From contig DASYKU010000124.1 in assembly GCA_035995165.1 (NCBI GenBank), forward strand, positions 62,001 through 126,000: 64,000 bases of DNA, given 5' to 3'. How positions within the stretch are numbered: position 1 is the first letter of the stretch; every line of letters begins with the position of its first letter. Positions 1 to 64,000 of this stretch are shown in pieces. Both the position numbers and the translations under genes were made by a program. The notes beneath the pieces were generated by a model, which ran no database searches, was not told the DNA's origin, and saw only the letters and a list, made by a program, of their open reading frames with translations. This stretch comes from Mycobacteriales bacterium (GTDB lineage: Bacteria > Actinomycetota > Actinomycetes > Mycobacteriales > CADCTP01).

Positions 1-1
1 G

Positions 2-64
2 TTCATCCTCGTCGACGAGGCGACCAACGCCACGGCCGGCGCGGGCACCATCCTCGAGGGCTGA
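2..64 (+). CDS. cysN: Sulfate adenylyltransferase subunit 1 (CysN), C-terminal end only
   Basis: Only the last 20 codons and the TGA stop are inside the window; the gene enters from the left edge. The tail contains FILVDEATNATAGAG, which matches the usual CysN ending (F-I/V-L-I/V-D-E-A-T-N-x-T-x-G-A-G). CysN is the GTPase subunit that, with CysD, makes adenosine 5'-phosphosulfate from sulfate and ATP. Its place beside four sulfotransferase domains and an APS kinase (26445-27797) suggests that this locus carries its own supply of activated sulfate. The fragment is too short to exclude a CysNC fusion with certainty, but the stop follows directly after the CysN motif, so no fused kinase is present. 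Confidence 0.8.
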   Translation, partial: FILVDEATNATAGAGTILEG

Positions 65-137
65 CCTCCCGGCGCTGCCCGCCCGTCCCGACCCCGTTCC
101 GGCTCACCGCCGGGCGGGGTCGGTGCCGTCCAGGCCC

Positions 138-947
138 TCAGCGGTGCTCGGGGACCGGGAACGGCTCGGCGAGCGAGAGGTCGCGCATGCTGTAGCCGTA
201 GCGCCGGGCGCGTTCCTCGTAGGCGCGGACGAGCCGGTGGTAGCGCAGGAACGGCAGCGGGGCCCGGGACGAGGCCCACTGGCCCCATTGGGCCGCGTAC
301 GAGCTGCTGCGGTGGCCCTGCAGGGTCTCCGGCGGGATCGGGCCGTCCAGGCCCAGGAACCGGCCGATGCCGTCCAGGGTCCGCTCCGGCTGCCCGACCA
401 GGTCCTCGTACTTGACCACGTGCAGGCGCCGGATCGCCGGCGCGTCCGCGGCGAACAGGTCGTGGGCCCGGAACCAGTGCGCGGCCAGCCGCTTCATGGT
501 CATCTTGCGGGCCCACTTGCGGGTGGACAGCGTGACGATCACCGGGTGCCGGACGACCATGACGAAATAGGCGTCCGGAAACAGCTCCTGCAGGAACCGG
601 GTCATGATCAGGTTCGGCGGGCTCTTCTCCACCAGCACCGGCCGGCTCAGGTCCCAGTACGGCTTCCACTGCTCCAGCAGCGTCGCCGCCGACTCCTTGC
701 CGACGTACGGCGAGGTCTCGGTCAGGTGCGCCGCGGGGCTGAAGGCGAAGTGGCCGGCGCCGCCGTAGTCGCGGACCCGGGGGTAGACGGTCTGCAGGTG
801 CTGACCCTCGTCCTCCCGGGCGCCGGTCTCGACGAAGCCACTGACCTGGGGATGTGTCGCCAGGGTCCGCGCCAGCGGGGTCGTCCCGCTGCGGTGCAGC
901 CCGCCCACGAACACGAGGCGGTGATCGTCCACGCCCAGTTCCCCCAC
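138..947 (-). CDS. PAPS-dependent sulfotransferase
   Basis: A 269-residue cytosolic sulfotransferase. The 5'-phosphosulfate loop is near the N-terminus (about residues 16-27, GLHRSGTTPLARTL), and a 3'-phosphate-binding region around VVRHPVIVTLSTRKW follows near residue 130. The length is normal for the bacterial Sulfotransfer_3 type. It would move sulfate from PAPS to a hydroxyl or amine acceptor; given the neighbours (glycosyltransferases, flippase, ligase) a sugar is the likely acceptor, which is inference. It lacks the CGCG cysteine cluster found in the sulfotransferases at 3982-5442 and 7338-8288, so it belongs to another branch. It stands alone, transcribed towards the cysN end and away from the glycosidase gene at 1355. 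Confidence 0.85.
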   Translation of the reverse strand: MGELGVDDHRLVFVGGLHRSGTTPLARTLATHPQVSGFVETGAREDEGQHLQTVYPRVRDYGGAGHFAFSPAAHLTETSPYVGKESAATLLEQWKPYWDLSRPVLVEKSPPNLIMTRFLQELFPDAYFVMVVRHPVIVTLSTRKWARKMTMKRLAAHWFRAHDLFAADAPAIRRLHVVKYEDLVGQPERTLDGIGRFLGLDGPIPPETLQGHRSSSYAAQWGQWASSRAPLPFLRYHRLVRAYEERARRYGYSMRDLSLAEPFPVPEHR

Positions 948-1354
948 CCCGCCGTACGTACTGACGGGCAGACTTTAGTGGACCCGACCGGTGACGGAAG
1001 GCGTCCGGGGATTCCCCTCGACCGGCGAGTCGATCACTGCGTGTGCGCCTCCGGTGGGGCCTGTGGTGAGTCCGAACGTTGTGTCTGTGCCGACTGTGCG
1101 CCATTAGCCCAGTCGTGTGTACCTGCCGTAACTCGTCCACCACTGAGGCGGGTGCGCCTTGTGACTGCCCGTGTAAGGAGCTATGGTCCCGCAAGCCCTT
1201 CGGGAGGAGATCCAACCGGGCGGCTGACCGCGGGTGATGTCCCGGGTTCGGTGCCCTGGCTCACCGGCGGTCCTGGAGCTAGCTGTCGCAAGGATGCGGC
1301 CTTGCTCGATCGAGGCTCACACCAGCAGGCGAAGGCACGCCGGGAGAGGACAGA
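948..1354. other. 407-nt intergenic region between divergent genes
   Basis: This region separates the sulfotransferase start (947) from the DNRLRE-GH26 gene (1355) and must contain both promoters and a long leader for the glycosidase. A clear ribosome binding site (GGGAGAGGACAGA before ATG 1355) is visible. The leader has several short GC stems, including one around 1236-1252 (CCGCGGG and CCCGGG elements), but no riboswitch consensus could be matched. No protein-coding signal was recognised. Confidence 0.5.
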
Positions 1355-2986
1355 ATGGGTCACGGCTCGCGCCACAGACGTTCCGACGCAGGTCGGAACA
1401 GGCACGAACGTCGGCCGGGTGGTCAGCAGGTCGCGCTGACCACCGGCCCCCAGCGCAGGAACGGCTCACGGGCCGCGAAGATCATCGGTTCGGGCGTGGC
1501 GGTGTCCCTTGCCGTCGGCGTCACCGCTGTGATGGCCGGGGCGGCGGACAAGACCGCGGCCCCGAGCTCGCTCACGGTGGCCGCGAACGCGGACACTTAC
1601 GTGTACCAGGAGTACCCGAACGAGAACCGGGGTTCGTCCCCGAAGCTCACCGCGAGTAACCAGAAGAACCTGCACACACGGACGTACTTCAAGTTCTCCG
1701 TACAGGGAGTGCCCGCTGGCCTGACCCCCAAGGCGCACCTGCTGCTCTCCTCGGATCGCAACCAGCCCGGGACGGTCGAGCTCCACTCGGTCGGCTCGAC
1801 GAGCTGGAACGCGATGACGATGACGATGCGCAACGCCCCCGCGGTCGGCGCCGTGGTCGCCACGGTCCAGCCCGCCGCCCGGCAGAAGTCGCTCGACTTC
1901 GACCTCTCCGGCGTCGTGACCAAGGACGGGACCTACTCCTTCGCCCTCGTCTCCCCGCTCGCCGAATCCGTCTCCGCGGTGTTCGCCAGCGAGCACGGGT
2001 CCGACGGCCCCCAGCTCTCCCTCACCTGGAACGGTGACGCGGGCGCCCCGGCTCCGGCGCCCCCCTCGGCCGGTCCGACCTCCCCGGGCGCGGGACTGCC
2101 CTCGCTGTCCCCGCTGCCGCCGGTCCCGGCCCCGAGCAAGCCGACCTCCTCGGCCAGCACGTCCTCCTCGGCCCCGGCCCCGCCGAGCAAGCCGATCGGC
2201 AGCACCCTGTTCGGCACCAGCCTCTGGACCGGGGACGGTTCCAACGCCTCCTCGGCCCTGGCCCGCGAGACGGCGGCCTTCGGCCGGCCCGACGTGGTCC
2301 GGACGTACTACACCGGCATGCCGGCGGCGTGGCCCGGCTCGGCCGGCGTCAGCGGCGGCCCGGTCGTGGTCTCGTTCAAGGCGGCACCGAAGGACGTCGC
2401 GGCCGGCCGGCTGGACAGCCAGTTCACGAACTGGTTCGCCACCGCGCCGAAGGACCGCCCGATCTTCTGGTCCTACTTCCACGAGCCCGAGAACGACGTG
2501 GAGGCCGGCTCGTTCACGACCGCCGACTACCGGGCGGCCTGGGCGCACCTCGCCGGGCTGGCCGACAAGGCGAACAACCCCCAGCTGCACTCGAACCTGA
2601 TCCTCATGTGCTGGACGCTCAACCCGGGTTCGCACCGCAACTGGAAGGACTACTTCGCCGGCGCCGGCGTCGTCGACACCATCGGGTGGGACTGCTACAA
2701 CAAGTCCTTCACCAAGGGTTCGTACGGTGACCCGGCCTCGATGCTCGGCACCGCCGTCGCCACCTCCAAGGCGGCCGGTGTGAACTGGGCCGTCGCCGAG
2801 CTCGGCAGCAAGATGGCCTCCGGCGACAGCGGCGCCGGCCGGGCCGCCTGGCTGACGAAGATCGGCAGCTATGCCCGGGCCAACGGGGCCGCCTACATCA
2901 CGTACTTCGACTCGACCGTCGGCGGCGACTTCCGTCTCCTCGACGCGGCGAGCAAGAACGCGTGGCGTCAGGTGATCGGCGGCTAG
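1355..2986 (+). CDS. Secreted DNRLRE-domain GH26-like glycoside hydrolase
   Basis: A 543-residue exported protein. An Arg-rich N-terminus is followed by a hydrophobic segment (about residues 45-65). Residues about 70-225 form a DNRLRE-type beta-sandwich (NADTYVYQEYPNENRGSSP opening). A Pro/Ser-rich linker spans about 228-285. The C-terminal half is a (beta/alpha)8 barrel of the GH26 type, with the likely acid/base Glu377 in HEPEN and nucleophile Glu482 in AVAELGSK. GH26 enzymes cut beta-mannans or related polymers; here it may trim or turn over the polysaccharide made by the neighbouring genes. The start is supported by GGGAGAGG upstream. The gene ends at a strong hairpin shared with the convergent glycosyltransferase operon. 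The substrate is not evident from the sequence. Confidence 0.82.
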   Translation: MGHGSRHRRSDAGRNRHERRPGGQQVALTTGPQRRNGSRAAKIIGSGVAVSLAVGVTAVMAGAADKTAAPSSLTVAANADTYVYQEYPNENRGSSPKLTASNQKNLHTRTYFKFSVQGVPAGLTPKAHLLLSSDRNQPGTVELHSVGSTSWNAMTMTMRNAPAVGAVVATVQPAARQKSLDFDLSGVVTKDGTYSFALVSPLAESVSAVFASEHGSDGPQLSLTWNGDAGAPAPAPPSAGPTSPGAGLPSLSPLPPVPAPSKPTSSASTSSSAPAPPSKPIGSTLFGTSLWTGDGSNASSALARETAAFGRPDVVRTYYTGMPAAWPGSAGVSGGPVVVSFKAAPKDVAAGRLDSQFTNWFATAPKDRPIFWSYFHEPENDVEAGSFTTADYRAAWAHLAGLADKANNPQLHSNLILMCWTLNPGSHRNWKDYFAGAGVVDTIGWDCYNKSFTKGSYGDPASMLGTAVATSKAAGVNWAVAELGSKMASGDSGAGRAAWLTKIGSYARANGAAYITYFDSTVGGDFRLLDAASKNAWRQVIGG

Positions 2987-3000
2987 GACGCACAGCAGAC

Positions 3001-3030
3001 GAGGCCCCCGGGGATCACCCCGGGGGCCTC
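3001..3030. terminator. Bidirectional intrinsic terminator
   Basis: A near-perfect inverted repeat (GAGGCCCCCGGGG / CCCCGGGGGCCTC, about 13 bp stem with a 4-nt loop) lies between the convergent genes ending at 2986 and 3044. No U-tract is obvious, as is common in high-GC actinobacteria. It would serve both strands. Confidence 0.8.
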
Positions 3031-3043
3031 GTGCTGCCGTCGG

Positions 3044-3985
3044 CTAGATCCCGCGGCCGCGGGAGTTCAGCTCGCGGACCACCCGCTCGCCGGTGACCGC
3101 CTTGGACGCCACCGCCAGCGCCAGCACCGCCCGCGGCTCGGTCGGCTTGAGCCGGGCCGTCTTCGCCGCCCAGCGCAGCGCCTGCCGCCGGTTGCCCAGC
3201 GCGGCCTCCGCGAACGCGATCTGCCCGGTCAGCCGGGCCGCCCCGGCGCGCTCGCCGTAGAAGTCGGGGTACGTGACCAGCAGCCGCTGCAGCGCGGCCG
3301 AGACCGTCGCCCAGCGCCCGGTGAAGTACGACTTCTGGTGCCAGAGCACCTCGACGTGCACGCTTGGCAGCGACCGGATCGGCGCGACCCGGGCCGCCCG
3401 CAGCAGCAGCTCGTAGTCCTCGGCGTAGCTGCCCGGCAGCTCCTCGTCGACCAGCCCGATCTCGTCCAGCAGCGCGCGCCGGATCAGGAACGTGGACGGG
3501 TGCAGCTCGGTCAGCCGGTCCCGCAGCAGGTCGGTGAACGTGACCCGGTCCGCGGACAGGGTGCGCTCGACCAGCCGGTCGCCGTACCGGACCTGGATCC
3601 CGCAGCAGACGAACGACGCCTCCGGGTCGGACCGCAGCACCGCGACCTGTGCGGACAGCTTGTCCGGCAGCCAGCGGTCGTCGTCGTCGCAGAAGGCGAC
3701 CAGCTCGGTCTCGACCAGCGCGATGCCGGAGTTGCGGGCGCCGGCCAGGCCGGGGGAGCGGACGTTGCGGGTGACCGCGACCCGGTCCTCTTCCAGCTCG
3801 GTGTCCGGCTCGCTGCTGTCGTGCACGACGATGCAGCGGACCTCGCCCGGGTAGTCCTGGGCCAGCACCGCGGCCACGGCCTTGCGGACCAGCTGCGGCC
3901 GGTCCCGGGTCGGGATCACCACGGTCACCGCCGGGTACGTCCCGGCGCCGGTCGTGTCCTGCTCCGCGGCCGGCGAACCGGTCAC
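3044..3985 (-). CDS. Family 2 glycosyltransferase
   Basis: A 313-residue GT-A glycosyltransferase. The nucleotide-sugar fold opens with VTVVIPTRDRPQLV (about residues 20-33). AFCDDDDRW carries the metal-binding DXD motif near residue 100. An EDYELLLRAA segment further on gives the usual catalytic acid region. A helical C-terminal tail (about 240-313) is rich in Ala and Arg. It is the last gene of a three-gene operon, and its GTG start overlaps the stop of the gene upstream by GTGA, so translation is coupled. A longer open frame runs upstream through the previous gene but is only a GC-rich shadow. It probably adds one sugar to the repeat unit; donor and acceptor cannot be told. Confidence 0.88.
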   Translation of the reverse strand: MTGSPAAEQDTTGAGTYPAVTVVIPTRDRPQLVRKAVAAVLAQDYPGEVRCIVVHDSSEPDTELEEDRVAVTRNVRSPGLAGARNSGIALVETELVAFCDDDDRWLPDKLSAQVAVLRSDPEASFVCCGIQVRYGDRLVERTLSADRVTFTDLLRDRLTELHPSTFLIRRALLDEIGLVDEELPGSYAEDYELLLRAARVAPIRSLPSVHVEVLWHQKSYFTGRWATVSAALQRLLVTYPDFYGERAGAARLTGQIAFAEAALGNRRQALRWAAKTARLKPTEPRAVLALAVASKAVTGERVVRELNSRGRGI

Positions 3986-5442
3986 TTGTCCCCCCGCAGC
4001 TGGTAGCCGTAGCCGGTCATCGGCCACGCGGTCAGCGCCGACACGCCGAGCCGGGTCCGCGGCGGCATCTCCCGCCGCCAGGCGTCGTCGGCCCGCAGCG
4101 TCAGCCGGCCGGTGGAGAACCGCATCGGGTTGCCGCCGATCGTGTGGCTGCGGCCGAGCTCCGCGCTGTCGGAGTGCAGGAACCGCAGCGACTCCTCGTC
4201 GGCCGGCAGCCCCAGGTAGGCCAGCACCTCGCTGAGCACGCCCACCGGCTCGGCCACCAGGTCCTCGTACCGGATCCGGTGGACCGCGGTGCCGAGCCGG
4301 CCGAGCAGGTCGAACAGCGCGTTGTTGGCCGTCCAGAGCACGGCCGCGCGGGCCGGCGTGTAGGTCGGCATGTCCTCGGCGTCCCGCTCCGGCCGGCTCA
4401 CCCGCTTCGACCACGAGTACGCCACGCCGCGGCTGTCGCGGACCATGTGCAGCACCCGCAGGTCCAGGTCGGCGGCCCGGCGCAGCGCGAAGGCCAGCGA
4501 GGCGTGCTTGCTCGCGTCGACCAGCACCGCGTCGCCGGTGACCTCGGCGACGCCCCGGTAGAGCCGCCGGTAGAGGTCGCAGTATTCGTCGACCATGCGG
4601 GCCTGCTTGGCCGAGGCGGCCGGGGCGGCCAGCAGCGGCACGTACCGGGTCCGGTCGACCGCGGCCTTCAGGGCCAGCACCTGCTCGACGTCGAGCCGGT
4701 CCCAGCCGCCGAACGCGGCGGCGCCGACCGCCCGCCAGTGCGGACAGCGGGAGAACGGCTCGCCGCAGCCGCAACGCTCGTCGTCGCGCAGCGCCCGTTC
4801 CCACAGGTGCACGGACTCGCCGATCGCGGTCACCCCGGGCACCTCGGCCAGCATCCGCTCCAGCAGCGTCGACCCGGACCGGCCGAAGCCGCCGAGGAAC
4901 GCGATCCGAGGCCGGTCCACGGCCGCGGGCGGCGGCGTCTCGACCCGCAGCAGCCCGTCGACCAGCCGGCCCAGCCGCCGGGTGGTGCTCACGATCTCCT
5001 CCGGCGTCCCGACCGCGGCACCGCGGCCGGCGACGGCCGCCGCGTCCAGCGCGTCGCGCAACGCCGCCTCGTCCTCGGCCACCGTGACCAGGCCGCTGGA
5101 GCCGAGCCGGCGGGAGAACAACTGCTGGTGGTCGTCGACGTGCTCGTCGCGCGCCGGGTCGCGCGGCACCACGATCGGGCGGTGGCCGGCCTTGCGGGCC
5201 TCGGAGATCGTCGCCGGGCCGCCGTGGCTGACCACCACGTCGACGGCGGCGATCTCGGACTGCACCTTGGCCCAGTCCAGGTAAGGCTGGCCGGCCGCGA
5301 ACTCCGGCGGGCGGGAGGTGCCGTGCTGGACCAGCACGTCGGCGCCGCGGTCGGCGGCCCACCGGTCCACCCAGGCGACCAGCCGGTCGAAGCGGTGGTG
5401 ATCCGTCCCGACCAGCACCAGCACCCGCGGAGCCGCGCTCAC
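3982..5442 (-). CDS. Alg13/PssE-type glycosyltransferase fused to a sulfotransferase
   Basis: A 486-residue two-domain protein. Residues 1-160 resemble the C-terminal catalytic half of GT28 enzymes (Alg13, PssE, Cps14G), with VVSHGGPATISEARKAG near residues 70-86 and a DEHVDDHQ segment near 99-106 that normally binds UDP-sugar. A short linker (about 160-177) leads to a full PAPS sulfotransferase: 5'-PSB GGFGRSGSTLLERM at 184-197, CGCGEPFSRCPHW near 224-236, and 3'-PSB MVRDSRG at 333-339. The GTG start overlaps the stop of the Alg14/PssD-like gene upstream (GTGA), which should supply the membrane-anchoring half of the glycosyltransferase. The fusion suggests that sugar transfer and sulfation of the same glycan are coupled; that step is inference. 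Confidence 0.85.
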   Translation of the reverse strand: MSAAPRVLVLVGTDHHRFDRLVAWVDRWAADRGADVLVQHGTSRPPEFAAGQPYLDWAKVQSEIAAVDVVVSHGGPATISEARKAGHRPIVVPRDPARDEHVDDHQQLFSRRLGSSGLVTVAEDEAALRDALDAAAVAGRGAAVGTPEEIVSTTRRLGRLVDGLLRVETPPPAAVDRPRIAFLGGFGRSGSTLLERMLAEVPGVTAIGESVHLWERALRDDERCGCGEPFSRCPHWRAVGAAAFGGWDRLDVEQVLALKAAVDRTRYVPLLAAPAASAKQARMVDEYCDLYRRLYRGVAEVTGDAVLVDASKHASLAFALRRAADLDLRVLHMVRDSRGVAYSWSKRVSRPERDAEDMPTYTPARAAVLWTANNALFDLLGRLGTAVHRIRYEDLVAEPVGVLSEVLAYLGLPADEESLRFLHSDSAELGRSHTIGGNPMRFSTGRLTLRADDAWRREMPPRTRLGVSALTAWPMTGYGYQLRGDK

Positions 5443-5939
5443 AGCAGCGGCCCCACGACGACGGAGCCCGGGTAGAACCGGCGCTGCTCCTCCCACTGCA
5501 CCAGGAACAGTCGGGTGAACGGGCGGCACAGCCGGCCGGTGAGCGTGGGGGAGTCGATGCGGTCGTACACCTCGAGATAGACCGTGGGAATTCCGCGCAG
5601 CCAGCCGAGGACGAAGAAAGGAACCGCGACGCCGGCACCGGTGGACACGATCACGGCCGGTTTCACCTTACGCAAGAGCCTGAATGCGAGACCCATGTTG
5701 CGGAGGAGGTTCGGAATGTTACGGGTGGTGGGATAATGCGCCCAGGCGACCTTCTCGCCCGGCAGCTGCGATTTGGCGTCCGGGGTCGGAAAGGTGACCC
5801 AGGCCCGCGGCCGGTCCCCCCACCAGGACCGCAGCGCGAGCAGTTGGGCGAGGTGCCCGCCGCTGGAACCCACCAGCAGCACCGGTCCTTGTCCCCCGGG
5901 CATTCGCGACCTCTCCGCCGCCGCGAAGGCAGCCGTCAT
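5439..5939 (-). CDS. Alg14/PssD-like glycosyltransferase subunit
   Basis: A protein of about 166 residues of the Alg14/PssD/Cps14F family. The N-terminal glycine loop PVLLVGSSGGHLAQLLAL and the mid-protein VIVSTGAGVAVPFFVLG are the family hallmarks. Alg14-type proteins sit at the membrane and recruit the Alg13-type catalytic half; the next gene encodes that half, fused to a sulfotransferase, and starts inside this gene's stop codon. The ATG at 5939 is preferred because GGAG and a run of Gs lie just upstream; an in-frame GTG at 5948 is also possible. First gene of the operon 5939 to 3044. Confidence 0.82.
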   Translation of the reverse strand: MTAAFAAAERSRMPGGQGPVLLVGSSGGHLAQLLALRSWWGDRPRAWVTFPTPDAKSQLPGEKVAWAHYPTTRNIPNLLRNMGLAFRLLRKVKPAVIVSTGAGVAVPFFVLGWLRGIPTVYLEVYDRIDSPTLTGRLCRPFTRLFLVQWEEQRRFYPGSVVVGPLL

Positions 5940-6080
5940 CGTCTCCACCCCCAGCGCGGCGACCGGTCCGGCCCGCCGCGCAGTCGACCCGCCGAGAAAT
6001 GCGGCTCCGTATCGCGAATCTACCGGCGTCGGCGACCGGACGGGGCCGTACGGGCGAACGAATGGTGAACCGCACCCTAC

Positions 6081-7148
6081 TCAGCGCCGGACGGGCAGCC
6101 GTCTGGGGTTGAAGTACGGCTCGGCCAGCAACTGTCCGAACTGCTCCACCGCGTCGCCCTGCAGCGCCAGCTGCGCCCGTGGACCCTTGGTCTTGTCGTT
6201 CGAGTCGAAGTAGACCAGCGCCTTGATCGACGGGTTGTCCTCGGTGACCTGCTCGGCCTGGTCCAGCCACGCGGTCTGGCCGCCGGGGAACTGGTCCGAG
6301 GTGGCCCACTCGCCGATCATGATCGGCTTGGACGGGTGGCCCTTGGCCCAGTCCAGGAACGGTGCGGTCGCGGTGCCGAAGCTGTCCAGCTGCTGGCCGG
6401 TGTAGACGTCCGCGCAGACCCAGTCCACGTCGGAGTCGCCGGGGTAGTACGGCGCGGCCCGGTCGGCGGCGAAGCCGGCCGCGAGCGGGCACCAGACCCA
6501 GGAGACGTTGGTCGCCTTCTCCTCGGTGAAGATCATCCGGATGTGCCGCCAGGCCGCGATGAAGTCCTGCGGGGTCCAGATGCTCGCCTGCAGGTTGGGC
6601 CGGTCCATCTCCCAGCGCCAGCGCAGGAAGATCGGCTTGCCCAGGTCCCGGACCGCGCGGGCCCGCTGCCGGATCATGTCGTCGTACCGGCCGCTCTGGA
6701 TGACCCGGGTGTCGGTGCCGGCCCAGGACAGCAGCAGCATCCGGTTGTTGTCGGCGGCCCACTTGTCGGCCGCGTCCGGGAACTCGTCGTCCCACGGGTG
6801 ATAGGTCTGCACGATGTCCATCTGCCGGCCGGTCTTCTGCTCGAAGTCGGTGACGGCGTCGATGCGGCCCTGCGGGGTGTAGTCGCTGTCGGGCTGCACG
6901 TACGCGCCGACGTACGCGCCCTTGGCCGGGGGCTTGGGGCCGTCGCTGGGCAGGCTGCTCGGCAGCGGCGGCGGGAGGCTGCTCGCCGGCCCGGCCAGGC
7001 CCGGGGTGGCGTTGTCGTCGTGGTTGACCACGGTCAGGACCGCGCCGGCCACGGCCACGATCGCCACCACCACGCCGGCGATCACCACCAGCCGCCAGCG
7101 TCGTCTGCCCCGGCCGACATCGTCGTTCAGCCGATGTCCTTCACCCAC
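6081..7148 (-). CDS. Membrane-anchored GH26-like glycoside hydrolase
   Basis: A 355-residue protein with a basic N-terminus and one transmembrane helix (about residues 19-41), followed by a Pro/Ser linker (about 50-75) and an extracellular GH26-like barrel. The putative acid/base is Glu180 in FLRWRWEMDRP and the nucleophile Glu280 in PIMIGEWATSD. This is the same fold as the C-terminal half of the protein at 1355-2986, but without the DNRLRE domain. It is likely held on the outer face of the membrane, where it could cut or process the exported glycan. The GTG start has AAGGGG upstream at good spacing. Substrate specificity is unknown; beta-mannanase is the commonest family activity. Confidence 0.8.
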   Translation of the reverse strand: MGEGHRLNDDVGRGRRRWRLVVIAGVVVAIVAVAGAVLTVVNHDDNATPGLAGPASSLPPPLPSSLPSDGPKPPAKGAYVGAYVQPDSDYTPQGRIDAVTDFEQKTGRQMDIVQTYHPWDDEFPDAADKWAADNNRMLLLSWAGTDTRVIQSGRYDDMIRQRARAVRDLGKPIFLRWRWEMDRPNLQASIWTPQDFIAAWRHIRMIFTEEKATNVSWVWCPLAAGFAADRAAPYYPGDSDVDWVCADVYTGQQLDSFGTATAPFLDWAKGHPSKPIMIGEWATSDQFPGGQTAWLDQAEQVTEDNPSIKALVYFDSNDKTKGPRAQLALQGDAVEQFGQLLAEPYFNPRRLPVRR

Positions 7149-7337
7149 TGCCCAGACCCCTTAGCTGCATTCCTCCACCCCCGTGCGGCCGTTCGGCCCC
7201 GTGCCGCACGCGTGGAGCCTTCCACATGTGCAAGCCGACTGTGCGGGGTCCCGGGCCTGCGCCCCGTTCAGGGGACGCTGCTCGCGTACGGCCACTACAG
7301 TTCACCCGGGGTTTGCTCAGCGTGAGGGGGAACGAGG

Positions 7338-8288
7338 ATGACTACGCCGGTGCCGGTCGCGTTCGTGGGGGGTCACGGGCGCAGCGGCAGCACACTGCTG
7401 TCGCGGGTGCTCGGCGCGGTGCCGGGGTTCGTCACTGTCGGTGAGCTCTGCTACCTCTGGGACCAGGGCGTCGTCATGGACCGGATGTGCGGCTGCGGGA
7501 AGTCGTTCTCCGAGTGCGAGTTCTGGACCGCGGTCGGCAAGGAGGCGTTCGGCGGCTGGGACCAGGTCGACGCCAAGCGGCTGCTGACCCTGCGCAAGGC
7601 GGTCGAGCGGGTCCGGTACACGCCGCTGCTGTCCGCGCCCGCGCTCGCCCCCGACTACAACCGCAAGCTGCACGAGTACGCGGCGGCCATGTCGAGTGTG
7701 TACGCGTCGGTCCGGACCGTCAGCGGGGCGGAGGTCGTCGTCGACACCTCGAAGTACCCGTCCTCGGCGTACCTGCTGCGGCACGTGCCGGACGTCGAGC
7801 TCAAGCTCGTGCACCTGATCCGCTCGGTCTACGGCGTCTGCTACTCCTGGTCGAAGACCGTCGCCCGGCCGGACCGGGACGGCAAGCCGATGCCGACGTA
7901 CCCGCCGGCCCGGACCGCGGCCGAGTGGGTGGCGTTCAATTTCCTGCTCGACGCGCTGCGGCTGCGGGGCGTGCCGGCCGAGCTGGTGCACTACGAGGAC
8001 TTCGTGGCCAAGCCGCGGGAGACGCTGGCCGGCATCGTCCGGTTCCTGCTCGGCCGGGACGCCTCCGAGGCCGACCTGGCGTTCGTGGGGGAGTCCAGCG
8101 TGGAGTTGCCGCGCGACCACAGCGTGGCCGGCAACCCGATGCGGTTCCGGTCCGGTCCCGAGCAGCTCACGCTCGACGAGGCCTGGCGGACGAAGCTGGA
8201 CCCGAAGGCCCGCCGGGTGATCAGCTTGGTCAGCGGGCCGGCCATCCTCCGCTACGGGTACGGCTCGGACCTGCGCAAGTCCGCCTGA
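7338..8288 (+). CDS. PAPS-dependent sulfotransferase with CGCG cysteine cluster
   Basis: A 316-residue sulfotransferase closely related to the C-terminal domain of the fusion protein at 3982-5442. It carries the 5'-PSB loop VGGHGRSGSTLLSRVLG (about residues 10-26), the cysteine cluster CGCGKSFSECEFW (about 51-63), VVVDTSKYPSSAYLL, and the 3'-PSB region HLIRSVYGVCYSWSK. The ATG has an excellent GAGGGGGAACGAGG site upstream. It is divergent from the membrane glycosidase gene, with a 189-nt shared promoter region. The two CGCG-type enzymes probably arose by duplication within this locus and may sulfate different positions of the same polymer (inference). Confidence 0.88.
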   Translation: MTTPVPVAFVGGHGRSGSTLLSRVLGAVPGFVTVGELCYLWDQGVVMDRMCGCGKSFSECEFWTAVGKEAFGGWDQVDAKRLLTLRKAVERVRYTPLLSAPALAPDYNRKLHEYAAAMSSVYASVRTVSGAEVVVDTSKYPSSAYLLRHVPDVELKLVHLIRSVYGVCYSWSKTVARPDRDGKPMPTYPPARTAAEWVAFNFLLDALRLRGVPAELVHYEDFVAKPRETLAGIVRFLLGRDASEADLAFVGESSVELPRDHSVAGNPMRFRSGPEQLTLDEAWRTKLDPKARRVISLVSGPAILRYGYGSDLRKSA

Positions 8289-8293
8289 CGCCG

Positions 8294-8362
8294 GGCCGCG
8301 CTCAGGCGCGGGGGCCGCGCGGGGCCGCGCTCAGGCGCAGGGCGCGCTCGGCGCTCAGGCGC
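8294..8362. repeat. Short direct repeats at the convergent 3' ends
   Basis: The 16-mer GGCCGCGCTCAGGCGC occurs at 8294-8309 and 8323-8338, and its last 12 bases occur again at 8351-8362, overlapping the stop codon of the flippase gene (8355). The repeats fill the 66 nt between the convergent sulfotransferase and flippase genes. They may form stems acting as a terminator or reflect slippage; no function is evident. Confidence 0.6.
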
Positions 8363-10292
8363 GGTGGCGGCCGCGGCCGGTCGGGGCCGGCTTGCGCGGG
8401 GTGGTCAGGCGGGGCGGCGCGGCGACCTTGGTCCCGTTCCTTCCTCCGTCGACCGCGGTCCCGTTCCGGGCCGGCGCGGCGCCGTTCGCGCCCGCACCGG
8501 CAGGGGCCGGGCCGACCGGAGCCGGACCCGGGCCCGGGCCGCCGGATCCCGGACCGCCGGGCCCGCCGGGACCGCCCCGGGGACCGCGCCGCCGGCCGCC
8601 GATGAACGCGTCGAGCACGAGGGCGCGGCGGAACTTCCACAGCGCCCCGGCCCACAGCAGCGCCGCCACCACCGAGGCCGCCAGCGCCGGCACCAGCCGG
8701 TCGCCGAAGGCCACCCGGGCGATCACCGCCGGCGGCAGCACCGTGGCCGTGCACAGCACGACCGCCGTGACGCTGGACCGGCCGACCGGGTGCAGCCCGG
8801 TCGCGACGAGCAGCTGCGCCAGCGGCACCAGGTTCGCGACCAGGATCGAGACGGCCCAGCCGATGGCCGCGCCGAGGATCCCGATCTGGGGGATGAGGAT
8901 CAGGTCGACGCCGACCTGGACGACCAGTGCCAGGACGGCCTTGGCCAGGTTCCAGGTGCTCTTGCCGGCCATCATCAGCACGGTGTCGACCTGGCCGCTG
9001 GCGGTGGCGACCAGCATCGCGCCGCAGAGCACGACCACGACGTCGGTGGCGCTGGCGTACCGGTGGCCGAAGATGCTGAGCAGGCCGGCCGGGAACGCGC
9101 CGACGAGCAGGTAGAGCGGCCAGGTGGTGAGCACCAGCCAGCTGGTCGTGGTGCGGTAGAGCATCCCGGCCTCGTCCAGGTCCTTGCGGGCCAGCGCGGC
9201 CGACAGCCGCGGCTGCAGCGCCACCGAGATGGCCTGGTTGCCCAGCTGCCCGACGACCAGGAACCGGGTCGCGGCCGAGTAGAGCGCGGCCGGCACCGGG
9301 CCCAGGATCGAGATGATCAGCAGCACGTCGGCCCGCTGCAGGCCGACCTGGGTCAGCGAGATCAGGGCCCGGGGACCGGTGAAGCGCCAGTACTCCCGGC
9401 GGTCGAAGCCGGACGGCGCCGCGTCGGAGCGGCGGGCCCGGTTCAGCGCCGCCATCCGCCGGGCCGGCAGCCAGGACAGCAGCGTCGCGGGCAGGTAGGG
9501 CACGGTCCAGGCCAGCACGAGCAGCAGCACGCTGTGCGTCGGCACGACCAGCACGACCAGCACGACCAGCACCAGCTGGGCCAGCGGCCGGGCGATCCGC
9601 TCGATCAGCACCGTGGTCCGCATCCGGCCGAAGCCGCGGGTGATCGACTGCAGCACGTCGCCCAGCGCGGCGAACGGCAGCGCCAGCCCGCACAGCCGCA
9701 GCACCAGCACCACGCCGCTGCTGGTGTTGCCGAGCACATGCTCGGCGATCTGCGGCGCGAGCAGCAGCATCCCCAGGCCCAGGACCGAGGAGACGGCCAG
9801 CGTCGAGCGCACCGAGAGCCGCAGGCACTCGGCGACCTCCTGCGGCGAGCCGAGCAGCCGCAGCCGGGGCAGGAAGTAGATCGCGCCGCCGCCGGTGCCG
9901 ACCCGGCCGATCGTGGACAGCAGCAGGATCAGCGAGGTGATGGAGAAGAAGATGCCGGCGTTGGCCTGGCTCATCGCCCGGGCCACCACGACCGACAGCA
10001 GCAGGTTCGCGACCGTCGTGATGCCGGCACCGAAGAGGTTCACGCCGCCGCCGCGGGCCACTGCCTCAACACTGCTACGCCGGTCGGCCCCGTCCGCGTC
10101 CGGGGCGGGGGCGACCTCGACCGCCCGTTCCTCCGCGAACTCGATCGCCGCCGGGGCCGTCGGCGGCAGCGCCAGCCGGACCGTCGCCTCGGGGTCCAGC
10201 TGCACGGTCGCCTCCGGATCGAAGGCGGGCGGCGGGCTGGTCACGCCCCAGCCTGTCACACGGCCCATGATTGCCGGGCCCGTTCGCCGCAT
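8355..10292 (-). CDS. Wzx-type polysaccharide flippase (MOP superfamily)
   Basis: A 645-residue integral membrane protein. An acidic cytosolic N-terminus (about 85 residues) precedes some 12-14 transmembrane helices between about residues 90 and 575, beginning with NLFGAGITTVANLLLSVVVA, which fits the oligosaccharide flippase/MurJ-like fold. The C-terminal about 70 residues are a Gly-Pro-rich, then basic tail that is not part of the fold. It would move the lipid-linked repeat unit across the membrane, so with the Wzy-like and Wzz-like genes (15639-19985) it indicates a Wzx/Wzy-dependent route. The start is uncertain: ATG at 10292 or 10268, or a GTG further in; none has a strong ribosome binding site. 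Confidence 0.85.
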   Translation of the reverse strand: MRRTGPAIMGRVTGWGVTSPPPAFDPEATVQLDPEATVRLALPPTAPAAIEFAEERAVEVAPAPDADGADRRSSVEAVARGGGVNLFGAGITTVANLLLSVVVARAMSQANAGIFFSITSLILLLSTIGRVGTGGGAIYFLPRLRLLGSPQEVAECLRLSVRSTLAVSSVLGLGMLLLAPQIAEHVLGNTSSGVVLVLRLCGLALPFAALGDVLQSITRGFGRMRTTVLIERIARPLAQLVLVVLVVLVVPTHSVLLLVLAWTVPYLPATLLSWLPARRMAALNRARRSDAAPSGFDRREYWRFTGPRALISLTQVGLQRADVLLIISILGPVPAALYSAATRFLVVGQLGNQAISVALQPRLSAALARKDLDEAGMLYRTTTSWLVLTTWPLYLLVGAFPAGLLSIFGHRYASATDVVVVLCGAMLVATASGQVDTVLMMAGKSTWNLAKAVLALVVQVGVDLILIPQIGILGAAIGWAVSILVANLVPLAQLLVATGLHPVGRSSVTAVVLCTATVLPPAVIARVAFGDRLVPALAASVVAALLWAGALWKFRRALVLDAFIGGRRRGPRGGPGGPGGPGSGGPGPGPAPVGPAPAGAGANGAAPARNGTAVDGGRNGTKVAAPPRLTTPRKPAPTGRGRHRA

Positions 10293-10357
10293 CGGCGGGT
10301 GCAGGTCACACCGGCTGCATTCCGTGATTTATTTACTGCGCTGCGTAAGCGGGAGAT

Positions 10358-10386
10358 TTGTCAAGACCCACATATGAACCTAGGTA
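10358..10386 (+). promoter_or_regulatory. Candidate sigma-70-type promoter for the propeller gene
   Basis: TTGTCA (10358-10363) and TAGGTA (10381-10386) are separated by exactly 17 nt in an unusually AT-rich patch upstream of the gene starting at 10464. The predicted leader would be about 70 nt. The -10 hexamer lacks the final T, so the call is moderate. Confidence 0.4.
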
Positions 10387-10463
10387 CTCCTCTACGTTGT
10401 GAATACCTGCTCGGGTGCCCCTCACCAATCGACGCCCGGGCCTTTCCTGGGGGAACAACAATC

Positions 10464-13391
10464 GTGTTGCGTAAGCGCGTGCTGGCCGCGGTCGTCGCGG
10501 CGGCTCTCTCCGCGACCGGCGCCACCGTGGTGTCGCTGTCGCTGTTCGCCGACCAGGCCGGTGCGGTGAGCACACCGCAGTCGACGCTGGTCAGCGACGT
10601 GCCTATGGCGGGCACGCCGAACGTCACCGACGGCTCCGTGCAGACCTTCGTCCAGATGGGCAGCAAGGTCTTCGCCGGCGGCACGTTCACCTCCCTGACC
10701 CTGCCGGGCTCGACGACCGCGGTCTCGCGGACGTACCTGCTCGCGGTCGACGCGACCACCGGCGCGCTGGACACCACCTTCGCGCCCGTCCTCGACGGCA
10801 ATGTGAACGCGCTGCTGCCGGGTCCGACGCCGGGCACCGTCTACATCGGCGGTGCCTTCAACACGGTGAACGGCACGAAGTCGAAAAGCATCGCGCTGCT
10901 CGACGCCACCACCGGCGCGCTGATCCCGACCTTCAAGTTCCCGCCGATGAACGGCGTCGTGAACGACCTGGCGATGACCGGGGGCCGGCTGTTGGTGGCC
11001 GGCACGTTCACCACGCTCGGTCCGAACCCGCGGCCGGGTCTCGGCTCGCTCAACCCGAGCACCGGCGCGGTCGACACCTACCTGACGATCCCGGTGGCCG
11101 GTCACCACAACTACCCGCACTTGGACCGGTTCGGTAACCCCGTCGGCGCCCAGGCCCCGGTCGGCGTCTCCAAGATCGACGTCACGCCGGACGGCACCCG
11201 CATGGTGATGATCGGCAACTTCCTCACCGCCGGCGGCCTGGACCGCGACCAGATCGCGATGGTCAACCTGACCAGCACGACCGCGGCGGTCGACCCGAAC
11301 TGGCGGACCGCCCGGTTCACCGACGACTGCATCTTCAACGCGTACGACAGCTACATCCGGGACGTGGACTTCTCCACCGACGGGGCGTACTTCGTGGTGG
11401 TGGCGACCGGCGGCCCGGCCACCGGCTCGCTCTGCGACAGCGCCACCCGCTGGGAGACCAACGGCAGCGGCACCGCCGTCCAGCCGACCTGGATCGACTA
11501 CACCGGCGGCGACACGCTGCTGTCCGTCGCGATCACCGGCACGGCCGTGTACGTCGGCGGCCACCAGCGTTGGCTGAACAACTCCAACGGCCGTGACTCC
11601 GCGGGCGCCGGCTCCGTGCCGCGCCCGGGCGTCGCCGCCCTGGACCCGGTCAACGGCGTGCCGTTCTCCTGGAACCCCGGTCGCAACCCGCGCGGCGCCG
11701 GTGCGTACGCGGTGTACGCGACGCCCACCGGCCTCTGGGTCGGCAGCGACACGGACTGGATCGGCAACTTCGCGTTGAAGCGCGGCAAGATGGCGTTCTT
11801 CCCGCTGGACGGCGGCACCGCGGTCGGCGCGAACAGCACCGGCCGGCTGCCCGGCAACGTGATCATCGGCTCGCCCACCGCGGCGCCGACCACCGCGGTC
11901 TCCCGGGCCTACGACGGGACGACGGTCGCCTCCACCTCGACGCTGCCCAGCAGCGGCCTGGACTGGAGCACCACCCGCGGCGCGGTCATGGTCGACGGCA
12001 AGGTCTTCTACGGCTCGGCCACCGACAGCAACTTCTACTGGCGGACGTTCGACGGCAGCGTGTTCGGCCCGGCGAACCTGATCGACCCGTACGGCGACCC
12101 GGCGTGGTCCACTGTGGACACCGGCTCCGGGCAGACGTACCTCGGCAGGAAGTCCGGGTTCTACGCGGAGATCCCGAGCGTGACCTCGGAGTTCTACAGC
12201 GGCGGGCGGCTCTACTACACGCTGTCCGGGCAGACGCCGATGTTCTACCGGTACTTCACCCCGCAGAGCGGCATCCTCGGCGCCGACCGCTTCCAGGTCG
12301 CCGGCACGACGAACTGGAGCGACACCGGCGGCGCGTTCCTGGACGGGACGAACCTCTACCTGACGTCCCGCACCGCCGGGAACCTGCGCCGGATCACCTT
12401 CTCCGGCGGGGTCTTCGGGACCACGTCCACCACCGTCAGCGGCCCGGCCGTGGACGGCAAGGACTGGCGGGGCAAGTCGGTGTTCCTGTCCACGATCGGC
12501 GCGAACGTGTTGCCGACCGCGGCCTTCACCACCAACTGCGGCGGGCTGAGCTGCACCGTGGACGGCACGTCCTCCTCCGACCCGGACGGCGCGATCGCCT
12601 CGTACGCCTGGGACTTCGGGGACGGGACGACCGGGACCGGGGCGACGCTGACCCACGCGTACGCGGCGGCCGGGTCGTACACGATCACGCTGACGGTGAC
12701 CGACAGCCGGGGCGGGACCAACACGACCACGCGGCCGGTCACGGTCGCGGCACCGACCACGGTGATCGCCTTCCGGGGCGCGGCCAACGCCAACGTCAAC
12801 GCGGCCACGGTCACCGTCGCCGTGCCGGCGGCGGTGCAGGCCGGGGACGCGCTGGTGGCGACCGCGACGGTCAACGCCGACACCGTGACGGTCGGCGACC
12901 CGGCCGGCTGGACCCGGATCGACACGGCGACCACCACCGGCATCCAGACCATCGTCTGGACCAAGGTGGCGACCGCGACGGACGCCGCCGCGGCCGTGAC
13001 CGTCCCGCTGAGCGGCACGGTGAAGACCAGCCTGACCGTCGCGGCCTGGTCCGGGACCTCGGCGACCAGCCCGGTCGCGGTGTTCGCGCACAAGGTGGAC
13101 ACCGTGGCGACCGCGTCGCACACGACGCCGGCCGTGACCGTGGCGACGCCGGGCAGCTGGGTCGTCTCGTACTGGGCGGACAAGTCCTCGGCCACGACGG
13201 CCTGGACGGCCCCGGCCGGTCAGACCGTCCGCAACGTCTCCATCGGCACGGCGAGCGGGCGGGTCACCTCGCTGCTCACCGACGGCGGGACGACGGCGAC
13301 GCCGGGCGCGGCGGGATCGCTCACCGCGACCACCGACGCGGCCGGGACCAAGGCGACCACCCTCACCCTGGTGCTCGCGCCCGCGAGCTGA
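10464..13391 (+). CDS. Secreted beta-propeller protein with PKD and C-terminal module (paralogue A)
   Basis: A 975-residue exported protein. A signal peptide (about 1-33, cut after GAVS region) precedes repeats such as VFAGGTFTSL, YIGGAFNTV and LLVAGTFTTLG, which are delta-60/beta-propeller-like (about 40-450). A second repeat block (about 480-670) follows, then a PKD domain (about 678-765, containing YAWDFGDGTTGTG) and a C-terminal beta-rich module of about 210 residues (766-975). The start is the GTG at 10464, downstream of GGGGGAA; the open frame extends about 2 kb upstream but that part is antisense to the flippase. Paralogues lie at 21319 and 24879. It is likely a cell-surface or matrix protein associated with the polysaccharide; no catalytic motif was seen. 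Confidence 0.85.
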   Translation: MLRKRVLAAVVAAALSATGATVVSLSLFADQAGAVSTPQSTLVSDVPMAGTPNVTDGSVQTFVQMGSKVFAGGTFTSLTLPGSTTAVSRTYLLAVDATTGALDTTFAPVLDGNVNALLPGPTPGTVYIGGAFNTVNGTKSKSIALLDATTGALIPTFKFPPMNGVVNDLAMTGGRLLVAGTFTTLGPNPRPGLGSLNPSTGAVDTYLTIPVAGHHNYPHLDRFGNPVGAQAPVGVSKIDVTPDGTRMVMIGNFLTAGGLDRDQIAMVNLTSTTAAVDPNWRTARFTDDCIFNAYDSYIRDVDFSTDGAYFVVVATGGPATGSLCDSATRWETNGSGTAVQPTWIDYTGGDTLLSVAITGTAVYVGGHQRWLNNSNGRDSAGAGSVPRPGVAALDPVNGVPFSWNPGRNPRGAGAYAVYATPTGLWVGSDTDWIGNFALKRGKMAFFPLDGGTAVGANSTGRLPGNVIIGSPTAAPTTAVSRAYDGTTVASTSTLPSSGLDWSTTRGAVMVDGKVFYGSATDSNFYWRTFDGSVFGPANLIDPYGDPAWSTVDTGSGQTYLGRKSGFYAEIPSVTSEFYSGGRLYYTLSGQTPMFYRYFTPQSGILGADRFQVAGTTNWSDTGGAFLDGTNLYLTSRTAGNLRRITFSGGVFGTTSTTVSGPAVDGKDWRGKSVFLSTIGANVLPTAAFTTNCGGLSCTVDGTSSSDPDGAIASYAWDFGDGTTGTGATLTHAYAAAGSYTITLTVTDSRGGTNTTTRPVTVAAPTTVIAFRGAANANVNAATVTVAVPAAVQAGDALVATATVNADTVTVGDPAGWTRIDTATTTGIQTIVWTKVATATDAAAAVTVPLSGTVKTSLTVAAWSGTSATSPVAVFAHKVDTVATASHTTPAVTVATPGSWVVSYWADKSSATTAWTAPAGQTVRNVSIGTASGRVTSLLTDGGTTATPGAAGSLTATTDAAGTKATTLTLVLAPAS

Positions 13392-13404
13392 GCTGACAAG
13401 CCCG

Positions 13405-13440
13405 GAAGGGCCCGGTGCGCATCGGCACCGGGGCCCTTCT
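13405..13440 (+). terminator. Intrinsic terminator of the propeller gene
   Basis: GAAGGGCCCGGTGC pairs with GGCACCGGGGCCCTTC (one bulge), followed by TCTGTCTG. It lies 14 nt after the stop at 13391. Confidence 0.8.
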
Positions 13441-13456
13441 GTCTGTCCGGAACAGG

Positions 13457-13493
13457 CGAAGGCCCGGTACGCGGGAGGCGTACCGGGCCTTCG
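13457..13493 (-). terminator. Intrinsic terminator of the convergent sulfotransferase gene
   Basis: A perfect 16-bp stem (CGAAGGCCCGGTACGC and its complement) with a 5-nt loop, placed just after the minus-strand stop at 13505. It stands back to back with the hairpin at 13405-13440, so each convergent gene has its own terminator. Confidence 0.85.
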
Positions 13494-13504
13494 AGCGGGT
13501 GGGA

Positions 13505-14392
13505 TCAGGCGCGCCAGCTGGGGGGCGCGCCGAGCCAGGACTCGAGCTCCGCGTCGGAGTCGGCGAGCCGGCCCTCCAGCGAGGTCCGCAGGGAGTCCGG
13601 CATCGGCGCGCGCGGCCGGGCGTTGTGCTTGTCGAACACGACGCCGCCGGCACGGCCGATGCCGAGGAAGTCGACGACCTCGTCGAAGACCGGCTCCGGG
13701 TCGGTGAAGAACCGCTGGCTGTCCACGACGTGCATCCGGTCCCGGCCGAACAGCCCCGCCAGCCGTGCCAGCTGCGCCGCGTACCGCCCGCGGGTCACGT
13801 ACGCGTGGTGCTGGTGCGAGTGGGACTGGTACGTCGGGTCGGCGATCAGCTTGGCCTCCTCGCCCGCCAGCCGGACCGGCTCCAGCTCCAGCGCCTTGGA
13901 GAACGGCTCGGTCTCGAAGCCCCGGGCCGTCTCGTGGGTGTGGGCCGAGTACGCCCGCTCGACCGGGTCGCGCAGCAGCACCAGCAGCTTCACGCCCGGC
14001 AGGTCGTTCTCGATCCGCTTCCCGGCCAGCGGGTGGAACAGGTAGTACGGGCTGGACTCGCCGGTGATCGGCAGCCGGTCCGGCGCCGGCGCGGCCCGGC
14101 GGGCGCTGGCCAGGAGCGGGAAGTGACCGCGGTACCAGGCGGGCCCGTGCCCGTAGCCGGTGTCGAAGTAGTGCGCGCCCTTGTGCAGCACGGCCGGCAG
14201 CACCATCGGGTGCTGGGACAGCGTCTTGTACATCGACGTCGTCCCGCAGCGCTGCGCCCCGACGATGAGGAACGACGGCGTCATCCGGGCCGAGGCGGTG
14301 AACCGCCCGGTCGTCCGCGCCGTCGCCCGGGCCAGCTCCTGCAGCCGCGGCTGCTCCTTGAGCGTGGACTTGAGCGTGCCTACCCCCACCAC
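13505..14392 (-). CDS. PAPS-dependent sulfotransferase (Sulfotransfer_1 type)
   Basis: A 295-residue sulfotransferase of the heparan N-deacetylase/N-sulfotransferase-like type. The 5'-PSB loop FLIVGAQRCGTTSMYKTL is at about residues 43-60, GESSPYYLFHP follows, and the 3'-PSB LLVLLRDPVERAYSAHTHE is near 140-160. This branch includes enzymes acting on polysaccharides, so it is a good candidate for sulfating the exported glycan. The GTG at 14392 is chosen because AGGGGAGGGG lies 8 nt upstream and the gene above ends at 14416; the longer frame overlaps that gene. It is the last gene of a minus-strand run from 19985. Confidence 0.87.
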   Translation of the reverse strand: MVGVGTLKSTLKEQPRLQELARATARTTGRFTASARMTPSFLIVGAQRCGTTSMYKTLSQHPMVLPAVLHKGAHYFDTGYGHGPAWYRGHFPLLASARRAAPAPDRLPITGESSPYYLFHPLAGKRIENDLPGVKLLVLLRDPVERAYSAHTHETARGFETEPFSKALELEPVRLAGEEAKLIADPTYQSHSHQHHAYVTRGRYAAQLARLAGLFGRDRMHVVDSQRFFTDPEPVFDEVVDFLGIGRAGGVVFDKHNARPRAPMPDSLRTSLEGRLADSDAELESWLGAPPSWRA

Positions 14393-14415
14393 GAACCGAA
14401 CCCCTCCCCTTGATC

Positions 14416-15642
14416 TCAGCGCGCGACGACCGGTGCGGCCGCCCGAGCGGCGGCCAGCACCCCCTCGGTCATGCTGCGCCAGCTCCCCCACCTTGTCTGA
14501 CCGTCGCCGACGTACCGGGTCAGGATCTCGACCAGGTAGAGCGCGGCGACGACCGCCGCGGACTCGGCCGGTACCCCCACCGGCGCGAGCAGCCCGGGCG
14601 CCCGCCGGACCGAGTCGGCCGCGGCCCGGCCGGCCTGCTCGACGTGCGCGAGCGCCCGCGGCTGCAGGTCGTAGTGCAGCGCGTCGAAGCCGACCGGCAC
14701 GCCGCCGCCGAACCGCTCCCAGTCCCAGGCCAGCACCGTGTCCGCGACGACCGCCGTGTTCCACGGGGTCCAGTCGCCGTGCCAGGAGCCGATCCGCAGG
14801 TCGGTGGTCGCGCCGGCGAGCGAGTCCAGGGCGGCGATGAGCCCGTCGCGGGCCTCGCCCGGCGGCAGGTCCGCGACCCGCTTGCGCAGCCCCCGCACGT
14901 ACGGGCCGTCGACCGGCTCGGTCGAGATGCCGCCCACGGCCGCGACCTCGGCGGTGGCGGCGGCGAGCCGCTCGTCGGAGGGGCGGCGGGGGCGGCGGAC
15001 CGGCAGCGGGGACTGGACCAGGATCTCCAGCCCGCGCCAGGACCCGCCGGACAGCGCCTTTGGCGGGGTCACCTGCCGCAACCCGGCCTTGGCCAGCATC
15101 CGCAGCGTCGCGGTCTCGGCCGCGACCAGCCGGCCGGTGAGCACGGTGGTGGCGACCTTCGCGTACCCGACCGTACGGCCGTCGCCGTCGAGCAGCTGCA
15201 GGACGGGCTTGCGGTTCGCCCGGGCCGGCCCGAGGTGCAGGCTCATCAGCACCGGCCGGCCGAGCTCGCGGGAGAGGTGGTCCTCGATCGTGTCGCCGGC
15301 CCCGATCTCCAGCCGGTCCGGGACCAGCCGGTCGCCGGCCCCGGTCCGCAGCGCGGCGGCGGCCAGCCGGACCGCGAGCCGGCGGGCGGTCGAGGACTGC
15401 TCGCCGTAGCCGCGGACCGCGCCGCCGGCGGCCCGCGTCGTCCGCCGCGGCACCAGCAGCCGCGGGTGGGCCAGGCTGGGCAGGATCAGGTACGAGCGCC
15501 GGGCGCCCGCGTGCCGGGCCCGGCCCAGCGTCGCGGTGGCCGGCGCCGGCCAGAGCAGCGGGACCAGCTCGCGCAGGTACGCGACCCGGTCGTCGATCCC
15601 CTCGGCCGCGCGGGCCGGCGTCCCCCCGTGGTCCCCGGTCAC
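14416..15642 (-). CDS. Putative phosphotransferase of the aminoglycoside-kinase fold
   Basis: A 408-residue protein of unknown substrate. The C-terminal half has the kinase-fold catalytic loop HGDWTPWN (H288-N295) and a WDWERF segment about 15 residues later matching the metal-binding aspartate of APH/choline-kinase-like enzymes. The N-terminal half (about 1-200) has no family that I recognise, though the AKVATT segment may hold the ATP-binding lysine. The GTG start overlaps the stop of the O-antigen-ligase-like gene (GTGA), so it is translated with it. It might phosphorylate a sugar or lipid precursor of the glycan; this rests on context alone. Confidence 0.65.
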   Translation of the reverse strand: MTGDHGGTPARAAEGIDDRVAYLRELVPLLWPAPATATLGRARHAGARRSYLILPSLAHPRLLVPRRTTRAAGGAVRGYGEQSSTARRLAVRLAAAALRTGAGDRLVPDRLEIGAGDTIEDHLSRELGRPVLMSLHLGPARANRKPVLQLLDGDGRTVGYAKVATTVLTGRLVAAETATLRMLAKAGLRQVTPPKALSGGSWRGLEILVQSPLPVRRPRRPSDERLAAATAEVAAVGGISTEPVDGPYVRGLRKRVADLPPGEARDGLIAALDSLAGATTDLRIGSWHGDWTPWNTAVVADTVLAWDWERFGGGVPVGFDALHYDLQPRALAHVEQAGRAAADSVRRAPGLLAPVGVPAESAAVVAALYLVEILTRYVGDGQTRWGSWRSMTEGVLAAARAAAPVVAR

Positions 15643-17054
15643 GCCGCCTCCGCCTCCTCGTCCTTCAGGCGCCAGAGGATTCCGACGGCGATCATCTGGA
15701 TGGCCAGCGGCCAGCCGACGGCGGAGTAGACGAACATGAACCACATCGACATCAGGATCGTCATCTGCGCCCCGATGCCGACGGCTGATCGCACTCCTCG
15801 GTAGTGCCAGAGGATCGCGAGGAAGAACGCCAGGTAGAGCCCCATCCCGACGAAGCCCTGGGCGAAGATCGTCAGCCAGAAGTGGCCGGTGCTGCCGATG
15901 TCGGCGTTGCCGCAGCGGGCACAGTTCGAGGACGTGCCGACCGCGATCGACTGGTAGCTGCCGCGGACCTCACGGGTCGTGCCCCAGCCGACGACCGGTG
16001 ACTCGACCGCGCCCTGGAACGCCGCGTGCGCCAGGTTGGACCGGATGTCGTTGCTGTGCCCGTGGTCGAGCCGTTCCTGGACGACCGTGGCCAGCGGCGA
16101 GGCGGCGAAGACCACCGCCAGCGTGCCGACCGCCGCGGCCAGCCCGATGACCGTGGCCAGCCGGCCGCTCATCACCATCCGGGCGGCGAGCAGCAGCACC
16201 CCGAGCCCGAGACCGATCCAGAGCCCGCGGTTGAGCGAGTTGACGATCGGGATGAGCGCGACCAGCAGCACGCCGACCGCGAACAGCCGGAGCCGGGCCC
16301 GGGCCATCAGGCCCCAGACGATGAACCAGACGACCAGCAGCCCGGTGACGTTGCCCCAGGTGTTGGTGTACTCGAACGGCGCCTTCGGCCGGGGCGCGGT
16401 GAAGCCCAGCACGTCCTGGTTCTGCGCGGCCGACGGGTGCACCAGCACCTTGACGTACCCGTTGGAGGTCAGCGCGTGCGGCAGCACGAGCTCCACCGGC
16501 GAGGAGAAGTTGAAGCCGGGCGCGGCCAGGCCGAGCAGGCCGCCGGCGATCGCGACCACGAACAGCGTGGCCAGACAGTTGAGGATCGTCCGGACGGTCA
16601 GCCCGCGGGTCCGCATGTTGCCGACGTAGAGCATGACGATCGCGGAGGCGACGTAGTTGAACAGCCGCAACGAGTACGCGATGAGCTGGCTCGGCGCCCC
16701 GTGCGGCAGCGTGTCCGGCGCGGTCTTGCCCAGCATCAGCACGCTGACCAGCACGGCCAGCAGGAAACAGAGCCAGAGCGCGAACCCGCGCGGCACCCGC
16801 AGCGGCTTGATCCGGCGCAGCTGCCGGGCCATCGGGATGCTGAAGATGATGATCGAGAAGCTGCCGAGGCCGAGCGCCCACCAGAGCGGGAAGAACCCGA
16901 CCAGCGCGACGAAGGGCCAGTACTGCGGCAGGCGCAGCCCGTGCGAGCGCAGCGCCCGGGTCAGCCACGGTCCGGTGCGGTGCGCGCTGTGCGCGGCGGT
17001 GTCGCCCGGGCCGCGGTCGCTGGGCCGGAACGGCCGGTCGACGGTGCTCGTCAC
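15639..17054 (-). CDS. O-antigen ligase/polymerase (Wzy/WaaL) family membrane protein
   Basis: A 471-residue polytopic membrane protein with about 11-12 helices. A large extracytoplasmic loop lies after the middle (around HGHSNDIRSNLAHAAF and VGWGTTREVRGSYQ), including NSLNRGLWIGLGLGVLLL, typical of Wzy_C/O-antigen ligase proteins. It would either polymerise flipped repeat units or attach the polymer to its anchor. The GTG start overlaps the stop of the DUF3048 gene by GTGA; the upstream part of the open frame is a shadow. Two cysteines (NCARCGN) sit in the large loop and could form a disulfide outside the cell. Ligase and polymerase cannot be separated by sequence alone. Confidence 0.85.
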   Translation of the reverse strand: MTSTVDRPFRPSDRGPGDTAAHSAHRTGPWLTRALRSHGLRLPQYWPFVALVGFFPLWWALGLGSFSIIIFSIPMARQLRRIKPLRVPRGFALWLCFLLAVLVSVLMLGKTAPDTLPHGAPSQLIAYSLRLFNYVASAIVMLYVGNMRTRGLTVRTILNCLATLFVVAIAGGLLGLAAPGFNFSSPVELVLPHALTSNGYVKVLVHPSAAQNQDVLGFTAPRPKAPFEYTNTWGNVTGLLVVWFIVWGLMARARLRLFAVGVLLVALIPIVNSLNRGLWIGLGLGVLLLAARMVMSGRLATVIGLAAAVGTLAVVFAASPLATVVQERLDHGHSNDIRSNLAHAAFQGAVESPVVGWGTTREVRGSYQSIAVGTSSNCARCGNADIGSTGHFWLTIFAQGFVGMGLYLAFFLAILWHYRGVRSAVGIGAQMTILMSMWFMFVYSAVGWPLAIQMIAVGILWRLKDEEAEAA

Positions 17055-18016
17055 GTGGCCACCTGCTGGGAACCGGGGGGCATGAGCACGACCCAGGTCG
17101 AGCCGGCCGCGAACCGCAGCGGCACCGACGCGTGGTCGACATAGCTGGTCACGCCCGGGACGGACCGCTTGATCCAGGTGCAGGGCGTGTACGTCGTCCC
17201 GGAGAACGCGTAGCAGCTGCCGGTACCGAGCACGCGGGCACTCTGCGCGTCCCGGTCCGGGTCGCGCAACCGCACCGCCTTGTACTCGACGGTCTGCACG
17301 ATGAGGTTGCTCACCGCGACCCCCGGCGTCCCGGCCCGGGTCCACCGTTTCGCCGCGGCCGAGTACGTCCAGGTCTCGGCCGCCCCGCCCGGCGCGGTCA
17401 GGGTCACCGCGGAGGCGCTGCGCTTCAGGCTGGTGGTGAACGCGTCCCCGGTCGAGGCGTACGACAGCACCTGGGTCGGCGGCAGGGAGCCGGCCGGAGC
17501 GGCGGCCAGCACGGTGCTGGTCGAGGTCGTCGAGCCCGAGCTGACCTGGGCGATCCTGGCCTTGGCCAGCAGCTCCTCGACGCCGCTGGCGCCGCCGGTG
17601 TTGGCGTAGACCGGGCGCAGCATCGGCAGCAGCTGCGGGTCCAGCGGCCGGACGCTGCCGACCGGGCCGATGTCGGTGGCGTCCCGGGACTGGAAGACCG
17701 CGACCACGCGCGGCCCCCTCGGCGTCTCGTACTCCTGGTAGACGAGGTCGGCCTTGTCCAGGCCGACGGCACCGGACAGCGGCAGCGACACCACGACCGC
17801 CGGCCGCTTCGCCACCGCGGCCGAGACCGGGGTCGCGGTCAGCGGGGCGAGCGGCGTGTCCGCGGCGGTGCTGGGCGCCGCGGCCGTGGTCGCCGCGGCG
17901 GTCGTCGGGACCGGCGAGGCCGGCGAGGCCGGTTGCAGGCTGACCGTCGGGCTGCCCCCGCAGGCCGCCACCAGCAGGACCGCGCCGAGCGGCAGGAGGG
18001 TCTTCGCTCGGGACAC
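17051..18016 (-). CDS. DUF3048-domain lipoprotein
   Basis: A 321-residue lipoprotein. The lipobox LLVAAC puts the lipidated cysteine at residue 19. A Thr/Ala/Pro linker (about 25-65) precedes a DUF3048 (YerB-type) domain with the family signature VYQEYETPRGPRVVAVFQS and VGSVRPLDPQLLPML. The function of DUF3048 is not established. Its GTG start lies 4 nt after the stop of the Wzz-kinase-like gene, and its end overlaps the O-antigen-ligase gene, so it is translationally tied to the export machinery and may be an extracytoplasmic accessory factor. Confidence 0.8.
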   Translation of the reverse strand: MSRAKTLLPLGAVLLVAACGGSPTVSLQPASPASPVPTTAAATTAAAPSTAADTPLAPLTATPVSAAVAKRPAVVVSLPLSGAVGLDKADLVYQEYETPRGPRVVAVFQSRDATDIGPVGSVRPLDPQLLPMLRPVYANTGGASGVEELLAKARIAQVSSGSTTSTSTVLAAAPAGSLPPTQVLSYASTGDAFTTSLKRSASAVTLTAPGGAAETWTYSAAAKRWTRAGTPGVAVSNLIVQTVEYKAVRLRDPDRDAQSARVLGTGSCYAFSGTTYTPCTWIKRSVPGVTSYVDHASVPLRFAAGSTWVVLMPPGSQQVAT

Positions 18017-18020
18017 CGGC

Positions 18021-19985
18021 TCAGTCCGCCGCCGGGCGGGTGATCCGCCGGGTCGGCTCGTCGATGGCCGCCTCGACCGCCGGGTCGTCCGCGCCGGCCG
18101 GCAGGTGGCCGTTGCCGGTCACGCTCCCGTTGGCCTTGCCGCCGGCCTTGGTGCCGTTGGTCTTCGCGGCGGTGCCGTTGGCGGGCGTATGCCCGTTGGT
18201 GGCGATCCCGTTGGTACGGGCGGTCCGGCCGTTCGTGGTCCCGTTGGCCCGGCTCTCCAGCTGCTGGGTCAGGTCGTCGGCGGCCGCGCCGTAGCGGTCC
18301 TCGGCGCCGTACCGGTCCTCGGCGCCGTACCGGTCCTCCGCGCCGTACCGGTCCTCCGCGCCGTACCGGTCCGAAGTGGACGGTGCGGGCGGGGTGAAGC
18401 GGTCGGGCGCGTAGCCCCGGTCGGCGGCCGCGGCCGGAGTGGCGGCGGCGGTGGCGGCGGGCTGGGCCCGCTTCTCCCGGCGCACCGGCACCCGCGGCAT
18501 CGCGACCATCCCGATCGAGCGGGTGCCGACCAGGTCGATCAGCCGGGCCGCACGCAGCACCTCGTCGTGCGTGGTGGCGCCGAGCTCGACCACCAGCACG
18601 GTCACGTGGGCGAGCCGGGCCAGCGTCTGGGCCTGCGAGCCCGAGGACATCGGCGGCGCGTCGATGACGACGAACCGGGCCGAGTGCCGGAACTGGCGGA
18701 TGGCCTGCTCGGTGAGGAAGACCTGGGTCGCCTCGCTGGTGAGCTCGGCCTCGGCGCCGGGCGGGATGACCCGCAGGCCGTGCGCGGTGGCCGGGCGCTG
18801 CTCCAGGTCGGAGACGCTGTAGCCGCCGTGCAGAAGCTCGGACAGGCCGGGCGCGGTCGGGTCGAGGTCGAGGATCTGCCGGCCGCTGGAGGAGGGGTCG
18901 GCGCAGACCAGCACGGTGTCCAGGTTCATCCGGGCCAGCGAGACGGCCAGGTTGGCGGCGACGATGCTGCCGGCCGGCCCGTCGGAGGCGCCGGCGACCA
19001 GGATGATCTGCTCCCGGTCGGACACCAGTGAGACCAGCACGTTCCGCAGCTCGCTGAACGCGTTGCCCTGCCGGCTGTGCGTGCTCTGCACCAGGCTGAA
19101 GTCGGTCCGGGTGCCGGAGGGCACCTCGACCAGCACCGGCACGTCGAACTGACGCTCCAGGTCGACCGAGCGGCGGACCCGTTTGTCGGCCCGCTCGATC
19201 GCGAACGCGAGCATCAGCCCGAACAGCAGCCCCAGCAGCAGGCCGCTGGCGATGGCGAGGATGCCGAGCGGACCGGAGGCCGTGCTCGGCAGCTGCGCGT
19301 CGGTGGTGATCAGCCCGGGATCGATCTGGGTGGTCTGCAGCGGGATCAGCCGGCCCTGCAGGATGTTCAGCTGGTCGGTGATGGTGTTGACCTGCGCCTG
19401 CGCGGCGGCGTGGTCGGCCGAGGTCGGCGACAGCGCCGCGAGCTGGCTCGAGTACTTCCTCAGCGCGACCCCGAGCGTGTTGACCTGGGTCTGCAGCGCC
19501 TTGATCTGAGCGCTGGTGCTGGCCTTGGCCGTGTCCCCGCGCACGGCGAGGTACGCCTCGGCGAACGCGTGCGCGCCCTGCTGGGCGGCCAGCGGGTTGT
19601 CGGTGGTGAAGGCGATGTTGAGGAACGAGGTGTTCGCCGGCACGGTGATCGAGACCGCCTTGCCGAGCTCCTCCGGCGTGACCGAGGTGCGCAGCAGGTC
19701 CCGGGCCTTGGTCTCCACCAGCGTCGACTTGACCAGCTGGGCCTCGGTGTCGAGGTTGACCTCGCCGGACGTGCGGCCGTTGGCCACCGCGCTGTCCGAC
19801 CCCGTCGCGTTGACCTGCACGCTGGCGGTCGAGGTGTACTGCTGGGTGCGGGTGGCCGTGAAGGCGTAACCGGCGCTGACGCCGACCAGCAGGCCCAGAG
19901 CGATGGCCCACCAGCGCCGCTTCGCGAGACGCAGGTAGTCGCCCAGCTGGAGCGTGCTCCCACCGGACGAGCGCATCTGGCTCAC
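18021..19985 (-). CDS. Wzz/BY-kinase-like chain-length regulator with degenerate Walker A
   Basis: A 654-residue protein. Wzz-type N-terminal part: helix 1 about 24-45, extracytoplasmic coil, helix 2 about 243-265. The cytoplasmic part (about 300-500) has the CpsD/CapB tyrosine-kinase fold, but the Walker A lysine is absent: the GxGKST site reads G336-P-A-G339-S-I. The first aspartate of Walker A' is Cys (VLVCADP), while Walker B FVVIDAPP is kept. Residues about 537-567 carry five copies of DRYGAE, giving five evenly spaced tyrosines, followed by a low-complexity tail rich in Asn-Gly. The GTG start has AAGGGGGT upstream. It likely still sets chain length, but ATP binding is doubtful. First gene of the operon leading to 13505. 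Confidence 0.87.
   Translation of the reverse strand: MSQMRSSGGSTLQLGDYLRLAKRRWWAIALGLLVGVSAGYAFTATRTQQYTSTASVQVNATGSDSAVANGRTSGEVNLDTEAQLVKSTLVETKARDLLRTSVTPEELGKAVSITVPANTSFLNIAFTTDNPLAAQQGAHAFAEAYLAVRGDTAKASTSAQIKALQTQVNTLGVALRKYSSQLAALSPTSADHAAAQAQVNTITDQLNILQGRLIPLQTTQIDPGLITTDAQLPSTASGPLGILAIASGLLLGLLFGLMLAFAIERADKRVRRSVDLERQFDVPVLVEVPSGTRTDFSLVQSTHSRQGNAFSELRNVLVSLVSDREQIILVAGASDGPAGSIVAANLAVSLARMNLDTVLVCADPSSSGRQILDLDPTAPGLSELLHGGYSVSDLEQRPATAHGLRVIPPGAEAELTSEATQVFLTEQAIRQFRHSARFVVIDAPPMSSGSQAQTLARLAHVTVLVVELGATTHDEVLRAARLIDLVGTRSIGMVAMPRVPVRREKRAQPAATAAATPAAAADRGYAPDRFTPPAPSTSDRYGAEDRYGAEDRYGAEDRYGAEDRYGAAADDLTQQLESRANGTTNGRTARTNGIATNGHTPANGTAAKTNGTKAGGKANGSVTGNGHLPAGADDPAVEAAIDEPTRRITRPAAD
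18286..18375 (-). repeat. Five tandem 18-bp repeats encoding DRYGAE
   Basis: Five head-to-tail 18-bp units (18286, 18304, 18322, 18340, 18358), nearly identical at DNA level (GCGCCGTACCGGTCCTCx on the plus strand). Each encodes one DRYGAE hexapeptide. The low divergence suggests recent expansion by slippage, so copy number may vary between strains. Confidence 0.95.
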
Positions 19986-20125
19986 TACGTACCCCCTTCA
20001 CCCTGGACGCGAGAAGTCTCTCGCATGCGCAGGTGTGGTCCACCGCCGGCCGCGGGACGCCGACGTTCGAATCGGTCTCAACGTTAGCCCGTACGGCGGT
20101 CGACCCACGGGTGAACCCGGAGATT

Positions 20126-20137
20126 TGAGATCTCTCA
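20126..20137. promoter_or_regulatory. Small inverted repeat in a divergent promoter region
   Basis: TGAGA-TC-TCTCA lies in the 250-nt region between the Wzz-kinase-like gene (start 19985) and the GT14 gene (start 20236). It could be an operator half-site pair, but it is short and no regulator can be named. Confidence 0.2.
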
Positions 20138-20235
20138 CCCAGCCAGGGTTCAGCGTATGCTCCGAGCCCTTACCGACCCGGGTCGGCTCGGTCCGAGCCC
20201 CGGTTCCTCGCCCGCGCCGGATCCTGGGGGAACGA

Positions 20236-21162
20236 GTGCGCGTCTGCTACCACATCCAGTCCCACACGCTGCCCGCCCAGCTGGTGCGGTTGATCCGGAC
20301 GATCCGTACGTCCAGCCCCACCGGCCTGGTCGTCGTGAGCCACTCGGTGACCGGCCCGGAGCTGGAGCTCGGCGAGCTGGCGGACGACCCCGCGGTGATC
20401 GTCCGCCGGGTCCCCAACGGCTACGGTGACTTCTCCCACATCGACCGCTGGCTCGAGGTGGTCGACCTGCTCGTCGAGCGGGGCGAGGACTTCGACTGGC
20501 TGTGCAACCTCAGCGGCCAGGACTACCCGCTGGTGCCGCTGGCGCAGGCCGAGCGGGAGCTGCTCGAGGGCGGCGCGGACGGCTACCTCCAGCTCTACCC
20601 GGTCTTCACCGCCGGCGGGAAGTGGCCGCGCAGCAAGGGCCTGACCCGGTACGCCTTCCGCTACGCGCGGCTGCCGCTGCCGCCGAAGGCCCTGCGGTTG
20701 CTGCGCCCGCTCGCCGCGGTGAACAAGGTGCAGCCGCTGATCCGCGTCAACGCCGCGTACGGGGCGTTCGGGGTGCGGCGGCCGGTGCCGATCCCGCTGC
20801 CGCAGTTCTGGGGCGGTTCCTTCTTCTGCTCGCTCTCCCGCGAGTGCGTGCTCTACGTCCGGGACTGGGTCCGGCAGAACCCTCGGCTGGTCCGCTACTT
20901 CCGCGGGGTGCTCGCGCCGGAGGAGGTGTTCTTCCAGACCGTGCTGCGCGGCGCCGGCCGGTTCGAGCTGACCGCGGACAGCAAGCGCTACTTCGACTTC
21001 CGGGAGAGCAAGGGCAATCACCCGAAGGTGCTGCGGGTGGCCGACCTGCCCCGGATGGAGTCCCGCGGCGCGCACTTCGCCCGCAAGATCGACGAGCGCG
21101 TCGACCCGGAGCTGATCGACCTGCTCGACGAGCGGGTGCTCGGAGTTACGCACTCTCAGTAG
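20236..21162 (+). CDS. GT14 (core-2/I-branching type) glycosyltransferase
   Basis: A 308-residue glycosyltransferase of the Branch family (GT14). Recognisable parts are the N-terminal VCYHIQSHTLPAQLVRL, NGYGDFSHIDRWLEVVD, the signature CNLSGQDYPL (about residues 94-103), FWGGSFFCSLSRECV and LAPEEVFFQTVL. GT14 enzymes usually add beta-1,6-linked GlcNAc or xylose branches; bacterial members are scattered in exopolysaccharide loci. The GTG at 20236 follows GGGGGAACGA, the same leader type used by the propeller genes nearby; the longer frame has no such site. It may add a side branch to the repeat unit. Confidence 0.82.
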   Translation: MRVCYHIQSHTLPAQLVRLIRTIRTSSPTGLVVVSHSVTGPELELGELADDPAVIVRRVPNGYGDFSHIDRWLEVVDLLVERGEDFDWLCNLSGQDYPLVPLAQAERELLEGGADGYLQLYPVFTAGGKWPRSKGLTRYAFRYARLPLPPKALRLLRPLAAVNKVQPLIRVNAAYGAFGVRRPVPIPLPQFWGGSFFCSLSRECVLYVRDWVRQNPRLVRYFRGVLAPEEVFFQTVLRGAGRFELTADSKRYFDFRESKGNHPKVLRVADLPRMESRGAHFARKIDERVDPELIDLLDERVLGVTHSQ

Positions 21163-21318
21163 TCATTTCATTGCGCAGAACGCACGAACGAGTGTGATCA
21201 CGGTGCGTGTTCGCTGTGAGTTGCCGATTCGGGTTCCGAGAGCCCGTCATTGCCCGTACGGTCCGCACGTCTGCCGGACGGGGGCGTCGCCTCCCGCCGA
21301 TGTTCCTTTGGGGGGAAT

Positions 21319-24300
21319 GTGACGAGACGATGGGTGGCTGCCGTCCTGGCGGCCTTGGTGGGGACCCTGCTGGCGGTACAGCCGGCCTGGGCGGTCAACG
21401 CCCAGCAGAGCACGGCCGTGAACGCGGTCCCGTCGGCGGCCACGCCGAACGCCGTGGGCGGAGCCGTCTTCTCGATGGCTCAGGTCGGCACGACGATCGT
21501 GATGGGCGGCGCGTTCACCTCGATGCAGTCGCCGAACCGGGCGACCACGTACAACAACATGCCGTACATCGCCGCCTTCGACCAGAACACCGGTCAGGTC
21601 GTCACGACGTTCGCGCCCGGCCTGGACGGGGCGGTCAACGCCGTGCTGCCCGGCCCGACCGCCGGCACCGTGTACGTCGGCGGCAACTTCAACAACGTCG
21701 GCGGGGTCAAGGCCAAGGGCCTGGTGCTGCTGAACGTGACCACCGGTGCCCGGGTCGCCGGCTTCGCCGCGATCAGCATGAACGGCATCGTCAACAGCGT
21801 GCAGCGGCTGGGTGCCCGGCTGTTCGTCGGCGGCACGTTCACCTCGATCGGCGGCCAGACCCGCGGCGGCATCGCCTCGATGAGCGCCACCACCGGCGCC
21901 GTCGACTCGTTCGTCACCAGCACGGTCACGGTCAACCACAACTGGACCTCGACCAACGGCGGGGCCAAGGCGGCGGTCGGTGTCTCGAAGATCGACATCA
22001 CCCCGGACGGCTCCCGGATGGTCGCGATCGGCAACTTCAAGCTCGTCGACGGGCTGTCCCGCGACCAGGTCGCGATGTGGAACCTGTCCGCCACCGGCGC
22101 CACCCTCCGCGCCGACTGGCAGACCCACCGCTACGAGGCGGCCTGCTTCTCCTGGGCGTACGACTCCTACATCCGGGACGTCGACTTCTCCCCGGACGGC
22201 TCGTACTTCGTGATCGCCGCGACCGGCGGTGGCAACGGCACGCTCTGTGACACCGCGGCCCGGTTCGAGACCGACGCGACCGGCACCGACATCCAGCCGA
22301 CCTGGGTCGACTACGCCGGTGGTGACACCGTGCTGTCGATCGCGATCACCGGCACCGTGGTCTACGCCGGCGGTCACATGCGCTGGATGAACAACCCCAA
22401 CGCGAGCGACTTCGCCGGTGGCGGCTCCGTGCCGCGGCCGGGCCTGGTCGCCCTCGACCCGGCCAACGGCATCCCGCTGACCTGGAACCCGGGGCGCAAC
22501 CCGCGCGGCGCCGGCGCGTACTCGCTGCTGGCCACTCCGCAGGGGCTCTACGTCGGCAGCGACACCGACTACATCGGCAACCGGAAGTACTTCCACGGCA
22601 AGATCGCCTTCTTCCCGCTGGCGGGCGGCGTCGCGCCGGCCTCCACCGCGGTGCAGGCGCTGCCGGGCGGCGTCTACCTGGGCGCGTCCCAGCAGGCCGC
22701 CGCGTCCAACGTGCTCTACCGGGTCAACGCCGGCGGCAGCGCCGTGCAGGCCGTCGACGCCGGTCCGGACTGGTCCGACGGCTCCGGCAACGTCAGCGGC
22801 GGCAACAACGCCGGCTACAGCCCGGTGCCCAACGTCGACGCGAGCGTGCCGGCGACCACCCCGCGCTCGATCTTCGACAGCGAGCACTGGGGCGCGCAGA
22901 GCTGGACCTTCCCGATCCCGTCCGGGTCCACGGTCAAGGTGCGGCTCTACTACGCCAACCGGTGCGGCTGCACCTCCGGCGTCGGGCAGCGGGTCTTCAA
23001 CGTCGCCATCAACGGCACCGCGGTGCAGTCCTCGTACGACATCGTGGCCAACGTCGGCGACCAGACCGGCACCATGAAGGAGTTCCCGGACATCACCGCC
23101 GCCGCGGACGGTGCGGTCCACATCGACTTCAGCAACCAGGTCGAGAACCCGCTCATCAACGGCATCGAGATCGTCCGTACCGACATCGCGGCCCCGCCGG
23201 CCGGCGCCGCGGGCGCGCTGACCGAGCGCAACTTCGACGGCAGCACCGCGGGTGCCGCGACGGCCGTGACCTCGCCGCTGGACTTCAGCACCGTGCGGGG
23301 CGCGACCCTGGTCGGCAACCAGCTCTACTACGGCAAGACCGACGGGCTGTTCTACCGGCGGACCTTCAACGGCGCCACGTTCGGGGCCGAGGAGCTCGTC
23401 GACCCGTACAACGACCCGGCCTGGGTGAACGTCGACACCGGCTCCGGCCAGACGTTCAAGGGCCAGCGGCCGTCGTTCTACAACGAGATCACCAACATCA
23501 CCGCGATGTTCACCGACGGCTCGGGCCAGCTGTACTACAAGCTGCTCGGCGACTCGAACCTCTACAAGCGCTCGTTCAGCGCGGACAGCGGGATCATCCA
23601 CGACAACCGGATCGCGACCGGGACCCAGCTGCCCGACATCACCGGGGCGTTCTACTCCGGCGGGAACCTCTACTACGCGACCCGCGCGGACGGGAACCTG
23701 TCCAAGGTCGGCTTCTCGGCCGGCACGCTGACCGGCGCCGCGACCGTGGTGAGCGGCCCGGCCTCGGACGGCGTGGACTGGCGCTCCCGGGCGCTGTTCC
23801 TCGGCCCGCGCATCGCGGCCAACACCCCGCCGACCGCGGTCGCCGCGGTGACCTGCTCGGGGCTGGACTGCTCGGCCACCGCGGCCGGCTCGGCCGACAG
23901 CGACGGCACGATCGCCTCGTACTCGTGGGCGTGGGGGGACGGCACCACCACGACCGGCTCGACCTCGACCCACTCGTACACGACGGCCGGGCCGTACACG
24001 GTCACGCTGACCGTGACCGACAACGACGGCGGGACCGCGACGGCGACGAAGCCGGTCACCGTCACGGCGCCGCCGCCGGTGACCAACCCGATCACCTTCC
24101 GGGCCACGGCCGGCAACCAGGCCAACGCGACCTCGGCGAAGATCACCGTGCCGGCGACCGTGCAGGCCGGCGACGGCCTGGTGCTGGTGATGACCAGCAA
24201 CAGCAACACGGTCACCTACGGCGACCCGGCCGGCTGGGCCGTCGCGAACACGGTCAGCACGACCGGCATCACGACGAAGGTCTACTCGAAGGTCGCGACC

Positions 24301-24717
24301 GCGACCGACGCCGGCTCGGTCGTCACGGTCACCGCGAGCGCCGTGAACAAGATGGACCTGCGGCTGGCCGCGTACGGCAACACGAGCACCACGGCGCCCG
24401 TCGCCACGGTGACCACCGCGGTCGACACCGCCGCGGTGGCGGCCCACACGACGCCGGCGGCCTCCGTCACCGGCAGCGGCAAGTGGGTCGTCTCGTACTG
24501 GGGTGACAAGTCGGCGGCAACGGCGGCCTGGACGGCTCCGGCCGGCCAGACGGTGCGCGGGGTCACGATCGGCACCGGCGCCGGGCGGGTCACCTCGCTG
24601 CTCACCGACGCGGGGGCCGCGGCCGCCGCGGGCCCGGCCGGCGGGCTGACCGCCACGACCGACGCCCCCGGCACCAAGGCGACGATGCTGACGATCGTGC
24701 TCAACCCGGCCTCCTAG
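21319..24717 (+). CDS. Secreted propeller-malectin-PKD protein (paralogue B)
   Basis: A 1132-residue exported protein. A signal peptide (about 1-27, ending AWA) is followed by delta-60/propeller-like repeats (about 30-460; e.g. VMGGAFTSM, YVGGNFNNV). A malectin-like carbohydrate-binding domain is inserted at about 467-620 (YRVNAGG start, RLYYANRC, FNVAINGTAV, VHIDF, INGIEIV). A second propeller block (about 635-830), a PKD domain (about 834-920) and the same C-terminal module as paralogue A (about 922-1132) follow. The GTG start sits after TTTGGGGGGAAT. It is about 60% alike to paralogue A by eye outside the malectin insert. The malectin domain suggests glycan binding, in keeping with a role on or in the polysaccharide layer. 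Confidence 0.86.
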   Translation: MTRRWVAAVLAALVGTLLAVQPAWAVNAQQSTAVNAVPSAATPNAVGGAVFSMAQVGTTIVMGGAFTSMQSPNRATTYNNMPYIAAFDQNTGQVVTTFAPGLDGAVNAVLPGPTAGTVYVGGNFNNVGGVKAKGLVLLNVTTGARVAGFAAISMNGIVNSVQRLGARLFVGGTFTSIGGQTRGGIASMSATTGAVDSFVTSTVTVNHNWTSTNGGAKAAVGVSKIDITPDGSRMVAIGNFKLVDGLSRDQVAMWNLSATGATLRADWQTHRYEAACFSWAYDSYIRDVDFSPDGSYFVIAATGGGNGTLCDTAARFETDATGTDIQPTWVDYAGGDTVLSIAITGTVVYAGGHMRWMNNPNASDFAGGGSVPRPGLVALDPANGIPLTWNPGRNPRGAGAYSLLATPQGLYVGSDTDYIGNRKYFHGKIAFFPLAGGVAPASTAVQALPGGVYLGASQQAAASNVLYRVNAGGSAVQAVDAGPDWSDGSGNVSGGNNAGYSPVPNVDASVPATTPRSIFDSEHWGAQSWTFPIPSGSTVKVRLYYANRCGCTSGVGQRVFNVAINGTAVQSSYDIVANVGDQTGTMKEFPDITAAADGAVHIDFSNQVENPLINGIEIVRTDIAAPPAGAAGALTERNFDGSTAGAATAVTSPLDFSTVRGATLVGNQLYYGKTDGLFYRRTFNGATFGAEELVDPYNDPAWVNVDTGSGQTFKGQRPSFYNEITNITAMFTDGSGQLYYKLLGDSNLYKRSFSADSGIIHDNRIATGTQLPDITGAFYSGGNLYYATRADGNLSKVGFSAGTLTGAATVVSGPASDGVDWRSRALFLGPRIAANTPPTAVAAVTCSGLDCSATAAGSADSDGTIASYSWAWGDGTTTTGSTSTHSYTTAGPYTVTLTVTDNDGGTATATKPVTVTAPPPVTNPITFRATAGNQANATSAKITVPATVQAGDGLVLVMTSNSNTVTYGDPAGWAVANTVSTTGITTKVYSKVATATDAGSVVTVTASAVNKMDLRLAAYGNTSTTAPVATVTTAVDTAAVAAHTTPAASVTGSGKWVVSYWGDKSAATAAWTAPAGQTVRGVTIGTGAGRVTSLLTDAGAAAAAGPAGGLTATTDAPGTKATMLTIVLNPAS

Positions 24718-24726
24718 GCCGTGCAG

Positions 24727-24764
24727 TACGACGAGGGTCCGGTTTCCGCCGGGCCCTCGTCGTA
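24727..24764 (+). terminator. Intrinsic terminator of paralogue B
   Basis: TACGACGAGGGTCCGG pairs with CCGGGCCCTCGTCGTA (one G-U pair) around a 6-nt loop, followed by TTCAATTCATC. It begins 10 nt after the stop at 24717. Confidence 0.88.
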
Positions 24765-24878
24765 TTCAATTCATCACCGAAAGTAGTGCTTTCCCGAAGT
24801 ATCTGAGCGGCCCTCCGAATGCTCCTAGGATTCGTCAGGGGGCCGTCGTGGGGCGGCTGCGGACTTCCGGGGGGAAGA

Positions 24879-26153
24879 ATGCGGGGAAGGCTTTTCGCAG
24901 TCAGTGCTGCGACGGTGTTCTGTACGGCGCTCGTCGCCGCCACCGGCGCGGTAGGTGCCGACGCGTCCATCGGGCTCGGCACGGTGGTGAGCACCAACCC
25001 GGTGAACTACACGCCGAACGTCACCAACGGTGCGGTCTACAAGACCGCCGAGATCAACGGCATGCTCTACGCGGGCGGCTCGTTCACCTCGGTCGCCGCC
25101 GCGGCCGGGACGTCGCCGCAGGGCACGTTCGGCCGGGCGCACATCGTGGCCTTCAACGCCGCGACCGGGTCGGTCTCGACGGCTTTCGCGCCCAACGTGA
25201 ACGGCGCGGTCTGGGCGATCGTCGCCGGCGGCAGTTCGCTGTACGTCGGCGGGTCCTTTTCCAGCGTCAATGGCGTCGCCCGGCGCGGAATCGTGAAACT
25301 CGATCCCGTCACCGGCGCCGTCGACAGCGCGTTCAACGCGAAGCTGAGCGGGAACGTGTCCGAGGCCGCGGTCGTGAACGGGCGGCTGATCGTCAGCGGC
25401 ACGTTCGCCAAGAAGATCGCCGCGCTGAACCTGACCACCGGCGCCGACACCGGCTACATCACCGTCCCGATCACCGGGTCGGTCGCGCCCAACGCCGGCG
25501 CGGTCGAGGTCTACCGGTTCGCGGTCAACCCGGCCGGGACCCGACTGGTCGGCATCGGCAACTTCACGGCGGTCGGCGGGCAGACCCACTACCGCGCGCT
25601 CATGCTCACCCTTGGCGCGACGTCGGCCACCGTGAACGCCTGGCGGTACAAGCCGCTCGAGGTCGCCTGCTCGGCGCCGAAGCTCCCGGACCAGACCCGG
25701 GACGTCGACTTCTCCCCGGACGGGTCGTACTTCGTGATCGTCGCCACCGGCGGCACGCCGTCGCGAGGCCAGGGCGCGGTCGGCATCTGCGACGCCGCGG
25801 CCCGCTTCGAGACCGACGTCGTCGCGCCGGCCAAGCCGACCTGGATCAACTACACCGGCGGCGACACGCTGCACTCGGTCGCCGTCAGCGACAAGGCCGT
25901 GTACGTCCAGGGTCATCAGCGCTGGCTGGACAACCCGCAGGGCCACGACAACCCCGGTCCGGGCGCGGTCGCCCGGCAGGGGATCGGTGCCATCGACCCG
26001 GTCTCGGGCAAGGCGCTGCCCTGGAACCCCGGCAAGGACCGCGGCGTCGGCGGGCGGGACCTGCTGATCACGCCGCGCGGGCTGTGGGTCTCCAGCGACA
26101 CCGCGCACATCGGCGGCGAGACCCGGATGCGGGTCGCCCTGCTGCCGGTCTGA
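24879..26153 (+). CDS. Secreted beta-propeller protein (paralogue C, short form)
   Basis: A 424-residue exported protein with a signal peptide (about 1-27) and a single propeller block like the first block of paralogues A and B. Shared motifs include LYAGGSFTSV, LYVGGSFSSVNG, RDVDFSPDGSYFVIVATGG, YTGGDTLHSVAV and GHQRWLDNPQGHDN. It lacks the second block, the PKD domain and the C-terminal module, so it is either the ancestral core or a shortened copy. The ATG is chosen because CCGGGGGGAAGA lies immediately upstream. It sits alone between a terminator and a low-complexity gap. Surface location is likely; the function is unknown. Confidence 0.83.
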   Translation: MRGRLFAVSAATVFCTALVAATGAVGADASIGLGTVVSTNPVNYTPNVTNGAVYKTAEINGMLYAGGSFTSVAAAAGTSPQGTFGRAHIVAFNAATGSVSTAFAPNVNGAVWAIVAGGSSLYVGGSFSSVNGVARRGIVKLDPVTGAVDSAFNAKLSGNVSEAAVVNGRLIVSGTFAKKIAALNLTTGADTGYITVPITGSVAPNAGAVEVYRFAVNPAGTRLVGIGNFTAVGGQTHYRALMLTLGATSATVNAWRYKPLEVACSAPKLPDQTRDVDFSPDGSYFVIVATGGTPSRGQGAVGICDAAARFETDVVAPAKPTWINYTGGDTLHSVAVSDKAVYVQGHQRWLDNPQGHDNPGPGAVARQGIGAIDPVSGKALPWNPGKDRGVGGRDLLITPRGLWVSSDTAHIGGETRMRVALLPV

Positions 26154-26444
26154 GCCCTGGCCGGGCGGCCGTCGCCCCGACCGCCCAGCCATCTCCCCAC
26201 CGTCTCGCCGGGGTCCACCCCGGCGGCTCGGGCGCGGCCGGCCCGCGCCCAGCGGGCGTCGTCGACGTGCCGACCGGTGCCGCGCGGACGGACCGGCCTG
26301 GCGCCCGGGCGCTTTCGCGCCCGGCGGGCGTCGTCGCCGTGCCGGCCGGTGCGCCGTGCCGGCCGGTGCCGGATGGGCCGGTCCCGCCCCGCTGGCGCTG
26401 TTCTCGTCCGGCGCGGCCTGGGCAGCGGGCGCCAGGTTCTCCCG
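26154..26444. repeat. Low-complexity 291-nt intergenic region with imperfect repeats and a hairpin
   Basis: Between the convergent genes ending at 26153 and 26445. Two imperfect copies of a unit (GCGGGCGTCGTCG..CGTGCCG..CCGGTGC) occur around 26257-26281 and 26325-26350, with a third partial copy to about 26370. A stem of 8 bp with a TTTC loop lies at 26305-26324 and could terminate transcription. No coding signal was recognised. Confidence 0.5.
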
Positions 26445-27797
26445 CTAAGACGTGAGCCAGCCGCCGGTTCGCAGCGCGGTGAGGAGACGGGCGAGGGACG
26501 CGTCGAGCGGCTCGGTCGAGGTGTCGACGACGAACTCCGCATCGTCCGGCTCCTCGTACGGATCGCTGATCCCGGTGAACTGCGGGATCAGACCGGCCCG
26601 CGCCTTGGCGTACAGCCCCTTGCGGTCGCGCTGCTCGCAGACCTCCAGCGGCGTCGCGACGTGCACGAGGAAGAAGTCGCCGACCGCCTCGGTCTCGGCC
26701 CGGACCGCGGCCCGCGTCGCCGCGTACGGTGCGATCGGGGCGCAGACGGCGATCCCGCCGTGCCGGGCGACCTCGGCCGCGACCCAGCCGATCCGCCGTA
26801 CGTTCAGATCGCGGTCAGCCTGCGAGAAACCGAGCCCGCGTGACAGTTCTCGACGCACCACGTCGCCATCGAGGACGGTCAGACTGCGCCGGCCGTCTTC
26901 GAGCAGCGCGTCGATGAGCGCGCGGGCGACCGTCGACTTCCCCGAGCCGGACAGTCCGGTGAAGAACACCACCAGGCCCCGGCGGGACCGCGGCGCCCGC
27001 CAGCGGCGCAGCTCGGTCCGGACCTCGGCCGGGGCCAGGTCCTCGGGCAGGTCCTGCTCGGTGTCGAGCGCGGCCAGCGCCGCCGCCCAGGGCCCGCCGT
27101 CGAGCATGAGCACGTCGCTCGCCCCGTACGCCCGGGCGACGGCGACCGCTGCGGCCTCGTCGGCGGCCGGGTCGGCCAGCCGGCGCAGCGGCACGGTGAC
27201 CACCCTGGTGTCGCCGCCGAGCGCCCGGCCGGCCGCGAGCACGGACCGCACCAGCGCCTCCGGCGGGAGCCCTCCGGTCTGCCGGCCCGCGGTCCGGGCC
27301 AGCAGCAGCACCGACTTCTGGCCCGCGGCGGTGACCCGCTCCAGGTCGGTGGCCAGCGGCGGCCGGTCGCAGACGACCGCGAGCACCGGCCCGTCCTGCT
27401 CGGCCCGGACCTGCTCCGGCGGTCGCTGCAGCCCGCGGAACGGCCCGTAGGCCGGCGGCCGGAGCGCCTCCAGCACCCCGACCCAGCCCCCATCGCCGAT
27501 CCCGGTCACGGCGGCCCTGCCCCCGCCGGTCCCGGTCGTGCCGGTCCCGGTCGCGTCCACGACGAGGACGGCGAGCGGCGTGCCTTCCGGGTCGGCGAGC
27601 ACCAGCCGTCCGGTGCCGGCGACCTGCTCATCCACGTCCGGGACCCGGCGCAGCGCCACCCGGCCGTCGCCCAGCGGCCGCAACTCACCGCCGAGGTCCA
27701 CGTCCACGCCCGCGAGCAGCAGCTCCAGGTCGGCGAGCAGCTCAGGCCCGGCGGCGTGCACCGGCCACGAATCCAGTCCGGCCGGCAGCAGGTCCAT
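26445..27797 (-). CDS. cysC: APS kinase with degenerate ATP-sulfurylase-like N-terminus
   Basis: A 450-residue protein. The C-terminal part (about 275-450) is a complete APS kinase: P-loop GLSGSGKS at 281-288, LDGDVVRRELSRGLGFS, DRDLNVRRIGWVA, and GLYAKARAG. It makes PAPS from APS, the donor for the four sulfotransferase domains in this window. The N-terminal about 270 residues resemble ATP sulfurylase in outline (VLADPEGTPLAVLVV like the PUA-type domain; VVCDRPPLATDLE where QxRNPxHxxH is expected), but the catalytic QxRN and HxxH residues are missing, so the part should be inactive and perhaps regulatory. The ATG at 27797 has GAGGAGAGGG upstream. It is divergent from the TauE/SafE-type gene. 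Confidence 0.88.
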   Translation of the reverse strand: MDLLPAGLDSWPVHAAGPELLADLELLLAGVDVDLGGELRPLGDGRVALRRVPDVDEQVAGTGRLVLADPEGTPLAVLVVDATGTGTTGTGGGRAAVTGIGDGGWVGVLEALRPPAYGPFRGLQRPPEQVRAEQDGPVLAVVCDRPPLATDLERVTAAGQKSVLLLARTAGRQTGGLPPEALVRSVLAAGRALGGDTRVVTVPLRRLADPAADEAAAVAVARAYGASDVLMLDGGPWAAALAALDTEQDLPEDLAPAEVRTELRRWRAPRSRRGLVVFFTGLSGSGKSTVARALIDALLEDGRRSLTVLDGDVVRRELSRGLGFSQADRDLNVRRIGWVAAEVARHGGIAVCAPIAPYAATRAAVRAETEAVGDFFLVHVATPLEVCEQRDRKGLYAKARAGLIPQFTGISDPYEEPDDAEFVVDTSTEPLDASLARLLTALRTGGWLTS

Positions 27798-27921
27798 CCC
27801 CGTACCCTCTCCTCGCGGTCGCGGGCACGATCTCATCACACGGGAGCCATCCGGGATTTCACCTCCTGGCCATCGGCTGGTCGTTACGCTCGGAACCAGG
27901 CCGTACGTCCAGGGGGGCTGG

Positions 27922-28872
27922 GTGGATCCGACCATCGTCATTGCCGGGCTGATCGTGGGTGTCCTGGTGGGCCTCACCGGCATGGGCGGCGGGGCGCTGA
28001 TGACGCCCGTGCTCGTCCTGCTGTTCGGCGTCCAGCCGCTCGCCGCGGTCTCCAGTGACCTCGTCGTGTCGCTGTTCATGAAGCCGGTGGGCGGCTTCGT
28101 CCACCTCAGGCACGGGACCGTGCACTTCTCGCTGGTGAAGTGGCTGTGCGTCGGCTCGGTGCCGGCCGCGTTCGGCGGCGTGCTGCTGCTGCGGGCGCTG
28201 GGCGACGGCGAGCGCGTGCAGAACGTCGTCAAGTACGCGCTCGGGGTCGCGCTGCTGCTGGCCGTGGTGACGATGTGCGCCCGCGGCCTGCTCGACCTGC
28301 GCCGGCACGGGAAGTCCTGGCGCGCCGGCAGGCAGGGGGGCGTCGCGGGCAGCCCGCATCCCTTGGTCGTCCGCGTTGTTCCTACTGTTCTGATCGGGGT
28401 CATCGGCGGGGTGGTGGTCGGGATGACCTCCGTCGGGTCCGGCTCGCTGATCATCGTGCTGCTCCTGGTGCTCTACCCGCGGCTGCGGGCGGGGGAGCTG
28501 GTCGGGACCGACCTGGTGCAGGCCGTCCCGCTGGTCGGTGCGGCCGCGCTCGGGCACGCCCTGTTCGGACAGGTCCAGATCGGGCTCACGTTGGGGCTGC
28601 TCGTCGGCGCGATCCCGGGCGTGTGGCTCGGGGCCCGGCTGTCCAGTCGCGCGCCGCAGATGGTGGTACGCCGGGCGCTCGCGCTCGTGCTCATCGCGTC
28701 CGGGCTGAAGCTGCTCAACGCGTCCAACGGCCAACTGCTGGCCGCGCTCGTGATCGTCGGGATCGCCGGCCCGTTGCTGTGGATGGCGGCGCGGCGGCGG
28801 GTAGGGCTGCCGGCGTCCTGGCGGACGGAACGGCGCATGGTCACCGCCGAACGCGAGACCGTCGCAAGCTGA
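27922..28872 (+). CDS. TauE/SafE (TSUP) family anion transporter
   Basis: A 316-residue membrane protein of the TSUP family, with two repeats of about four helices. The first opens with IAGLIVGVLVGLTGMGGGALMTPVL, the second with VLIGVIGGVVVGMTSVGSGSLI; the paired G-x-G(S)-G motifs are typical. Members move sulfite, sulfate, sulfonates or other anions. Standing head to head with the APS kinase gene (124-nt gap), it probably brings in sulfate for PAPS synthesis or exports sulfite. The GTG start follows AGGGGGG. The substrate is inferred from context. Confidence 0.85.
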   Translation: MDPTIVIAGLIVGVLVGLTGMGGGALMTPVLVLLFGVQPLAAVSSDLVVSLFMKPVGGFVHLRHGTVHFSLVKWLCVGSVPAAFGGVLLLRALGDGERVQNVVKYALGVALLLAVVTMCARGLLDLRRHGKSWRAGRQGGVAGSPHPLVVRVVPTVLIGVIGGVVVGMTSVGSGSLIIVLLLVLYPRLRAGELVGTDLVQAVPLVGAAALGHALFGQVQIGLTLGLLVGAIPGVWLGARLSSRAPQMVVRRALALVLIASGLKLLNASNGQLLAALVIVGIAGPLLWMAARRRVGLPASWRTERRMVTAERETVAS

Positions 28873-28951
28873 GCGCGCACTCTGTCAGGCCGACGTTCGG
28901 ATTTCGGTAAAACGGCCTCTGGTCGGTCATATCCGTGGCTACGCTGCGCGC

Positions 28952-29728
28952 GTGACGTCCAGGGGGAAAGTCTTCGCGGCGCTGTACTACGGCGGCCTCG
29001 CGCTGGTGCTGGCGCTGGTGCTGCTCCAGCTGCTCGACGATGTGCTGGGCAAGCAGTTGGCCGCCCACGTCGGCCACAACAGCGAGGCGTACCTGGCCGC
29101 GCTCGTGGTGACCGCCTGGATCCAGTTCGTCCGCCCGCGGCTGGCCGGCACCAAGGCCGAGTGGACCGTCGCGCTCGTCGTCGGCGTGGCCCTGGTCGTC
29201 GTCGGGATCGTGCTGGTCCAGACGCACCTGCCGAGCCGGTTCCGGACGCTCAACGAGGCGTTCATCGGGATGGGCATCCTCATCCCGTACGTACAGGCGC
29301 GCCGGCCGCTGAACAAGATCATCTCCTACGGGCTGCCCGGCCTCGCGCTGCTGGCGGTACTGATCCTCGGCAACACCGGCGTGGTCAAGGACCAGGCCGA
29401 GAGCGTGATGATGCTGATCCTGCTGCCGATCGGGCTGGACCTGATCGACCGCGGCATCCTGCAGTCCGACGCGGTCACCTCGGTCCGCAACCGCTTCTCC
29501 TGGTACGCGGCGCTGATCCTGATCCCGGTCATCTTCGTCGCGCTGCGCAAGGGCGCGCACGTCGGCGGCTGGGCCGGCAACCGGATGCTGTACTCCCAGC
29601 GTGGGCTCGAGGGCTACATCTTCGGGTTTTTCCTCGAGGTCTACCTGGCCGTCTTCCTGGGCTGGGTCGGCCGCCGCGTCATCCCCGCCCACCGCCGCAG
29701 CACCACCCCCGCCGTCGCCCGCCAGTAG
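28952..29728 (+). CDS. Integral membrane protein of unknown function
   Basis: A 258-residue hydrophobic protein with about 7-8 predicted helices (e.g. residues 10-27, 46-62, 74-92, 126-142 and others) and short loops. No family was recognised. It starts 80 nt after the TSUP gene on the same strand, so the two may be cotranscribed. The GTG start has only a weak ribosome binding site. The hydrophobic pattern and absence of charged catalytic motifs fit a transport or scaffold role, but nothing specific can be said. Confidence 0.6.
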   Translation: MTSRGKVFAALYYGGLALVLALVLLQLLDDVLGKQLAAHVGHNSEAYLAALVVTAWIQFVRPRLAGTKAEWTVALVVGVALVVVGIVLVQTHLPSRFRTLNEAFIGMGILIPYVQARRPLNKIISYGLPGLALLAVLILGNTGVVKDQAESVMMLILLPIGLDLIDRGILQSDAVTSVRNRFSWYAALILIPVIFVALRKGAHVGGWAGNRMLYSQRGLEGYIFGFFLEVYLAVFLGWVGRRVIPAHRRSTTPAVARQ

Positions 29729-29743
29729 CCCCTCCCGCCGCAC

Positions 29744-29831
29744 GGGTTCGGCTTGGTTCTGTCTCCGCGCGGGCCTCGGCTTGGTCCTGTCCGGTCGGGC
29801 CTCGGCTTGGTGCTGTCCGCGCGGGCTCGGC
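29744..29831. repeat. Tandem 26-27 bp repeats in an intergenic region
   Basis: Three consecutive copies of a unit like GGGCCTCGGCTTGGTCCTGT+CCGCGC at 29744-29770, 29771-29796 and 29797-29822, with a partial fourth. They fill part of the 233-nt gap before the Rrf2 gene. No open frame is associated. Confidence 0.8.
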
Positions 29832-29961
29832 TCCCGCAGTTGCCGCCCGGGACTTCCTGGTCAGGCCGTCTCGGCTGCCGCAGTGCTCGGGTCCGTCCCG
29901 CCCGCCGCGCCGGGTGGGGGTGGGCTCAGCTGCGCCCGGCCGGATGAGCCACACTCGGAAC

Positions 29962-30417
29962 GTGCACATCTCCGCCCGGACCGACTATGCGGTGCGGGCA
30001 ATGCTGATTCTGGCCGCCGCGGGCCAGGACACCGTGACCGGTCAGGCGCTGGCCGCCGGTCAACAGCTGCCGCAGAAGTTCCTGGAAGCGATCCTCGCCG
30101 ACCTGCGCCGGGCCGGCCTCGTCCGCAGCCGGCGCGGCCCCGTCGGCGGCTACGCGCTCACCCGGCCGCCGTCCGAGATCGCGATCGGCGAGATCGTCCG
30201 GGCCGTCGACGGGCCGCTCGCGGTCGTGCGGGGTGAGCGCCCCGAGCAGGCGGTGTATGCGGGCGCGGCCGAGCACCTGGGCACGCTCTGGGTGGCGCTG
30301 CGGGCCGCCGTCCGAAGCGTGCTCGACGACGTCACGCTGGCCGAGGTGCTCGCCGGGGAGCTGCCGCAGCAGGTCCAGGACCTGATCGACTCACCCGGCG
30401 CCTGGCACTCCCGCTAG
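29962..30417 (+). CDS. Rrf2-family transcriptional regulator without cysteines
   Basis: A 151-residue winged-helix regulator opening with HISARTDYAVRAML, the classic Rrf2 start, with the recognition region ...QKFLEAILADLRRAGLVRSRRGPVGGYAL. No cysteine occurs anywhere, so it cannot bind an Fe-S cluster in the IscR/NsrR way; it resembles the cluster-free CymR type, which controls cysteine and sulfur metabolism in other bacteria. Its closeness to the APS kinase and TSUP genes makes a sulfur-related role reasonable but unproven. The GTG at 29962 fits the family start; an ATG at 29944 would add six residues. Its stop overlaps the convergent isomerase gene by 4 nt. Confidence 0.78.
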   Translation: MHISARTDYAVRAMLILAAAGQDTVTGQALAAGQQLPQKFLEAILADLRRAGLVRSRRGPVGGYALTRPPSEIAIGEIVRAVDGPLAVVRGERPEQAVYAGAAEHLGTLWVALRAAVRSVLDDVTLAEVLAGELPQQVQDLIDSPGAWHSR

Positions 30418-31082
30418 CCCGCGCCACCCGGCTCGGAGTCGGCCAGCTCCTGCTCGACGAGCTCGCAGAGGGTGTGGCCGAGCAGCATGCAGAGTTCCTG
30501 GACGCGCGGCGTGTCCTCGCTCGGCACCCGGACGCAGATGTCGACCACGCCCGCCACCTTGCCGCCACCCGCGCCGGTCAGCGCGATCGTGACCATCCCG
30601 AGCTCGCGCGCGGTCTCCAGCGCCCGGACGACGTTGGCCGAGCTCCCGCTGGTGGACAGCCCGATCGCGACGTCCCCCGGTCGCCCCAGCCCGGCGACCT
30701 GGCGGGCGAACACGTCGTCGTACCCGTAGTCGTTGCCGATCGCGGTCATCGCCGCGGTGTGGTCGGACAGGCAGGCCGCGGCGAGCGACCGCCGCTCCAG
30801 CGCGAACCGCCCGAGCAGCTCAGCGGCGAGATGCCCGGCATCGGAGGCCGAACCGCCGTTGCCGAAGAACAGCACCTTCCCGCCGCCCCGCAAGCTCTCC
30901 GCCACCCGCTCCGCCGCCACCGCCGTGGCGCCGATCGCATCCGTTCCCACCCGACTCCCGCTGCTCCGGGTGCCGGCCTCGGGCGGCCCGGTGGCGGGGC
31001 CGGAGTGAGCGGCCAGCAGACGCTGGGCGGCCGCGATGCTGTCCGCCACCCGCGCGCGCAGCACGCTCTCCCGGTCGATCAC
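30414..31082 (-). CDS. gmhA: GmhA-type sedoheptulose-7-phosphate isomerase (SIS domain)
   Basis: A 222-residue SIS-domain protein. The phosphate-binding core reads LFFGNGGSASDAGHLAAELLGRF, the GmhA signature, with GLSTSGSSANVVRAL and a C-terminal CMLLGHTLCELVE. GmhA converts sedoheptulose 7-phosphate to D-glycero-D-manno-heptose 7-phosphate, the first step towards NDP-heptose, a possible sugar donor for the surface glycan. About 25 extra polar residues (Gly/Ser/Thr/Pro) lie between helix 1 and the core, an unusual insertion. The other heptose genes are not in this window. The GTG at 31082 has GGGGGTAGGG 8 nt upstream. Confidence 0.82.
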   Translation of the reverse strand: MIDRESVLRARVADSIAAAQRLLAAHSGPATGPPEAGTRSSGSRVGTDAIGATAVAAERVAESLRGGGKVLFFGNGGSASDAGHLAAELLGRFALERRSLAAACLSDHTAAMTAIGNDYGYDDVFARQVAGLGRPGDVAIGLSTSGSSANVVRALETARELGMVTIALTGAGGGKVAGVVDICVRVPSEDTPRVQELCMLLGHTLCELVEQELADSEPGGAG

Positions 31083-31185
31083 GGAGTCGGCCCTACCCCC
31101 TGCAATCGGAAACAGTCCGGCCCGGACCGCGGAGTCGCGGGCTCGCGCCGGACCGTACCGCGCCGGGTGCGGCGCGAGCCGATGA

Positions 31186-32235
31186 CTAGAGGACGAGCCC
31201 CAGCGGTCGAGGAGCCCGGTGTCCCCGGCGAACACGTCGCTGACCCGCAGCGTCCAGGTTCCGCCAGCGGCGAGGCGGCGGCGTTCACCGTCGCCACCAC
31301 ATCGAAGTTGGCCGCCCGGTCGTACGGCGCGAGCACCTTGATCCGATAGACCCGCCCGTCCGGCGCGACCAGGCCGGCGCCGAGATCACCCCGGTGCGAG
31401 TGCACGATCCGGACGGTGACCCGCAGCGCGCCCGGCGCCTTGCCGGTGCGCCCGGTGACCACGATCGAGGATTCGATGGTGCCCTGGTCCGGGATCGGCA
31501 CGTCGGTCTCGTCGAACGTCCCGCCGGTCGGCGGCACCGAGGTCGGCCCGCTGGTCGTGGGCGGCGCAGGGATCGTCGGCGGCGGCGGGTTCGAGTCGTG
31601 GACGGCCCCGGGTTCGGCGACGCACACGGCGGCTGCGGGATGCCCGGCGGCAGCGGGATGATCCGGCACCCAATCGGCGGCTGAGTGGTCGTCGGTGCCG
31701 GGGTGGGCGTGGTCGGAGCCGGCGTGGTCGGAGCGGGCGTGCTCGGCGCCGGCGGCCCGGGCGTCGTCAGGTCGCCGGTGAACAACAGTCTGTTCGGGGT
31801 GCCGACCGGGACGTCACCGAGCGCGCCCGTCGTCGCCGAGCCGATCAATGCCGCCTTGACCGTCGCCGCACTCGCGCCGGGATGCGTGCTCAGGTAGCGC
31901 GCGGCCGCTCCTGCGACGTGCGGGGCGGCCATCGAGGTGCCGCTGATGGTCTGGGTGTCGGTGTCGTTGCGGTCGTTGTCGGACGTGATCCCGTCACCGG
32001 GCGCGGTCAGCGCGACGCACCTGCCGAAGTTGGAGGAGTCCGTGAACTGGTCGTCCTGGGTGCTGGCACCGACCGCGATCCCGGTCGGGACCCGGGACGG
32101 CGAGGACCGACAGGCGTTCGCCGTGGCGTTGCGGGCCGCGATCGCGTACGTCACACCGCTGGAGATCGAGGTCTGGATCGCCTGGTCCAGCGCGGTCGAC
32201 TCACCGGCGCCGGCCAGGCGCCGAACTGAGTTGAC
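31186..32235 (-). pseudogene. Decayed subtilase (S8) with C-terminal P-domain
   Basis: The minus strand carries the second half of a subtilisin-like protease: STALDQAIQTSISSGVTYAIAARN, VPTGIAVGASTQ, then the active-site GTSMAAPHVAGAAARYL. A Thr/Pro linker and a proprotein-convertase P-domain (GTIESSIVVTG, RIVHSHRGDLGAGLVAPDG, then TWTLRVSDVFAGDTG) follow in other frames. At least three single-base losses (about 31600-31690, near 31260, and near 31195) break the frame, and the N-terminal half with the catalytic Asp and His is absent; the homology stops beside the methyltransferase gene at 32266. It is a clear gene remnant unless the frame breaks are sequencing errors, in which case the 5' truncation still remains. 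Confidence 0.82.
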
Positions 32236-32265
32236 CGCCGTCCGGCCGGCCGGTGGAATCCTGGC

Positions 32266-33045
32266 GTGACAGAGTCCGCGGAGCTCCCCGAGCACGCCCA
32301 GCGCAACCGTCAGTACTGGGACGACATGGCCGACTCCTGGGTCGAGCCCGGCCGGCGGAACTGGGCGGCGACCGACCCGACCTGGGGCTCCTGGTCGATC
32401 CCCGAGTCCGAGCTGCGGCTGCTGCCCGAGGACCTGACCGGGCAGGACACCATCGAGCTCGGCTGCGGCACTGCGTACTTCTCGGCCTGGTTGGCCCGCC
32501 GGGGCGCCAACGCGGTCGGCATCGACAACTCGGCCGCCCAGCTCGCCACCGCCCGCGCCTTCCAGCAGGAGTTCGGGCTCGAGTTCCCCCTCGTCCATGG
32601 CAACGCCGAGCACGTCCCGTACCCGGACGCCTCCTTCGACCTCGCCCTCTCCGAGTACGGCGCGGCGATCTGGTGCGACCCGTACGAGTGGGTCCCGGAA
32701 GCCGCCCGGCTGCTGCGGCCCGGCGGCCGCCTGATCTTCCTCGGCAACCACACGCTGCTGCAGCTCTGCTCGCCGGACACAGCGGTGCCGGAGCCGGCGG
32801 CGGATCGGCTGGTCCGCGACTACTTCGGGCTGCACAGGATGGAGTGGATCTCCGACGACAGCGTCGAGTTCGCCCTGCCGTACGGCGAGTGGTTCCGGCT
32901 GCTGCGCGCCTGCGGGTTCGAGATCGAGGACTTCCTGGAGCTGCAGGCGCCCGTCGACGGCACCCGCGACTTCGACTACGTCACCGCGGCGTGGGCGAGG
33001 CGCTGGCCGTCCGAGCACGTCTTCAAGGCCGTCAAGCGGGGCTGA
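32266..33045 (+). CDS. Class I SAM-dependent methyltransferase
   Basis: A 259-residue methyltransferase. Motif I is TIELGCGTAYFSAWLA (about residues 62-77), motif II VGIDNSAAQ, then FPLVHGNAEHVPYPDASFDLALSEYG and a late LLRPGGRLIFLGNH. The substrate is not evident; the protein resembles the many small-molecule or quinone-type Methyltransf_11 enzymes. The GTG start follows GGTGGAATCCTGGC. It is transcribed away from the decayed protease and towards mfd. A weak hairpin follows. Confidence 0.82.
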   Translation: MTESAELPEHAQRNRQYWDDMADSWVEPGRRNWAATDPTWGSWSIPESELRLLPEDLTGQDTIELGCGTAYFSAWLARRGANAVGIDNSAAQLATARAFQQEFGLEFPLVHGNAEHVPYPDASFDLALSEYGAAIWCDPYEWVPEAARLLRPGGRLIFLGNHTLLQLCSPDTAVPEPAADRLVRDYFGLHRMEWISDDSVEFALPYGEWFRLLRACGFEIEDFLELQAPVDGTRDFDYVTAAWARRWPSEHVFKAVKRG

Positions 33046-33070
33046 GTTCGGCGTACTCTTGGTGCTGACA

Positions 33071-33094
33071 CCCCCGGTCCCTGTGGATCGGGGG
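33071..33094 (+). terminator. Possible terminator between methyltransferase and mfd
   Basis: CCCCCGGTCC pairs with GGATCGGGGG around a CTGT loop (one G-U pair). No U-run follows, so it could also be a leader hairpin of mfd. Confidence 0.4.
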
Positions 33095-33129
33095 ATTACC
33101 GTGCTGCCCCCGGAAGGCTCGCCGCCGCC

Positions 33130-36100
33130 ATGACGCTGTCCGGACTGCTCGACGCGGTCCTGCCCGATCCCGCCCTCACCCGTGCCGTCTCCGCTGCGGG
33201 TGCCGCCTCGCTGGAGCTGACCGCTCCGGCCGCGCTGCGCCCGTTCGTCACCGCGGCGCTGGCCGCCGACCCCGCCGAGGGCGGTGCCGGCCGGCCGGTG
33301 TTCGCCGTCACGGCGACCGGCCGCGACGCCGAGGACCTGGTCGAAGCTCTGCGCTGCGTGCTGCCGGCCGACGAGGTCGTCGCCTACCCGTCCTGGGAGA
33401 CCCTGCCGCACGAGCGGCTCTCGCCGCGGGCGGACACCGTCGGCCGCCGGCTGGCCGTGCTGCGCCGGCTGGCCCACCCGCGTACCGACGACCCGGCGAC
33501 GGGACCGATCCGGGTGGTGGTCGCCTCGGTGCGTGCGCTGCTGCAGCCGCAGGTGCCGGGTCTTGGCGACCTGGAGCCGGTCAGCGCCCGCACGGGCGAC
33601 GTCGTCGACCTGGAGGACCTGGTCGAGCGGCTGGTCGGCGTCGGCTACACCCGCGTCGAGCTGGTCGAGAAGCGCGGCGAGTTCGCCGTCCGCGGCGGCA
33701 TCCTGGACGTCTTCCCGCCGACCGAGGAGCACCCGGTCCGGGTCGAGTTCTGGGGCGACGACGTCGAGGAGGTCCGCTTCTTCAGCGTCGCGGACCAGCG
33801 GTCGTCCGGTCCGGCCGAGCACGGTCTGTGGGCCTCGCCCTGCCGCGAGCTGCTGCTCACCCCGTCGGTCCGCGATCGCGCCAAGCAGCTGGCGACCGAG
33901 CACCCGGAGCTGGCCGAGATGCTGGACCGCATCGCCGACGGCAACGCCGTCGAGGGCATGGAGGCGCTCGCCCCGGTCCTCGTCGACGACCTGCGGCTGG
34001 TCCTGCACGATCTGCCGGCCGGAAGCCACGTCCTGGTCTTCGACCCCGAGCGGGTCCGCACCCGGGCCTCCGAGCTGGTCCGGACCTCCGCCGAGTTCCT
34101 CAACGCGTCCTGGGCCGCGGCCGCCGGCGGCGGCACCGCGCCCGTCGACCTCGGCGCGGCGGCGCTGCGCTCGGTCGAGCAGGCGCACGAGGACGCCATC
34201 GCGCTCGGCATCCCGTGGTGGACGCTGAGCCCGTTCGCGGCCGACGCCTCGCTCGGCTCGACCGACGCGCTGGCCGTCGACGCTGCGCCGGCGGAGGAGT
34301 ACCGCGGGGACACCGAGCGCGCCATCGCCGACGTCCGGCAGTGGGCCCGCGACGGCTGGCGGGTCGCGATGGTCTTCGACGGGCCGGGACCGGCCCAGCG
34401 GGCGGTCGAGCAGCTCGGCGCGGCCGAGGTCCCGGTGCGCGGAGTGCCGGCGCTGACCGACGTACCCGAGGCGGGCTTCGTCACCGTCTCCACCGGCCGG
34501 TTGTCCGGCGGCTTCGTCGCGCCGGGGCTGCGGCTGGCGGTGCTCGGCCAGGCCGACATCACCGGCCAGCGCGGCCAGTCCACCAAGGACATGCAGCGGA
34601 TGCCGTCGCGGCGCAAGCGCAACGCCGTCGATCCGCTCGCGCTGCGGGCCGGTGACCTCGTCGTGCACGAGCAGCACGGCGTCGGCCGGTACGTCGAGAT
34701 GGTCCGCCGGACCGTCAACGGGGGCGAGCGCGAGTACCTCATCCTCGAGTACGCCCCCGCCCGCAAGGGCCAGCCCGGCGACCGGCTGTTCGTGCCGACC
34801 GACTCGCTCGACCTGCTCACCCGGTACGTCGGCGGCGAGGCGCCGACCGTCAACCGGCTCGGCGGCGCCGACTGGGCCAAGACCAAGGGCCGTGCCCGCA
34901 AGGCGGTCAAGGAGATCGCCGGCGAGCTGATCCGCCTCTACAGCGTGCGGATGGCGACCAAGGGCCACGCGTTCGGCGCGGACTCGCCCTGGCAGCGTGA
35001 GCTGGAGGACGCCTTCCCGTACGTGGAGACGCCCGACCAGCTGGGGGCGATCAACGAGGTCAAGCACGACATGGAGCAGACGGTCCCGATGGACCGGGTG
35101 GTCTGCGGCGATGTCGGCTACGGCAAGACCGAGATCGCGGTCCGGGCGGCGTTCAAGGCGGCCCAGGAGGGCAAGCAGGTGGCGGTGCTGGTGCCGACCA
35201 CGCTGCTGGCCCAGCAGCACTTCTCCACGTTCTCCGAGCGGATGGCGCAGTTCCCGGTCACTGTGCGGTCGCTGTCCCGGTTCGACAGCGCGAAGGAGAC
35301 GCAGGCGACGCTGACCGGGCTGATCGAGGGCAGCGTCGACATCGTGATCGGCACCCACCGGCTGCTGCAGCCGACCACCCGGTTCAAGGACCTCGGGCTG
35401 GTGATCGTCGACGAGGAGCAGCGGTTCGGCGTCGAACACAAGGAGTACCTCAAGACGCTGCGGGCCTCGGTCGATGTGCTCTCGATGTCCGCCACGCCGA
35501 TCCCGCGGACGCTGGAGATGTCGCTGACCGGAATCCGGGAGATGTCCACGATCCTCACCCCGCCGGAGGAGCGGCACCCGGTCCTCACGTTCGTCGGCGC
35601 GTACGACGAGAAGCAGGTCGCCGCCGCGATCCGGCGCGAGCTGCTGCGCGAGGGCCAGGTGTTCTACGTGCACAACCGCGTCGACTCGATCGAGCGGGCC
35701 GCGGCTCGGCTGCGCGAGCTGGTCCCGGAGGCGCGGGTCTCCGTCGGGCACGGGCAGATGAGCGAGGACAACCTCGAGCGCGTCATGGTCGGCTTCTGGG
35801 AGAAGGACTTCGACGTCCTGGTCTGCACCACGATCGTCGAGTCCGGGCTGGACATCCCCAACGCGAACACGCTGATCGTCGAGCGGGCCGACCACTTCGG
35901 CCTCTCCCAGCTGCACCAGCTGCGGGGCCGGGTCGGGCGGGGGCGCGAGCGCGCGTACGCCTACTTCCTCTTCCCGCCGGAGAAGCCGCTGACGGAGACC
36001 GCGCTGGACCGGCTGCAGACGATCGCGGCCAACACCGAGCTCGGCGCGGGCATGCAGGTCGCGATGAAGGACCTGGAGATCCGCGGCGCGGGCAACCTGC

Positions 36101-36681
36101 TCGGCGGCGAGCAGTCCGGGCACATCGCCGGTGTCGGCTTCGACCTCTACGTGCGACTGGTCGGTGAGGCCGTCGCGGACTTCCGCGGCGACGCGCCAGC
36201 GGAGGAGGCGGCCGACGTCAAGGTTGACCTGCCGGTCGACGCGCACCTGCCGCACGACTACATCCCGGGCGAGCGGTTGCGGCTGGAGGCGTACCGCGCG
36301 CTGGCGGCGGCGGAGTCCGACGAGGCCGTGGACGCGGTCCGGGACGAGCTCGCCGACCGCTACGGCCCGCTGCCGGAGCCGGTGGCGAGCCTGCTGCAGG
36401 TGGCGCGGTTCCGCGCGTTCGCCCGCCGGTACGGCGTGACCGAGGTGTCGTTGCAGGGCTCGGTGGTGCGCTTCTCCCCGCTGTCGGTGCGGGAGTCGCA
36501 GGAGATGCGGATGCACCGGCTCTACCCGCGCTCGGTCTGGAAGGCCTCGGTGGGCACCATCTCCGTGCCACGCCCGGGCAAGCCGGGGCAGCCGGTGCGG
36601 GACGTGCCGCTGCTGGAGTGGGCCCGGACGGTGCTGGTGGACGTGCTCGGCGAGCCGGCGGCGGTGCCTGCTCGGGCGTGA
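33130..36681 (+). CDS. mfd: Transcription-repair coupling factor Mfd
   Basis: A full-length 1183-residue Mfd. Order: UvrB-like N-terminal domains (about 1-400), the RNA-polymerase-interacting CarD-like domain (about 500-580, [20 protein letters not shown]), a RecG-like translocase with Walker A GDVGYGKT at 660-667 and DEEQ box at 761-764, and the C-terminal TRCF domain (about 1030-1150). Mfd removes RNA polymerase stalled at lesions and recruits UvrA. The ATG has GGAAGG upstream. It heads the conserved block that continues with the SurA-like lipoprotein and mazG. No unusual feature was seen. Confidence 0.97.
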
Positions 36682-36747
36682 CCGCCCGAGTGTCCGCTCG
36701 CCGTACCCGTCGGTGGGTTCCACAGGCCCGCGTGAGAGCCTGTGGGC

Positions 36748-37935
36748 GTGACCGACGCCGCCGTCTCGCGCCCGTCCGCGCGCGTCTCCGCCGCCCGACC
36801 GTTCGCCACGACCTCGCCGGGTCACCGGCGCCGGCGCCGGCTGGCCGCCGCGGCAGCGCTCTCCGCGGCCGCGGCGCTGCTGCTGTCCGCGTGCGGCGAC
36901 TCGCGACCGGGCACGGCCGCGGTGGTCGGTGCCCAGCGGATCACCGATGGTGATCTCCAGAACCTCGTCACCGAGTCCCTGGACGCGCCCGGCGTGCGGG
37001 CCGCGCTGCCGGCCAGCGACTACAAGGGCGACATCGGCGCCTACCGCCGCGCGGTGCTCAACGTCGAGGTCGAGCGGCTGCTCGCGGAGAGCGGCGCCCA
37101 GAAGCTGGGCATCGCGGTCGACGAGAACGCGGTCGACTCGCGCTACAAGTTCTTCGAGGACCAGTCCGGCGGCTCGAGCTCCTTCGCCTCCCAGCTCGCG
37201 ACCCGGCTCGCGGTCTCGCCGTCGCTCTACCGGCAGCTGGTCCGGACCGAGGTCATCGAGTCGGAGATCGGTTACACCCAGGGCGGCGTCGCCCGCCCCA
37301 CCGCCGCGCAGCTGCAGGCGCTCTACGCGCAGTACCTGCCGACCGCGGTCAGCGCGACCCTGAGCCTCATCCAGGTTCCGGACCAGGCGACGGCGAATGC
37401 GGCCGCGACCGCGATCCGCCGCGCGCCGGACACCTTCGCGGCCGTGGCCGCCCAGTTCGCCGGCTCGGGTTCGCAGACCGCGCCGGACGCGCAGAAGTAC
37501 GTGCTGAGCCGGCTGCCGGCGGACCTCGCGGCCCGGCTGGAGAAGACCCCGAAGAACACGATCTTCCCGTACGCGCTGGCCAACGGGGACGCCAAGGCGT
37601 ACTTCGTGATCCGCTTCGGGAGTATCGACACCCCGTCGCTGGAGGACGCCCGCCCGCAGCTGGAGGCGCAGACGCTCCAGCAGGCGGCGGCCGCGGGCCA
37701 GAAGTACCTGCAGCAGGTGGCCAAGGACCAGGGCGTCACCGTGAACCCGCGTTACGGCAGCTGGCAGGCCGGTCAGCTCGCGATCACCGACTTCGTCAAC
37801 CCGGTGATCAAGCCGACCCCGTCGCCCGCCGCATCGTCCGCCCCGGTGCTGCCCGACGGCGGCACGGGTGACGGCACGACCGGCGGCTCGGGTGCCACCG
37901 ACGGCAGCCAGCCCGCCCCGACTCCGACGCCCTGA
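36748..37935 (+). CDS. SurA/PpiC-like lipoprotein
   Basis: A lipoprotein of about 395 residues. After a long Arg-rich N-region the lipobox LLLSAC places the lipidated cysteine near residue 49. The domain that follows (about 55-200) is a SurA_N-type chaperone fold, and residues about 210-320 are a PpiC/parvulin-like region (LSLIQVPDQATANAAATAI, FAAVAAQFAGSGSQ). The C-terminus is a Ser/Pro/Gly-rich tail. Such proteins assist folding of exported proteins. A GTG at 36742 is an alternative start two codons earlier. It lies between mfd and mazG, a common actinobacterial arrangement. Confidence 0.82.
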   Translation: MTDAAVSRPSARVSAARPFATTSPGHRRRRRLAAAAALSAAAALLLSACGDSRPGTAAVVGAQRITDGDLQNLVTESLDAPGVRAALPASDYKGDIGAYRRAVLNVEVERLLAESGAQKLGIAVDENAVDSRYKFFEDQSGGSSSFASQLATRLAVSPSLYRQLVRTEVIESEIGYTQGGVARPTAAQLQALYAQYLPTAVSATLSLIQVPDQATANAAATAIRRAPDTFAAVAAQFAGSGSQTAPDAQKYVLSRLPADLAARLEKTPKNTIFPYALANGDAKAYFVIRFGSIDTPSLEDARPQLEAQTLQQAAAAGQKYLQQVAKDQGVTVNPRYGSWQAGQLAITDFVNPVIKPTPSPAASSAPVLPDGGTGDGTTGGSGATDGSQPAPTPTP

Positions 37936-37986
37936 CCTCGGGACGCCCGGCGGCCGTCCGCCGGGCCGGCCCGTACCGTGGGGGCC

Positions 37987-38943
37987 GTGGACCGGCTGCT
38001 CATCGTCACGTCGTCGCCGCGGCTGCCCGCCGGGGTCCTGTCCTGGCCGGCCTGGGAGGCGCTGCGGTCCGGACCGGTCCGCGCGCTCGACCCGGAGACG
38101 GCCCAGGCGCGCGCCGTCCGGGCGGCCGGGATCGACGTGCTCGCGGCGCCCGGCGCGGCCGCCGTCCGGGAGTTGGCCCGGGGCGGCCGGACCGCGGTCT
38201 GGCTCGCCGGGCCGGGCGGTGACCCGGACGTCGTCGCGGCGCTGAGCGAGCTTGCGGCCACCGACGACGGCGTCGAGGTCGAGGTCGTCACCGGTTCCTG
38301 GGACCCACCGGGCGCCCGGCTGCTCGACGTGGTCGCGGTGATGGACCGGCTGCGCTCGCCGGGCGGCTGTCCCTGGGACGCCGAGCAGACCCACCAGACG
38401 CTCGCGCCGTACCTGCTGGAGGAGTCGTACGAACTGCTCGAGGCGATCGAGGAGGACGACGTCACGCACCTGCGCGAGGAACTGGGCGACGTCCTGCTGC
38501 AGGTCGCCTTCCACGCCCGGCTGGCCGAGGAGCGGCCGGACGGGGAGCGCTGGTCGATCGACGAGGTGGCCGCGGACCTGGTGGCCAAGCTGATCCGCCG
38601 ACACCCGCACGTCTTCGCCGACCGGGTCGTCGGCGGCGTGGCCGAGGTGGCGGCGAACTGGGACGAGATCAAGGCGGCGGAGAAGCGGCGCGAGTCGGTC
38701 ACCGACGGCGTGCCGCTCGGGCAGCCGGCCCTGGCGCTGGCGGCGAAGCTGCAGCGGCGGGCGGCCAAGGCCGGTCTGGACGTGGCCGCGCCCGGCGACG
38801 GCCTCGGCGCCCGGCTCTTCGCGATAGTCGGCGAGGCGGTCGACGCGGACGTGGACCCGGAGGCGGCACTGCGCGCCACCGCTCGCACGTACCGTTCCGC
38901 GTTGCGCGCGGCCGAGGGCGCTTCGGCCGACGGCACCGACTAG
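37987..38943 (+). CDS. mazG: Nucleoside triphosphate pyrophosphohydrolase MazG
   Basis: A protein of about 318 residues. The MazG core starts near residue 115 (VMDRLRSPGGCPWDAEQTHQ) with the metal-binding EESYE...EELGD pattern (LLEESYELLEAIEEDD, LREELGDVLLQVAFHARLAEE). It hydrolyses NTPs to NMP and PPi, clearing non-standard nucleotides and affecting the stringent response. The N-terminal about 110 residues form a degenerate tetrapyrrole-methylase-like or unknown domain seen in actinobacterial MazG. The start is either GTG 37978 or GTG 37987; GGGGG lies just upstream of the second. Confidence 0.92.
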   Translation: MDRLLIVTSSPRLPAGVLSWPAWEALRSGPVRALDPETAQARAVRAAGIDVLAAPGAAAVRELARGGRTAVWLAGPGGDPDVVAALSELAATDDGVEVEVVTGSWDPPGARLLDVVAVMDRLRSPGGCPWDAEQTHQTLAPYLLEESYELLEAIEEDDVTHLREELGDVLLQVAFHARLAEERPDGERWSIDEVAADLVAKLIRRHPHVFADRVVGGVAEVAANWDEIKAAEKRRESVTDGVPLGQPALALAAKLQRRAAKAGLDVAAPGDGLGARLFAIVGEAVDADVDPEAALRATARTYRSALRAAEGASADGTD

Positions 38944-38954
38944 GCCGCCGGGTC

Positions 38955-39920
38955 TCACGTCGGATCCGATCCCCGGACGGTCGGAACCCAGAACAGCGCC
39001 GCCCCGGCCAGCACGGTGGCCAGGACGAAGCTGACCCGCCCGCCGTCGTCCACGTATGCCCAGAGGATGCCCAGGATCGGCGCGGCCACGAGCAGGCCGG
39101 CGTCGGCCCGGAACTGCCGGCTGAGCGGGACATCGGTGCCGACCACCCGGTCGGTGCTCTCCGGGTCGATCCCCTCGCGGTCGATCTCGCCCCGGGGCGC
39201 CGCCGGCCGCCGGCGACCGGCCTGCCAGACGTGCGTGCCGTCGATGTCGAAGGTCAGCATCCGGTCCCGGGCGGGGCGGCCGTGCACCAGTGCGGTCTCG
39301 CCGGACTCGAGCGTCTCCAGCACCGGGTCCCAGTGCACCGAGACCCACCAGGTCCGCCCGCCCTCCTCCACCTGCAGCCAGGCCCTGCGGGTGATCCCGA
39401 AGCGCGACCGGGCGTAGGTCACCGGCATCATCGTGGCCGGTCGCCGCTCGGCCGCCCGCCGGCGGACGACGTGCACCACGCTGGCGAGGATCACCCCGGC
39501 GGTGAGCAGCGCGGACAGCAGGATGCCGAAGGTGAGATCGGCCAGTTGCGCCGTGGTCTCGTCGCCGTTGACGAACACCCGGGCGGTGTCGGCGGGGTCG
39601 TATCGCACGGTCACCTGGGTGCCGACGGCCGCCGCGGACGGCCGCTCGGCGCGCACGGTCGACGTGTGCCGCGCGCCGGTGCCGTCGGTCCAGGTCACCT
39701 CCAGCTGCTTGCGGTCGTCGCCGAGGCCGGTGGCCGCGATGGACCCGGCCGTCTGCGCCGTGGCGGCGCGGACCGGCGCCGAGTCGTGGGCGAGGCGCAC
39801 CGCCAGCACGACGATCACGACCGGTCCGACCACCAGCAGGGGCAGCAGACCGAAGATCACATGCCTGACGGGCCGGCGATGCCAGAGGGCGTTCACGGGC
39901 CGGACTATGCAGGCGTTCAT
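38955..39920 (-). CDS. DUF3592-like membrane protein
   Basis: A protein of about 321 residues. One helix near the N-terminus (about 22-42) precedes a DUF3592-type extracytoplasmic domain (VTWTDGTGARHTSTVRAERP, VTVRYDPADTARVFVNGD), a second helix (about 130-150), a cytosolic or surface beta domain, and two C-terminal helices (about 275-312). DUF3592 proteins have no known activity. The ATG at 39920 is preferred; GTG 39896 and an upstream codon at 39947 are possible. It is transcribed opposite to mazG and eno. Confidence 0.65.
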   Translation of the reverse strand: MNACIVRPVNALWHRRPVRHVIFGLLPLLVVGPVVIVVLAVRLAHDSAPVRAATAQTAGSIAATGLGDDRKQLEVTWTDGTGARHTSTVRAERPSAAAVGTQVTVRYDPADTARVFVNGDETTAQLADLTFGILLSALLTAGVILASVVHVVRRRAAERRPATMMPVTYARSRFGITRRAWLQVEEGGRTWWVSVHWDPVLETLESGETALVHGRPARDRMLTFDIDGTHVWQAGRRRPAAPRGEIDREGIDPESTDRVVGTDVPLSRQFRADAGLLVAAPILGILWAYVDDGGRVSFVLATVLAGAALFWVPTVRGSDPT

Positions 39921-39937
39921 GACCTTGCCGCAAACAG

Positions 39938-39976
39938 TTGTCCACAAGCGGCACGCTCGTCCACAGATTGTCCGCG
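39938..39976. promoter_or_regulatory. Cluster of DnaA-box-like sites upstream of eno
   Basis: TTGTCCACA (39938-39946, a perfect high-GC DnaA box), TCGTCCACA (39957-39965) and TTGTCCGCG (39968-39976) lie on the same strand within 39 nt, in the 132-nt region between the DUF3592-like gene and eno. A lone cluster may titrate DnaA or link eno expression to replication. Confidence 0.5.
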
Positions 39977-39995
39977 TCCCGGGATCCGCCGTTGA

Positions 39996-41341
<1,346 letters not shown>

Positions 41342-41342
<1 letters not shown>

Positions 41343-41905
41343 TGTCTCGTCGAGCGGCCGGCCGGCCCGGAGGCCCGGCGCGGAGCGGGCCCGGCGCGAG
41401 CCGTGGTTCGCGCCCGGCGCCGGCCGCCCGGCGCGGCTCGACGAGACCGGCCCGGCGCCGGTCGCCGTCGTCCACTTCGGACAGTGCCGGGGTTGAGCTG
41501 CCGGCGCCGGTGCGGCGGGCGCCGGGTGGGCTCACCGGACGGGCCGCCGTGCTCGGCCTCGTGGTCTGCGCGCTCGTGCTCAGCCTCGCGTACCCGGCCA
41601 AGGAATTCCTCGCGCAGCGCGGAGAGATCGGCCGGTTGCAGGACCAGCAGCGCCAGGCCCAGGTCCGGGTGACCGCGCTGGAGGAACGCAAGCGGCAGCT
41701 CGCGGACCCGGCGTACGTGCGGGCGCAGGCTCGGGCCCGGCTGCACTACGTGCTGCCCGGCGAGACGGTCTACGTCGTGGTGCCGCCGTCCGGATCCGGC
41801 GCCGCCGGCAGCGCCAAGCCCGATGTGCCCGAGGTTGCTCAGGACGGGTCCTGGTACGGGCGGCTGTGGGGGACCGTCCGCACCGCGGACGGGTCCGCAC
41901 CATGA
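41342..41905 (+). CDS. Septum formation initiator (FtsB/DivIC family)
   Basis: A 187-residue bitopic protein. An Arg/Pro-rich cytosolic N-terminus (about 1-65) precedes one helix (about 68-85, AAVLGLVVCALVLSLAY), then a short coiled coil (about 88-120, with LQDQQRQAQVRVTALEERKRQLA) and the DivIC signature YVRAQARARLHYVLPGE. It joins FtsL/FtsQ in the divisome. Its start overlaps the eno stop and its end overlaps the DUF501 start (ATGA). Confidence 0.9.
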
Positions 41906-42450
41906 CCGCCGACCCGTCCGGCGCGACCACCGCAGACGGGTCGGCGCCGGCACAGAGCGCCGTGAGCGAGCGGGATCGGGCGGTGGTGGCGGCGCAGCTG
42001 GGCCGTCCGCCGCGGGCGATGCGGGCCATCGCCCACCGGTGCCCGTGCGGACTGCCGGACGTGGTGGAGACCTCGCCGCGGCTGCCGGACGGCACACCAT
42101 TTCCGACGCTCTACTACCTCACCTGTCCCAAGGCCAGCGCGGCCGTCGGCCGGTTGGAGGCGGCGGGGGTCATGCGGGAGATGGCCGACCGGGTGCGGAC
42201 CGATCCGGGGCTGGCGGAGGGATACCGGGCCGCGCACGAGGCGTACGTGGCGCGGCGAGGCGAGCTCGGCGACGTGCCGGAGATCGCCGGGGTCAGCGCC
42301 GGTGGCATGCCGACCCGGGTGAAGTGCCTGCACGCGTTGCTGGGCCACGCACTCGCCGCCGGGCCGGGCGTCAACCCGCTCGGGGACGAGGTCCGGGCGG
42401 CGGTCGGGGAGTGGTGGTCGGCCGGGCCGTGCGTCGAGGAGCCGGCATGA
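41902..42450 (+). CDS. DUF501 family protein
   Basis: A 182-residue protein of the DUF501 family, conserved in actinobacteria between divIC and ppx. Signature stretches are AIAHRCPCGLPDVVETSPRL, GTPFPTLYYLTCP, and GMPTRVKCLHALLGH. Conserved Cys and His residues (HRCPCG, CP, CLH) suggest a metal site, though no activity is established. It overlaps its neighbours by 4 nt on each side, a sign of tight translational coupling. Confidence 0.9.
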   Translation: MTADPSGATTADGSAPAQSAVSERDRAVVAAQLGRPPRAMRAIAHRCPCGLPDVVETSPRLPDGTPFPTLYYLTCPKASAAVGRLEAAGVMREMADRVRTDPGLAEGYRAAHEAYVARRGELGDVPEIAGVSAGGMPTRVKCLHALLGHALAAGPGVNPLGDEVRAAVGEWWSAGPCVEEPA

Positions 42451-43373
42451 CCCGCGTCGCCGCCATCGACTGCGGCACCAACTCGATCCGGTTGCTCATC
42501 GCCGACCACGACGAGGCCGCCGGGACGATGACCGACGTGCTCCGGCGGACCGAGCTGGTCCGGCTCGGGCAGGGCGTCGACCGCACCGGCCGGCTCGCCC
42601 CGGAGGCGATCGAGCGGACCCGGGTCGCGCTGGCCGGGTACGCCGCCGACTGCGAGCGGGAGCAGGTCGAGCGGATCCGGATGGTCGCCACGAGCGCGAC
42701 CCGGGACGCGGCCAACCGGGACGAGTTCCGGGCCATGGTGCTGGCGACCCTCGGCGCCGAGCCGGAGGTCGTGTCCGGGCACGAGGAGGCCGAGCTGGCC
42801 TTCGTCGGCGCGGTCCGGGAGCTGACCGACAGCACCTCGCCCAGACTCGTGGCTGACATCGGCGGCGGGTCGACCGAGCTCGTGCTCGGGGAGCGGCACG
42901 TCGAGGCCGCGTACAGCATGGACATCGGCTCGGTACGGCTGACCGAGCGGCACCTGCACGACGACCCGCCCACGCCCGGGCAGATCGCCGCGGCCGAGGC
43001 CGACCTGCGGGTGGCGCTGGCCGACGCCCGCCGGGACGTCCCGATCGAGCGGGCCCGCAGCTTCGTCGGGGTGTCCGGGACGGTGACGACGGTCGCGGCG
43101 CTCGCGCTCGGCCTGGACCGGTACGACCCCGCCCGCACCCACCACAGCCGGATCGCCGCCGCCGACGTATCCGCCGTCGCCGACTGGCTGCTGCGGGCGT
43201 CGAAGGCGGAGCGGGCCGCGAAGGCCGTGATCCAGCCCGGCCGGGTCGACGTGATCGCGGCCGGCGCGATGATCCTGCGCGTCCTGACCGAAGAGCTGGA
43301 CGCCGCCGAGGTCATCGTCAGCGAGCAGGACATCCTCGACGGCATCGCCTGGTCGATCGCGGAGAAGGGCTGA
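42447..43373 (+). CDS. Exopolyphosphatase/pppGpp phosphatase (Ppx/GppA family)
   Basis: A 308-residue ASKHA-fold phosphatase. Phosphate-1 motif AAIDCGTNSIRLLI at the N-terminus, ATSATRDAANRDEF, the ADIGGGSTELVLG phosphate-2 motif near residue 140, and VGVSGTVTTVAALALG. The length is that of the short actinobacterial Ppx (Ppx1/Ppx2-like). It degrades polyphosphate or pppGpp. The ATG overlaps the DUF501 stop. Confidence 0.92.
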   Translation: MTRVAAIDCGTNSIRLLIADHDEAAGTMTDVLRRTELVRLGQGVDRTGRLAPEAIERTRVALAGYAADCEREQVERIRMVATSATRDAANRDEFRAMVLATLGAEPEVVSGHEEAELAFVGAVRELTDSTSPRLVADIGGGSTELVLGERHVEAAYSMDIGSVRLTERHLHDDPPTPGQIAAAEADLRVALADARRDVPIERARSFVGVSGTVTTVAALALGLDRYDPARTHHSRIAAADVSAVADWLLRASKAERAAKAVIQPGRVDVIAAGAMILRVLTEELDAAEVIVSEQDILDGIAWSIAEKG

Positions 43374-43374
43374 G

Positions 43375-44439
43375 ATGTACGCGGAACGCCACCGGCGGCT
43401 GAGCCGGTTCCTCGACGAGCACGAGCTGGACGCCCTGGTGCTACGCCGGCCGGCCAACGTCGCCTGGGCCGGTGAGGGAGCGCGGACCCACATCGACATG
43501 AGCGGTGAGCTCGGCGTGGCGTCGCTGGTCGTCACCAGGGAAGGCACCCGGGTCGTCACCTCCCGGATCGAGGCCGAGCGGCTCGCGGCCGAGGAACTGA
43601 CCGACCCGGCCTACGAGTGGACCGTCCTGGACTGGATCGAGGACGCGACCGATCACCTGCCGGCCGGTGAGCGGGTCGGGGTCGACGGGCTGCTGCCGGG
43701 ACGGCGGGACGTCACCGCCGAACTGGAGGTCGCGCGGCGCTCGCTGCTGCCCCAGGAGGTCGCGCTCTACCGCGCGCTGGGCCGGGACTCGGCCGAAGCG
43801 CTGACCGCGGCCGTGACCGGCTGCGGTCCGGGCGACAGCGAGTTCGAGTGGGCGGCGCGGGCGGCAGCGGAGGTCACCGCCCGTGGCGCCGATCCGCTGG
43901 TGCTGCTCGTCGCCGGCGCCGACCGGATCGCCCGGTACCGGCACCCGCTGCCCACCGCGGCGCCGGCCGGCGATCTCGTGATGGTCGTCGTCTGCGCCCG
44001 CCGGCACGGGTTGTGGGCGAACCTCACCCGGTTCGTCGCGCACCGCCCACTCACCGCGGACGAGACCGACGCCCAGGAGCGATTGCTCCGGGTCGAGGCC
44101 ACGTTCCTCGACGCCACCCGGCCGGGCCAGCTGGTGCGGGACACGTTCGCCGCCGGGACCGCGGCGTACGGGGAGCACGGGTTCGACGCCGAGGAATGGC
44201 GCAAGCATCATCAGGGCGGGCCGACCGGCTACCTCAGCCGGGACCACCTGGCCACGCCGGCCTGCACGGAGGCGGTCGATGACGCGCAGGCGTTCGCCTG
44301 GAACCCGAGCGTGCCGGGGCTCAAGGTCGAGGACACGGTCCTGGCCACCGCGGCCGGGCCGGAGGTGCTCACGCTCGACCCGGCCTGGCCGCTGCAGGAG
44401 GTGGACGGCCGACCACGCCCCCTCGTCCTCATCCGCTGA
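43375..44439 (+). CDS. M24-fold (aminopeptidase P-like) protein lacking metal ligands
   Basis: A 354-residue protein with a creatinase/prolidase N-terminal domain (about 1-140) and an M24 'pita-bread' C-terminal domain (about 150-350). The two aspartates that bind metal in active M24 enzymes are replaced: the VVVCARRHGLWANLTRF stretch has Val205 and Asn216 at those places. The later HHQGGPTGYLSRD and AWNPSVPGLKVEDTVL segments do not restore the usual His-Glu-Glu set. It is therefore probably not a classical metallopeptidase; a metal-free role or another activity is possible. It starts 1 nt after the ppx stop. Confidence 0.78.
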   Translation: MYAERHRRLSRFLDEHELDALVLRRPANVAWAGEGARTHIDMSGELGVASLVVTREGTRVVTSRIEAERLAAEELTDPAYEWTVLDWIEDATDHLPAGERVGVDGLLPGRRDVTAELEVARRSLLPQEVALYRALGRDSAEALTAAVTGCGPGDSEFEWAARAAAEVTARGADPLVLLVAGADRIARYRHPLPTAAPAGDLVMVVVCARRHGLWANLTRFVAHRPLTADETDAQERLLRVEATFLDATRPGQLVRDTFAAGTAAYGEHGFDAEEWRKHHQGGPTGYLSRDHLATPACTEAVDDAQAFAWNPSVPGLKVEDTVLATAAGPEVLTLDPAWPLQEVDGRPRPLVLIR

Positions 44440-44518
44440 TCAAGGCGGACCGGAGGCCGGGGACGGCGCCGCCCGCAGGTCCCGGGAGAGGGGCGGCGGG
44501 CGGCGACGGGTGTGCGGA

Positions 44519-44815
44519 TCAGGTGGCGTCGGCGTCCTCGACGCCCGGCGGCAGCTTGCCGGTCAGCGACTTCCAGGTCGCCGCCGCGCCGCGGGCCGCG
44601 ACGAGTCGGGCCGCCGCGACGGCGACGCCGGACACGGCCGCCCACATCAGCGCCTCGGACCACTCGGTCCCGGGCGCGGCCGGATTCTTGGGTGGCTCGT
44701 CGTGCTTCGCCTTCTTCCAGCCCGCTTCCAGCGCCTTGCGTACGGCGATGCCGGTCGGCACCGCGAACGCCAACGCGACGATCTTCCAGCCGATCTTGCC
44801 GGCCGCTCCAGCCAC
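44519..44815 (-). CDS. Small DUF4235-type membrane protein
   Basis: A 98-residue protein with one N-terminal hydrophobic stretch (IGWKIVALAFAVPTGIAVRKALEAGWKKA) and a second (about 52-72, SEALMWAAVSGVAVAAARLVAA), as in the actinobacterial DUF4235 family. Function unknown. The GTG start has a strong GGAGGAGG site. Confidence 0.75.
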   Translation of the reverse strand: MAGAAGKIGWKIVALAFAVPTGIAVRKALEAGWKKAKHDEPPKNPAAPGTEWSEALMWAAVSGVAVAAARLVAARGAAATWKSLTGKLPPGVEDADAT

Positions 44816-45063
44816 AGGTCGTCCTCCTCCAACGCGGTGTTCTCCGGCGACTACCCGGCCTGACCTCGGGCGACACCTGCCCCGCGGCCAGAGAAGTACA
44901 CCAGTAAGCGCCGGGGCCAGCAGCGGTAGGCGTCGAGGACGTAGCTGGTGAGCAGTTCGAGCGCAAGAAGGGCTGATCCGCCGGATCGATCACGCCGCAG
45001 GCCGACTCGGCCGGGCCGGCGGAGGACACGGCGCCCGGCTCGCGGGGAGGGCAGGCTGGTGGG

Positions 45064-45564
45064 ATGGGCGTGATCGTGATGACCGGACTGCCCGGCACGG
45101 GGAAATCGACGCTGGCCGAGGGCGTCGCCCGGGCGATCGGCGCGCCCGCGTTCGCCGGCGACTGGCTGCTCGGCGCGCTCGCGCCGCTCGGCGTGCTCGA
45201 CCACGCCGACCGGCCGACCCAGCTCGCCGTCTACTTCGGACTGCTCGACAGCCTGGTCACCCGCCAGGTCCTGCTCGGCCAGGACGCTGTCGTCGACGCG
45301 GTGCTGGACGACGACGTCGCAGCACGGTGGCGGCGGAAGGCGCAGCTCGTCGTGGTCCAGTGCGTCTGCAGCGACGTAGCCGTCCACCGCAGCCGGATCG
45401 AGGGGCGGGTCCGCGGCATCCCGGGCTGGCACGAGGTCGGCTGGGACCACGTCGAACGGATGCGGCGGGAGTTCCGTCCGGTCACCGACCCGGAGCTCAC
45501 ACTCGACGCGGTCGACCCGGCCGAGGACAACCTGCGCCGGGTCCTCGACCTGGTCAGAAGCTGA
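45064..45564 (+). CDS. P-loop kinase-like protein (AAA/zeta-toxin type)
   Basis: A 166-residue P-loop protein with Walker A GLPGTGKSTLAEGVA (about residues 8-22) and a lid-like region VHRSRIEGRVRGIPGWHEVGWDHVERM. It belongs to the broad group of small kinases related to shikimate, chloramphenicol phosphotransferase and zeta-type enzymes; the substrate cannot be told. The last 11 nt overlap the convergent isochorismatase-like gene. Confidence 0.75.
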   Translation: MGVIVMTGLPGTGKSTLAEGVARAIGAPAFAGDWLLGALAPLGVLDHADRPTQLAVYFGLLDSLVTRQVLLGQDAVVDAVLDDDVAARWRRKAQLVVVQCVCSDVAVHRSRIEGRVRGIPGWHEVGWDHVERMRREFRPVTDPELTLDAVDPAEDNLRRVLDLVRS

Positions 45565-46066
45565 CGTCGGCGGTCGACGGGACCAGGGAGGGCTCGTCGC
45601 CGAGGGCGTGCTCGGCGACCCGGGCGACGACGGCGGCGGGGATGTCCTCCAGGTCGTACGTGCCGTGCCCGTCGTGCGGGAGCACGACCTCGTAGCCGCG
45701 GGCGAGCGCCGCCCGGGTCGTCGCGCTCACGCACATCTCCGAGAGCACGCCGCAGACCATGACCCGGCGGACCTGCCGTTCGGCCAGCAGCGCGGCCAGC
45801 GGGGTGCCGTCGAAGCCGTCGTCGGTCCGCTTGCGCACCACCACTCCGCCGGGCACGGCCAGTTCCCAACCGGCGGTGAAGGGTTCGTCGACCGCCCCGG
45901 GCGGCCCGTCGTTCTGCAGCTGCACGACCAGCGCGCCGGCCTCGGTGGCCCTCGAGACCAGCGACGCCACCCGCGCGGCCAGCGCGGCGCCGCCGACGAC
46001 CGCGTCCGGACCGGAGACGAACGCCCGCTGCAGGTCGACGACGATCACGGCCTGGGTCGGAACCAC
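45554..46066 (-). CDS. Isochorismatase-family hydrolase
   Basis: A 170-residue cysteine hydrolase with the full catalytic triad Asp11 (VVDLQRAF), Lys79 (VVRKRTDDGF) and Cys112 (GVLSEMCVSAT). Members include nicotinamidases, carbamoylases and isochorismatases; nothing in the sequence singles out one. Divergent from the histidine phosphatase gene with a 22-nt gap, so their promoters overlap their coding starts. Confidence 0.85.
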   Translation of the reverse strand: MVPTQAVIVVDLQRAFVSGPDAVVGGAALAARVASLVSRATEAGALVVQLQNDGPPGAVDEPFTAGWELAVPGGVVVRKRTDDGFDGTPLAALLAERQVRRVMVCGVLSEMCVSATTRAALARGYEVVLPHDGHGTYDLEDIPAAVVARVAEHALGDEPSLVPSTADVSF

Positions 46067-46088
46067 CCGATCAGAGTAGGTTCCGCCC

Positions 46089-46658
46089 GTGCTCTACGTG
46101 GTACGTCACGCCGAACAGGCCGGTGAGGCCGAGGAGAGCGATCCCGGTCTCAGCACGGCCGGGCGGGAGCAGGCGCGCCGGCTCGCACTGCGGCTGCGCG
46201 CGACCACGCTGGAGACGATCCACCACTCGCCGGCCCGCCGGGCCGTCGAGACCGCCCGGCTGCTCGGCGAGCTGACCGGCGTACGGACCGAGGAGTCCGA
46301 GCTGGTCCGGGACCGCACCCCGCTGCCGGGTCCGGACGACGACAGCTACCCGCAGTGGTTCGCGGGCTGGTCGAGCGGGATCCCGGCCGCCGAGGGCGAT
46401 CCCGGCGGCCGCGCCCTCGAGGCCACGGTCCGCTGCTTCGCGAACCGGCCCGGCGATCGGCTGATCGTGACGCACGCGTTCGTGGTGGGCTGGTTCGTCC
46501 GGCACGCGCTCGACGCCCCGTCCTCGGCCTGGCTGCGACTCGCGCCGGCGCACACCGGCCTGACCGTGATCGACTACCCGCCGGGCCGGCCGCCGCGGCT
46601 GGTCGCGGTCAACGACGTGGGCCATCTCCTCGGCCCGCCACCAGGATCGACACCCTGA
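46089..46658 (+). CDS. Histidine phosphatase family protein
   Basis: A 189-residue phosphoglycerate-mutase-like phosphatase with the RHAE motif (Arg6-His7) at the start, HHSPARRAVETARLL, and the second catalytic histidine in RLIVTHAFVVGWFVRHAL. The substrate is unknown. The last 50 nt overlap the convergent methyltransferase gene. Confidence 0.85.
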   Translation: MLYVVRHAEQAGEAEESDPGLSTAGREQARRLALRLRATTLETIHHSPARRAVETARLLGELTGVRTEESELVRDRTPLPGPDDDSYPQWFAGWSSGIPAAEGDPGGRALEATVRCFANRPGDRLIVTHAFVVGWFVRHALDAPSSAWLRLAPAHTGLTVIDYPPGRPPRLVAVNDVGHLLGPPPGSTP

Positions 46659-47391
46659 CGTCCTCCGCGAACGGACCCGGCCCGAGCGCGGCCCGCAGCC
46701 CGTCCTCGAAGGAGGACGACGACGAGGGCAGCTGCGCGGGCGAGAGCGCCGAGCAGACGTTGCCGGCGATCCGCCCGAGCGAGTGGCTCTCGGTGTAGTC
46801 GTAGGAGACCTCGACCGCGGCCGGGAAGCCCGCGGCGGCGAGCTCGGCGCGGAAGCCGGCCCGGCTGGCGGCGTCCGTACCGCAGGACGAGCTCACCGGC
46901 GCTCCCAGCCACTCCTCCAGGTACGCCCGCAGCGCCCGCGACCAGTCCAGCTCCCGCAGCCAGAGCGGGCTTCCGTTCGCGATGATCGCGATCCGGCCAC
47001 GCGGGCTCATCGAGGTCGCGAGCGAGCGGAACAGCAGCGGCCGGTCGAGCAGATGGATCGCCTGCGCGATCGTGACCGCGTCCAGTCCGGCCAGCAGCGG
47101 CAGCCGGGCCACGTCGGCGTCGCCCGCGAGCAGCCAGGCGGCGGGAGCGTCAGGGGAACCGGACCGGGCCAGCGCCAGCATGTCCGCCGACGGATCGGCG
47201 CCGACGACCCGGGAGAAGTGCCGGGCCAGCGGGACGGTCAGCTGTCCGGTGCCGCACCCGAGGTCGAGCACGGAGGCGGACCGGGGCAGGCCGAGCGTCT
47301 TGACCAGCAGGTCGACGACGGGCTCCGGATACCCGCGCCGATGGGCCGCGTACGCCGTCGCCACCGCCCCGGAGAACGTCACGTCACGCAC
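46609..47391 (-). CDS. Class I SAM-dependent methyltransferase
   Basis: A protein of about 260 residues with motif I SVLDLGCGTGQLTVPLA, VVGADPSADMLALA, and the later ATSMSPRGRIAIIANGSPLW. The N-terminal FSGAVATAYAAHRRGYPEPVVDLL is common to small actinobacterial Methyltransf_25/11 enzymes. The start is uncertain: GTG 47391, GTG 47387 region or a GTG at 47439 are all in the neighbourhood. It ends inside the histidine phosphatase gene. Confidence 0.8.
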   Translation of the reverse strand: MRDVTFSGAVATAYAAHRRGYPEPVVDLLVKTLGLPRSASVLDLGCGTGQLTVPLARHFSRVVGADPSADMLALARSGSPDAPAAWLLAGDADVARLPLLAGLDAVTIAQAIHLLDRPLLFRSLATSMSPRGRIAIIANGSPLWLRELDWSRALRAYLEEWLGAPVSSSCGTDAASRAGFRAELAAAGFPAAVEVSYDYTESHSLGRIAGNVCSALSPAQLPSSSSSFEDGLRAALGPGPFAEDVRVSILVAGRGDGPRR

Positions 47392-47510
47392 GCTGCCAGC
47401 CGGTGAAGGACCGGGACAGGGCTTCCGCTCAGAGCACACACCCGTGGTTTGACCGATGCGCGCGCGTCCGTGGAAGCAGGACGGTGGGGGTTCCCGCCGA
47501 AGGAGCCCTC

Positions 47511-48197
47511 ATGCGCCGAGTCCTCGCCGGCCTGCTGGCCACCGCCGCTGCGACGCTCGCCCTCGCGGCCGCCCCGGCCGCCCCGGCCCAGGCCGCGACC
47601 GCCCACCCCCCGGTGATCTTCGTCCACGGCTTCGCCGGCGACGCCAGCAACTGGGTCGCCGCGATCGCCGCGTTCAGGCTGGCCGGCTACACCAGCTCCG
47701 AGCTCTACACGTACGACTACAACTGGGCCGGCGACAACAAGGTCAGCGCCCGCGGCCTGGGCACGATGGTCGACCAGGTCCGGGCCCGCACCGGCGCGGC
47801 CCAGGTCGACATCGTCAACCACTCGATGGGCGGCCTGGTCACCGGCTGGTACGTCAACGAGCTCGGCGGCCAGCCCAAGGTCCGGCACGTCGCCTCGATC
47901 GCCGGGGCCAACCACGGCACCACGTCCGCGTTCGCCTGCATCGCGCTGGTCAGCTGCCAGGAGATGGCGCCGGGCTCGTCGTTCATCACGCAGTACACGG
48001 CCGGCGACGAGACGCCCGGCAACACCCGCTACGCGACCTGGTACTCGCCCTGCGACGGCGTGATCATCCCGTACACGAGCACGCCGCTGGCCGGGGCGAG
48101 CAACCACTTCGTGCTCTGCCAGAACCACCTCGGGTTCCTGGTCGACCCGTTCGTGCTCACCGCGGTGATCCAGTTTCTTGGTCGTTCCGCCGGTTAG
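47511..48197 (+). CDS. Secreted lipase (class 2 type)
   Basis: A 228-residue secreted alpha/beta hydrolase. Signal peptide about 1-29 (ending AQA). The oxyanion region PVIFVHGFAGDASNW and the nucleophile elbow VNHSMGGLV (Ser105) identify a Lipase_2-like enzyme; the first Gly of GxSxG is Asn, and the close relative Bacillus LipA has Ala there. Two cysteines near 142 and 150 and two near 185 and 205 could form disulfides. It would cleave esters or triglycerides outside the cell. The ATG has AAGGAG upstream. Its stop overlaps the convergent LuxR-type gene by 4 nt. Confidence 0.87.
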   Translation: MRRVLAGLLATAAATLALAAAPAAPAQAATAHPPVIFVHGFAGDASNWVAAIAAFRLAGYTSSELYTYDYNWAGDNKVSARGLGTMVDQVRARTGAAQVDIVNHSMGGLVTGWYVNELGGQPKVRHVASIAGANHGTTSAFACIALVSCQEMAPGSSFITQYTAGDETPGNTRYATWYSPCDGVIIPYTSTPLAGASNHFVLCQNHLGFLVDPFVLTAVIQFLGRSAG

Positions 48198-48964
48198 CCG
48201 GCACCGGCAGTTCCTGCAGAACTGACCAGCGGTCCGGCCGAGCCCACCAGCAGCCCGGTCAGCTCGACCCGGGAGCGGACGCCGAGCCGGGCGAAGATGT
48301 GCCGCAGGTGGTGCTCGACCGTACGGGGGCTGAGCACCAGCTGCGCGGCGACCTCCCGGTTGGTGGCGCCGGCGACGACCAGCCGGGCGACCTGCCACTG
48401 CTGCGGGGTCAGCCGCGGCACGGCGACCGGCGGCCCGGCCAGCGGGACTGCCGGGATCCCGTCCCAGGGGCCGAGCGACGAGGCGACCAGCAGCGCGACC
48501 CGGCTGCCGGCCAGGCGCCGGCCGGCGAAGCCGAGCGCATCCACCGAGAGCGGGTCCAGCAGCTCGGCCGCCTCGACCCGGCAGAGCACCGGCCGGTCCC
48601 GGGCCGCGGCGGCGAGCAGGTCGAGTACGGCGGTCCCGAGCACCAGCTCGTCGACCCGCCCGGCCCGGTGGCCGAGCACCCGCAGCAACGCCGCCGCCTG
48701 CGGCCCGGGCAGCCCGCCGACCAGCGGCGTGAGCGGGCGCAGCAGCCGGTGCAGGGCGGCGCCGCGCAGCCGGGACTCGGCCCGCACGCCGGTGGTGTGC
48801 AGGTCCAGCACGCCGGCCGGGCGGGCCCGGCGCAACAACGCGGCCCGGGCCGCGGCGGACCCGCCGTACACGACCAGCGCCCCGCCCCCGCCCGCCAGCA
48901 ACGCCCCGACCGCAGCCCCGGCGTGAGCCGAACCGGTGCCGGGAGCCGAGCCGACCGCGGTCAT
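48194..48964 (-). CDS. LuxR-family regulator with degenerate N-terminal NTPase domain
   Basis: A regulator of about 256 residues. The C-terminal HTH (about 187-250) has the LuxR signature LTPQQWQVARLVVAGATNREVAAQLVLSPRTVEHHLRHIFARLGVRSR. The N-terminal part resembles the AAA domain of LAL/MalT regulators, but the P-loop is lost (VVYGGSAAARAALLRRA instead of GxxGxGKS/T), so ATP binding is unlikely. It may control the adjacent lipase gene. The ATG at 48964 is chosen; the longer frame overlaps the UDG gene. Confidence 0.78.
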   Translation of the reverse strand: MTAVGSAPGTGSAHAGAAVGALLAGGGGALVVYGGSAAARAALLRRARPAGVLDLHTTGVRAESRLRGAALHRLLRPLTPLVGGLPGPQAAALLRVLGHRAGRVDELVLGTAVLDLLAAAARDRPVLCRVEAAELLDPLSVDALGFAGRRLAGSRVALLVASSLGPWDGIPAVPLAGPPVAVPRLTPQQWQVARLVVAGATNREVAAQLVLSPRTVEHHLRHIFARLGVRSRVELTGLLVGSAGPLVSSAGTAGAG

Positions 48965-49034
48965 GTCGTCATGGTGAGTGAGAGTTACCGACGGGTAAAG
49001 TCCCCGGACCGGCGACGTGGGCCAGGATGGTCCG

Positions 49035-49847
49035 GTGCAGAACCCAGCCTCCGTCCCGCCCGGTACGGGCTGGCCCGGCGACCTCGCCACCCCGGACACC
49101 CCGGTCGCCCGGAGCCCGGCCGACGTCGCCCGGCTGACCCGGGTGTCCACAGTGGACGAGCTGGACGCGCGGGTGTCGGTCTGCCGGGCCTGCCCGCGGC
49201 TGGTCGCCTGGCGGGAGGAGGTCGCGGTCACCCGCCGGGCCGCCTTCGCCGCCGAGCCGTACTGGGGCCGGCCGGCGCCCGGTTTCGGGCCGGCGACCGC
49301 TCGCATCGGCGTACTGGGCCTGGCGCCGGCCGCGCACGGCGCCAACCGCACCGGCCGTGTCTTCACCGGCGACCGCAGCGGCGACTGGCTCTACGCCGGG
49401 CTCCACCGGGCCGGGCTGGCCAACCAGCCGACCTCGGTGCACGCCGGGGACGGCCTGGAACTGACCGACACCCGGATCTTCGCCGCGGTCCGGTGTGCGC
49501 CGCCGGCGAACAAGCCGACCCCGGCCGAGCGGGACGCCTGCCGGCCCTGGCTGGCCCGGGAGCTGCAACTGCTGACCGCGCTGCAGGTGATCGTGGTGCT
49601 CGGCGCGTTCGGCTGGCAGTCGCTGTGGCCTGCGCTCAAGCAGGCCGGGCTGGCCGACGTCCCATCACCGCGCCCGGCCTTCGCGCACGGGGCCGAGGTC
49701 GTCGTCGGCGGGATCACCGTGCTGGGCTGCTACCACGTCTCCCAGCAGAACACGTTCACCGGCAAGCTGACCGAGCCGATGCTCGACGCCGTCCTCGACC
49801 GCGCCCGAATCGTGACGGAACCCCGTGGGGCGGCTGTGGGACGCTGA
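49035..49847 (+). CDS. Family 5 uracil-DNA glycosylase (UDGb)
   Basis: A protein of about 270 residues with the UDGb pattern: [16 protein letters not shown] (first cluster cysteines), [22 protein letters not shown] as the active-site region, [17 protein letters not shown] and the late [16 protein letters not shown]. Four cysteines fit a 4Fe-4S cluster. It removes uracil and deaminated purines from DNA. The start may be GTG 49017 or GTG 49035. Confidence 0.92.
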
Positions 49848-49851
49848 GGCG

Positions 49852-50574
49852 ATGCGGGGAACCCAGCAGACGGCTCGGCTGGTCGCGGTCGCGATCGTCG
49901 TGCTGGGCGCGCTGGGCCTGGTCACGCTGGCCGCCCGCAGCGACCGGACGCCGGCGCTGGCCAAGCGCCCGGCTGTCGAGGCGACGACGGTGCTGCTGCC
50001 ACCGGTCGCGACCCGGACCCAGGTCGAGGACGGCGGATCCCCCAACCCCGGTGGGGCGGCGAGCGAGCCGACCCACGTGCCCAGCTGGCAGGTCTGGCTC
50101 GCGGCCGCGCTGTTCGTCGCGCCGCTGGTGATGGGGCTGATCTGGGGGCCGGCGATGCTCTGGATCCCGGGCGGCCTGTTGCCCTGGCTGCGGCGCGAGC
50201 GGGCCGAGGACGAGCCGCCCGAGGTCGACGACGAGGTCGAGGCGACCGCGCTGACGGCGGCGGTCGAGCGCGGTCTCGTCGAGCTGGACCAGGGTGGGCC
50301 GGGGGAGGGCGTGATCGCCAGCTGGGTGCTGCTGGAGCGGGCCGCGGCCGACGCCGGCACCCACCGCGCCGCCCCGGACACCCCCTCGGAGCTGGCCGGC
50401 CGGCTGATCGACCGGCACGGCGTCTCGTCCGGGCCGCTGCTGCGGCTGGCCGAGCTCTACCGCGAGGCCCGCTTCTCCCGGCACCAGCTGCCCGAGTCGG
50501 CCCGGACCGAGGCCCGGGAGGCGCTGGAGCGGCTGCGCGGCGAGCTGGAGGCCAACCCGGTGGGCCGCCGGTGA
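49852..50574 (+). CDS. DUF4129-domain membrane protein
   Basis: A 240-residue protein with a helix at about 10-30, a Pro/Ser-rich extracytoplasmic stretch, a second helix pair (about 85-118), and a cytosolic DUF4129 domain (about 150-232; GVIASWVLLERAAADAG and LAELYREARFSRHQLPE). DUF4129 proteins often accompany transglutaminase-like, MoxR and DUF58 proteins. Its end overlaps the next gene by GTGA, starting a five-gene operon. Confidence 0.8.
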   Translation: MRGTQQTARLVAVAIVVLGALGLVTLAARSDRTPALAKRPAVEATTVLLPPVATRTQVEDGGSPNPGGAASEPTHVPSWQVWLAAALFVAPLVMGLIWGPAMLWIPGGLLPWLRRERAEDEPPEVDDEVEATALTAAVERGLVELDQGGPGEGVIASWVLLERAAADAGTHRAAPDTPSELAGRLIDRHGVSSGPLLRLAELYREARFSRHQLPESARTEAREALERLRGELEANPVGRR

Positions 50575-51050
50575 AGCTCAAGGAACCGCTCCTGGTGCTG
50601 GCCGCCGCGGCCGCGGCCGGCGTCCTGCTGGCCCTGATCGCGTACACGCTCGGCTACAAGGCCGAGCCCGACATCTGCATCGTGGTCGGGCTCGCGGTCG
50701 GGCTGACCTGGCGGCTGGCCCGCCTGGTCGTGCCGCCGCAGGAGCCGCCCCCGGAGCTGCGGCCGGACGGTCCGCCGGACGACGGACTGCTGCTGTTGAC
50801 CTCGCTGGAGAGCCGGCTGTCCTGGGGCGCGGCCGACGCCGACCGGTTCCGGGAGCGGGTCCGGCCCGAGCTGGTGGCGTTGGCCACGGACCTGTTGCGT
50901 ACCCGGCGCGGGGTGGACCCGCGCACCCACCCCGACCGAGCCCGTTCCATCCTGGGAGAACCGCTGTGGCAGTTGATGACAGGCCCGCCGGCGCGCAGTC
51001 CGAGCCGGGCCCAGCTCTCGCGAATGGTGGAGGCCCTCGAACGGATCTGA
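50571..51050 (+). CDS. Small membrane protein of the MoxR/DUF58 operon
   Basis: A 159-residue protein with two N-terminal helices (about 6-25 and 33-52) and a charged C-terminal region (about 75-158). No family was recognised. The GTG start overlaps the DUF4129 stop and its 3' end overlaps the moxR start by 85 nt, so it is firmly part of the operon. Confidence 0.7.
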   Translation: MKLKEPLLVLAAAAAAGVLLALIAYTLGYKAEPDICIVVGLAVGLTWRLARLVVPPQEPPPELRPDGPPDDGLLLLTSLESRLSWGAADADRFRERVRPELVALATDLLRTRRGVDPRTHPDRARSILGEPLWQLMTGPPARSPSRAQLSRMVEALERI

Positions 51051-52030
51051 CCCCGCTGCCGCTGTCGGACGTCTGGGCCGCGGGGGAGGCGGTGCTGGAC
51101 TCCGTCGAGCAGGTCGTGGTCGGCAAGCGCCGGGCGCTGACGATCGTGCTGGCCGGGATCCTGGCCGGCGGCCACGTGCTGCTGGAGGACTACCCCGGCC
51201 TGGGCAAGACGCTGGCCGCCCGGTCGCTGGCCCAGACCCTCGGGCTGGACTTCCGCCGGCTGCAGTTCACCCCGGACCTGCTGCCCAGCGACGTGACCGG
51301 CTCCTTCGTCTACGACCAGCGCTCGTCGGAGTTCGCGTTCCGGGCCGGGCCGCTGTTCTGCGGGCTGCTGCTGGCCGACGAGATCAACCGGACGCCGCCG
51401 AAGACGCAGTCGGCGCTGCTGGAGGCCATGCAGGAGCGGCAGGTCACGGTCGAGGGCCGGACGTTCGGGCTGCCCGAGCCGTTCCACGTGATCGCCACCG
51501 CGAACCCGATCGAGTACGAGGGGACGTACCCGCTGCCGGAGGCGCAGCTGGACCGGTTCCTGCTCCGGGTCGCCTTCGGCTACCCGGAGCGGGCGGAGGA
51601 GCTGGACGTGCTGCGCCGCCGGATGGCCCGGCAGCGGGAGGCGACGGTGCTGGAGCCGGTGCTGGACACGACCGGGCTGCTGCGGGCGCAGCGGGCGATC
51701 GAGCGGGTCGAGGTCGAGGACACCGTGGCCGGCTACTGCGTGGACCTGGCCGTGGCGACCCGGACCCGGCAGCAGGTGCTGGTCGGCGCCTCGCCCCGGG
51801 GCGCGCTGGCGTTGCTGCTGGTGTCCCGGGCGCTGGCGGTGCTGCGCCGGCGTGACTACGTCACCCCGGAGGACGTCAAGGCGGTCGCGGTCGCGGTGCT
51901 CGGCCACCGGCTCACGCTGAAGCCCGAGATGTGGCTGCGCCGGGTGTCGCCCGAGGACGTCGTCCGCGAGGTGCTCGGCGAGGTGCCCACGCCGCCGACC
52001 GCGGTGCGGATGCCGGTCGCGGCCCGCTGA
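50966..52030 (+). CDS. MoxR-family AAA+ ATPase
   Basis: A 354-residue MoxR ATPase: VVVGKRRALTIVLAGILAGGHVLLEDYPGLGKT-type Walker A, Walker B LLLADEINRTPPKTQSALLEAM, sensor 1 HVIATANPIEYEGTYPLPEAQLDRF, and a C-terminal lid with GASPRGALALL. It acts as a chaperone for VWA or DUF58 proteins. The start lies inside the previous gene but has GGGAGAA upstream and the first residues are polar and plausible. Confidence 0.92.
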   Translation: MAVDDRPAGAQSEPGPALANGGGPRTDLTPLPLSDVWAAGEAVLDSVEQVVVGKRRALTIVLAGILAGGHVLLEDYPGLGKTLAARSLAQTLGLDFRRLQFTPDLLPSDVTGSFVYDQRSSEFAFRAGPLFCGLLLADEINRTPPKTQSALLEAMQERQVTVEGRTFGLPEPFHVIATANPIEYEGTYPLPEAQLDRFLLRVAFGYPERAEELDVLRRRMARQREATVLEPVLDTTGLLRAQRAIERVEVEDTVAGYCVDLAVATRTRQQVLVGASPRGALALLLVSRALAVLRRRDYVTPEDVKAVAVAVLGHRLTLKPEMWLRRVSPEDVVREVLGEVPTPPTAVRMPVAAR

Positions 52031-52033
52031 GCC

Positions 52034-53482
52034 GTGCCCAGCACCCCAGGCCGGAACGGGCCCGAAGGCCGGAACGGGGCCCAAGCCCGCAACGGAGCCC
52101 AGGGCCGGAACGGAGCCCGAGGCCGGAACGGGGCCCGAGGCCCGAACGGGGCCCGAGGCCGGAACGGAGCACAAGCCCGGAACGGGGCCCGGGTCCGGAA
52201 CGGCGTCCGGATCGCGATCGGCCCGCCGCGCTGGCGGCCGACCGCGGCGCTGGCCCGCGCGGTCGTGCTCGGTGCCGCGCTGCTGCTGGTCGCGGTGCTG
52301 CTGCGACGGGCCGACCTGGTCGTGCTGGCCGCGCCGTTGCTGCTCGGCGCCGGCCTCGGGCTGGCCGGGCGGCCGGTCGCGGCACCGTCGCTGACCCTGA
52401 CCGGGCCGGTCGATGCGCTGCTGGAGGGCGGCCGGGCGACCGCGACGGTGGTCGTCGACGTACCCGACGGAGTGGACGTGGCGGCGGTCGAGGTGGCCCT
52501 GCCCGCCGGGCTGCAGCCGCTGACCGGCGCGGTCGCGGTCGTCGCCGACGGGCCGACCGAGGTGACGCTCTCGTTCCGGGCCACCCGCTGGGGCCGCCGC
52601 CAGGCCGGGCCGGCCTACCTCAGGGCGACCGCCGGGTACGGGATGCTCAGCTGGCCGCGGGTAGCGACCGACTCCGTGCCGGTGACGACCTGGCCGCTGC
52701 GGGACGACTTCGACGCCGAGGACACGGTGCCGCGGGCCGAGGGCCTGGTCGGCGGCCACCGCTCCCGGCGGCCGGGGGAGGGCGGCGACGTCGCCGGCGT
52801 ACGGCCGTTCCAGGCCGGCGACCGGCTGCGGCGGATCAACTGGCGGGTGACCGGGCGGACCGGCGAGCTGCACGTGACCGCGATGTACTCCGACCGCGAC
52901 ACCGAGGTGCTGCTCGTGCTGGACAGCGGGCAGGACCTCGGCCGCGCCCCGGAGACCTCGCTGGACGTCGGCGTACGGGCCGCGGCCGCGGTGGCCGAGC
53001 ACTACCTGCGGGTGGGGGACCGGGTCGGGCTCATCGACCTGGGCCGGCCGCAGCGGACGGTGCCGGCCCGCAACGGCCGCAACCATCTGGTCCGGCTGCT
53101 GGACGTGCTGCTGGACGCGAAGGCCGGCCAGAGCCGGGCGGCCCCGTCGGCGGCCGAGGTCAGCCTGCTCGGCTCGGCCGGCGCGCTCTTGGTGCTGCTC
53201 AGCCCGCTGGCGACGTCGGACTCGCTGGCCGCGGTGGCCACGCTGGCCCGCTCCGGCCGGTCGGTGGTCGCGGTGGACACGCTGCCGGCGGAGCTGCGCC
53301 CGGAGGAGCGCGGCCCCTGGACGGGGCTGGCGTTCCGGATCTGGCGGTTGCGCCGGGACGCCGACCTGGACCGGCTGGCCGAGCTCGGGGTGCCGGTGGT
53401 GGCCTGGCAGGGCAGCGGCAGCCTGGACGCGGTGCTGCGGGACGCGGGCCGGGCCGCCCGGGCCGCGAAGGCGGGCCGATGA
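52034..53482 (+). CDS. DUF58 protein with repeat-rich N-terminus
   Basis: A 482-residue protein. The first about 60 residues are nine hexapeptides of the type G/A-R-N-G-A-R/Q. Two helices (about 75-110) precede a DUF58 domain (about 250-420; RPFQAGDRLRRINWRVTGRTGELHV is the family signature) with a VWA-like fold, including LLVLDSGQD. DUF58 proteins are often partners of MoxR ATPases. The GTG start lies 4 nt after the MoxR stop. The repeat tail is not seen in usual DUF58 proteins. Confidence 0.87.
   Translation: MPSTPGRNGPEGRNGAQARNGAQGRNGARGRNGARGPNGARGRNGAQARNGARVRNGVRIAIGPPRWRPTAALARAVVLGAALLLVAVLLRRADLVVLAAPLLLGAGLGLAGRPVAAPSLTLTGPVDALLEGGRATATVVVDVPDGVDVAAVEVALPAGLQPLTGAVAVVADGPTEVTLSFRATRWGRRQAGPAYLRATAGYGMLSWPRVATDSVPVTTWPLRDDFDAEDTVPRAEGLVGGHRSRRPGEGGDVAGVRPFQAGDRLRRINWRVTGRTGELHVTAMYSDRDTEVLLVLDSGQDLGRAPETSLDVGVRAAAAVAEHYLRVGDRVGLIDLGRPQRTVPARNGRNHLVRLLDVLLDAKAGQSRAAPSAAEVSLLGSAGALLVLLSPLATSDSLAAVATLARSGRSVVAVDTLPAELRPEERGPWTGLAFRIWRLRRDADLDRLAELGVPVVAWQGSGSLDAVLRDAGRAARAAKAGR
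52049..52210 (+). repeat. Nine tandem 18-bp repeats encoding xRNGxx hexapeptides
   Basis: Nine 18-bp units encode GRNGPE, GRNGAQ, ARNGAQ, GRNGAR (twice), GPNGAR, GRNGAQ, ARNGAR and VRNGVR. The DNA units are alike (core CGGAACGG-G/A-GCCC), with some drift. They make a basic, Asn-Gly-rich N-terminal tail of the DUF58 protein. Confidence 0.93.
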
Positions 53483-54018
53483 TCATCCCCGACCCGCACG
53501 AGATCCTGCGCTGGTCCCGGCCCGTCCAGATCATCCGCGGGCTGGAGGTCCTGGCCGGCGCGGGCGCGCTGGTCGCGGGCGGCTGGGGCGGCGGCATCCC
53601 GCTGGTGGTGACGATCCTCGGCGCGTTCGGGCTGCTGTCGGCGGCGGCGAACCCGGCCGGTCTCGGCCCGGGCGTGGTCATCGCGGGCGCCGGGCTCGGC
53701 TGGGTGCTGCACTACGGCGTCGACACCGCCCCGGTCCTCGGCACCGTGCTCCTCACGCTGGCGCTGGCCGCGCACCACCAGACCGCCGCGCTGGCCGCCG
53801 CGCTGCCCAACCGCGCGCGCGTGCACCGGGACGTGCTGGTCCGCTTCGGCCGGCACGGGGGGATCGTGCTGATCCTGACCGCAGGCGTGGCCACGTTGGC
53901 GCTGGCGCTGGGGAAGCCGGGCGGGTCGGTGCCGCTGGAGCTGATCGGGGTGGTCGCCGTGGTGGCCGCGATCGCGGTGCCCGTCGTGCTCAGTCGCGCG
54001 GGCGCCAGATCTGGGTAG
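53479..54018 (+). CDS. Polytopic membrane protein, end of the MoxR operon
   Basis: A 179-residue protein with about five helices (residues about 20-38, 40-60, 62-82, 85-110, 130-175) and no family that I recognise. Its ATG overlaps the DUF58 stop (ATGA), so it is translated with that gene. Confidence 0.7.
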   Translation: MIIPDPHEILRWSRPVQIIRGLEVLAGAGALVAGGWGGGIPLVVTILGAFGLLSAAANPAGLGPGVVIAGAGLGWVLHYGVDTAPVLGTVLLTLALAAHHQTAALAAALPNRARVHRDVLVRFGRHGGIVLILTAGVATLALALGKPGGSVPLELIGVVAVVAAIAVPVVLSRAGARSG

Positions 54019-54027
54019 TCTCGGCGC

Positions 54028-55368
54028 ATGCCGGACAGGCCGCACATCCTCATTGTCGGCGGTGGGTACGTGGGCATGTACACCGCCCTGCGCCTGCAGA
54101 AGAAGCTGCGCCGCAACGAGGCCCGGATCACGGTCGTCGACCCGCAGAACTACATGACGTACCAGCCGTTCCTGCCGGAGACGGCGGCCGGCTCGCTGGA
54201 GCCGCGGCACGTGGTGGTGCCGCTGCGCAAGGTCCTCAAGCACTGCCGGGTGGTCACCGGAATGGTCACCGGCGTCGACCACGGCCGCCGGGTCGCGACC
54301 CTGCTGCCGGTCGAGGGCCCCGAGGAGGAGGTCCCGTACGACCAGATCGTGGTCGCCCCGGGCTCGATCGTGCGAACCCTGCCGATCCCCGGGCTGGCCG
54401 AGGTCGGGATCGGGTTCAAGACCGTCGGCGAGGCGATCTACCTGCGCAACCACGTGCTGTCCCGGCTGGACTACGCGGCCTCGGTGTCGGACGAGGAGCA
54501 CCGGCGGCGCGCGCTGACGTTCGTGTTCATCGGTGGTGGCTACGCCGGGATCGAGGCGTTCGCCGAGCTGGAGGACATGGCGCGGTACGCGACCCGCTAC
54601 TACGAGGACGTCACCCCGGACGACATGCGCTGGGTGCTCATCGAGGCGACCGGGCGGATCCTGCCCGAGGTCAGCGTGCCGATGTCGGAGTACACGGTGC
54701 AGCAGCTGATCAAGCGGAAGATGGACATCCGGCTCAACACCCGGGTCGAGTCGCTCACCGACGGGCACGTCGTGCTCTCCGACGGCGAGGAGTTCGACGC
54801 CGAGACGGTCGTCTGGACCGCCGGGGTCAAGGCCAACCCGGTGCTGACCCGTACGGACCTGCCGCTGGACGAGAAGGGCCGGCTGACCTGCACGGCCGAC
54901 CTGCGGGTACAGGGCGTCGAGGACGCCTGGAGCGCCGGCGACTGCGCCGCGGTGCCGGACCTGACCAACCCGGGCTCGTTCACCGGCCCGTCCGCGCAGC
55001 ACGCGGTCCGCCAGACCAAGACGCTGGCGGCGAACATCGTGGCCGCGCTACGCCGCCGCAAGCTGGTGGACTACCGGCACAAGTACGTCGGCTCGGTCGC
55101 CAGCCTCGGCCTCTACCGCGGCGTCGCCGAGGTGTACGGGATCAAGCTGCGGGGCTGGCCGGCCTGGTTCATGCACCGTACGTACCACCTCTCCCGGGTG
55201 CCGACGCTCAACCGGAAGGTGCGGGTGCTGGCGGACTGGACGTTGGCGATCTTCTTCCCGCGGGAGGTCGTCTCCCTCGGGCAGCTGCAGCAGCCGCGGC
55301 GCGAGTTCGAGCTGGCCGCGCTGCCCAACCCGGCAACCCTCCCCGGCGCCGCCCGCGAGGCCGGCTGA
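54028..55368 (+). CDS. ndh: Type II NADH dehydrogenase
   Basis: A 446-residue flavoprotein. FAD site HILIVGGGYVGMYTALRL at the N-terminus, NADH site TFVFIGGGYAGIEAFAELED near residue 165, SAGDCAAVPDL near 312 and a C-terminal membrane-binding amphipathic region. It passes electrons from NADH to quinone without pumping protons. It is likely not part of the upstream operon in function, though only 9 nt away. Confidence 0.93.
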   Translation: MPDRPHILIVGGGYVGMYTALRLQKKLRRNEARITVVDPQNYMTYQPFLPETAAGSLEPRHVVVPLRKVLKHCRVVTGMVTGVDHGRRVATLLPVEGPEEEVPYDQIVVAPGSIVRTLPIPGLAEVGIGFKTVGEAIYLRNHVLSRLDYAASVSDEEHRRRALTFVFIGGGYAGIEAFAELEDMARYATRYYEDVTPDDMRWVLIEATGRILPEVSVPMSEYTVQQLIKRKMDIRLNTRVESLTDGHVVLSDGEEFDAETVVWTAGVKANPVLTRTDLPLDEKGRLTCTADLRVQGVEDAWSAGDCAAVPDLTNPGSFTGPSAQHAVRQTKTLAANIVAALRRRKLVDYRHKYVGSVASLGLYRGVAEVYGIKLRGWPAWFMHRTYHLSRVPTLNRKVRVLADWTLAIFFPREVVSLGQLQQPRREFELAALPNPATLPGAAREAG

Positions 55369-55452
55369 CTCTTCAGGTGCGGGTTTGCGTCCAGTTTTGC
55401 GCTGCCCTCGCAGCTGTGGTGATCCGCAAACCACGCGAAACTCCGGCCGCCG

Positions 55453-56189
55453 GTGACCGCCGGTGTCCGGGCGGCCATCGATGCGGTCCTGGCGGGTGCG
55501 ACGGCGAGCAGTGTCAAGAGCGAGGTCCTCGATCTCACGACGCAGGGCAGGTCGTTGCCCGATACGCTCAAGGATCTCGCCCATGCGGCGGCGTGCTTCG
55601 CCAACGTCCAGGGCGGACGCTTGATCGTCGGCGTCGCCGATGACAGGAGCGGTGCCGAGGCTCTCGTGGGCTGCACCCTCGATCCGCAACTCACGCAGCG
55701 TCGGATCTACGAGATCAGACCCTGCTCTGATAGTCGGTGTCGCCCGATTCAGGGTGGGCGAGGTCGATCTGCTCATCGTGGACGTGCCCTCGAGCCCGGA
55801 GGTCCATGCCGTGGCAGGGCGCTCGACCGAGCGCATCGGAACCACCTGTCAGCCGATGTCGACCGTTCGGATCGCGACCCTGGTGGCCGAGCGGCCGGCT
55901 CCGGGAGGATGCCGTTGCCGCGCTCGGCCCAGCGCTCACCTACCGCCGCAGGACCCCGGACGAGTACGACCGCAAGATCATCGGTCTCGTCGAGGAGGCC
56001 GGCGAGGTCAACGCGCGAATGGTCAAGCTGATGCTGGATCTCGATGCCTCTCCGGCCTCGCGGTTGCTGGGGGACCTGGTGAACCGCGGAATACTCACGA
56101 AGACGTCCGAGGCGGAGCGAGGTCCCAGCGTCGCCTATGGACCAGGTCCTCTCTTTCCGGGCCGTGTCAGCCGCCGCGCGAGGCCGTGA
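55453..56189 (+). pseudogene. Frameshifted AlbA_2/schlafen-type putative regulator
   Basis: Three pieces of one protein lie in three frames: an N-terminal AlbA_2 DNA-binding-like part (SEVLDLTTQGRSLPDTLKDLAHAAACF; GGRLIVGVADD), a middle part from about 55715 (LIVGVARFRVGEVDLLIVDVPSS), and a C-terminal winged-helix-like part from about 55900 (YDRKIIGLVEEAGEVNARMVKLMLDL). Two frame changes (about 55715 and 55890-55910) break it. Either it is a pseudogene or the sequence has single-base errors. It starts with a GTG and lies between ndh and the NodB-like gene. Confidence 0.75.
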
Positions 56190-56200
56190 CGCAGCCAGCG

Positions 56201-57289
56201 TCAGCCGACGGTGTAGACGGGCGGGCGTGCCTGCAGGGCCTTCAGCGTGGCCGGCGTCTGCGCCTGCATCCAGGCGATCACGTCCCGGTACGGCACGCAG
56301 CGCGTCTCCGGCTTCCGGCAGGTCTCCTCGACGAAGTGCGCGAGCGCCTGGGTGTAGGCGTTGCCGTTCCAGGAGTTGAAGTGGTTGCCGAGCACCAGCG
56401 GCGCCCGGTTCCCGCTGTAGGCGGCCTTGTACATGGCCCGGTACGTCTGCAGCACCTGCCGCGAGCTGGCCGCGGTGTCGTGTGTGGACGGTGGGTTGCC
56501 GGTCTGCTTGACCCAGAAGTTGTAGTCCATCGAGATGACGCCGGAGCCGGTCCCGGCCAGCGGCACGTACGCCAGCGGGAACTCCCACAGCCCCCACCGG
56601 TCCCGCTCCGGCCAGGAGATCCCGTTCGCGGTCCGGCTGGTGTCGTAGCTGAAGCCCTTGGCCTTCAGCGCCGGGCCGAGCTGGTCGGGCTGGTCCTCCA
56701 GGCACGGCGTCCGTCCACCTCGGACGGTCGAGGCGGGGATGGTCAGGTCGTGGTGCGCCGTCCAGAACCGGAAGAACTGGCTGAGCTCGCTGGACCAGGC
56801 CGCGGTGGACCAGTCGCCGCCGGACGGTGCGGAGCCGGCGCAGAAGTGGCCGTTGTAGTGGGTCCCGATCTCCATCCCGGCCCCGTACGCCGAGTTGAGG
56901 TCGCGGACGAGCGTCCGGACCTCGGCCGGGGTGTTCCAGCTGCCGAGCGAGCTGGCGCCGGCGGCGTGGCCGGGGCCGGTGTAGTCGGTGCGGTGGTCGC
57001 GGTCGAGCAGGTAGACGCCGGACAGGAAGCCGGTGAAGCGCATCCCGGACTTCGCCGCGACGCCGCGCCAGAACGTCCACTTGTCGTGGTCGCCGGCGCC
57101 GTCGAAGGACACGATGACGAACTGTGGCGGGCGCTGACCGGGCTCCAGCGCGATCGCCGGTACGGCGGCGGCGGCGGCGAGGGCCGCGGGGGCTTTCGCC
57201 GGGGCCGGGGTCGTCCCGGACCTCCCGGTCGCGAGCACGACGCCCAGCGTGACGACGAGTGCTCCGGCCAGGACAACGTTGCTCCGCAT
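56201..57289 (-). CDS. Secreted NodB-like (polysaccharide deacetylase) protein
   Basis: A 362-residue exported protein with a signal peptide or membrane anchor (about 1-25) and an Ala/Pro linker. The NodB-like barrel opens with FVIVSFDGAGDHDKWTFW and has HYNGHFC in place of the usual H(S/T)xxH, GNHFNSWNGNAYTQAL, and FVEETCRKPETRCVPYRDVI. The first motif departs from the common TFDDG, so metal binding and activity should be checked. The ATG has a strong GGGAGGTG. The target may be cell-wall or capsule sugars. Confidence 0.8.
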   Translation of the reverse strand: MRSNVVLAGALVVTLGVVLATGRSGTTPAPAKAPAALAAAAAVPAIALEPGQRPPQFVIVSFDGAGDHDKWTFWRGVAAKSGMRFTGFLSGVYLLDRDHRTDYTGPGHAAGASSLGSWNTPAEVRTLVRDLNSAYGAGMEIGTHYNGHFCAGSAPSGGDWSTAAWSSELSQFFRFWTAHHDLTIPASTVRGGRTPCLEDQPDQLGPALKAKGFSYDTSRTANGISWPERDRWGLWEFPLAYVPLAGTGSGVISMDYNFWVKQTGNPPSTHDTAASSRQVLQTYRAMYKAAYSGNRAPLVLGNHFNSWNGNAYTQALAHFVEETCRKPETRCVPYRDVIAWMQAQTPATLKALQARPPVYTVG

Positions 57290-57411
57290 CGCACCTCCCG
57301 GCCCGCTACGGTCCGCAACATAACGCCACGACCGCTCTGACCGTCGGCACCGCGCCGAAGCCCGCCTGTCCGATACCCCGCCCGCGCGGCGCCCGTCGTA
57401 GGGTCTGCGGC

Positions 57412-58632
57412 ATGACGCAGGTCGCCGACGCCGTCCGGGGATGCGCCGAGTCCGCGCACGCCGCCGCCGGCAGCATCGCCGCCGCGGGCCCGGAGACGAT
57501 CGACGCGGCCCTGCTCGCGATCGCCGGCCGGCTGCTCGACTCCGCCGACGCCGTACTCGCCGCGAACGCCGCCGACGTCGCCGCCGGCGGGCTGCCGCCG
57601 GCGATGACCGACCGGCTGCGGCTGGATCCGGCCCGGCTGGAGGCGATGGCGCACCAGCTGCGCGTGCTGGCCGACGTCCCGCATCCCCAGTGGTCCCGGG
57701 TCGTCCGGGAGCTGCCCGGCGCGCTGGTCGAGGAGCGCCGCAAGCCGGTCGGCGTGATCGGCGCCAACTTCGAGGCCCGCCCGAACGTCGTCGTCGACGT
57801 CGCCTCCCAGCTGCTGAAGTCCCGCAACGCCGGCGTGCTGCGGACCGGCTCGGCCGCGATCGGCTCGGCCGTCGCGCTGCTGGACGAGGTGATCGCGCCG
57901 GCCCTGGACGCCTCCGGGCTCGACCCGGCCGCGATCCAGCTGGTCCGGGTGCCGGGCCGGGAGACCGCCCGGTCGCTGGTGGCCCAGCCCGACCTGGTCC
58001 CGCTGGTGATCCTGCGCGGCAGCGGGGCCAGCACCCGGGAGCTGACCGCCGAGGCGGCGCGGCACGGCGTCCGGACCCTGGCCCACGCCGACGGCGGCGG
58101 CGTCCTCTACCTCGACGCCGGCGCCGACCGCGGCAAGGCGCTGGCCCTGGTGGAGGAGAGCCTGGACCGGCTCGGCGTCTGCAACCGGCTCAACCTGCTG
58201 CTGGTCGTACGGGACCGCTGGGACGAGCTGGTCCCGGCTGTCCGTACGGTGCTGGACCGGCTCGGGATCGCCGCCGACCTCCCGCCGCACGACCACGAGC
58301 TCGGCCTGGAGTGGGCGCTGCAGGACGGCCGCGAGGCGACGGTGACGATCGCGCCGGTGGGCGGTCCGGCCGAGGCGGCCCGGCTGGCGGACGCCTCGAC
58401 GTCGGGGCTCGCGGCCGGAATCGCGACCGAGGACGCGGCCGCGGCCGACGAGTTCCTGTCCGCCTACAACGGGACCGGCGCGTTCTGGAACGTGACGACC
58501 CGGCTGCTGGACGGCTTCAAGCTGCTCGGCGTCCCGGAGACGGGCATCAACGTCGACCACCTTCCCGGCCCGCGCGGTCCGGTCACCTTCCTCGACCTGC
58601 ACCTGCGACAGTTCGTCGTCACCCCGCGCTGA
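57412..58632 (+). CDS. proA: Glutamate-5-semialdehyde dehydrogenase
   Basis: A 406-residue ProA. Characteristic parts: VIGANFEARPNVVVDVASQLLKSRNAGVLRTGSAA, the catalytic Cys257 in RLGVCNRLN, and GPRGPVTFLDLHLRQFVV at the end. It reduces glutamyl phosphate to glutamate-5-semialdehyde in proline synthesis. The ATG at 57412 gives the normal length. proB is not adjacent in this window. A tRNA gene follows 26 nt after the stop. Confidence 0.93.
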   Translation: MTQVADAVRGCAESAHAAAGSIAAAGPETIDAALLAIAGRLLDSADAVLAANAADVAAGGLPPAMTDRLRLDPARLEAMAHQLRVLADVPHPQWSRVVRELPGALVEERRKPVGVIGANFEARPNVVVDVASQLLKSRNAGVLRTGSAAIGSAVALLDEVIAPALDASGLDPAAIQLVRVPGRETARSLVAQPDLVPLVILRGSGASTRELTAEAARHGVRTLAHADGGGVLYLDAGADRGKALALVEESLDRLGVCNRLNLLLVVRDRWDELVPAVRTVLDRLGIAADLPPHDHELGLEWALQDGREATVTIAPVGGPAEAARLADASTSGLAAGIATEDAAAADEFLSAYNGTGAFWNVTTRLLDGFKLLGVPETGINVDHLPGPRGPVTFLDLHLRQFVVTPR

Positions 58633-58658
58633 CCCCCGCTACCCTCACAGGGAGTTGC

Positions 58659-58734
58659 GCCCCCGTAGCCCAACGGCAGAGGCGGGCCCCTTAAAAGGGT
58701 CTCAGTGTGGGTTCGACTCCCACCGGGGGCACCA
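58659..58734 (+). tRNA. tRNA with anticodon UAA and a short variable loop
   Basis: A complete cloverleaf: acceptor GCCCCCG/CGGGGGC, D-arm 58668-58683, anticodon stem GGCCC/GGGTC with loop CTTAAAA (anticodon TAA at 58692-58694), 5-nt variable loop, T-arm GTGGG-TTCGACT-CCCAC, discriminator A and encoded CCA. Anticodon UAA normally means tRNA-Leu, but leucine tRNAs have a long variable arm and this one has a class I body, so the charging identity is uncertain. It is the attachment site of the neighbouring recombinase remnant. Confidence 0.9.
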
Positions 58735-59545
58735 CGCAGAAGGTAACGGGATCCAGCCGGGTGTCCGCGCTGACCGTGACCTGACAGTGGGCGACGTTGG
58801 CCGTCCGGTCGTAGCGGACTTCCAGCCGGAACGCATCGAACAGCGCCCGGGCTTGGGCGTCGGGCAGCCGGGCCAGGTCGACGTCGGCGACCGGCAGCGA
58901 GTCGAGCAGCGCTACGTCCGGGACGGCGCCTTCCAGTCCCGCGGCCTCGTTGGCGAGCCGTTCAGAGTCGGCGCGCAGCTCGGCGAGGCGAACGTTGACG
59001 TCGCGGACCAGGTCGCCGTCCGGGTCATCGGTCAGCTCAAGCGATCGAACGAGCCGCTTGCGCCGGGCGGCGATGTCGTCCTGCTTTCTCCGGATGCTCG
59101 CGATGTCCTGCTCCCGCCGCCTGTCGTCTGAGCCGTCGTACTGCTGGGCTGGCAACTGCCGCCGGTCCGCTCCGAAGACGTGCTTGGCGAAGAACGCGTA
59201 CACGCCGGCCACCAGCCTGGGCTCTGAGACCCAGAGCGACTTCGGGTGCCCCTCCAGCGCACCGCCCGCTGGCTGGCAGCCGTAGTAGAGGTCGTCCGCG
59301 TGCCGGGACTTCCCGCACATCCGTCGGCCGCATAGCGCGCAGAACACGTAGCTGCGCAGTCGGTAGGTACGTCGGGTTTGCGGATGCTGGTTGCGCCCGG
59401 CGTCACTCCGGACTCGGGCGCGCCGGTCGGTGATCTTCTGGGCTGCGAGGAAGGTCTCCCGGCTCACCAGCGCGGGATGCGTGACCTCGGGCGACCAGAC
59501 CCACTCGGAGACTGGGTTGACCTTGCCGTGGCCTGGGCACGTTGG
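58691..59545 (-). pseudogene. Large serine recombinase, C-terminal remnant
   Basis: The minus strand encodes the C-terminal part of a large serine recombinase: SEWVWSPEVTHPALVSRETFLAAQ, a zinc-ribbon segment CALCGRRMCGKSRH...YYGC, and a long coiled coil rich in Arg/Asp/Leu. The N-terminal catalytic resolvase domain is gone. The last 13 codons (VPPVGVEPTLRPF) are read from the T-arm and anticodon stem of the tRNA, and the stop codon TAA lies in its anticodon loop, the typical arrangement when such elements insert into a tRNA gene. The 5' break is near 59545. Confidence 0.85.
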
Positions 59546-59699
59546 CCTCTGGCGTCGCGTACAAGGTCTACCGGATCACGATGCCGTTCACGCACACCGC
59601 GGACCAGGCCGAGTTCACCATCTCCGCCACCAACGTCACCGGCCTCGGGAACCAGGCGTTCGGGGTGGACGACGTCGACCTGCAGGCCACCCTCGTCCC
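59546..59699 (+). pseudogene. Fragment of a secreted protein
   Basis: A short in-frame stretch (LGTLASGVAYKVYRITMPF, ADQAEFTISATNVTGLGN, AFGVDDVDLQATL) reads like the end of an extracellular beta-sandwich protein. It has no start or complete domain and is cut on both sides by the recombinase and IS remnants. Confidence 0.5.
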
Positions 59700-59835
59700 T
59701 GCACGGCGTCGGGCAGGCTGTCGCGCAACGCGTTGGCGTAGCCGCGGAACGGGTCGAGTGCGGCCTCGGCGATCTGCGCCCGGAACTGGTCGAAGGCGGT
59801 GCCGTTGCTCTCGACGGCGCCGTCGGCGTAGAGGA
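59700..59835 (-). mobile_element. ISL3-like transposase fragment
   Basis: The minus strand encodes FRAQIAEAALDPFRGYANALRDSLPDAVQ, which matches the region of ISL3-family transposases just before the catalytic LDAFHVV motif. Only about 45 codons remain and no inverted repeats were seen. Confidence 0.55.
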
Positions 59836-60325
59836 CCGACTGCTATACGGGCTCAGCCCGATCCGTTGCCGGCGCGCCGGTCGACCCTCTTCCGCCCGGG
59901 CGGGAGCAGCAGGTGGGACCGCCTCCGGCCGACGAGCCACGTACGCAGCCGCGCCGTGCAGTCGCCGGCCCGGAGGGTCGGAAACCGAACAGACGCACCG
60001 TTCTACGGCGAACAGACGGCGCGGGTCGGCACTGACAGTCTCCGGGAGTCAGCAGCGCCACGGCCGCGCTGGAGCATCCGAGATGACGAACTGCCCGCAC
60101 CGGCCGCTTGTCCGCCGGCCGATCGGCCCGACCGCGACGCAGCCAAGGTCGTCTCGGCCCACCCCGAACAGGGATGGAGCCGGCTCTGCAACGGCGTGGT
60201 CGTCTTCGACGACCTCGGCGGGCTGCTACCCGACGCCAAACCGTCATTCCGCAGCGCCCGCCGCGGCCTACCTGTTCGCCCTCCCTGCGCGAACCCGTCG
60301 CGCCTCATCCGGAAGGAATCCCACT
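59836..60325. other. 490-nt non-coding remnant region
   Basis: No credible gene was found. Open frames here are interrupted and have no recognisable product. The last bases hold the ribosome binding site (GGAAGGAATCCCACT) of the RCC1-type gene at 60326. The stretch probably belongs to the same decayed insertion that starts at the tRNA. Confidence 0.5.
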
Positions 60326-62008
60326 ATGCAACGACCCAACTCCGACACCACCGACCGCGGCCGCATCTCCCGCATCGCGGCAACCGCCGTCGCCACCGCG
60401 GTCGTCGGCGGCGCGCTGGCCCTCGCCGCCCCGTCCGCCGGCGCCACGCCGGCCTCCGCCACGATCACCGCCTGGGGCAAGAACGCCGCCAGGCAGACGG
60501 ACGTCCCGACCGCCGCCCAGTCCGGCGTGGTCGCCATCGCCGCCTCGACGCAAACCGGGCTGGCCCTCAAGACCGACGGTTCGGTGGTCGGCTGGGGCAC
60601 CGACAGCATGAACCTGTCCACCATCCCGGCGGCCGCCCAGTCCGGCGTGGTGGCCATCGACGCCGAAGGCAGCGCGGCGCTGGCGCTGAAGTCCGACGGC
60701 TCGCTCGTGGGCTGGGGCGAAGGGCGCTCCCAGACCCCTACCGCCCCGCTCACCGGCGTCACTGAGATCGCCTCGTCGAGCGACGCCGGTATGGCCCTGA
60801 AGTCCGACCACACCATCCAGACCTGGGGGGGCTCGAGCCTGACCGGCGAGAGCAACGTCCCGGCCGCAGTCCAGGGTCATGCGGTGAGCATCGACGGTGG
60901 TAACGCGCTCAGTGTCGCCCTGACCGACACCGGTGCCGTCGCCGCCTGGGGTTGGGACGGCGGCGGTGGGACAGCGGTCCCGGACGCCGCCAAGTCCGGC
61001 GTCGTCAAGGTCGTCGCCTCCGGCAACGATGTCGCGGCGCTCAAGAGCGACGGTTCGGTCGTGACCTGGGGCGCTTCCACGACCGCCATCGGTCCGACGC
61101 CGGCCGCCGCGAGGTCCGGGGTGGTCGACGTGGCCGTCGGCTTCGACTTCGCGGTCGCGCTGAAATCCGACGGCAGCCTCGTCTCCTGGGGCTCGGGCAA
61201 CGCCTACGGCCAACAGAACATCCCGGCCGCAGCCGGCTACCACGCGACGGCCCTGGCCGCCAACGGGTTCTTCGCCATGACGCTCCACGCGCCGCTCGCC
61301 TCGGTCCCGCCCGTGATCAACGGCACGCCGCCGGCGGCGGTGCTGGGCCAGCCCTACGACTTCACCGTGACCGCGGCCACGGATGGCGGCGTGGCGCAGG
61401 TCACCGAGGGGACGCTGCCGGCCGGGCTGCGCATGGACTCCAGCGGCCGCATCACCGGCACCCCGACCAAGGCCGGCCGGGCCACGGTCACCGTGACCGC
61501 GACAACGGGCCTCGGGTCAGCGAGCTGGCCGATGACGGTCACCGTGCAGCCGCAGCACAGCACGAACGTGCAGTTCTCCAGCGTCCCGCCGGCCTCGGTG
61601 GACGTCGGGGCGCTGGAGAGTGACCAGTACGTCCGCAGCTTCGCCGAGCGGTACAACCAGACCCTGACCAGCAACCTGACCGTCGGCGGCACCACCGTCC
61701 CGGCCGGCACCAAGGTGAACGTCTACTACGTGCACGACGACCACGTGGGCTCCGACAACGCGGCCCACACCCTCACCGGCTCCGAAGGGTTCGGCACCAA
61801 GGTGCTCGCCACGGCGACCAGCACCGCGGACCTGCAGGCCACCACCGCTCTGTTCAAGGCCCCCGGCACGACCTACCCGACCAGCACCGACCAGGGCCTG
61901 GAGTTCGACGACTCGGTCACCAAGTACGTCGACCAGACCGGCATCAACTTCACCCTCAACTCCTACAACGCCAGCGACGCCGCCCGCGTCATCACCCTCG
62001 CGCCGTAA
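60326..62008 (+). CDS. Secreted RCC1-type propeller protein with Ig-like domain
   Basis: A 560-residue exported protein. Signal peptide about 1-42 (ending AGA). Residues about 48-320 carry seven RCC1-like repeats with the pattern ALKSDGSxVxWG, forming a beta-propeller. A putative Ig (He_PIG-type) domain follows (about 330-410; VINGTPPAAVLGQPYDFTVTA, GLRMDSSGRITGTPTKAG), then a C-terminal beta-rich part (about 415-560) with VYYVHDDHVGSDN. It is probably a surface or secreted binding protein; no enzyme motif is visible. It ends at a perfect hairpin. It lies beside the integration scar, so it may be accessory. Confidence 0.85.
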   Translation: MQRPNSDTTDRGRISRIAATAVATAVVGGALALAAPSAGATPASATITAWGKNAARQTDVPTAAQSGVVAIAASTQTGLALKTDGSVVGWGTDSMNLSTIPAAAQSGVVAIDAEGSAALALKSDGSLVGWGEGRSQTPTAPLTGVTEIASSSDAGMALKSDHTIQTWGGSSLTGESNVPAAVQGHAVSIDGGNALSVALTDTGAVAAWGWDGGGGTAVPDAAKSGVVKVVASGNDVAALKSDGSVVTWGASTTAIGPTPAAARSGVVDVAVGFDFAVALKSDGSLVSWGSGNAYGQQNIPAAAGYHATALAANGFFAMTLHAPLASVPPVINGTPPAAVLGQPYDFTVTAATDGGVAQVTEGTLPAGLRMDSSGRITGTPTKAGRATVTVTATTGLGSASWPMTVTVQPQHSTNVQFSSVPPASVDVGALESDQYVRSFAERYNQTLTSNLTVGGTTVPAGTKVNVYYVHDDHVGSDNAAHTLTGSEGFGTKVLATATSTADLQATTALFKAPGTTYPTSTDQGLEFDDSVTKYVDQTGINFTLNSYNASDAARVITLAP

Positions 62009-62034
62009 CACCCACCACCCACAACACGGAACCA

Positions 62035-62071
62035 GTGGACGCCAGGGGGCACACCGCCCCCTGGCGTCCAC
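62035..62071 (+). terminator. Intrinsic terminator
   Basis: A perfect 16-bp stem (GTGGACGCCAGGGGGC and its complement) with a 5-nt loop, 26 nt after the stop at 62008. Confidence 0.88.
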
Positions 62072-62200
62072 AGTCGTAGGCCCGATACGTAGGCAGAGCC
62101 TGGGCTACAAGGCGATGGCCGCCATGACGGTGACGGAGCCGGTGACGCGGTTGCCTTCTGGGTTGTCTCCGGCCGGGGGCACGAGGCAGGCCCTGGCGGG

Positions 62201-62746
62201 TCAGTGGGGCAGCAGGTCGGACAGGCCGGTGTAGCCGCGGTCGTGCAGCCGCTGGCCGGAGACCGGGTAGTAGTCGGCGTCCGCGCGGATGCCGTGGCCG
62301 TCCACCATGCGGTTCATGAGGTTGAACAGGGCGCTGACCATGATCGCGTCGTGCAGCGCCTGCTCGGTCCAGCCGGCGGCGAAGACGGGCTCGGCGTCGG
62401 CCGGGGTGATCCGGGCCGGGCTCTGGGTGAGCTTGCCGACGTAGCGCAGCACCGGCTTGAGACGCTCGTCCACCGGCGAGCCGTCGAGGTCGGAGAGCGC
62501 GGCCTCGAGCAGGCCGGCCGGGAGGCCGAACGCCTCCGCGGTCGCGGTGTGCACGCCGTGACAGTACGAGCAGTCGTTGAGCCCGGACACGTACGCGGCG
62601 ATGAGCTCGCGCTCGGCCACCGAGAACGGCGACGGTCCGCGCAGCAACGCCTCGTGCAGCTCGAGCAGCGGCTGGACGCCCGCCGGGTACGCGGAGAACA
62701 CGTCCATGAGCACGGCTCCGTCCGGCAACGACGGCAGGGTGGGCAT
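62201..62746 (-). CDS. AhpD-like (carboxymuconolactone decarboxylase family) protein
   Basis: A 181-residue all-helical protein of the CMD/AhpD superfamily. The redox motif is DCSYCHGVH (Cys59, Cys62, His66), as in AhpD-like peroxidases and related enzymes. VLRYVGKLTQSPARIT and ALHDAIMVSALFNLMNRMVDGHG match the 'peroxidase-related' type. It may act in hydroperoxide removal or in an oxidative pathway together with the FAD oxidoreductase upstream. The ATG has GAGAGGAC upstream. Confidence 0.85.
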   Translation of the reverse strand: MPTLPSLPDGAVLMDVFSAYPAGVQPLLELHEALLRGPSPFSVAERELIAAYVSGLNDCSYCHGVHTATAEAFGLPAGLLEAALSDLDGSPVDERLKPVLRYVGKLTQSPARITPADAEPVFAAGWTEQALHDAIMVSALFNLMNRMVDGHGIRADADYYPVSGQRLHDRGYTGLSDLLPH

Positions 62747-62780
62747 CGGTGGTCCTCTCGGTCGACGGGATCGGGTCGGC

Positions 62781-63197
62781 TCAGCTCGCGGACGCGTCGT
62801 CGACGGCCCGGCGGCGCATCCGGCAGGCGGCCAGGAAGGCCAACTCGGCCGGGCCGGCGTCGGCCGGACCGCAGGCCGCCAGCGACCGCAGCGTGCGGTC
62901 CCAGCCGGCCCGGGGCGAGGCGTCGGCCACCGGGTCGCGGGGCAGGGTGTCCCGGACGGCCTGCCACCGCCGGGCGCCGGCGGCCAGCAGGACGGCGAAC
63001 TCGACCGGTCCGGCCCCGTGCCGGGCCCGGTCCACGGCGAGGGCGACCAGGGCGGGATCGTCACCGCCGGTCAGGACGGTCAGGCCGAGGCCCGCCAGCA
63101 ACCGGCCGGGGTCGAGGCCGAGCAGGATCACCCCGGTCTCCGTGGCCGCCGGGTCGTCGACACCGGGGAGCAGGAACTCGGGCGCCGGTCTAGACAT
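62781..63197 (-). CDS. Small protein of unknown function between CMD and FAD oxidoreductase genes
   Basis: A 138-residue protein with no recognised family; it is Ala/Arg-rich, helical, and has two cysteines (AACGPADAG, AACRMRRR). Its ATG overlaps the end of the FAD oxidoreductase gene by 8 nt, so it belongs to that operon and may be an accessory subunit. Confidence 0.65.
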   Translation of the reverse strand: MSRPAPEFLLPGVDDPAATETGVILLGLDPGRLLAGLGLTVLTGGDDPALVALAVDRARHGAGPVEFAVLLAAGARRWQAVRDTLPRDPVADASPRAGWDRTLRSLAACGPADAGPAELAFLAACRMRRRAVDDASAS

Positions 63198-64000
63198 GGC
63201 CGACGCCCACCGGGGTCCGCACCCGGGCGGCGATCGCCCCCGCGACCCGGGCGGTGGCGACGCGGTGCCCGTCGATGTTCCGCGCGGCCGGGCCCAGCAC
63301 CATGGCGGCCGCGGCCCCCACGGCGAACACCGCCGGCGCCCGGCGGTAGCTCAGCGTCGGCTCGTCCAGGTCGGGCCAGCCGTCCCGGGCACCGACCGCG
63401 CCGTCCGGGAGCAGGCCCGTCCCGATCGAGGGCACCGTGCCCAGGGCCAGCACCACGGAGTCGGCCGCGACCCGGTCACCACCGGCCAGCAGGACCGCCG
63501 GACCGTCCGCCAGGCCGTCGACCGTACGGCCGCGATGGACCCGCAGCTGGCCGGACGCCTCGGCCGCGGTCAGCAGAGGCCGGAACTCGAACATGATCGA
63601 CGCGCGTCGATGCCGCCGCATCAGGGCGCCCCGGTCCGCCCAGGACACCTCCGCCCCGAAGCGGGCCCGGCCCTCGGCCCGGAAGAACGCCGCGTTGACG
63701 TCCGAGCACTGGTAGCGCTCCGCGTCCTCGCGCAGCACCCAGTGCGCCTCCCGGCCCGCGTCCAGCGCGGCGGCCAGCAGGTGGGCCGCGGTGAGCCCGG
63801 CACCGACGACCGCGACCGACCCGGTGGCCGGCGCCGGCTCGTCCCAGCGGTACACCCCGGGCAGCGTCCGGGCGCCCCAGCCGGCCGGGGCCGGGCGGGT
63901 CCGTTCGCCCAGGGCCAGCACGACGCACCGGGCCTCGACCGGCCCGGCCGCGGTCCGGACCACGACCGAGCCGTCCGCGGGCTCGACCGCCAGCGCGGTC
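63190..64000 (-). CDS. FAD/NAD(P)-dependent oxidoreductase, N-terminus outside the window
   Basis: At least 269 residues of a flavoprotein; the frame stays open to the right edge, so the first FAD site lies beyond. Visible parts: CVVLALGERTRP, a second Rossmann loop VAVVGAGLTAAHLLAAALDAG (NADPH site), and APAVFAVGAAAAMVLGPAARNIDGHRVATARVAGAIA at the C-terminus. It resembles flavin monooxygenases and ornithine/lysine hydroxylase-like enzymes (CzcO type). With the small protein and the AhpD-like gene downstream it forms a probable oxidative operon of unknown product. Confidence 0.78.
   Translation of the reverse strand, partial: TALAVEPADGSVVVRTAAGPVEARCVVLALGERTRPAPAGWGARTLPGVYRWDEPAPATGSVAVVGAGLTAAHLLAAALDAGREAHWVLREDAERYQCSDVNAAFFRAEGRARFGAEVSWADRGALMRRHRRASIMFEFRPLLTAAEASGQLRVHRGRTVDGLADGPAVLLAGGDRVAADSVVLALGTVPSIGTGLLPDGAVGARDGWPDLDEPTLSYRRAPAVFAVGAAAAMVLGPAARNIDGHRVATARVAGAIAARVRTPVGVGHV

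Follow-up and report, generated by a model that had tools for sequence, protein, structure and literature searches.

A recurrent fusion of an Alg13/PssE-type glycosyltransferase domain and a sulfotransferase in a probable sulfated-exopolysaccharide cluster of Actinomycetota

Introduction

Sulfated polysaccharides are familiar from animals and algae; bacterial ones have been linked chiefly to cyanobacteria and certain marine species. WecG/TagA, Alg13/Alg14 and PssDE enzymes transfer a second sugar onto a lipid-linked first sugar. PssE/PssD (Cps14G/Cps14F) and Alg13/Alg14 are two-part GT-B enzymes with adjacent partner genes, while WelK, a beta-1,4-glucuronosyltransferase, is a single-chain PssD-PssE protein. 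Among described gene clusters, wps-1 of Actinoplanes missouriensis encodes a GT2 glycosyltransferase, WpsB, a GH26 protein, Wzx, WpsH, a kinase-like protein, Wzy and Wzz; every gene except wpsD is required for normal sporangia, and the product is predicted, not proven, to be a sulfated polysaccharide, as is the case in actinomycetes generally (PMC13390465). The xss cluster for synechan in Synechocystis combines a Wzx/Wzy pathway and two sulfotransferases with a sulfated polymer (PMC8205485). Finally, the sulfated capsule cluster of Vibrio sp. KMM 8419 contains cysNDC together with sulfotransferases, and the presence of PAPS genes and sulfotransferases in a polysaccharide cluster has been described as a hallmark of pathways for sulfated polysaccharides (PMC11641403).

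Here, we describe a gene from a Mycobacteriales bacterium that resembles parts of these systems and differs from each of them. It lies in a 64,000-nucleotide stretch of contig DASYKU010000124.1, referred to as the window. As in PssE/PssD and Alg13/Alg14, the glycosyltransferase is in two parts with an adjacent partner gene, profile and fold matches agree, and the HGG and EHVDDHQ motifs are conserved; in contrast to them, a sulfotransferase is attached C-terminally to the Alg13/PssE half, and the NCBI equivalog cut-offs are not reached. The N-terminal half and the Alg14-like neighbor match the corresponding halves of WelK (about 62-64 bits), but whereas WelK joins its two glycosyltransferase halves, here they are apart and one of them is joined to a sulfotransferase. 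All of the wps-1 genes named above have counterparts in the window in corresponding order, a comparison made against the published gene list and not the A. missouriensis sequence itself. The fused sulfotransferase half takes the place of WpsB, which is unfused in wps-1, and Alg14 and Alg13 stand where wps-1 has WpsC (WecG/GT26). The xss cluster differs in being cyanobacterial, with separate genes, eight glycosyltransferases and no reported fusion, and the Vibrio cluster in its ABC-transporter export and separate enzymes. Both enzyme families are known and the kind of cluster has recently been described; of their fusion we found no published description in a search of open-licence papers, in keeping with the first-pass annotation of this DNA, which knew of no enzyme joining the two activities. 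A chitin synthase paper that we checked contains no sulfotransferase fusion.

Results

One continuous reading frame encodes an Alg13/PssE-type domain and a complete sulfotransferase, and the fusion is real. The gene was correctly placed in the first-pass annotation, which left unsaid that it lies on the minus strand, running from 5442 down to 3982 (Table 1). The Alg13/PssE domain (GT28 C-terminal) spans residues 1-165 of the protein and is followed by a linker (about 166-178) and the sulfotransferase (about 179-486). Both domain assignments made at first pass held up in profile searches: Pfam PF04101 (Glyco_tran_28_C) matches residues 7-119 with an E-value of 6.1e-12 (46.3 bits, cut-off 22), making the N-terminal half GT28-like, and PF13469 (Sulfotransfer_3) matches residues 182-416 with an E-value of 2e-15 (58.1 bits, cut-off 27) over positions 3-216 of the 216 in the model. 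The NCBIfam PssE model also matches the N-terminal half (2.2e-17) at 63.3 bits, below its equivalog cut-off of 120, and we therefore do not name this half a PssE orthologue. At both ends the gene overlaps its neighbors by a 4-nt GTGA, shared with the GT2 gene downstream and with the Alg14/PssD-like gene upstream, the partner already recognized at first pass. The G+C content by codon position at the junction (0.82/0.60/0.96) is similar to that of the whole fused gene (0.77/0.52/0.98), showing that the linker is coding in the fused frame. A sequence scan found no hydrophobic segment in the fused protein strong enough for a membrane helix.

Table 1 Features of the fused gene and of the surrounding cluster. 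Coordinates refer to the window unless a locus is named; in the Nocardiopsis row, the strand is that of the L093 example.
Feature	Position	Strand	Evidence or remark
Fused Alg13/PssE-sulfotransferase gene	3982..5442	-	486 aa, GTG start; Pfam/NCBIfam, alignment, AlphaFold, Foldseek
Alg13/PssE half	4948..5442	-	Family motifs VGTD (11-14), HGGPATI (73-79) and EHVDDHQ (100-106) kept
Sulfotransferase half	3982..4917	-	GRSGSTLL (187-194), VRDSRGVAYSW, CGCG...C and GNPMRF kept
Alg14/PssD-like partner	5439..5948	-	169 aa; Pfam PF08660 Alg14 4.9e-10, NCBIfam PssD 7.4e-30
GT2 glycosyltransferase (WpsA-like)	3044..3985	-	Pfam; position corresponds to WpsA
GH26-like protein (WpsE-like), N-terminal hydrophobic segment	6081..7148	-	Weak Glyco_hydro_26, 19.8 bits against cut-off 20.2; cluster position
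Stand-alone sulfotransferase paralogue	7338..8288	+	45% identity to fused sulfotransferase
Wzx-like flippase (WpsG-like)	8355..10292	-	MatE 8.3e-6; recurs in relatives
Second-type sulfotransferase (WpsH-like)	13505..14404	-	Sulfotransfer_1 4.1e-10; recurs in relatives
Kinase-like protein (WpsI-like)	14416..15642	-	Named by position; no Pfam match
Polytopic Wzy-like protein (WpsJ-like)	15639..17054	-	Named by position; no Pfam match
Wzz chain-length protein (WpsK-like)	18021..19985	-	PF02706 7.5e-7
Third Sulfotransfer_3 protein	138..947	-	6.7e-28; adjoins end of CysN
cysN 3' end	1..64	+	cysQ-cysD-cysN just before the window, L150:17162-20000
APS kinase	26445..27797	-	Kinase is residues 273-425; about 270 N-terminal aa without Pfam match
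Nocardiopsis Alg13-GT2 loci	L091, L093-L097, L100-L102, L109, L110; e.g. L093:10291-11802	-	

The GRSGSTLL and VRDSRGVAYSW motifs of the sulfotransferase half are conserved throughout the alignment. From knowledge of the family, we take them to contact PAPS as motifs of the 5'-phosphosulfate-loop type and the 3'-phosphate type, respectively. An AlphaFold model of the fused protein, computed from a 40-row alignment of the window and locus proteins, reached a mean pLDDT of 91.4 and a pTM of 0.71, with both domains mostly above 90 and the linker region at about 60-77. In this model, a helix (147-165) closes the Alg13 domain and a strand (179-184) opens the sulfotransferase, with the weak linker between them. 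In Foldseek, the sulfotransferase half matched PAP-bound sulfotransferases (E 1e-7), and the N-terminal half matched the UDP-sugar-binding domain of GT-B enzymes with a TM, on the target, of about 0.6. The PDB profile matches were MurG and yeast ALG13 for the N-terminal half, and polyketide-synthase and tyrosylprotein sulfotransferases for the C-terminal half. The protein is thus predicted to consist of a Rossmann-type UDP-sugar (GT-B) domain and a PAPS sulfotransferase fold connected by a flexible linker.

The Alg14/PssD-like protein contains a single, moderately hydrophobic stretch (97-117), as would be expected if it recruits the fusion to the membrane. A priming sugar transferase and CysQ, CysD and CysN are encoded directly ahead of the window, CysN ending at window base 64; the names CysQ and CysN are our presumption from a reading of the sequence plus an Inositol_P match. 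The APS kinase inside the cluster is the only one found in the genome. Since the genome has a single CysD-type gene besides a probable CysH, this CysD and the APS kinase may have a role in sulfate assimilation as well. A homologue of the APS kinase protein adjoins a GT2 gene in L162 (12031-13311). Most of the gene set recurs in fused, split and Actinoplanes-type loci, and by analogy we consider the cluster to be a probable wps-1-like sulfated-exopolysaccharide cluster with PAPS genes, its product being predicted. This widespread context was absent from the first-pass annotation.

Among about 990 sampled Actinomycetota genomes, the identical fused frame was present in 12 besides that of the window (G020, G423, G257, G240, G222, G271, G204, G300, G205, G785, G677 and G795), giving 13 genomes in nine families, most of the examples coming from fragmented assemblies; the frame of G020 was also met as JAVEDU010000110.1 (L033). 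A fusion peculiar to one genome was thereby rejected, as were separate genes in all relatives. The fused cases include four species of one genus. In a peptide-seeded scan of GTDB genomes, all of the 80 matches listed look actinobacterial. Taking every fused match as good was rejected as well: nine cases, including the window, are clean, and four are doubtful. L160 (G677) retains an ATGA at the domain boundary and could reflect a frameshift, L156 (G222) has a frameshift downstream of the boundary, and the gene of L163 (G271) runs off the contig end. In the fourth, L161 (G795), the sulfotransferase half of the fused gene (8025-9425, plus strand) is degenerate; it has lost conserved motifs, GNPMR among them, and is possibly a dead or non-catalytic domain.

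The split version, which Micromonospora carries, was found in 15 relative loci, and in 15/15 the Alg13 stop and the sulfotransferase start overlap by 4 nt. The corresponding NTGA signature marks all of these pairs and, among the fused genes, the boundary in 1/13, and there is none at the domain boundary of the window's gene. The gene does have a GTGA at codon 151, preceded by a Shine-Dalgarno-like GGAGGAG, which lies inside the last conserved Alg13 helix and not at a gene boundary, and which would at most provide an internal start.

In a tree of the sulfotransferase domain, about seven changes are required to account for the fused rows, with a minimum of four forced by starred branches, and a single fused clade was rejected (p-AU 7e-6). 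The Alg13 tree is weaker, with starred branches forcing only one change and many long branches meeting. A single ancient fusion was rejected on the sulfotransferase tree, and the rejection of one fused clade indicates that fusion, fission or both happened repeatedly. In Nocardiopsis, the Alg13/PssE domain is joined to the GT2 enzyme and not to the sulfotransferase (11/11 loci seen). As Alg13 joins either a sulfotransferase or a GT2 enzyme, operon partners fuse in more than one combination, which is expected of proteins that work together. In addition, a 1008-aa open frame in L166 (729-3752, plus strand) covers a sulfotransferase and a GT2 enzyme, and could represent a further, third type of fusion.

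We then compared the second-sugar transferases across 79 loci (L034-L112). WecG/TagA was present in 56 loci and Alg13 with Alg14 in 17, while none had both (Fisher p about 1e-12, a value inflated by shared ancestry). In the 56 loci with WecG and without Alg13/Alg14, a WpsB-type sulfotransferase still lies beside the GT2 gene, so that WecG/TagA and Alg13/Alg14 apparently replace one another near this pair. In the window region, Alg14 and Alg13 stand beside the sulfotransferase, and a WecG gene is present at a distance of about 16 kb, in a different gene group. Given this mutual exclusion and the known role of WecG/TagA, Alg13/Alg14 and PssDE, the Alg13/Alg14 pair most likely performs the second-sugar step on undecaprenyl diphosphate here, by analogy. 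Because the sulfotransferase and GT2 enzyme persist when WecG is swapped in, sulfate may be accepted by a sugar that the two kinds of cluster share, whether the primer sugar, the one added by GT2 or a second sugar that is similar in both.

Discussion

The continuous frame, the predicted folds with intact motifs, the Alg14/PssD gene upstream, the operon order shared with many relatives, the PAPS genes at the cluster (CysQ/D/N adjoining, the sole APS kinase within) and the recurrence of the fusion suggest that the protein is a cytoplasmic enzyme with two heads, acting in a Wzx/Wzy-type pathway for sulfated exopolysaccharide, a model that we consider rather probable as a whole. The Alg13/PssE half would bind the sugar nucleotide and dock on membrane-associated Alg14/PssD, as in Alg13/Alg14 and PssE/PssD, and the pair would extend the first sugar on undecaprenyl diphosphate by a second one, as WecG/TagA probably does in sister clusters. 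The tethered sulfotransferase would transfer sulfate from PAPS to the nascent repeat unit, still linked to lipid, ahead of its flipping by Wzx. A covalent tether, in place of translational coupling of two adjacent genes, would fix the stoichiometry and put sulfation at the membrane site of synthesis. The first-pass suggestion of one complex that both adds and sulfates a sugar is likely to hold for the lipid-linked unit as such, and may or may not hold for the individual residue. A more specific form of the model, in which this repeatedly arisen enzyme of Actinomycetota hands its own sugar-extended, undecaprenyl-linked unit to the tethered sulfotransferase, sulfation preceding flipping and not decorating an already completed polymer, is tentative, and we would give it somewhat less than an even chance.

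The shared chain could instead serve stoichiometry or location only, with the sulfotransferase acting on the primer or GT2 sugar and no direct hand-over, a possibility that we take seriously without holding it to be probable. What is common to the 56 loci where sulfotransferase and GT2 stay together with WecG in place of Alg13/Alg14 would be the primer or the GT2 sugar; however, the residues added by WecG and Alg13/Alg14 could be similar, it is with Alg13 that the sulfotransferase repeatedly fuses, and in clusters with two sulfotransferases (L165, L166 and L138) one copy directly follows Alg13.

It is unlikely that a free sulfotransferase is also made by internal initiation. Of two in-frame candidates, the GTG at 4992-4990 (V151) has the GGAGGAG ahead of it, but its helix is conserved and EE codons alone yield that sequence; the GTG at 4920-4918 (V175) lies just ahead of the sulfotransferase fold, yet nothing Shine-Dalgarno-like precedes it. 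In the fused gene of L155, none of the 45 codons preceding the sulfotransferase motif is a start codon. A protein or small molecule as the target, in place of a glycan, appears quite improbable: TPST and olefin-synthase sulfotransferases are the best structural matches, but identity to those folds is only about 17-23%, and the gene sits in a polysaccharide cluster that also encodes Wzx, Wzy, Wzz and glycosyltransferases. An assembly or sequencing error is largely refuted and has hardly any probability left, for although a one-base indel would suffice to join genes that overlap as in the split relatives, and the doubtful L160 retains its boundary ATGA, the signature is missing from the window's boundary and from all but one fused gene, and the frame is fused in twelve other assemblies, four of them from species of one genus.

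As twelve further genomes of actinobacteria carry this join, the fusion is real and probably useful to its hosts. Its recurrence in separate lineages constitutes natural evidence for coupling of sugar transfer to sulfation at the lipid-linked stage, and this coupling becomes directly testable with one protein and its Alg14 partner. The fusion could also serve as a compact tool to make defined sulfated glycans.

Several further genes of the region were noted. A plus-strand gene at window 1496-2986 encodes a CBM96 carbohydrate-binding module with a GH26-like remainder, and in L153, L155 and L156 its relatives are neighbors of the fused genes. Two large proteins (10464-13391 and 21319-24717, both plus strand) recur in the sulfated-exopolysaccharide clusters of relatives, the former with a PKD domain and propeller-like repeats. 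Finally, HAD phosphatase, SIS-like, GHMP kinase and WecG genes at L150:7875-10892 (minus strand) resemble a set for nucleotide-heptose synthesis and belong to a second group of polysaccharide genes, which encodes a Wzy_C protein of its own.

Follow-up and report, generated by a model that had tools for sequence, protein, structure and literature searches.

A WpsK-type co-polymerase family with a probable BY-pseudokinase domain, encoded beside sulfation genes in actinobacteria

Described co-polymerases and the locus in the window

In textbook accounts, Wzx/Wzy co-polymerases are switched by the autophosphorylation of BY-kinases, and Wzc of E. coli and CapAB of S. aureus represent the active PCP-2/BY-kinases. 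BY-pseudokinase co-polymerases are also already known. EcpK/EpsV of Myxococcus xanthus and HfsB/HfsA of Caulobacter are BY-pseudokinase PCP-2 pairs proposed to act as scaffolds, and the same report names single-chain pseudokinase co-polymerases in Proteobacteria, namely SMc01795, BCETI_6000729, Mlr8439, and VV1_2305 (PMC12004946). In Actinoplanes missouriensis, the wps-1 cluster (wpsA–K) encodes GT2, sulfotransferase, WecG, DUF4262, GH26, methyltransferase, Wzx, a further sulfotransferase, a kinase-like protein, Wzy, and Wzz, and AMIS_7390, an ATP-sulfurylase/APS-kinase gene, adjoins wpsK (PMC13390465). According to that report, deletion of wpsK resulted in squashed sporangia from which few spores were released, deletion of wpsI gave the same kind of squashed sporangia, and deletion of AMIS_7390 caused severe sporangium defects, which its authors considered unexpected and linked to sulfur amino acids (PMC13390465). 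WpsK is treated there simply as Wzz, and the words "tyrosine" and "Walker" are absent from the text (PMC13390465). The synechan (xss) locus of Synechocystis is also reported to direct the synthesis of a bacterial sulfated exopolysaccharide but is cyanobacterial (PMC8205485). No description of the actinobacterial clade considered below as pseudokinases, with near-complete loss of the kinase switch and a link to sulfation genes, was found in the open-licence literature, in which searches for such a clade and for sulfated polysaccharides of actinomycetes yielded PMC13390465 and PMC12004946 as the only relevant papers.

The window, that is, the whole stretch of 64,000 nucleotides that was analyzed, encodes at 18021–19985 (minus strand) a WpsK-type polysaccharide co-polymerase of 654 aa, comprising a Wzz domain, two predicted membrane helices, a BY-pseudokinase domain, and a disordered tail. 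The reading frame of 654 codons is intact and genuine, and its GC3 of 0.97 ruled out a chance open reading frame. Four genes follow on the same strand. They encode a DUF3048 lipoprotein-like protein located between the co-polymerase and Wzy (17051–18016; PF11258/PF17479), a Wzy-type polymerase/O-antigen-ligase-like membrane protein in the wpsJ position (15639–17054; family profile 582.6 bits, with the L044 member matching PF04932), an APH-like kinase in the wpsI position (14416–15642; family profile 485.8 bits, PF01636 sub-threshold in a member), and a sulfotransferase in the wpsH position (13505–14392, start approximate; PF00685/PF13469, family profile 422.6 bits). GTGA overlaps were found at the DUF3048–Wzy and Wzy–kinase junctions, and Wzy starts with GTG. 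The APH-like kinase carries the motif HGDWTPWN, and the corresponding HGDxxxxN motif was present in 31/31 members scanned. Also on the minus strand are genes for the Wzx-type flippase WpsG (8355–10292, start approximate; family profile 512.3 bits, with the L088 member matching PF01554) and a WpsE-like GH26-like protein (6081–7148; family profile 408.9 bits), the latter scoring 19.8 bits with PF02156, just below the cut-off of 20.2. Since Wzx lies opposite, the plus-strand open reading frame from 8364 is too long.

PAPS synthase, composed of ATP sulfurylase-like and APS kinase parts, is encoded at 26445–27797 (minus strand; PF01583 194.7 bits, family profile 474.9 bits, with the L037 member also matching PF01747); its open reading frame extends to 28454, and the translation suggests that the start is probably near 27797. 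In total, the window contains four sulfotransferase genes. Besides the one in the wpsH position, these are a Sulfotransfer_3 gene at 7338–8288 (plus strand; PF13469, 48.3 bits), a gene at 3982–5529 in which a GT28 C-terminal domain is fused to a sulfotransferase (minus strand; PF04101 and PF13469), and a fourth gene at 138–974 (minus strand; PF13469, 98.7 bits). The divergent neighbor of the co-polymerase gene, at 19954–21162 (plus strand), encodes a Core-2/I-branching-type glycosyltransferase (PF02485, 30.6 bits), and members of this glycosyltransferase cluster adjoin the gene in seven loci, the window included.

The gene order is thus of the wps-1 type, wpsK-J-I-H, and the genes for Wzx, GH26, and PAPS synthase are close by. 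Like WpsK in the description of wps-1, the protein combines Wzz with a C-terminal domain and is encoded in a Wzx/Wzy locus together with sulfotransferases and counterparts of WpsI, the GH26 protein WpsE, and AMIS_7390; by gene order, it is probably orthologous to WpsK. The window locus differs from wps-1 as described there in the DUF3048 gene that separates wpsK from wpsJ, in additional sulfotransferases, and in secreted proteins with PKD matches. The reading that we favor, with a probability of roughly 78%, is that the protein is a co-polymerase that works independently of phosphorylation, has a BY-pseudokinase domain as a scaffold, and acts in the synthesis of a sulfated exopolysaccharide.

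Kinase motifs in the protein and its family

The Wzz domain was recognized at aa 12–93 (19707–19952, minus strand) by PF02706 with 29.8 bits against a cut-off of 25.5, and the signature NLDTEAQ within it (19737–19757, minus strand) is invariant in the family alignment. The C-terminal domain, aa 267–498 (18492–19187, minus strand), was assigned to the BY-kinase fold by structure match and is catalytically degenerate; PF13614 (AAA_31) gave 18.2 bits, under its cut-off of 27, and the NCBIfam BY-kinase models scored far under theirs. The AlphaFold model, for which 33 sequences from the window and the family loci were used, had a mean pLDDT of 79.9; most core blocks exceeded 90, and the tail was disordered beyond approximately residue 500. 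Predicted helices 25–45 and 241–266 flank the Wzz domain in the model and are presumably membrane-inserted. Residues 267–498 of the model superposed on CapA1B1 (4jlv) with Z 30.9 and an rmsd of 1.9 Å over 224 residues (VIA-align) and on the Wzc kinase octamer (3la6) with Z 30.7; the Foldseek list was topped by full-length Wzc, and the family profile matched Wzc and CapAB chains. The predicted architecture is therefore that of PCP-2a proteins, with Wzz between two helices fused to a BY-kinase-fold domain, and the model suggests a Wzc-type single-chain co-polymerase in which the kinase domain is apparently inert.

A sequence-only reading of this DNA had proposed that the nucleotide-binding lysine is replaced in G-P-A-G-S-I at residues 336–341 and that Walker A' is altered while Walker B remains, and all three observations proved correct for this protein. 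In the alignment with BY-kinases, the degenerate Walker A GPAGSI (18963–18980, minus strand) has Gly339 at the lysine position. The altered Walker A', VLVCADPSSSG at aa 358–368 (18882–18914, minus strand), retains a single aspartate (D363) in CADPSSSG, has lost LRRP, and does not fit the [DE]xDLRRP pattern. Walker B, FVVIDAPP at aa 438–445 (18651–18674, minus strand), retains Asp442. The EX2RX2R position reads NAFSELR, with N, S, and R at the three key sites, so this motif is missing too. An intact P-loop elsewhere in the protein, which would have spoken against that reading, did not occur anywhere in its sequence in a scan with the patterns [AG]x4GK[ST] and G[KR][ST][TVL]; nor did the analysis yield any sign of ATP binding by homologues devoid of the lysine, the other finding that would have contradicted it. 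The protein thus has a BY-kinase fold devoid of catalytic Walker residues except for the Walker B aspartate. It resembles EcpK and HfsB, which have a BY-kinase fold without Walker motifs, are required for Wzx/Wzy polysaccharide, and are proposed to be scaffolds; however, those are stand-alone Gram-negative proteins without a tyrosine tail, whereas the window protein is a single actinobacterial chain with a re-grown, tyrosine-bearing tail (PMC12004946).

Relatives were gathered from named genomes with peptide patterns from the Wzz half (the NLDTEAQ and FAEAYL regions of a six-protein alignment), and their selection was therefore independent of the state of the P-loop. Of the 307 relatives found in this pattern scan, the best 80 were kept and, together with eight earlier loci and the window protein, made up 89 family rows. 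They represent 88 distinct proteins, since L100 apparently duplicates the L006 contig, having a contig of equal length and an identical motif; it was excluded from the tree and from the conservation, sulfotransferase-linkage, and gene-order counts. The hosts of the best 80 of 307 are mostly Micromonosporaceae, with Geodermatophilaceae, Glycomyces, Actinomadura, and Phycicoccus also present. The initial extraction (L004–L032) had placed eight proteins and the window protein in the pseudokinase group and 16 in the canonical group, and omitted five (L010, L013, L014, L021, and L024); among the latter, the P-loop lysine is missing from L013 and L014, the site reads GRS in L021 and GKS in L024, and L010 stops before the domain. 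The 16 canonical actinobacterial BY-kinases were picked for a recognizable Walker A, and the lysine found in 15/16 of them is thus not an independent result.

The Walker A lysine was found in 0/89 family rows (88 distinct, including the best 80 of 307), the position being occupied by Ala, Ser, Thr, Gly, Asn, or Leu. Glutamate replaces the Walker B aspartate in 74/89 rows, the Walker A' aspartate is retained in 11/89, and the first glutamate of EX2RX2R is changed to arginine in 78/89 rows versus glutamate in 16/16 canonical rows. The idea of a pseudokinase, put forward from the sequence alone, is therefore supported by a lysine missing from every row and by erosion of the other kinase motifs. 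The window protein is unlike most of its relatives in retaining the Walker B aspartate and one Walker A' aspartate and in having tail tyrosines. Compared with Wzc and CapAB, with which it shares fold and domain order, the family lacks the Walker A lysine, has an altered Walker A', has lost EX2RX2R, and in most members is devoid of the tyrosine tail. In a quick, unrooted tree, canonical and pseudokinase rows were split across one branch with an SH-aLRT of 99. A single loss of the kinase motifs in the family is likely on this tree, in which the window protein, L007, L011, L012, and L078 form long branches. A class-wide sample of 148 genomes gave matches at E <= 1e-60 in 25, including the genome of the window. 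The 24 others had GK[ST] at the site in two cases (L201 and L205) and GRS in one (L203), and some, Wzz relatives from other actinobacteria, apparently lack the kinase-fold domain altogether (L191, L194, L195, and L198); these are weaker matches that may be outside the family.

The pseudo-P-loop is of unchanged length in most family rows, and its entropy was 1.04 bits versus 1.46 bits for the domain (1.48 versus 1.83 bits after thinning to 22 rows), ranking 21st among 183 windows of the domain; L011, L012, and L100 were excluded from this calculation. Since it varies less than the domain does overall, it appears to be kept rather than decaying. Drift of the kinase half of a gene that has lost its function could account for the missing motifs and for the slippage seen in the repeat array of the tail, but the reading frame is intact, the fold and the motif replacements are conserved family-wide across several actinobacterial families, and the positional counterpart is required in A. 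missouriensis (PMC13390465); we consider gene decay hardly credible. A domain that still binds a nucleotide in spite of the missing lysine, with the ligand holding the ring together structurally but no phosphate being transferred, would agree with the rank and the preserved length of the loop and with the retention of D363 and D442 in the window protein. However, six different residues, from Gly to Leu, occupy the lysine position, Walker B mostly has Glu, and the conservation could equally be explained by core packing or a protomer interface, and this variant is unlikely.

Sulfation genes and the proposed co-polymerase function

The usual gene order in the family runs from PAPS synthase through co-polymerase, Wzy, APH-like kinase, sulfotransferase, and Wzx to GH26, and in 76 of 79 family loci taken from the best 80 of 307, Wzy is located directly downstream of the co-polymerase in the same orientation. 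Neighboring genes fell into strong clusters, in an analysis in which the gene caller overlooked the main gene in 8/80 loci. A sulfotransferase or PAPS-synthase profile match was present in 78/79 family loci (from the best 80 of 307), a figure that is partly built in since family loci served to train the profiles; the sole locus without a match, L056, is on an 8.5-kb contig. The result for canonical BY-kinases is not affected by this training: such matches occurred in 0/20 of their loci within about 9 kb on each side, also at a looser threshold, although other sulfotransferase families could escape these profiles. Divergent members in five genomes (G011, G005, G013, G024, and G053) have sulfotransferase or PAPS-synthase genes nearby, and no such genes were detected at the L172 and L175 loci, which are outside the main clade (genomes listed as G057 and G036). 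Judged from this gene content, the product is probably a sulfated exopolysaccharide. Because the gene is linked to sulfotransferases family-wide, the data suggest that AMIS_7390 supplies PAPS for the sulfotransferases of its locus rather than sulfur amino acids.

The favored co-polymerase would be a WpsK-type PCP-2a protein, its Wzz domain lying outside the cytoplasm between a pair of membrane helices and its BY-pseudokinase domain inside. In the actinobacterial family, all or most members have lost the EX2RX2R glutamate, the tyrosine tail, and, from the Walker motifs, the P-loop lysine, the Walker B aspartate, and most of Walker A', while keeping the fold. Together with Wzx, Wzy, the sulfotransferases, and the PAPS synthase of the same locus, the protein could produce a sulfated exopolysaccharide, its pseudokinase domain serving as a scaffold for oligomerization and partner binding that steers the chain length set by Wzy without tyrosine phosphorylation. 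By analogy with EcpK, such a scaffold may work by binding. If so, the results from A. missouriensis can be read simply, WpsK being a pseudokinase co-polymerase and AMIS_7390 providing PAPS for sulfotransferases. A large actinobacterial clade in which the switch is lost and the fold kept, in loci for a presumed sulfated polymer, would also be a natural test of the need for phosphorylation.

Beside PAPS synthase, the window contains genes for a TauE/SafE sulfite-exporter-like protein (27937–28714, plus strand) and an Rrf2-type regulator (29968–30357, plus strand), so that this area looks like a sulfur-handling region. Genes for large proteins of the secreted type with PKD, malectin, and beta-propeller-like matches (approximately 10400–13391, 21250–24717, and 24819–26153, all on the plus strand) are interleaved with the polysaccharide genes.

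The tyrosine tail and other kinases

The sequence-only reading had also pointed to five evenly spaced tyrosines in DRYGAE repeats, and these are indeed present: four DRYGAE units and one DRYGAA begin at residues 539, 545, 551, 557, and 563, placing Tyr541, 547, 553, 559, and 565 at every sixth residue, and Tyr525 is a sixth tail tyrosine. They are encoded by a tandem array at 18284–18372 (minus strand) with a period of 18 bp, 4.9 copies, and 95% match. Its units, the last one excepted, differ solely at third codon positions, and such near-identity indicates recent slippage. Tail tyrosines are absent from 65/89 family rows, and a further 22 rows have one or two; the exceptions are the window protein with six and L007 with ten. 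The family median is 0 (89 rows) versus 3.5 in the 16 canonical proteins. The final 120 residues of L078, to which the window protein is closest in the tree, are free of tyrosine, both branches being long. An ancestral phospho-cluster was therefore rejected on the evidence of the family tails, and the DRYGAE repeats look secondary, a recent local 18-bp expansion within a disordered tail rather than a leftover autophosphorylation cluster.

The earlier proposal that another kinase phosphorylates the protein was not supported. Under this explanation, a separate kinase would modify the tail tyrosines in trans, making the pseudokinase a substrate and leaving oligomerization under phospho-control. 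Five regularly spaced tyrosines amid acidic residues would suit it, as would the tyrosine-rich tail of L007, whose host genome G053 encodes an intact BY-kinase (635 bits), the APH-like kinase of the locus with its motif conserved in all members scanned, and three genes of the LMW-phosphatase family in the genome of the window. However, none of these phosphatase genes is on the contig of the window, 87/89 family rows have at most two tail tyrosines, and the DRYGAE array is a young tandem repeat. Moreover, the substrates of APH-fold kinases are mostly small molecules. A search of the window's own genome, rated 100% complete, for a second intact BY-kinase with the canonical profile and TIGR01007 found none: with the canonical profile, the best match was the gene itself, at 120.3 bits through its kinase half, whereas no other gene exceeded 28.1 bits, and TIGR01007 gave no match above its cut-off. 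The remaining matches, of 26–36 bits, were rejected since none exceeded the family cut-off, and may be MinD/ParA-like ATPases. Among 10 genomes with the family gene, an intact BY-kinase above 580 bits was present in five and not detected in four, G024 being equivocal, which indicates that there is no fixed partner. With no intact BY-kinase detected in its own genome, no fixed partner in others, and a recently slipped repeat, phosphorylation in trans is unsupported and, in our view, very unlikely.

A slightly smaller chance still is given to a direct link between kinase loss and sulfation, in which the pseudo-P-loop was repurposed, for example, for binding of PAPS/PAP or of a sulfotransferase, Wzy extension was gated on sulfated repeat units, and the re-grown tyrosine-rich and acidic tails of the window protein and L007 became a substrate of the APH-like kinase or a sulfotransferase. 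For the phosphorylation-independent co-polymerase favored here, the tyrosine tail of the window protein is probably incidental; its tyrosines may serve some other purpose, as the sequence-only reading also suggested, or may be without any. The tail was also compared with the other proteins of the genome, and a match to C87 reads as low-complexity sequence, so a tail common to another protein was rejected. The tyrosine-rich tail of L007 (L007:1138-3657:+), with 10 tyrosines in 334 residues, is a second, independent one and occurs in a genome with an intact BY-kinase.
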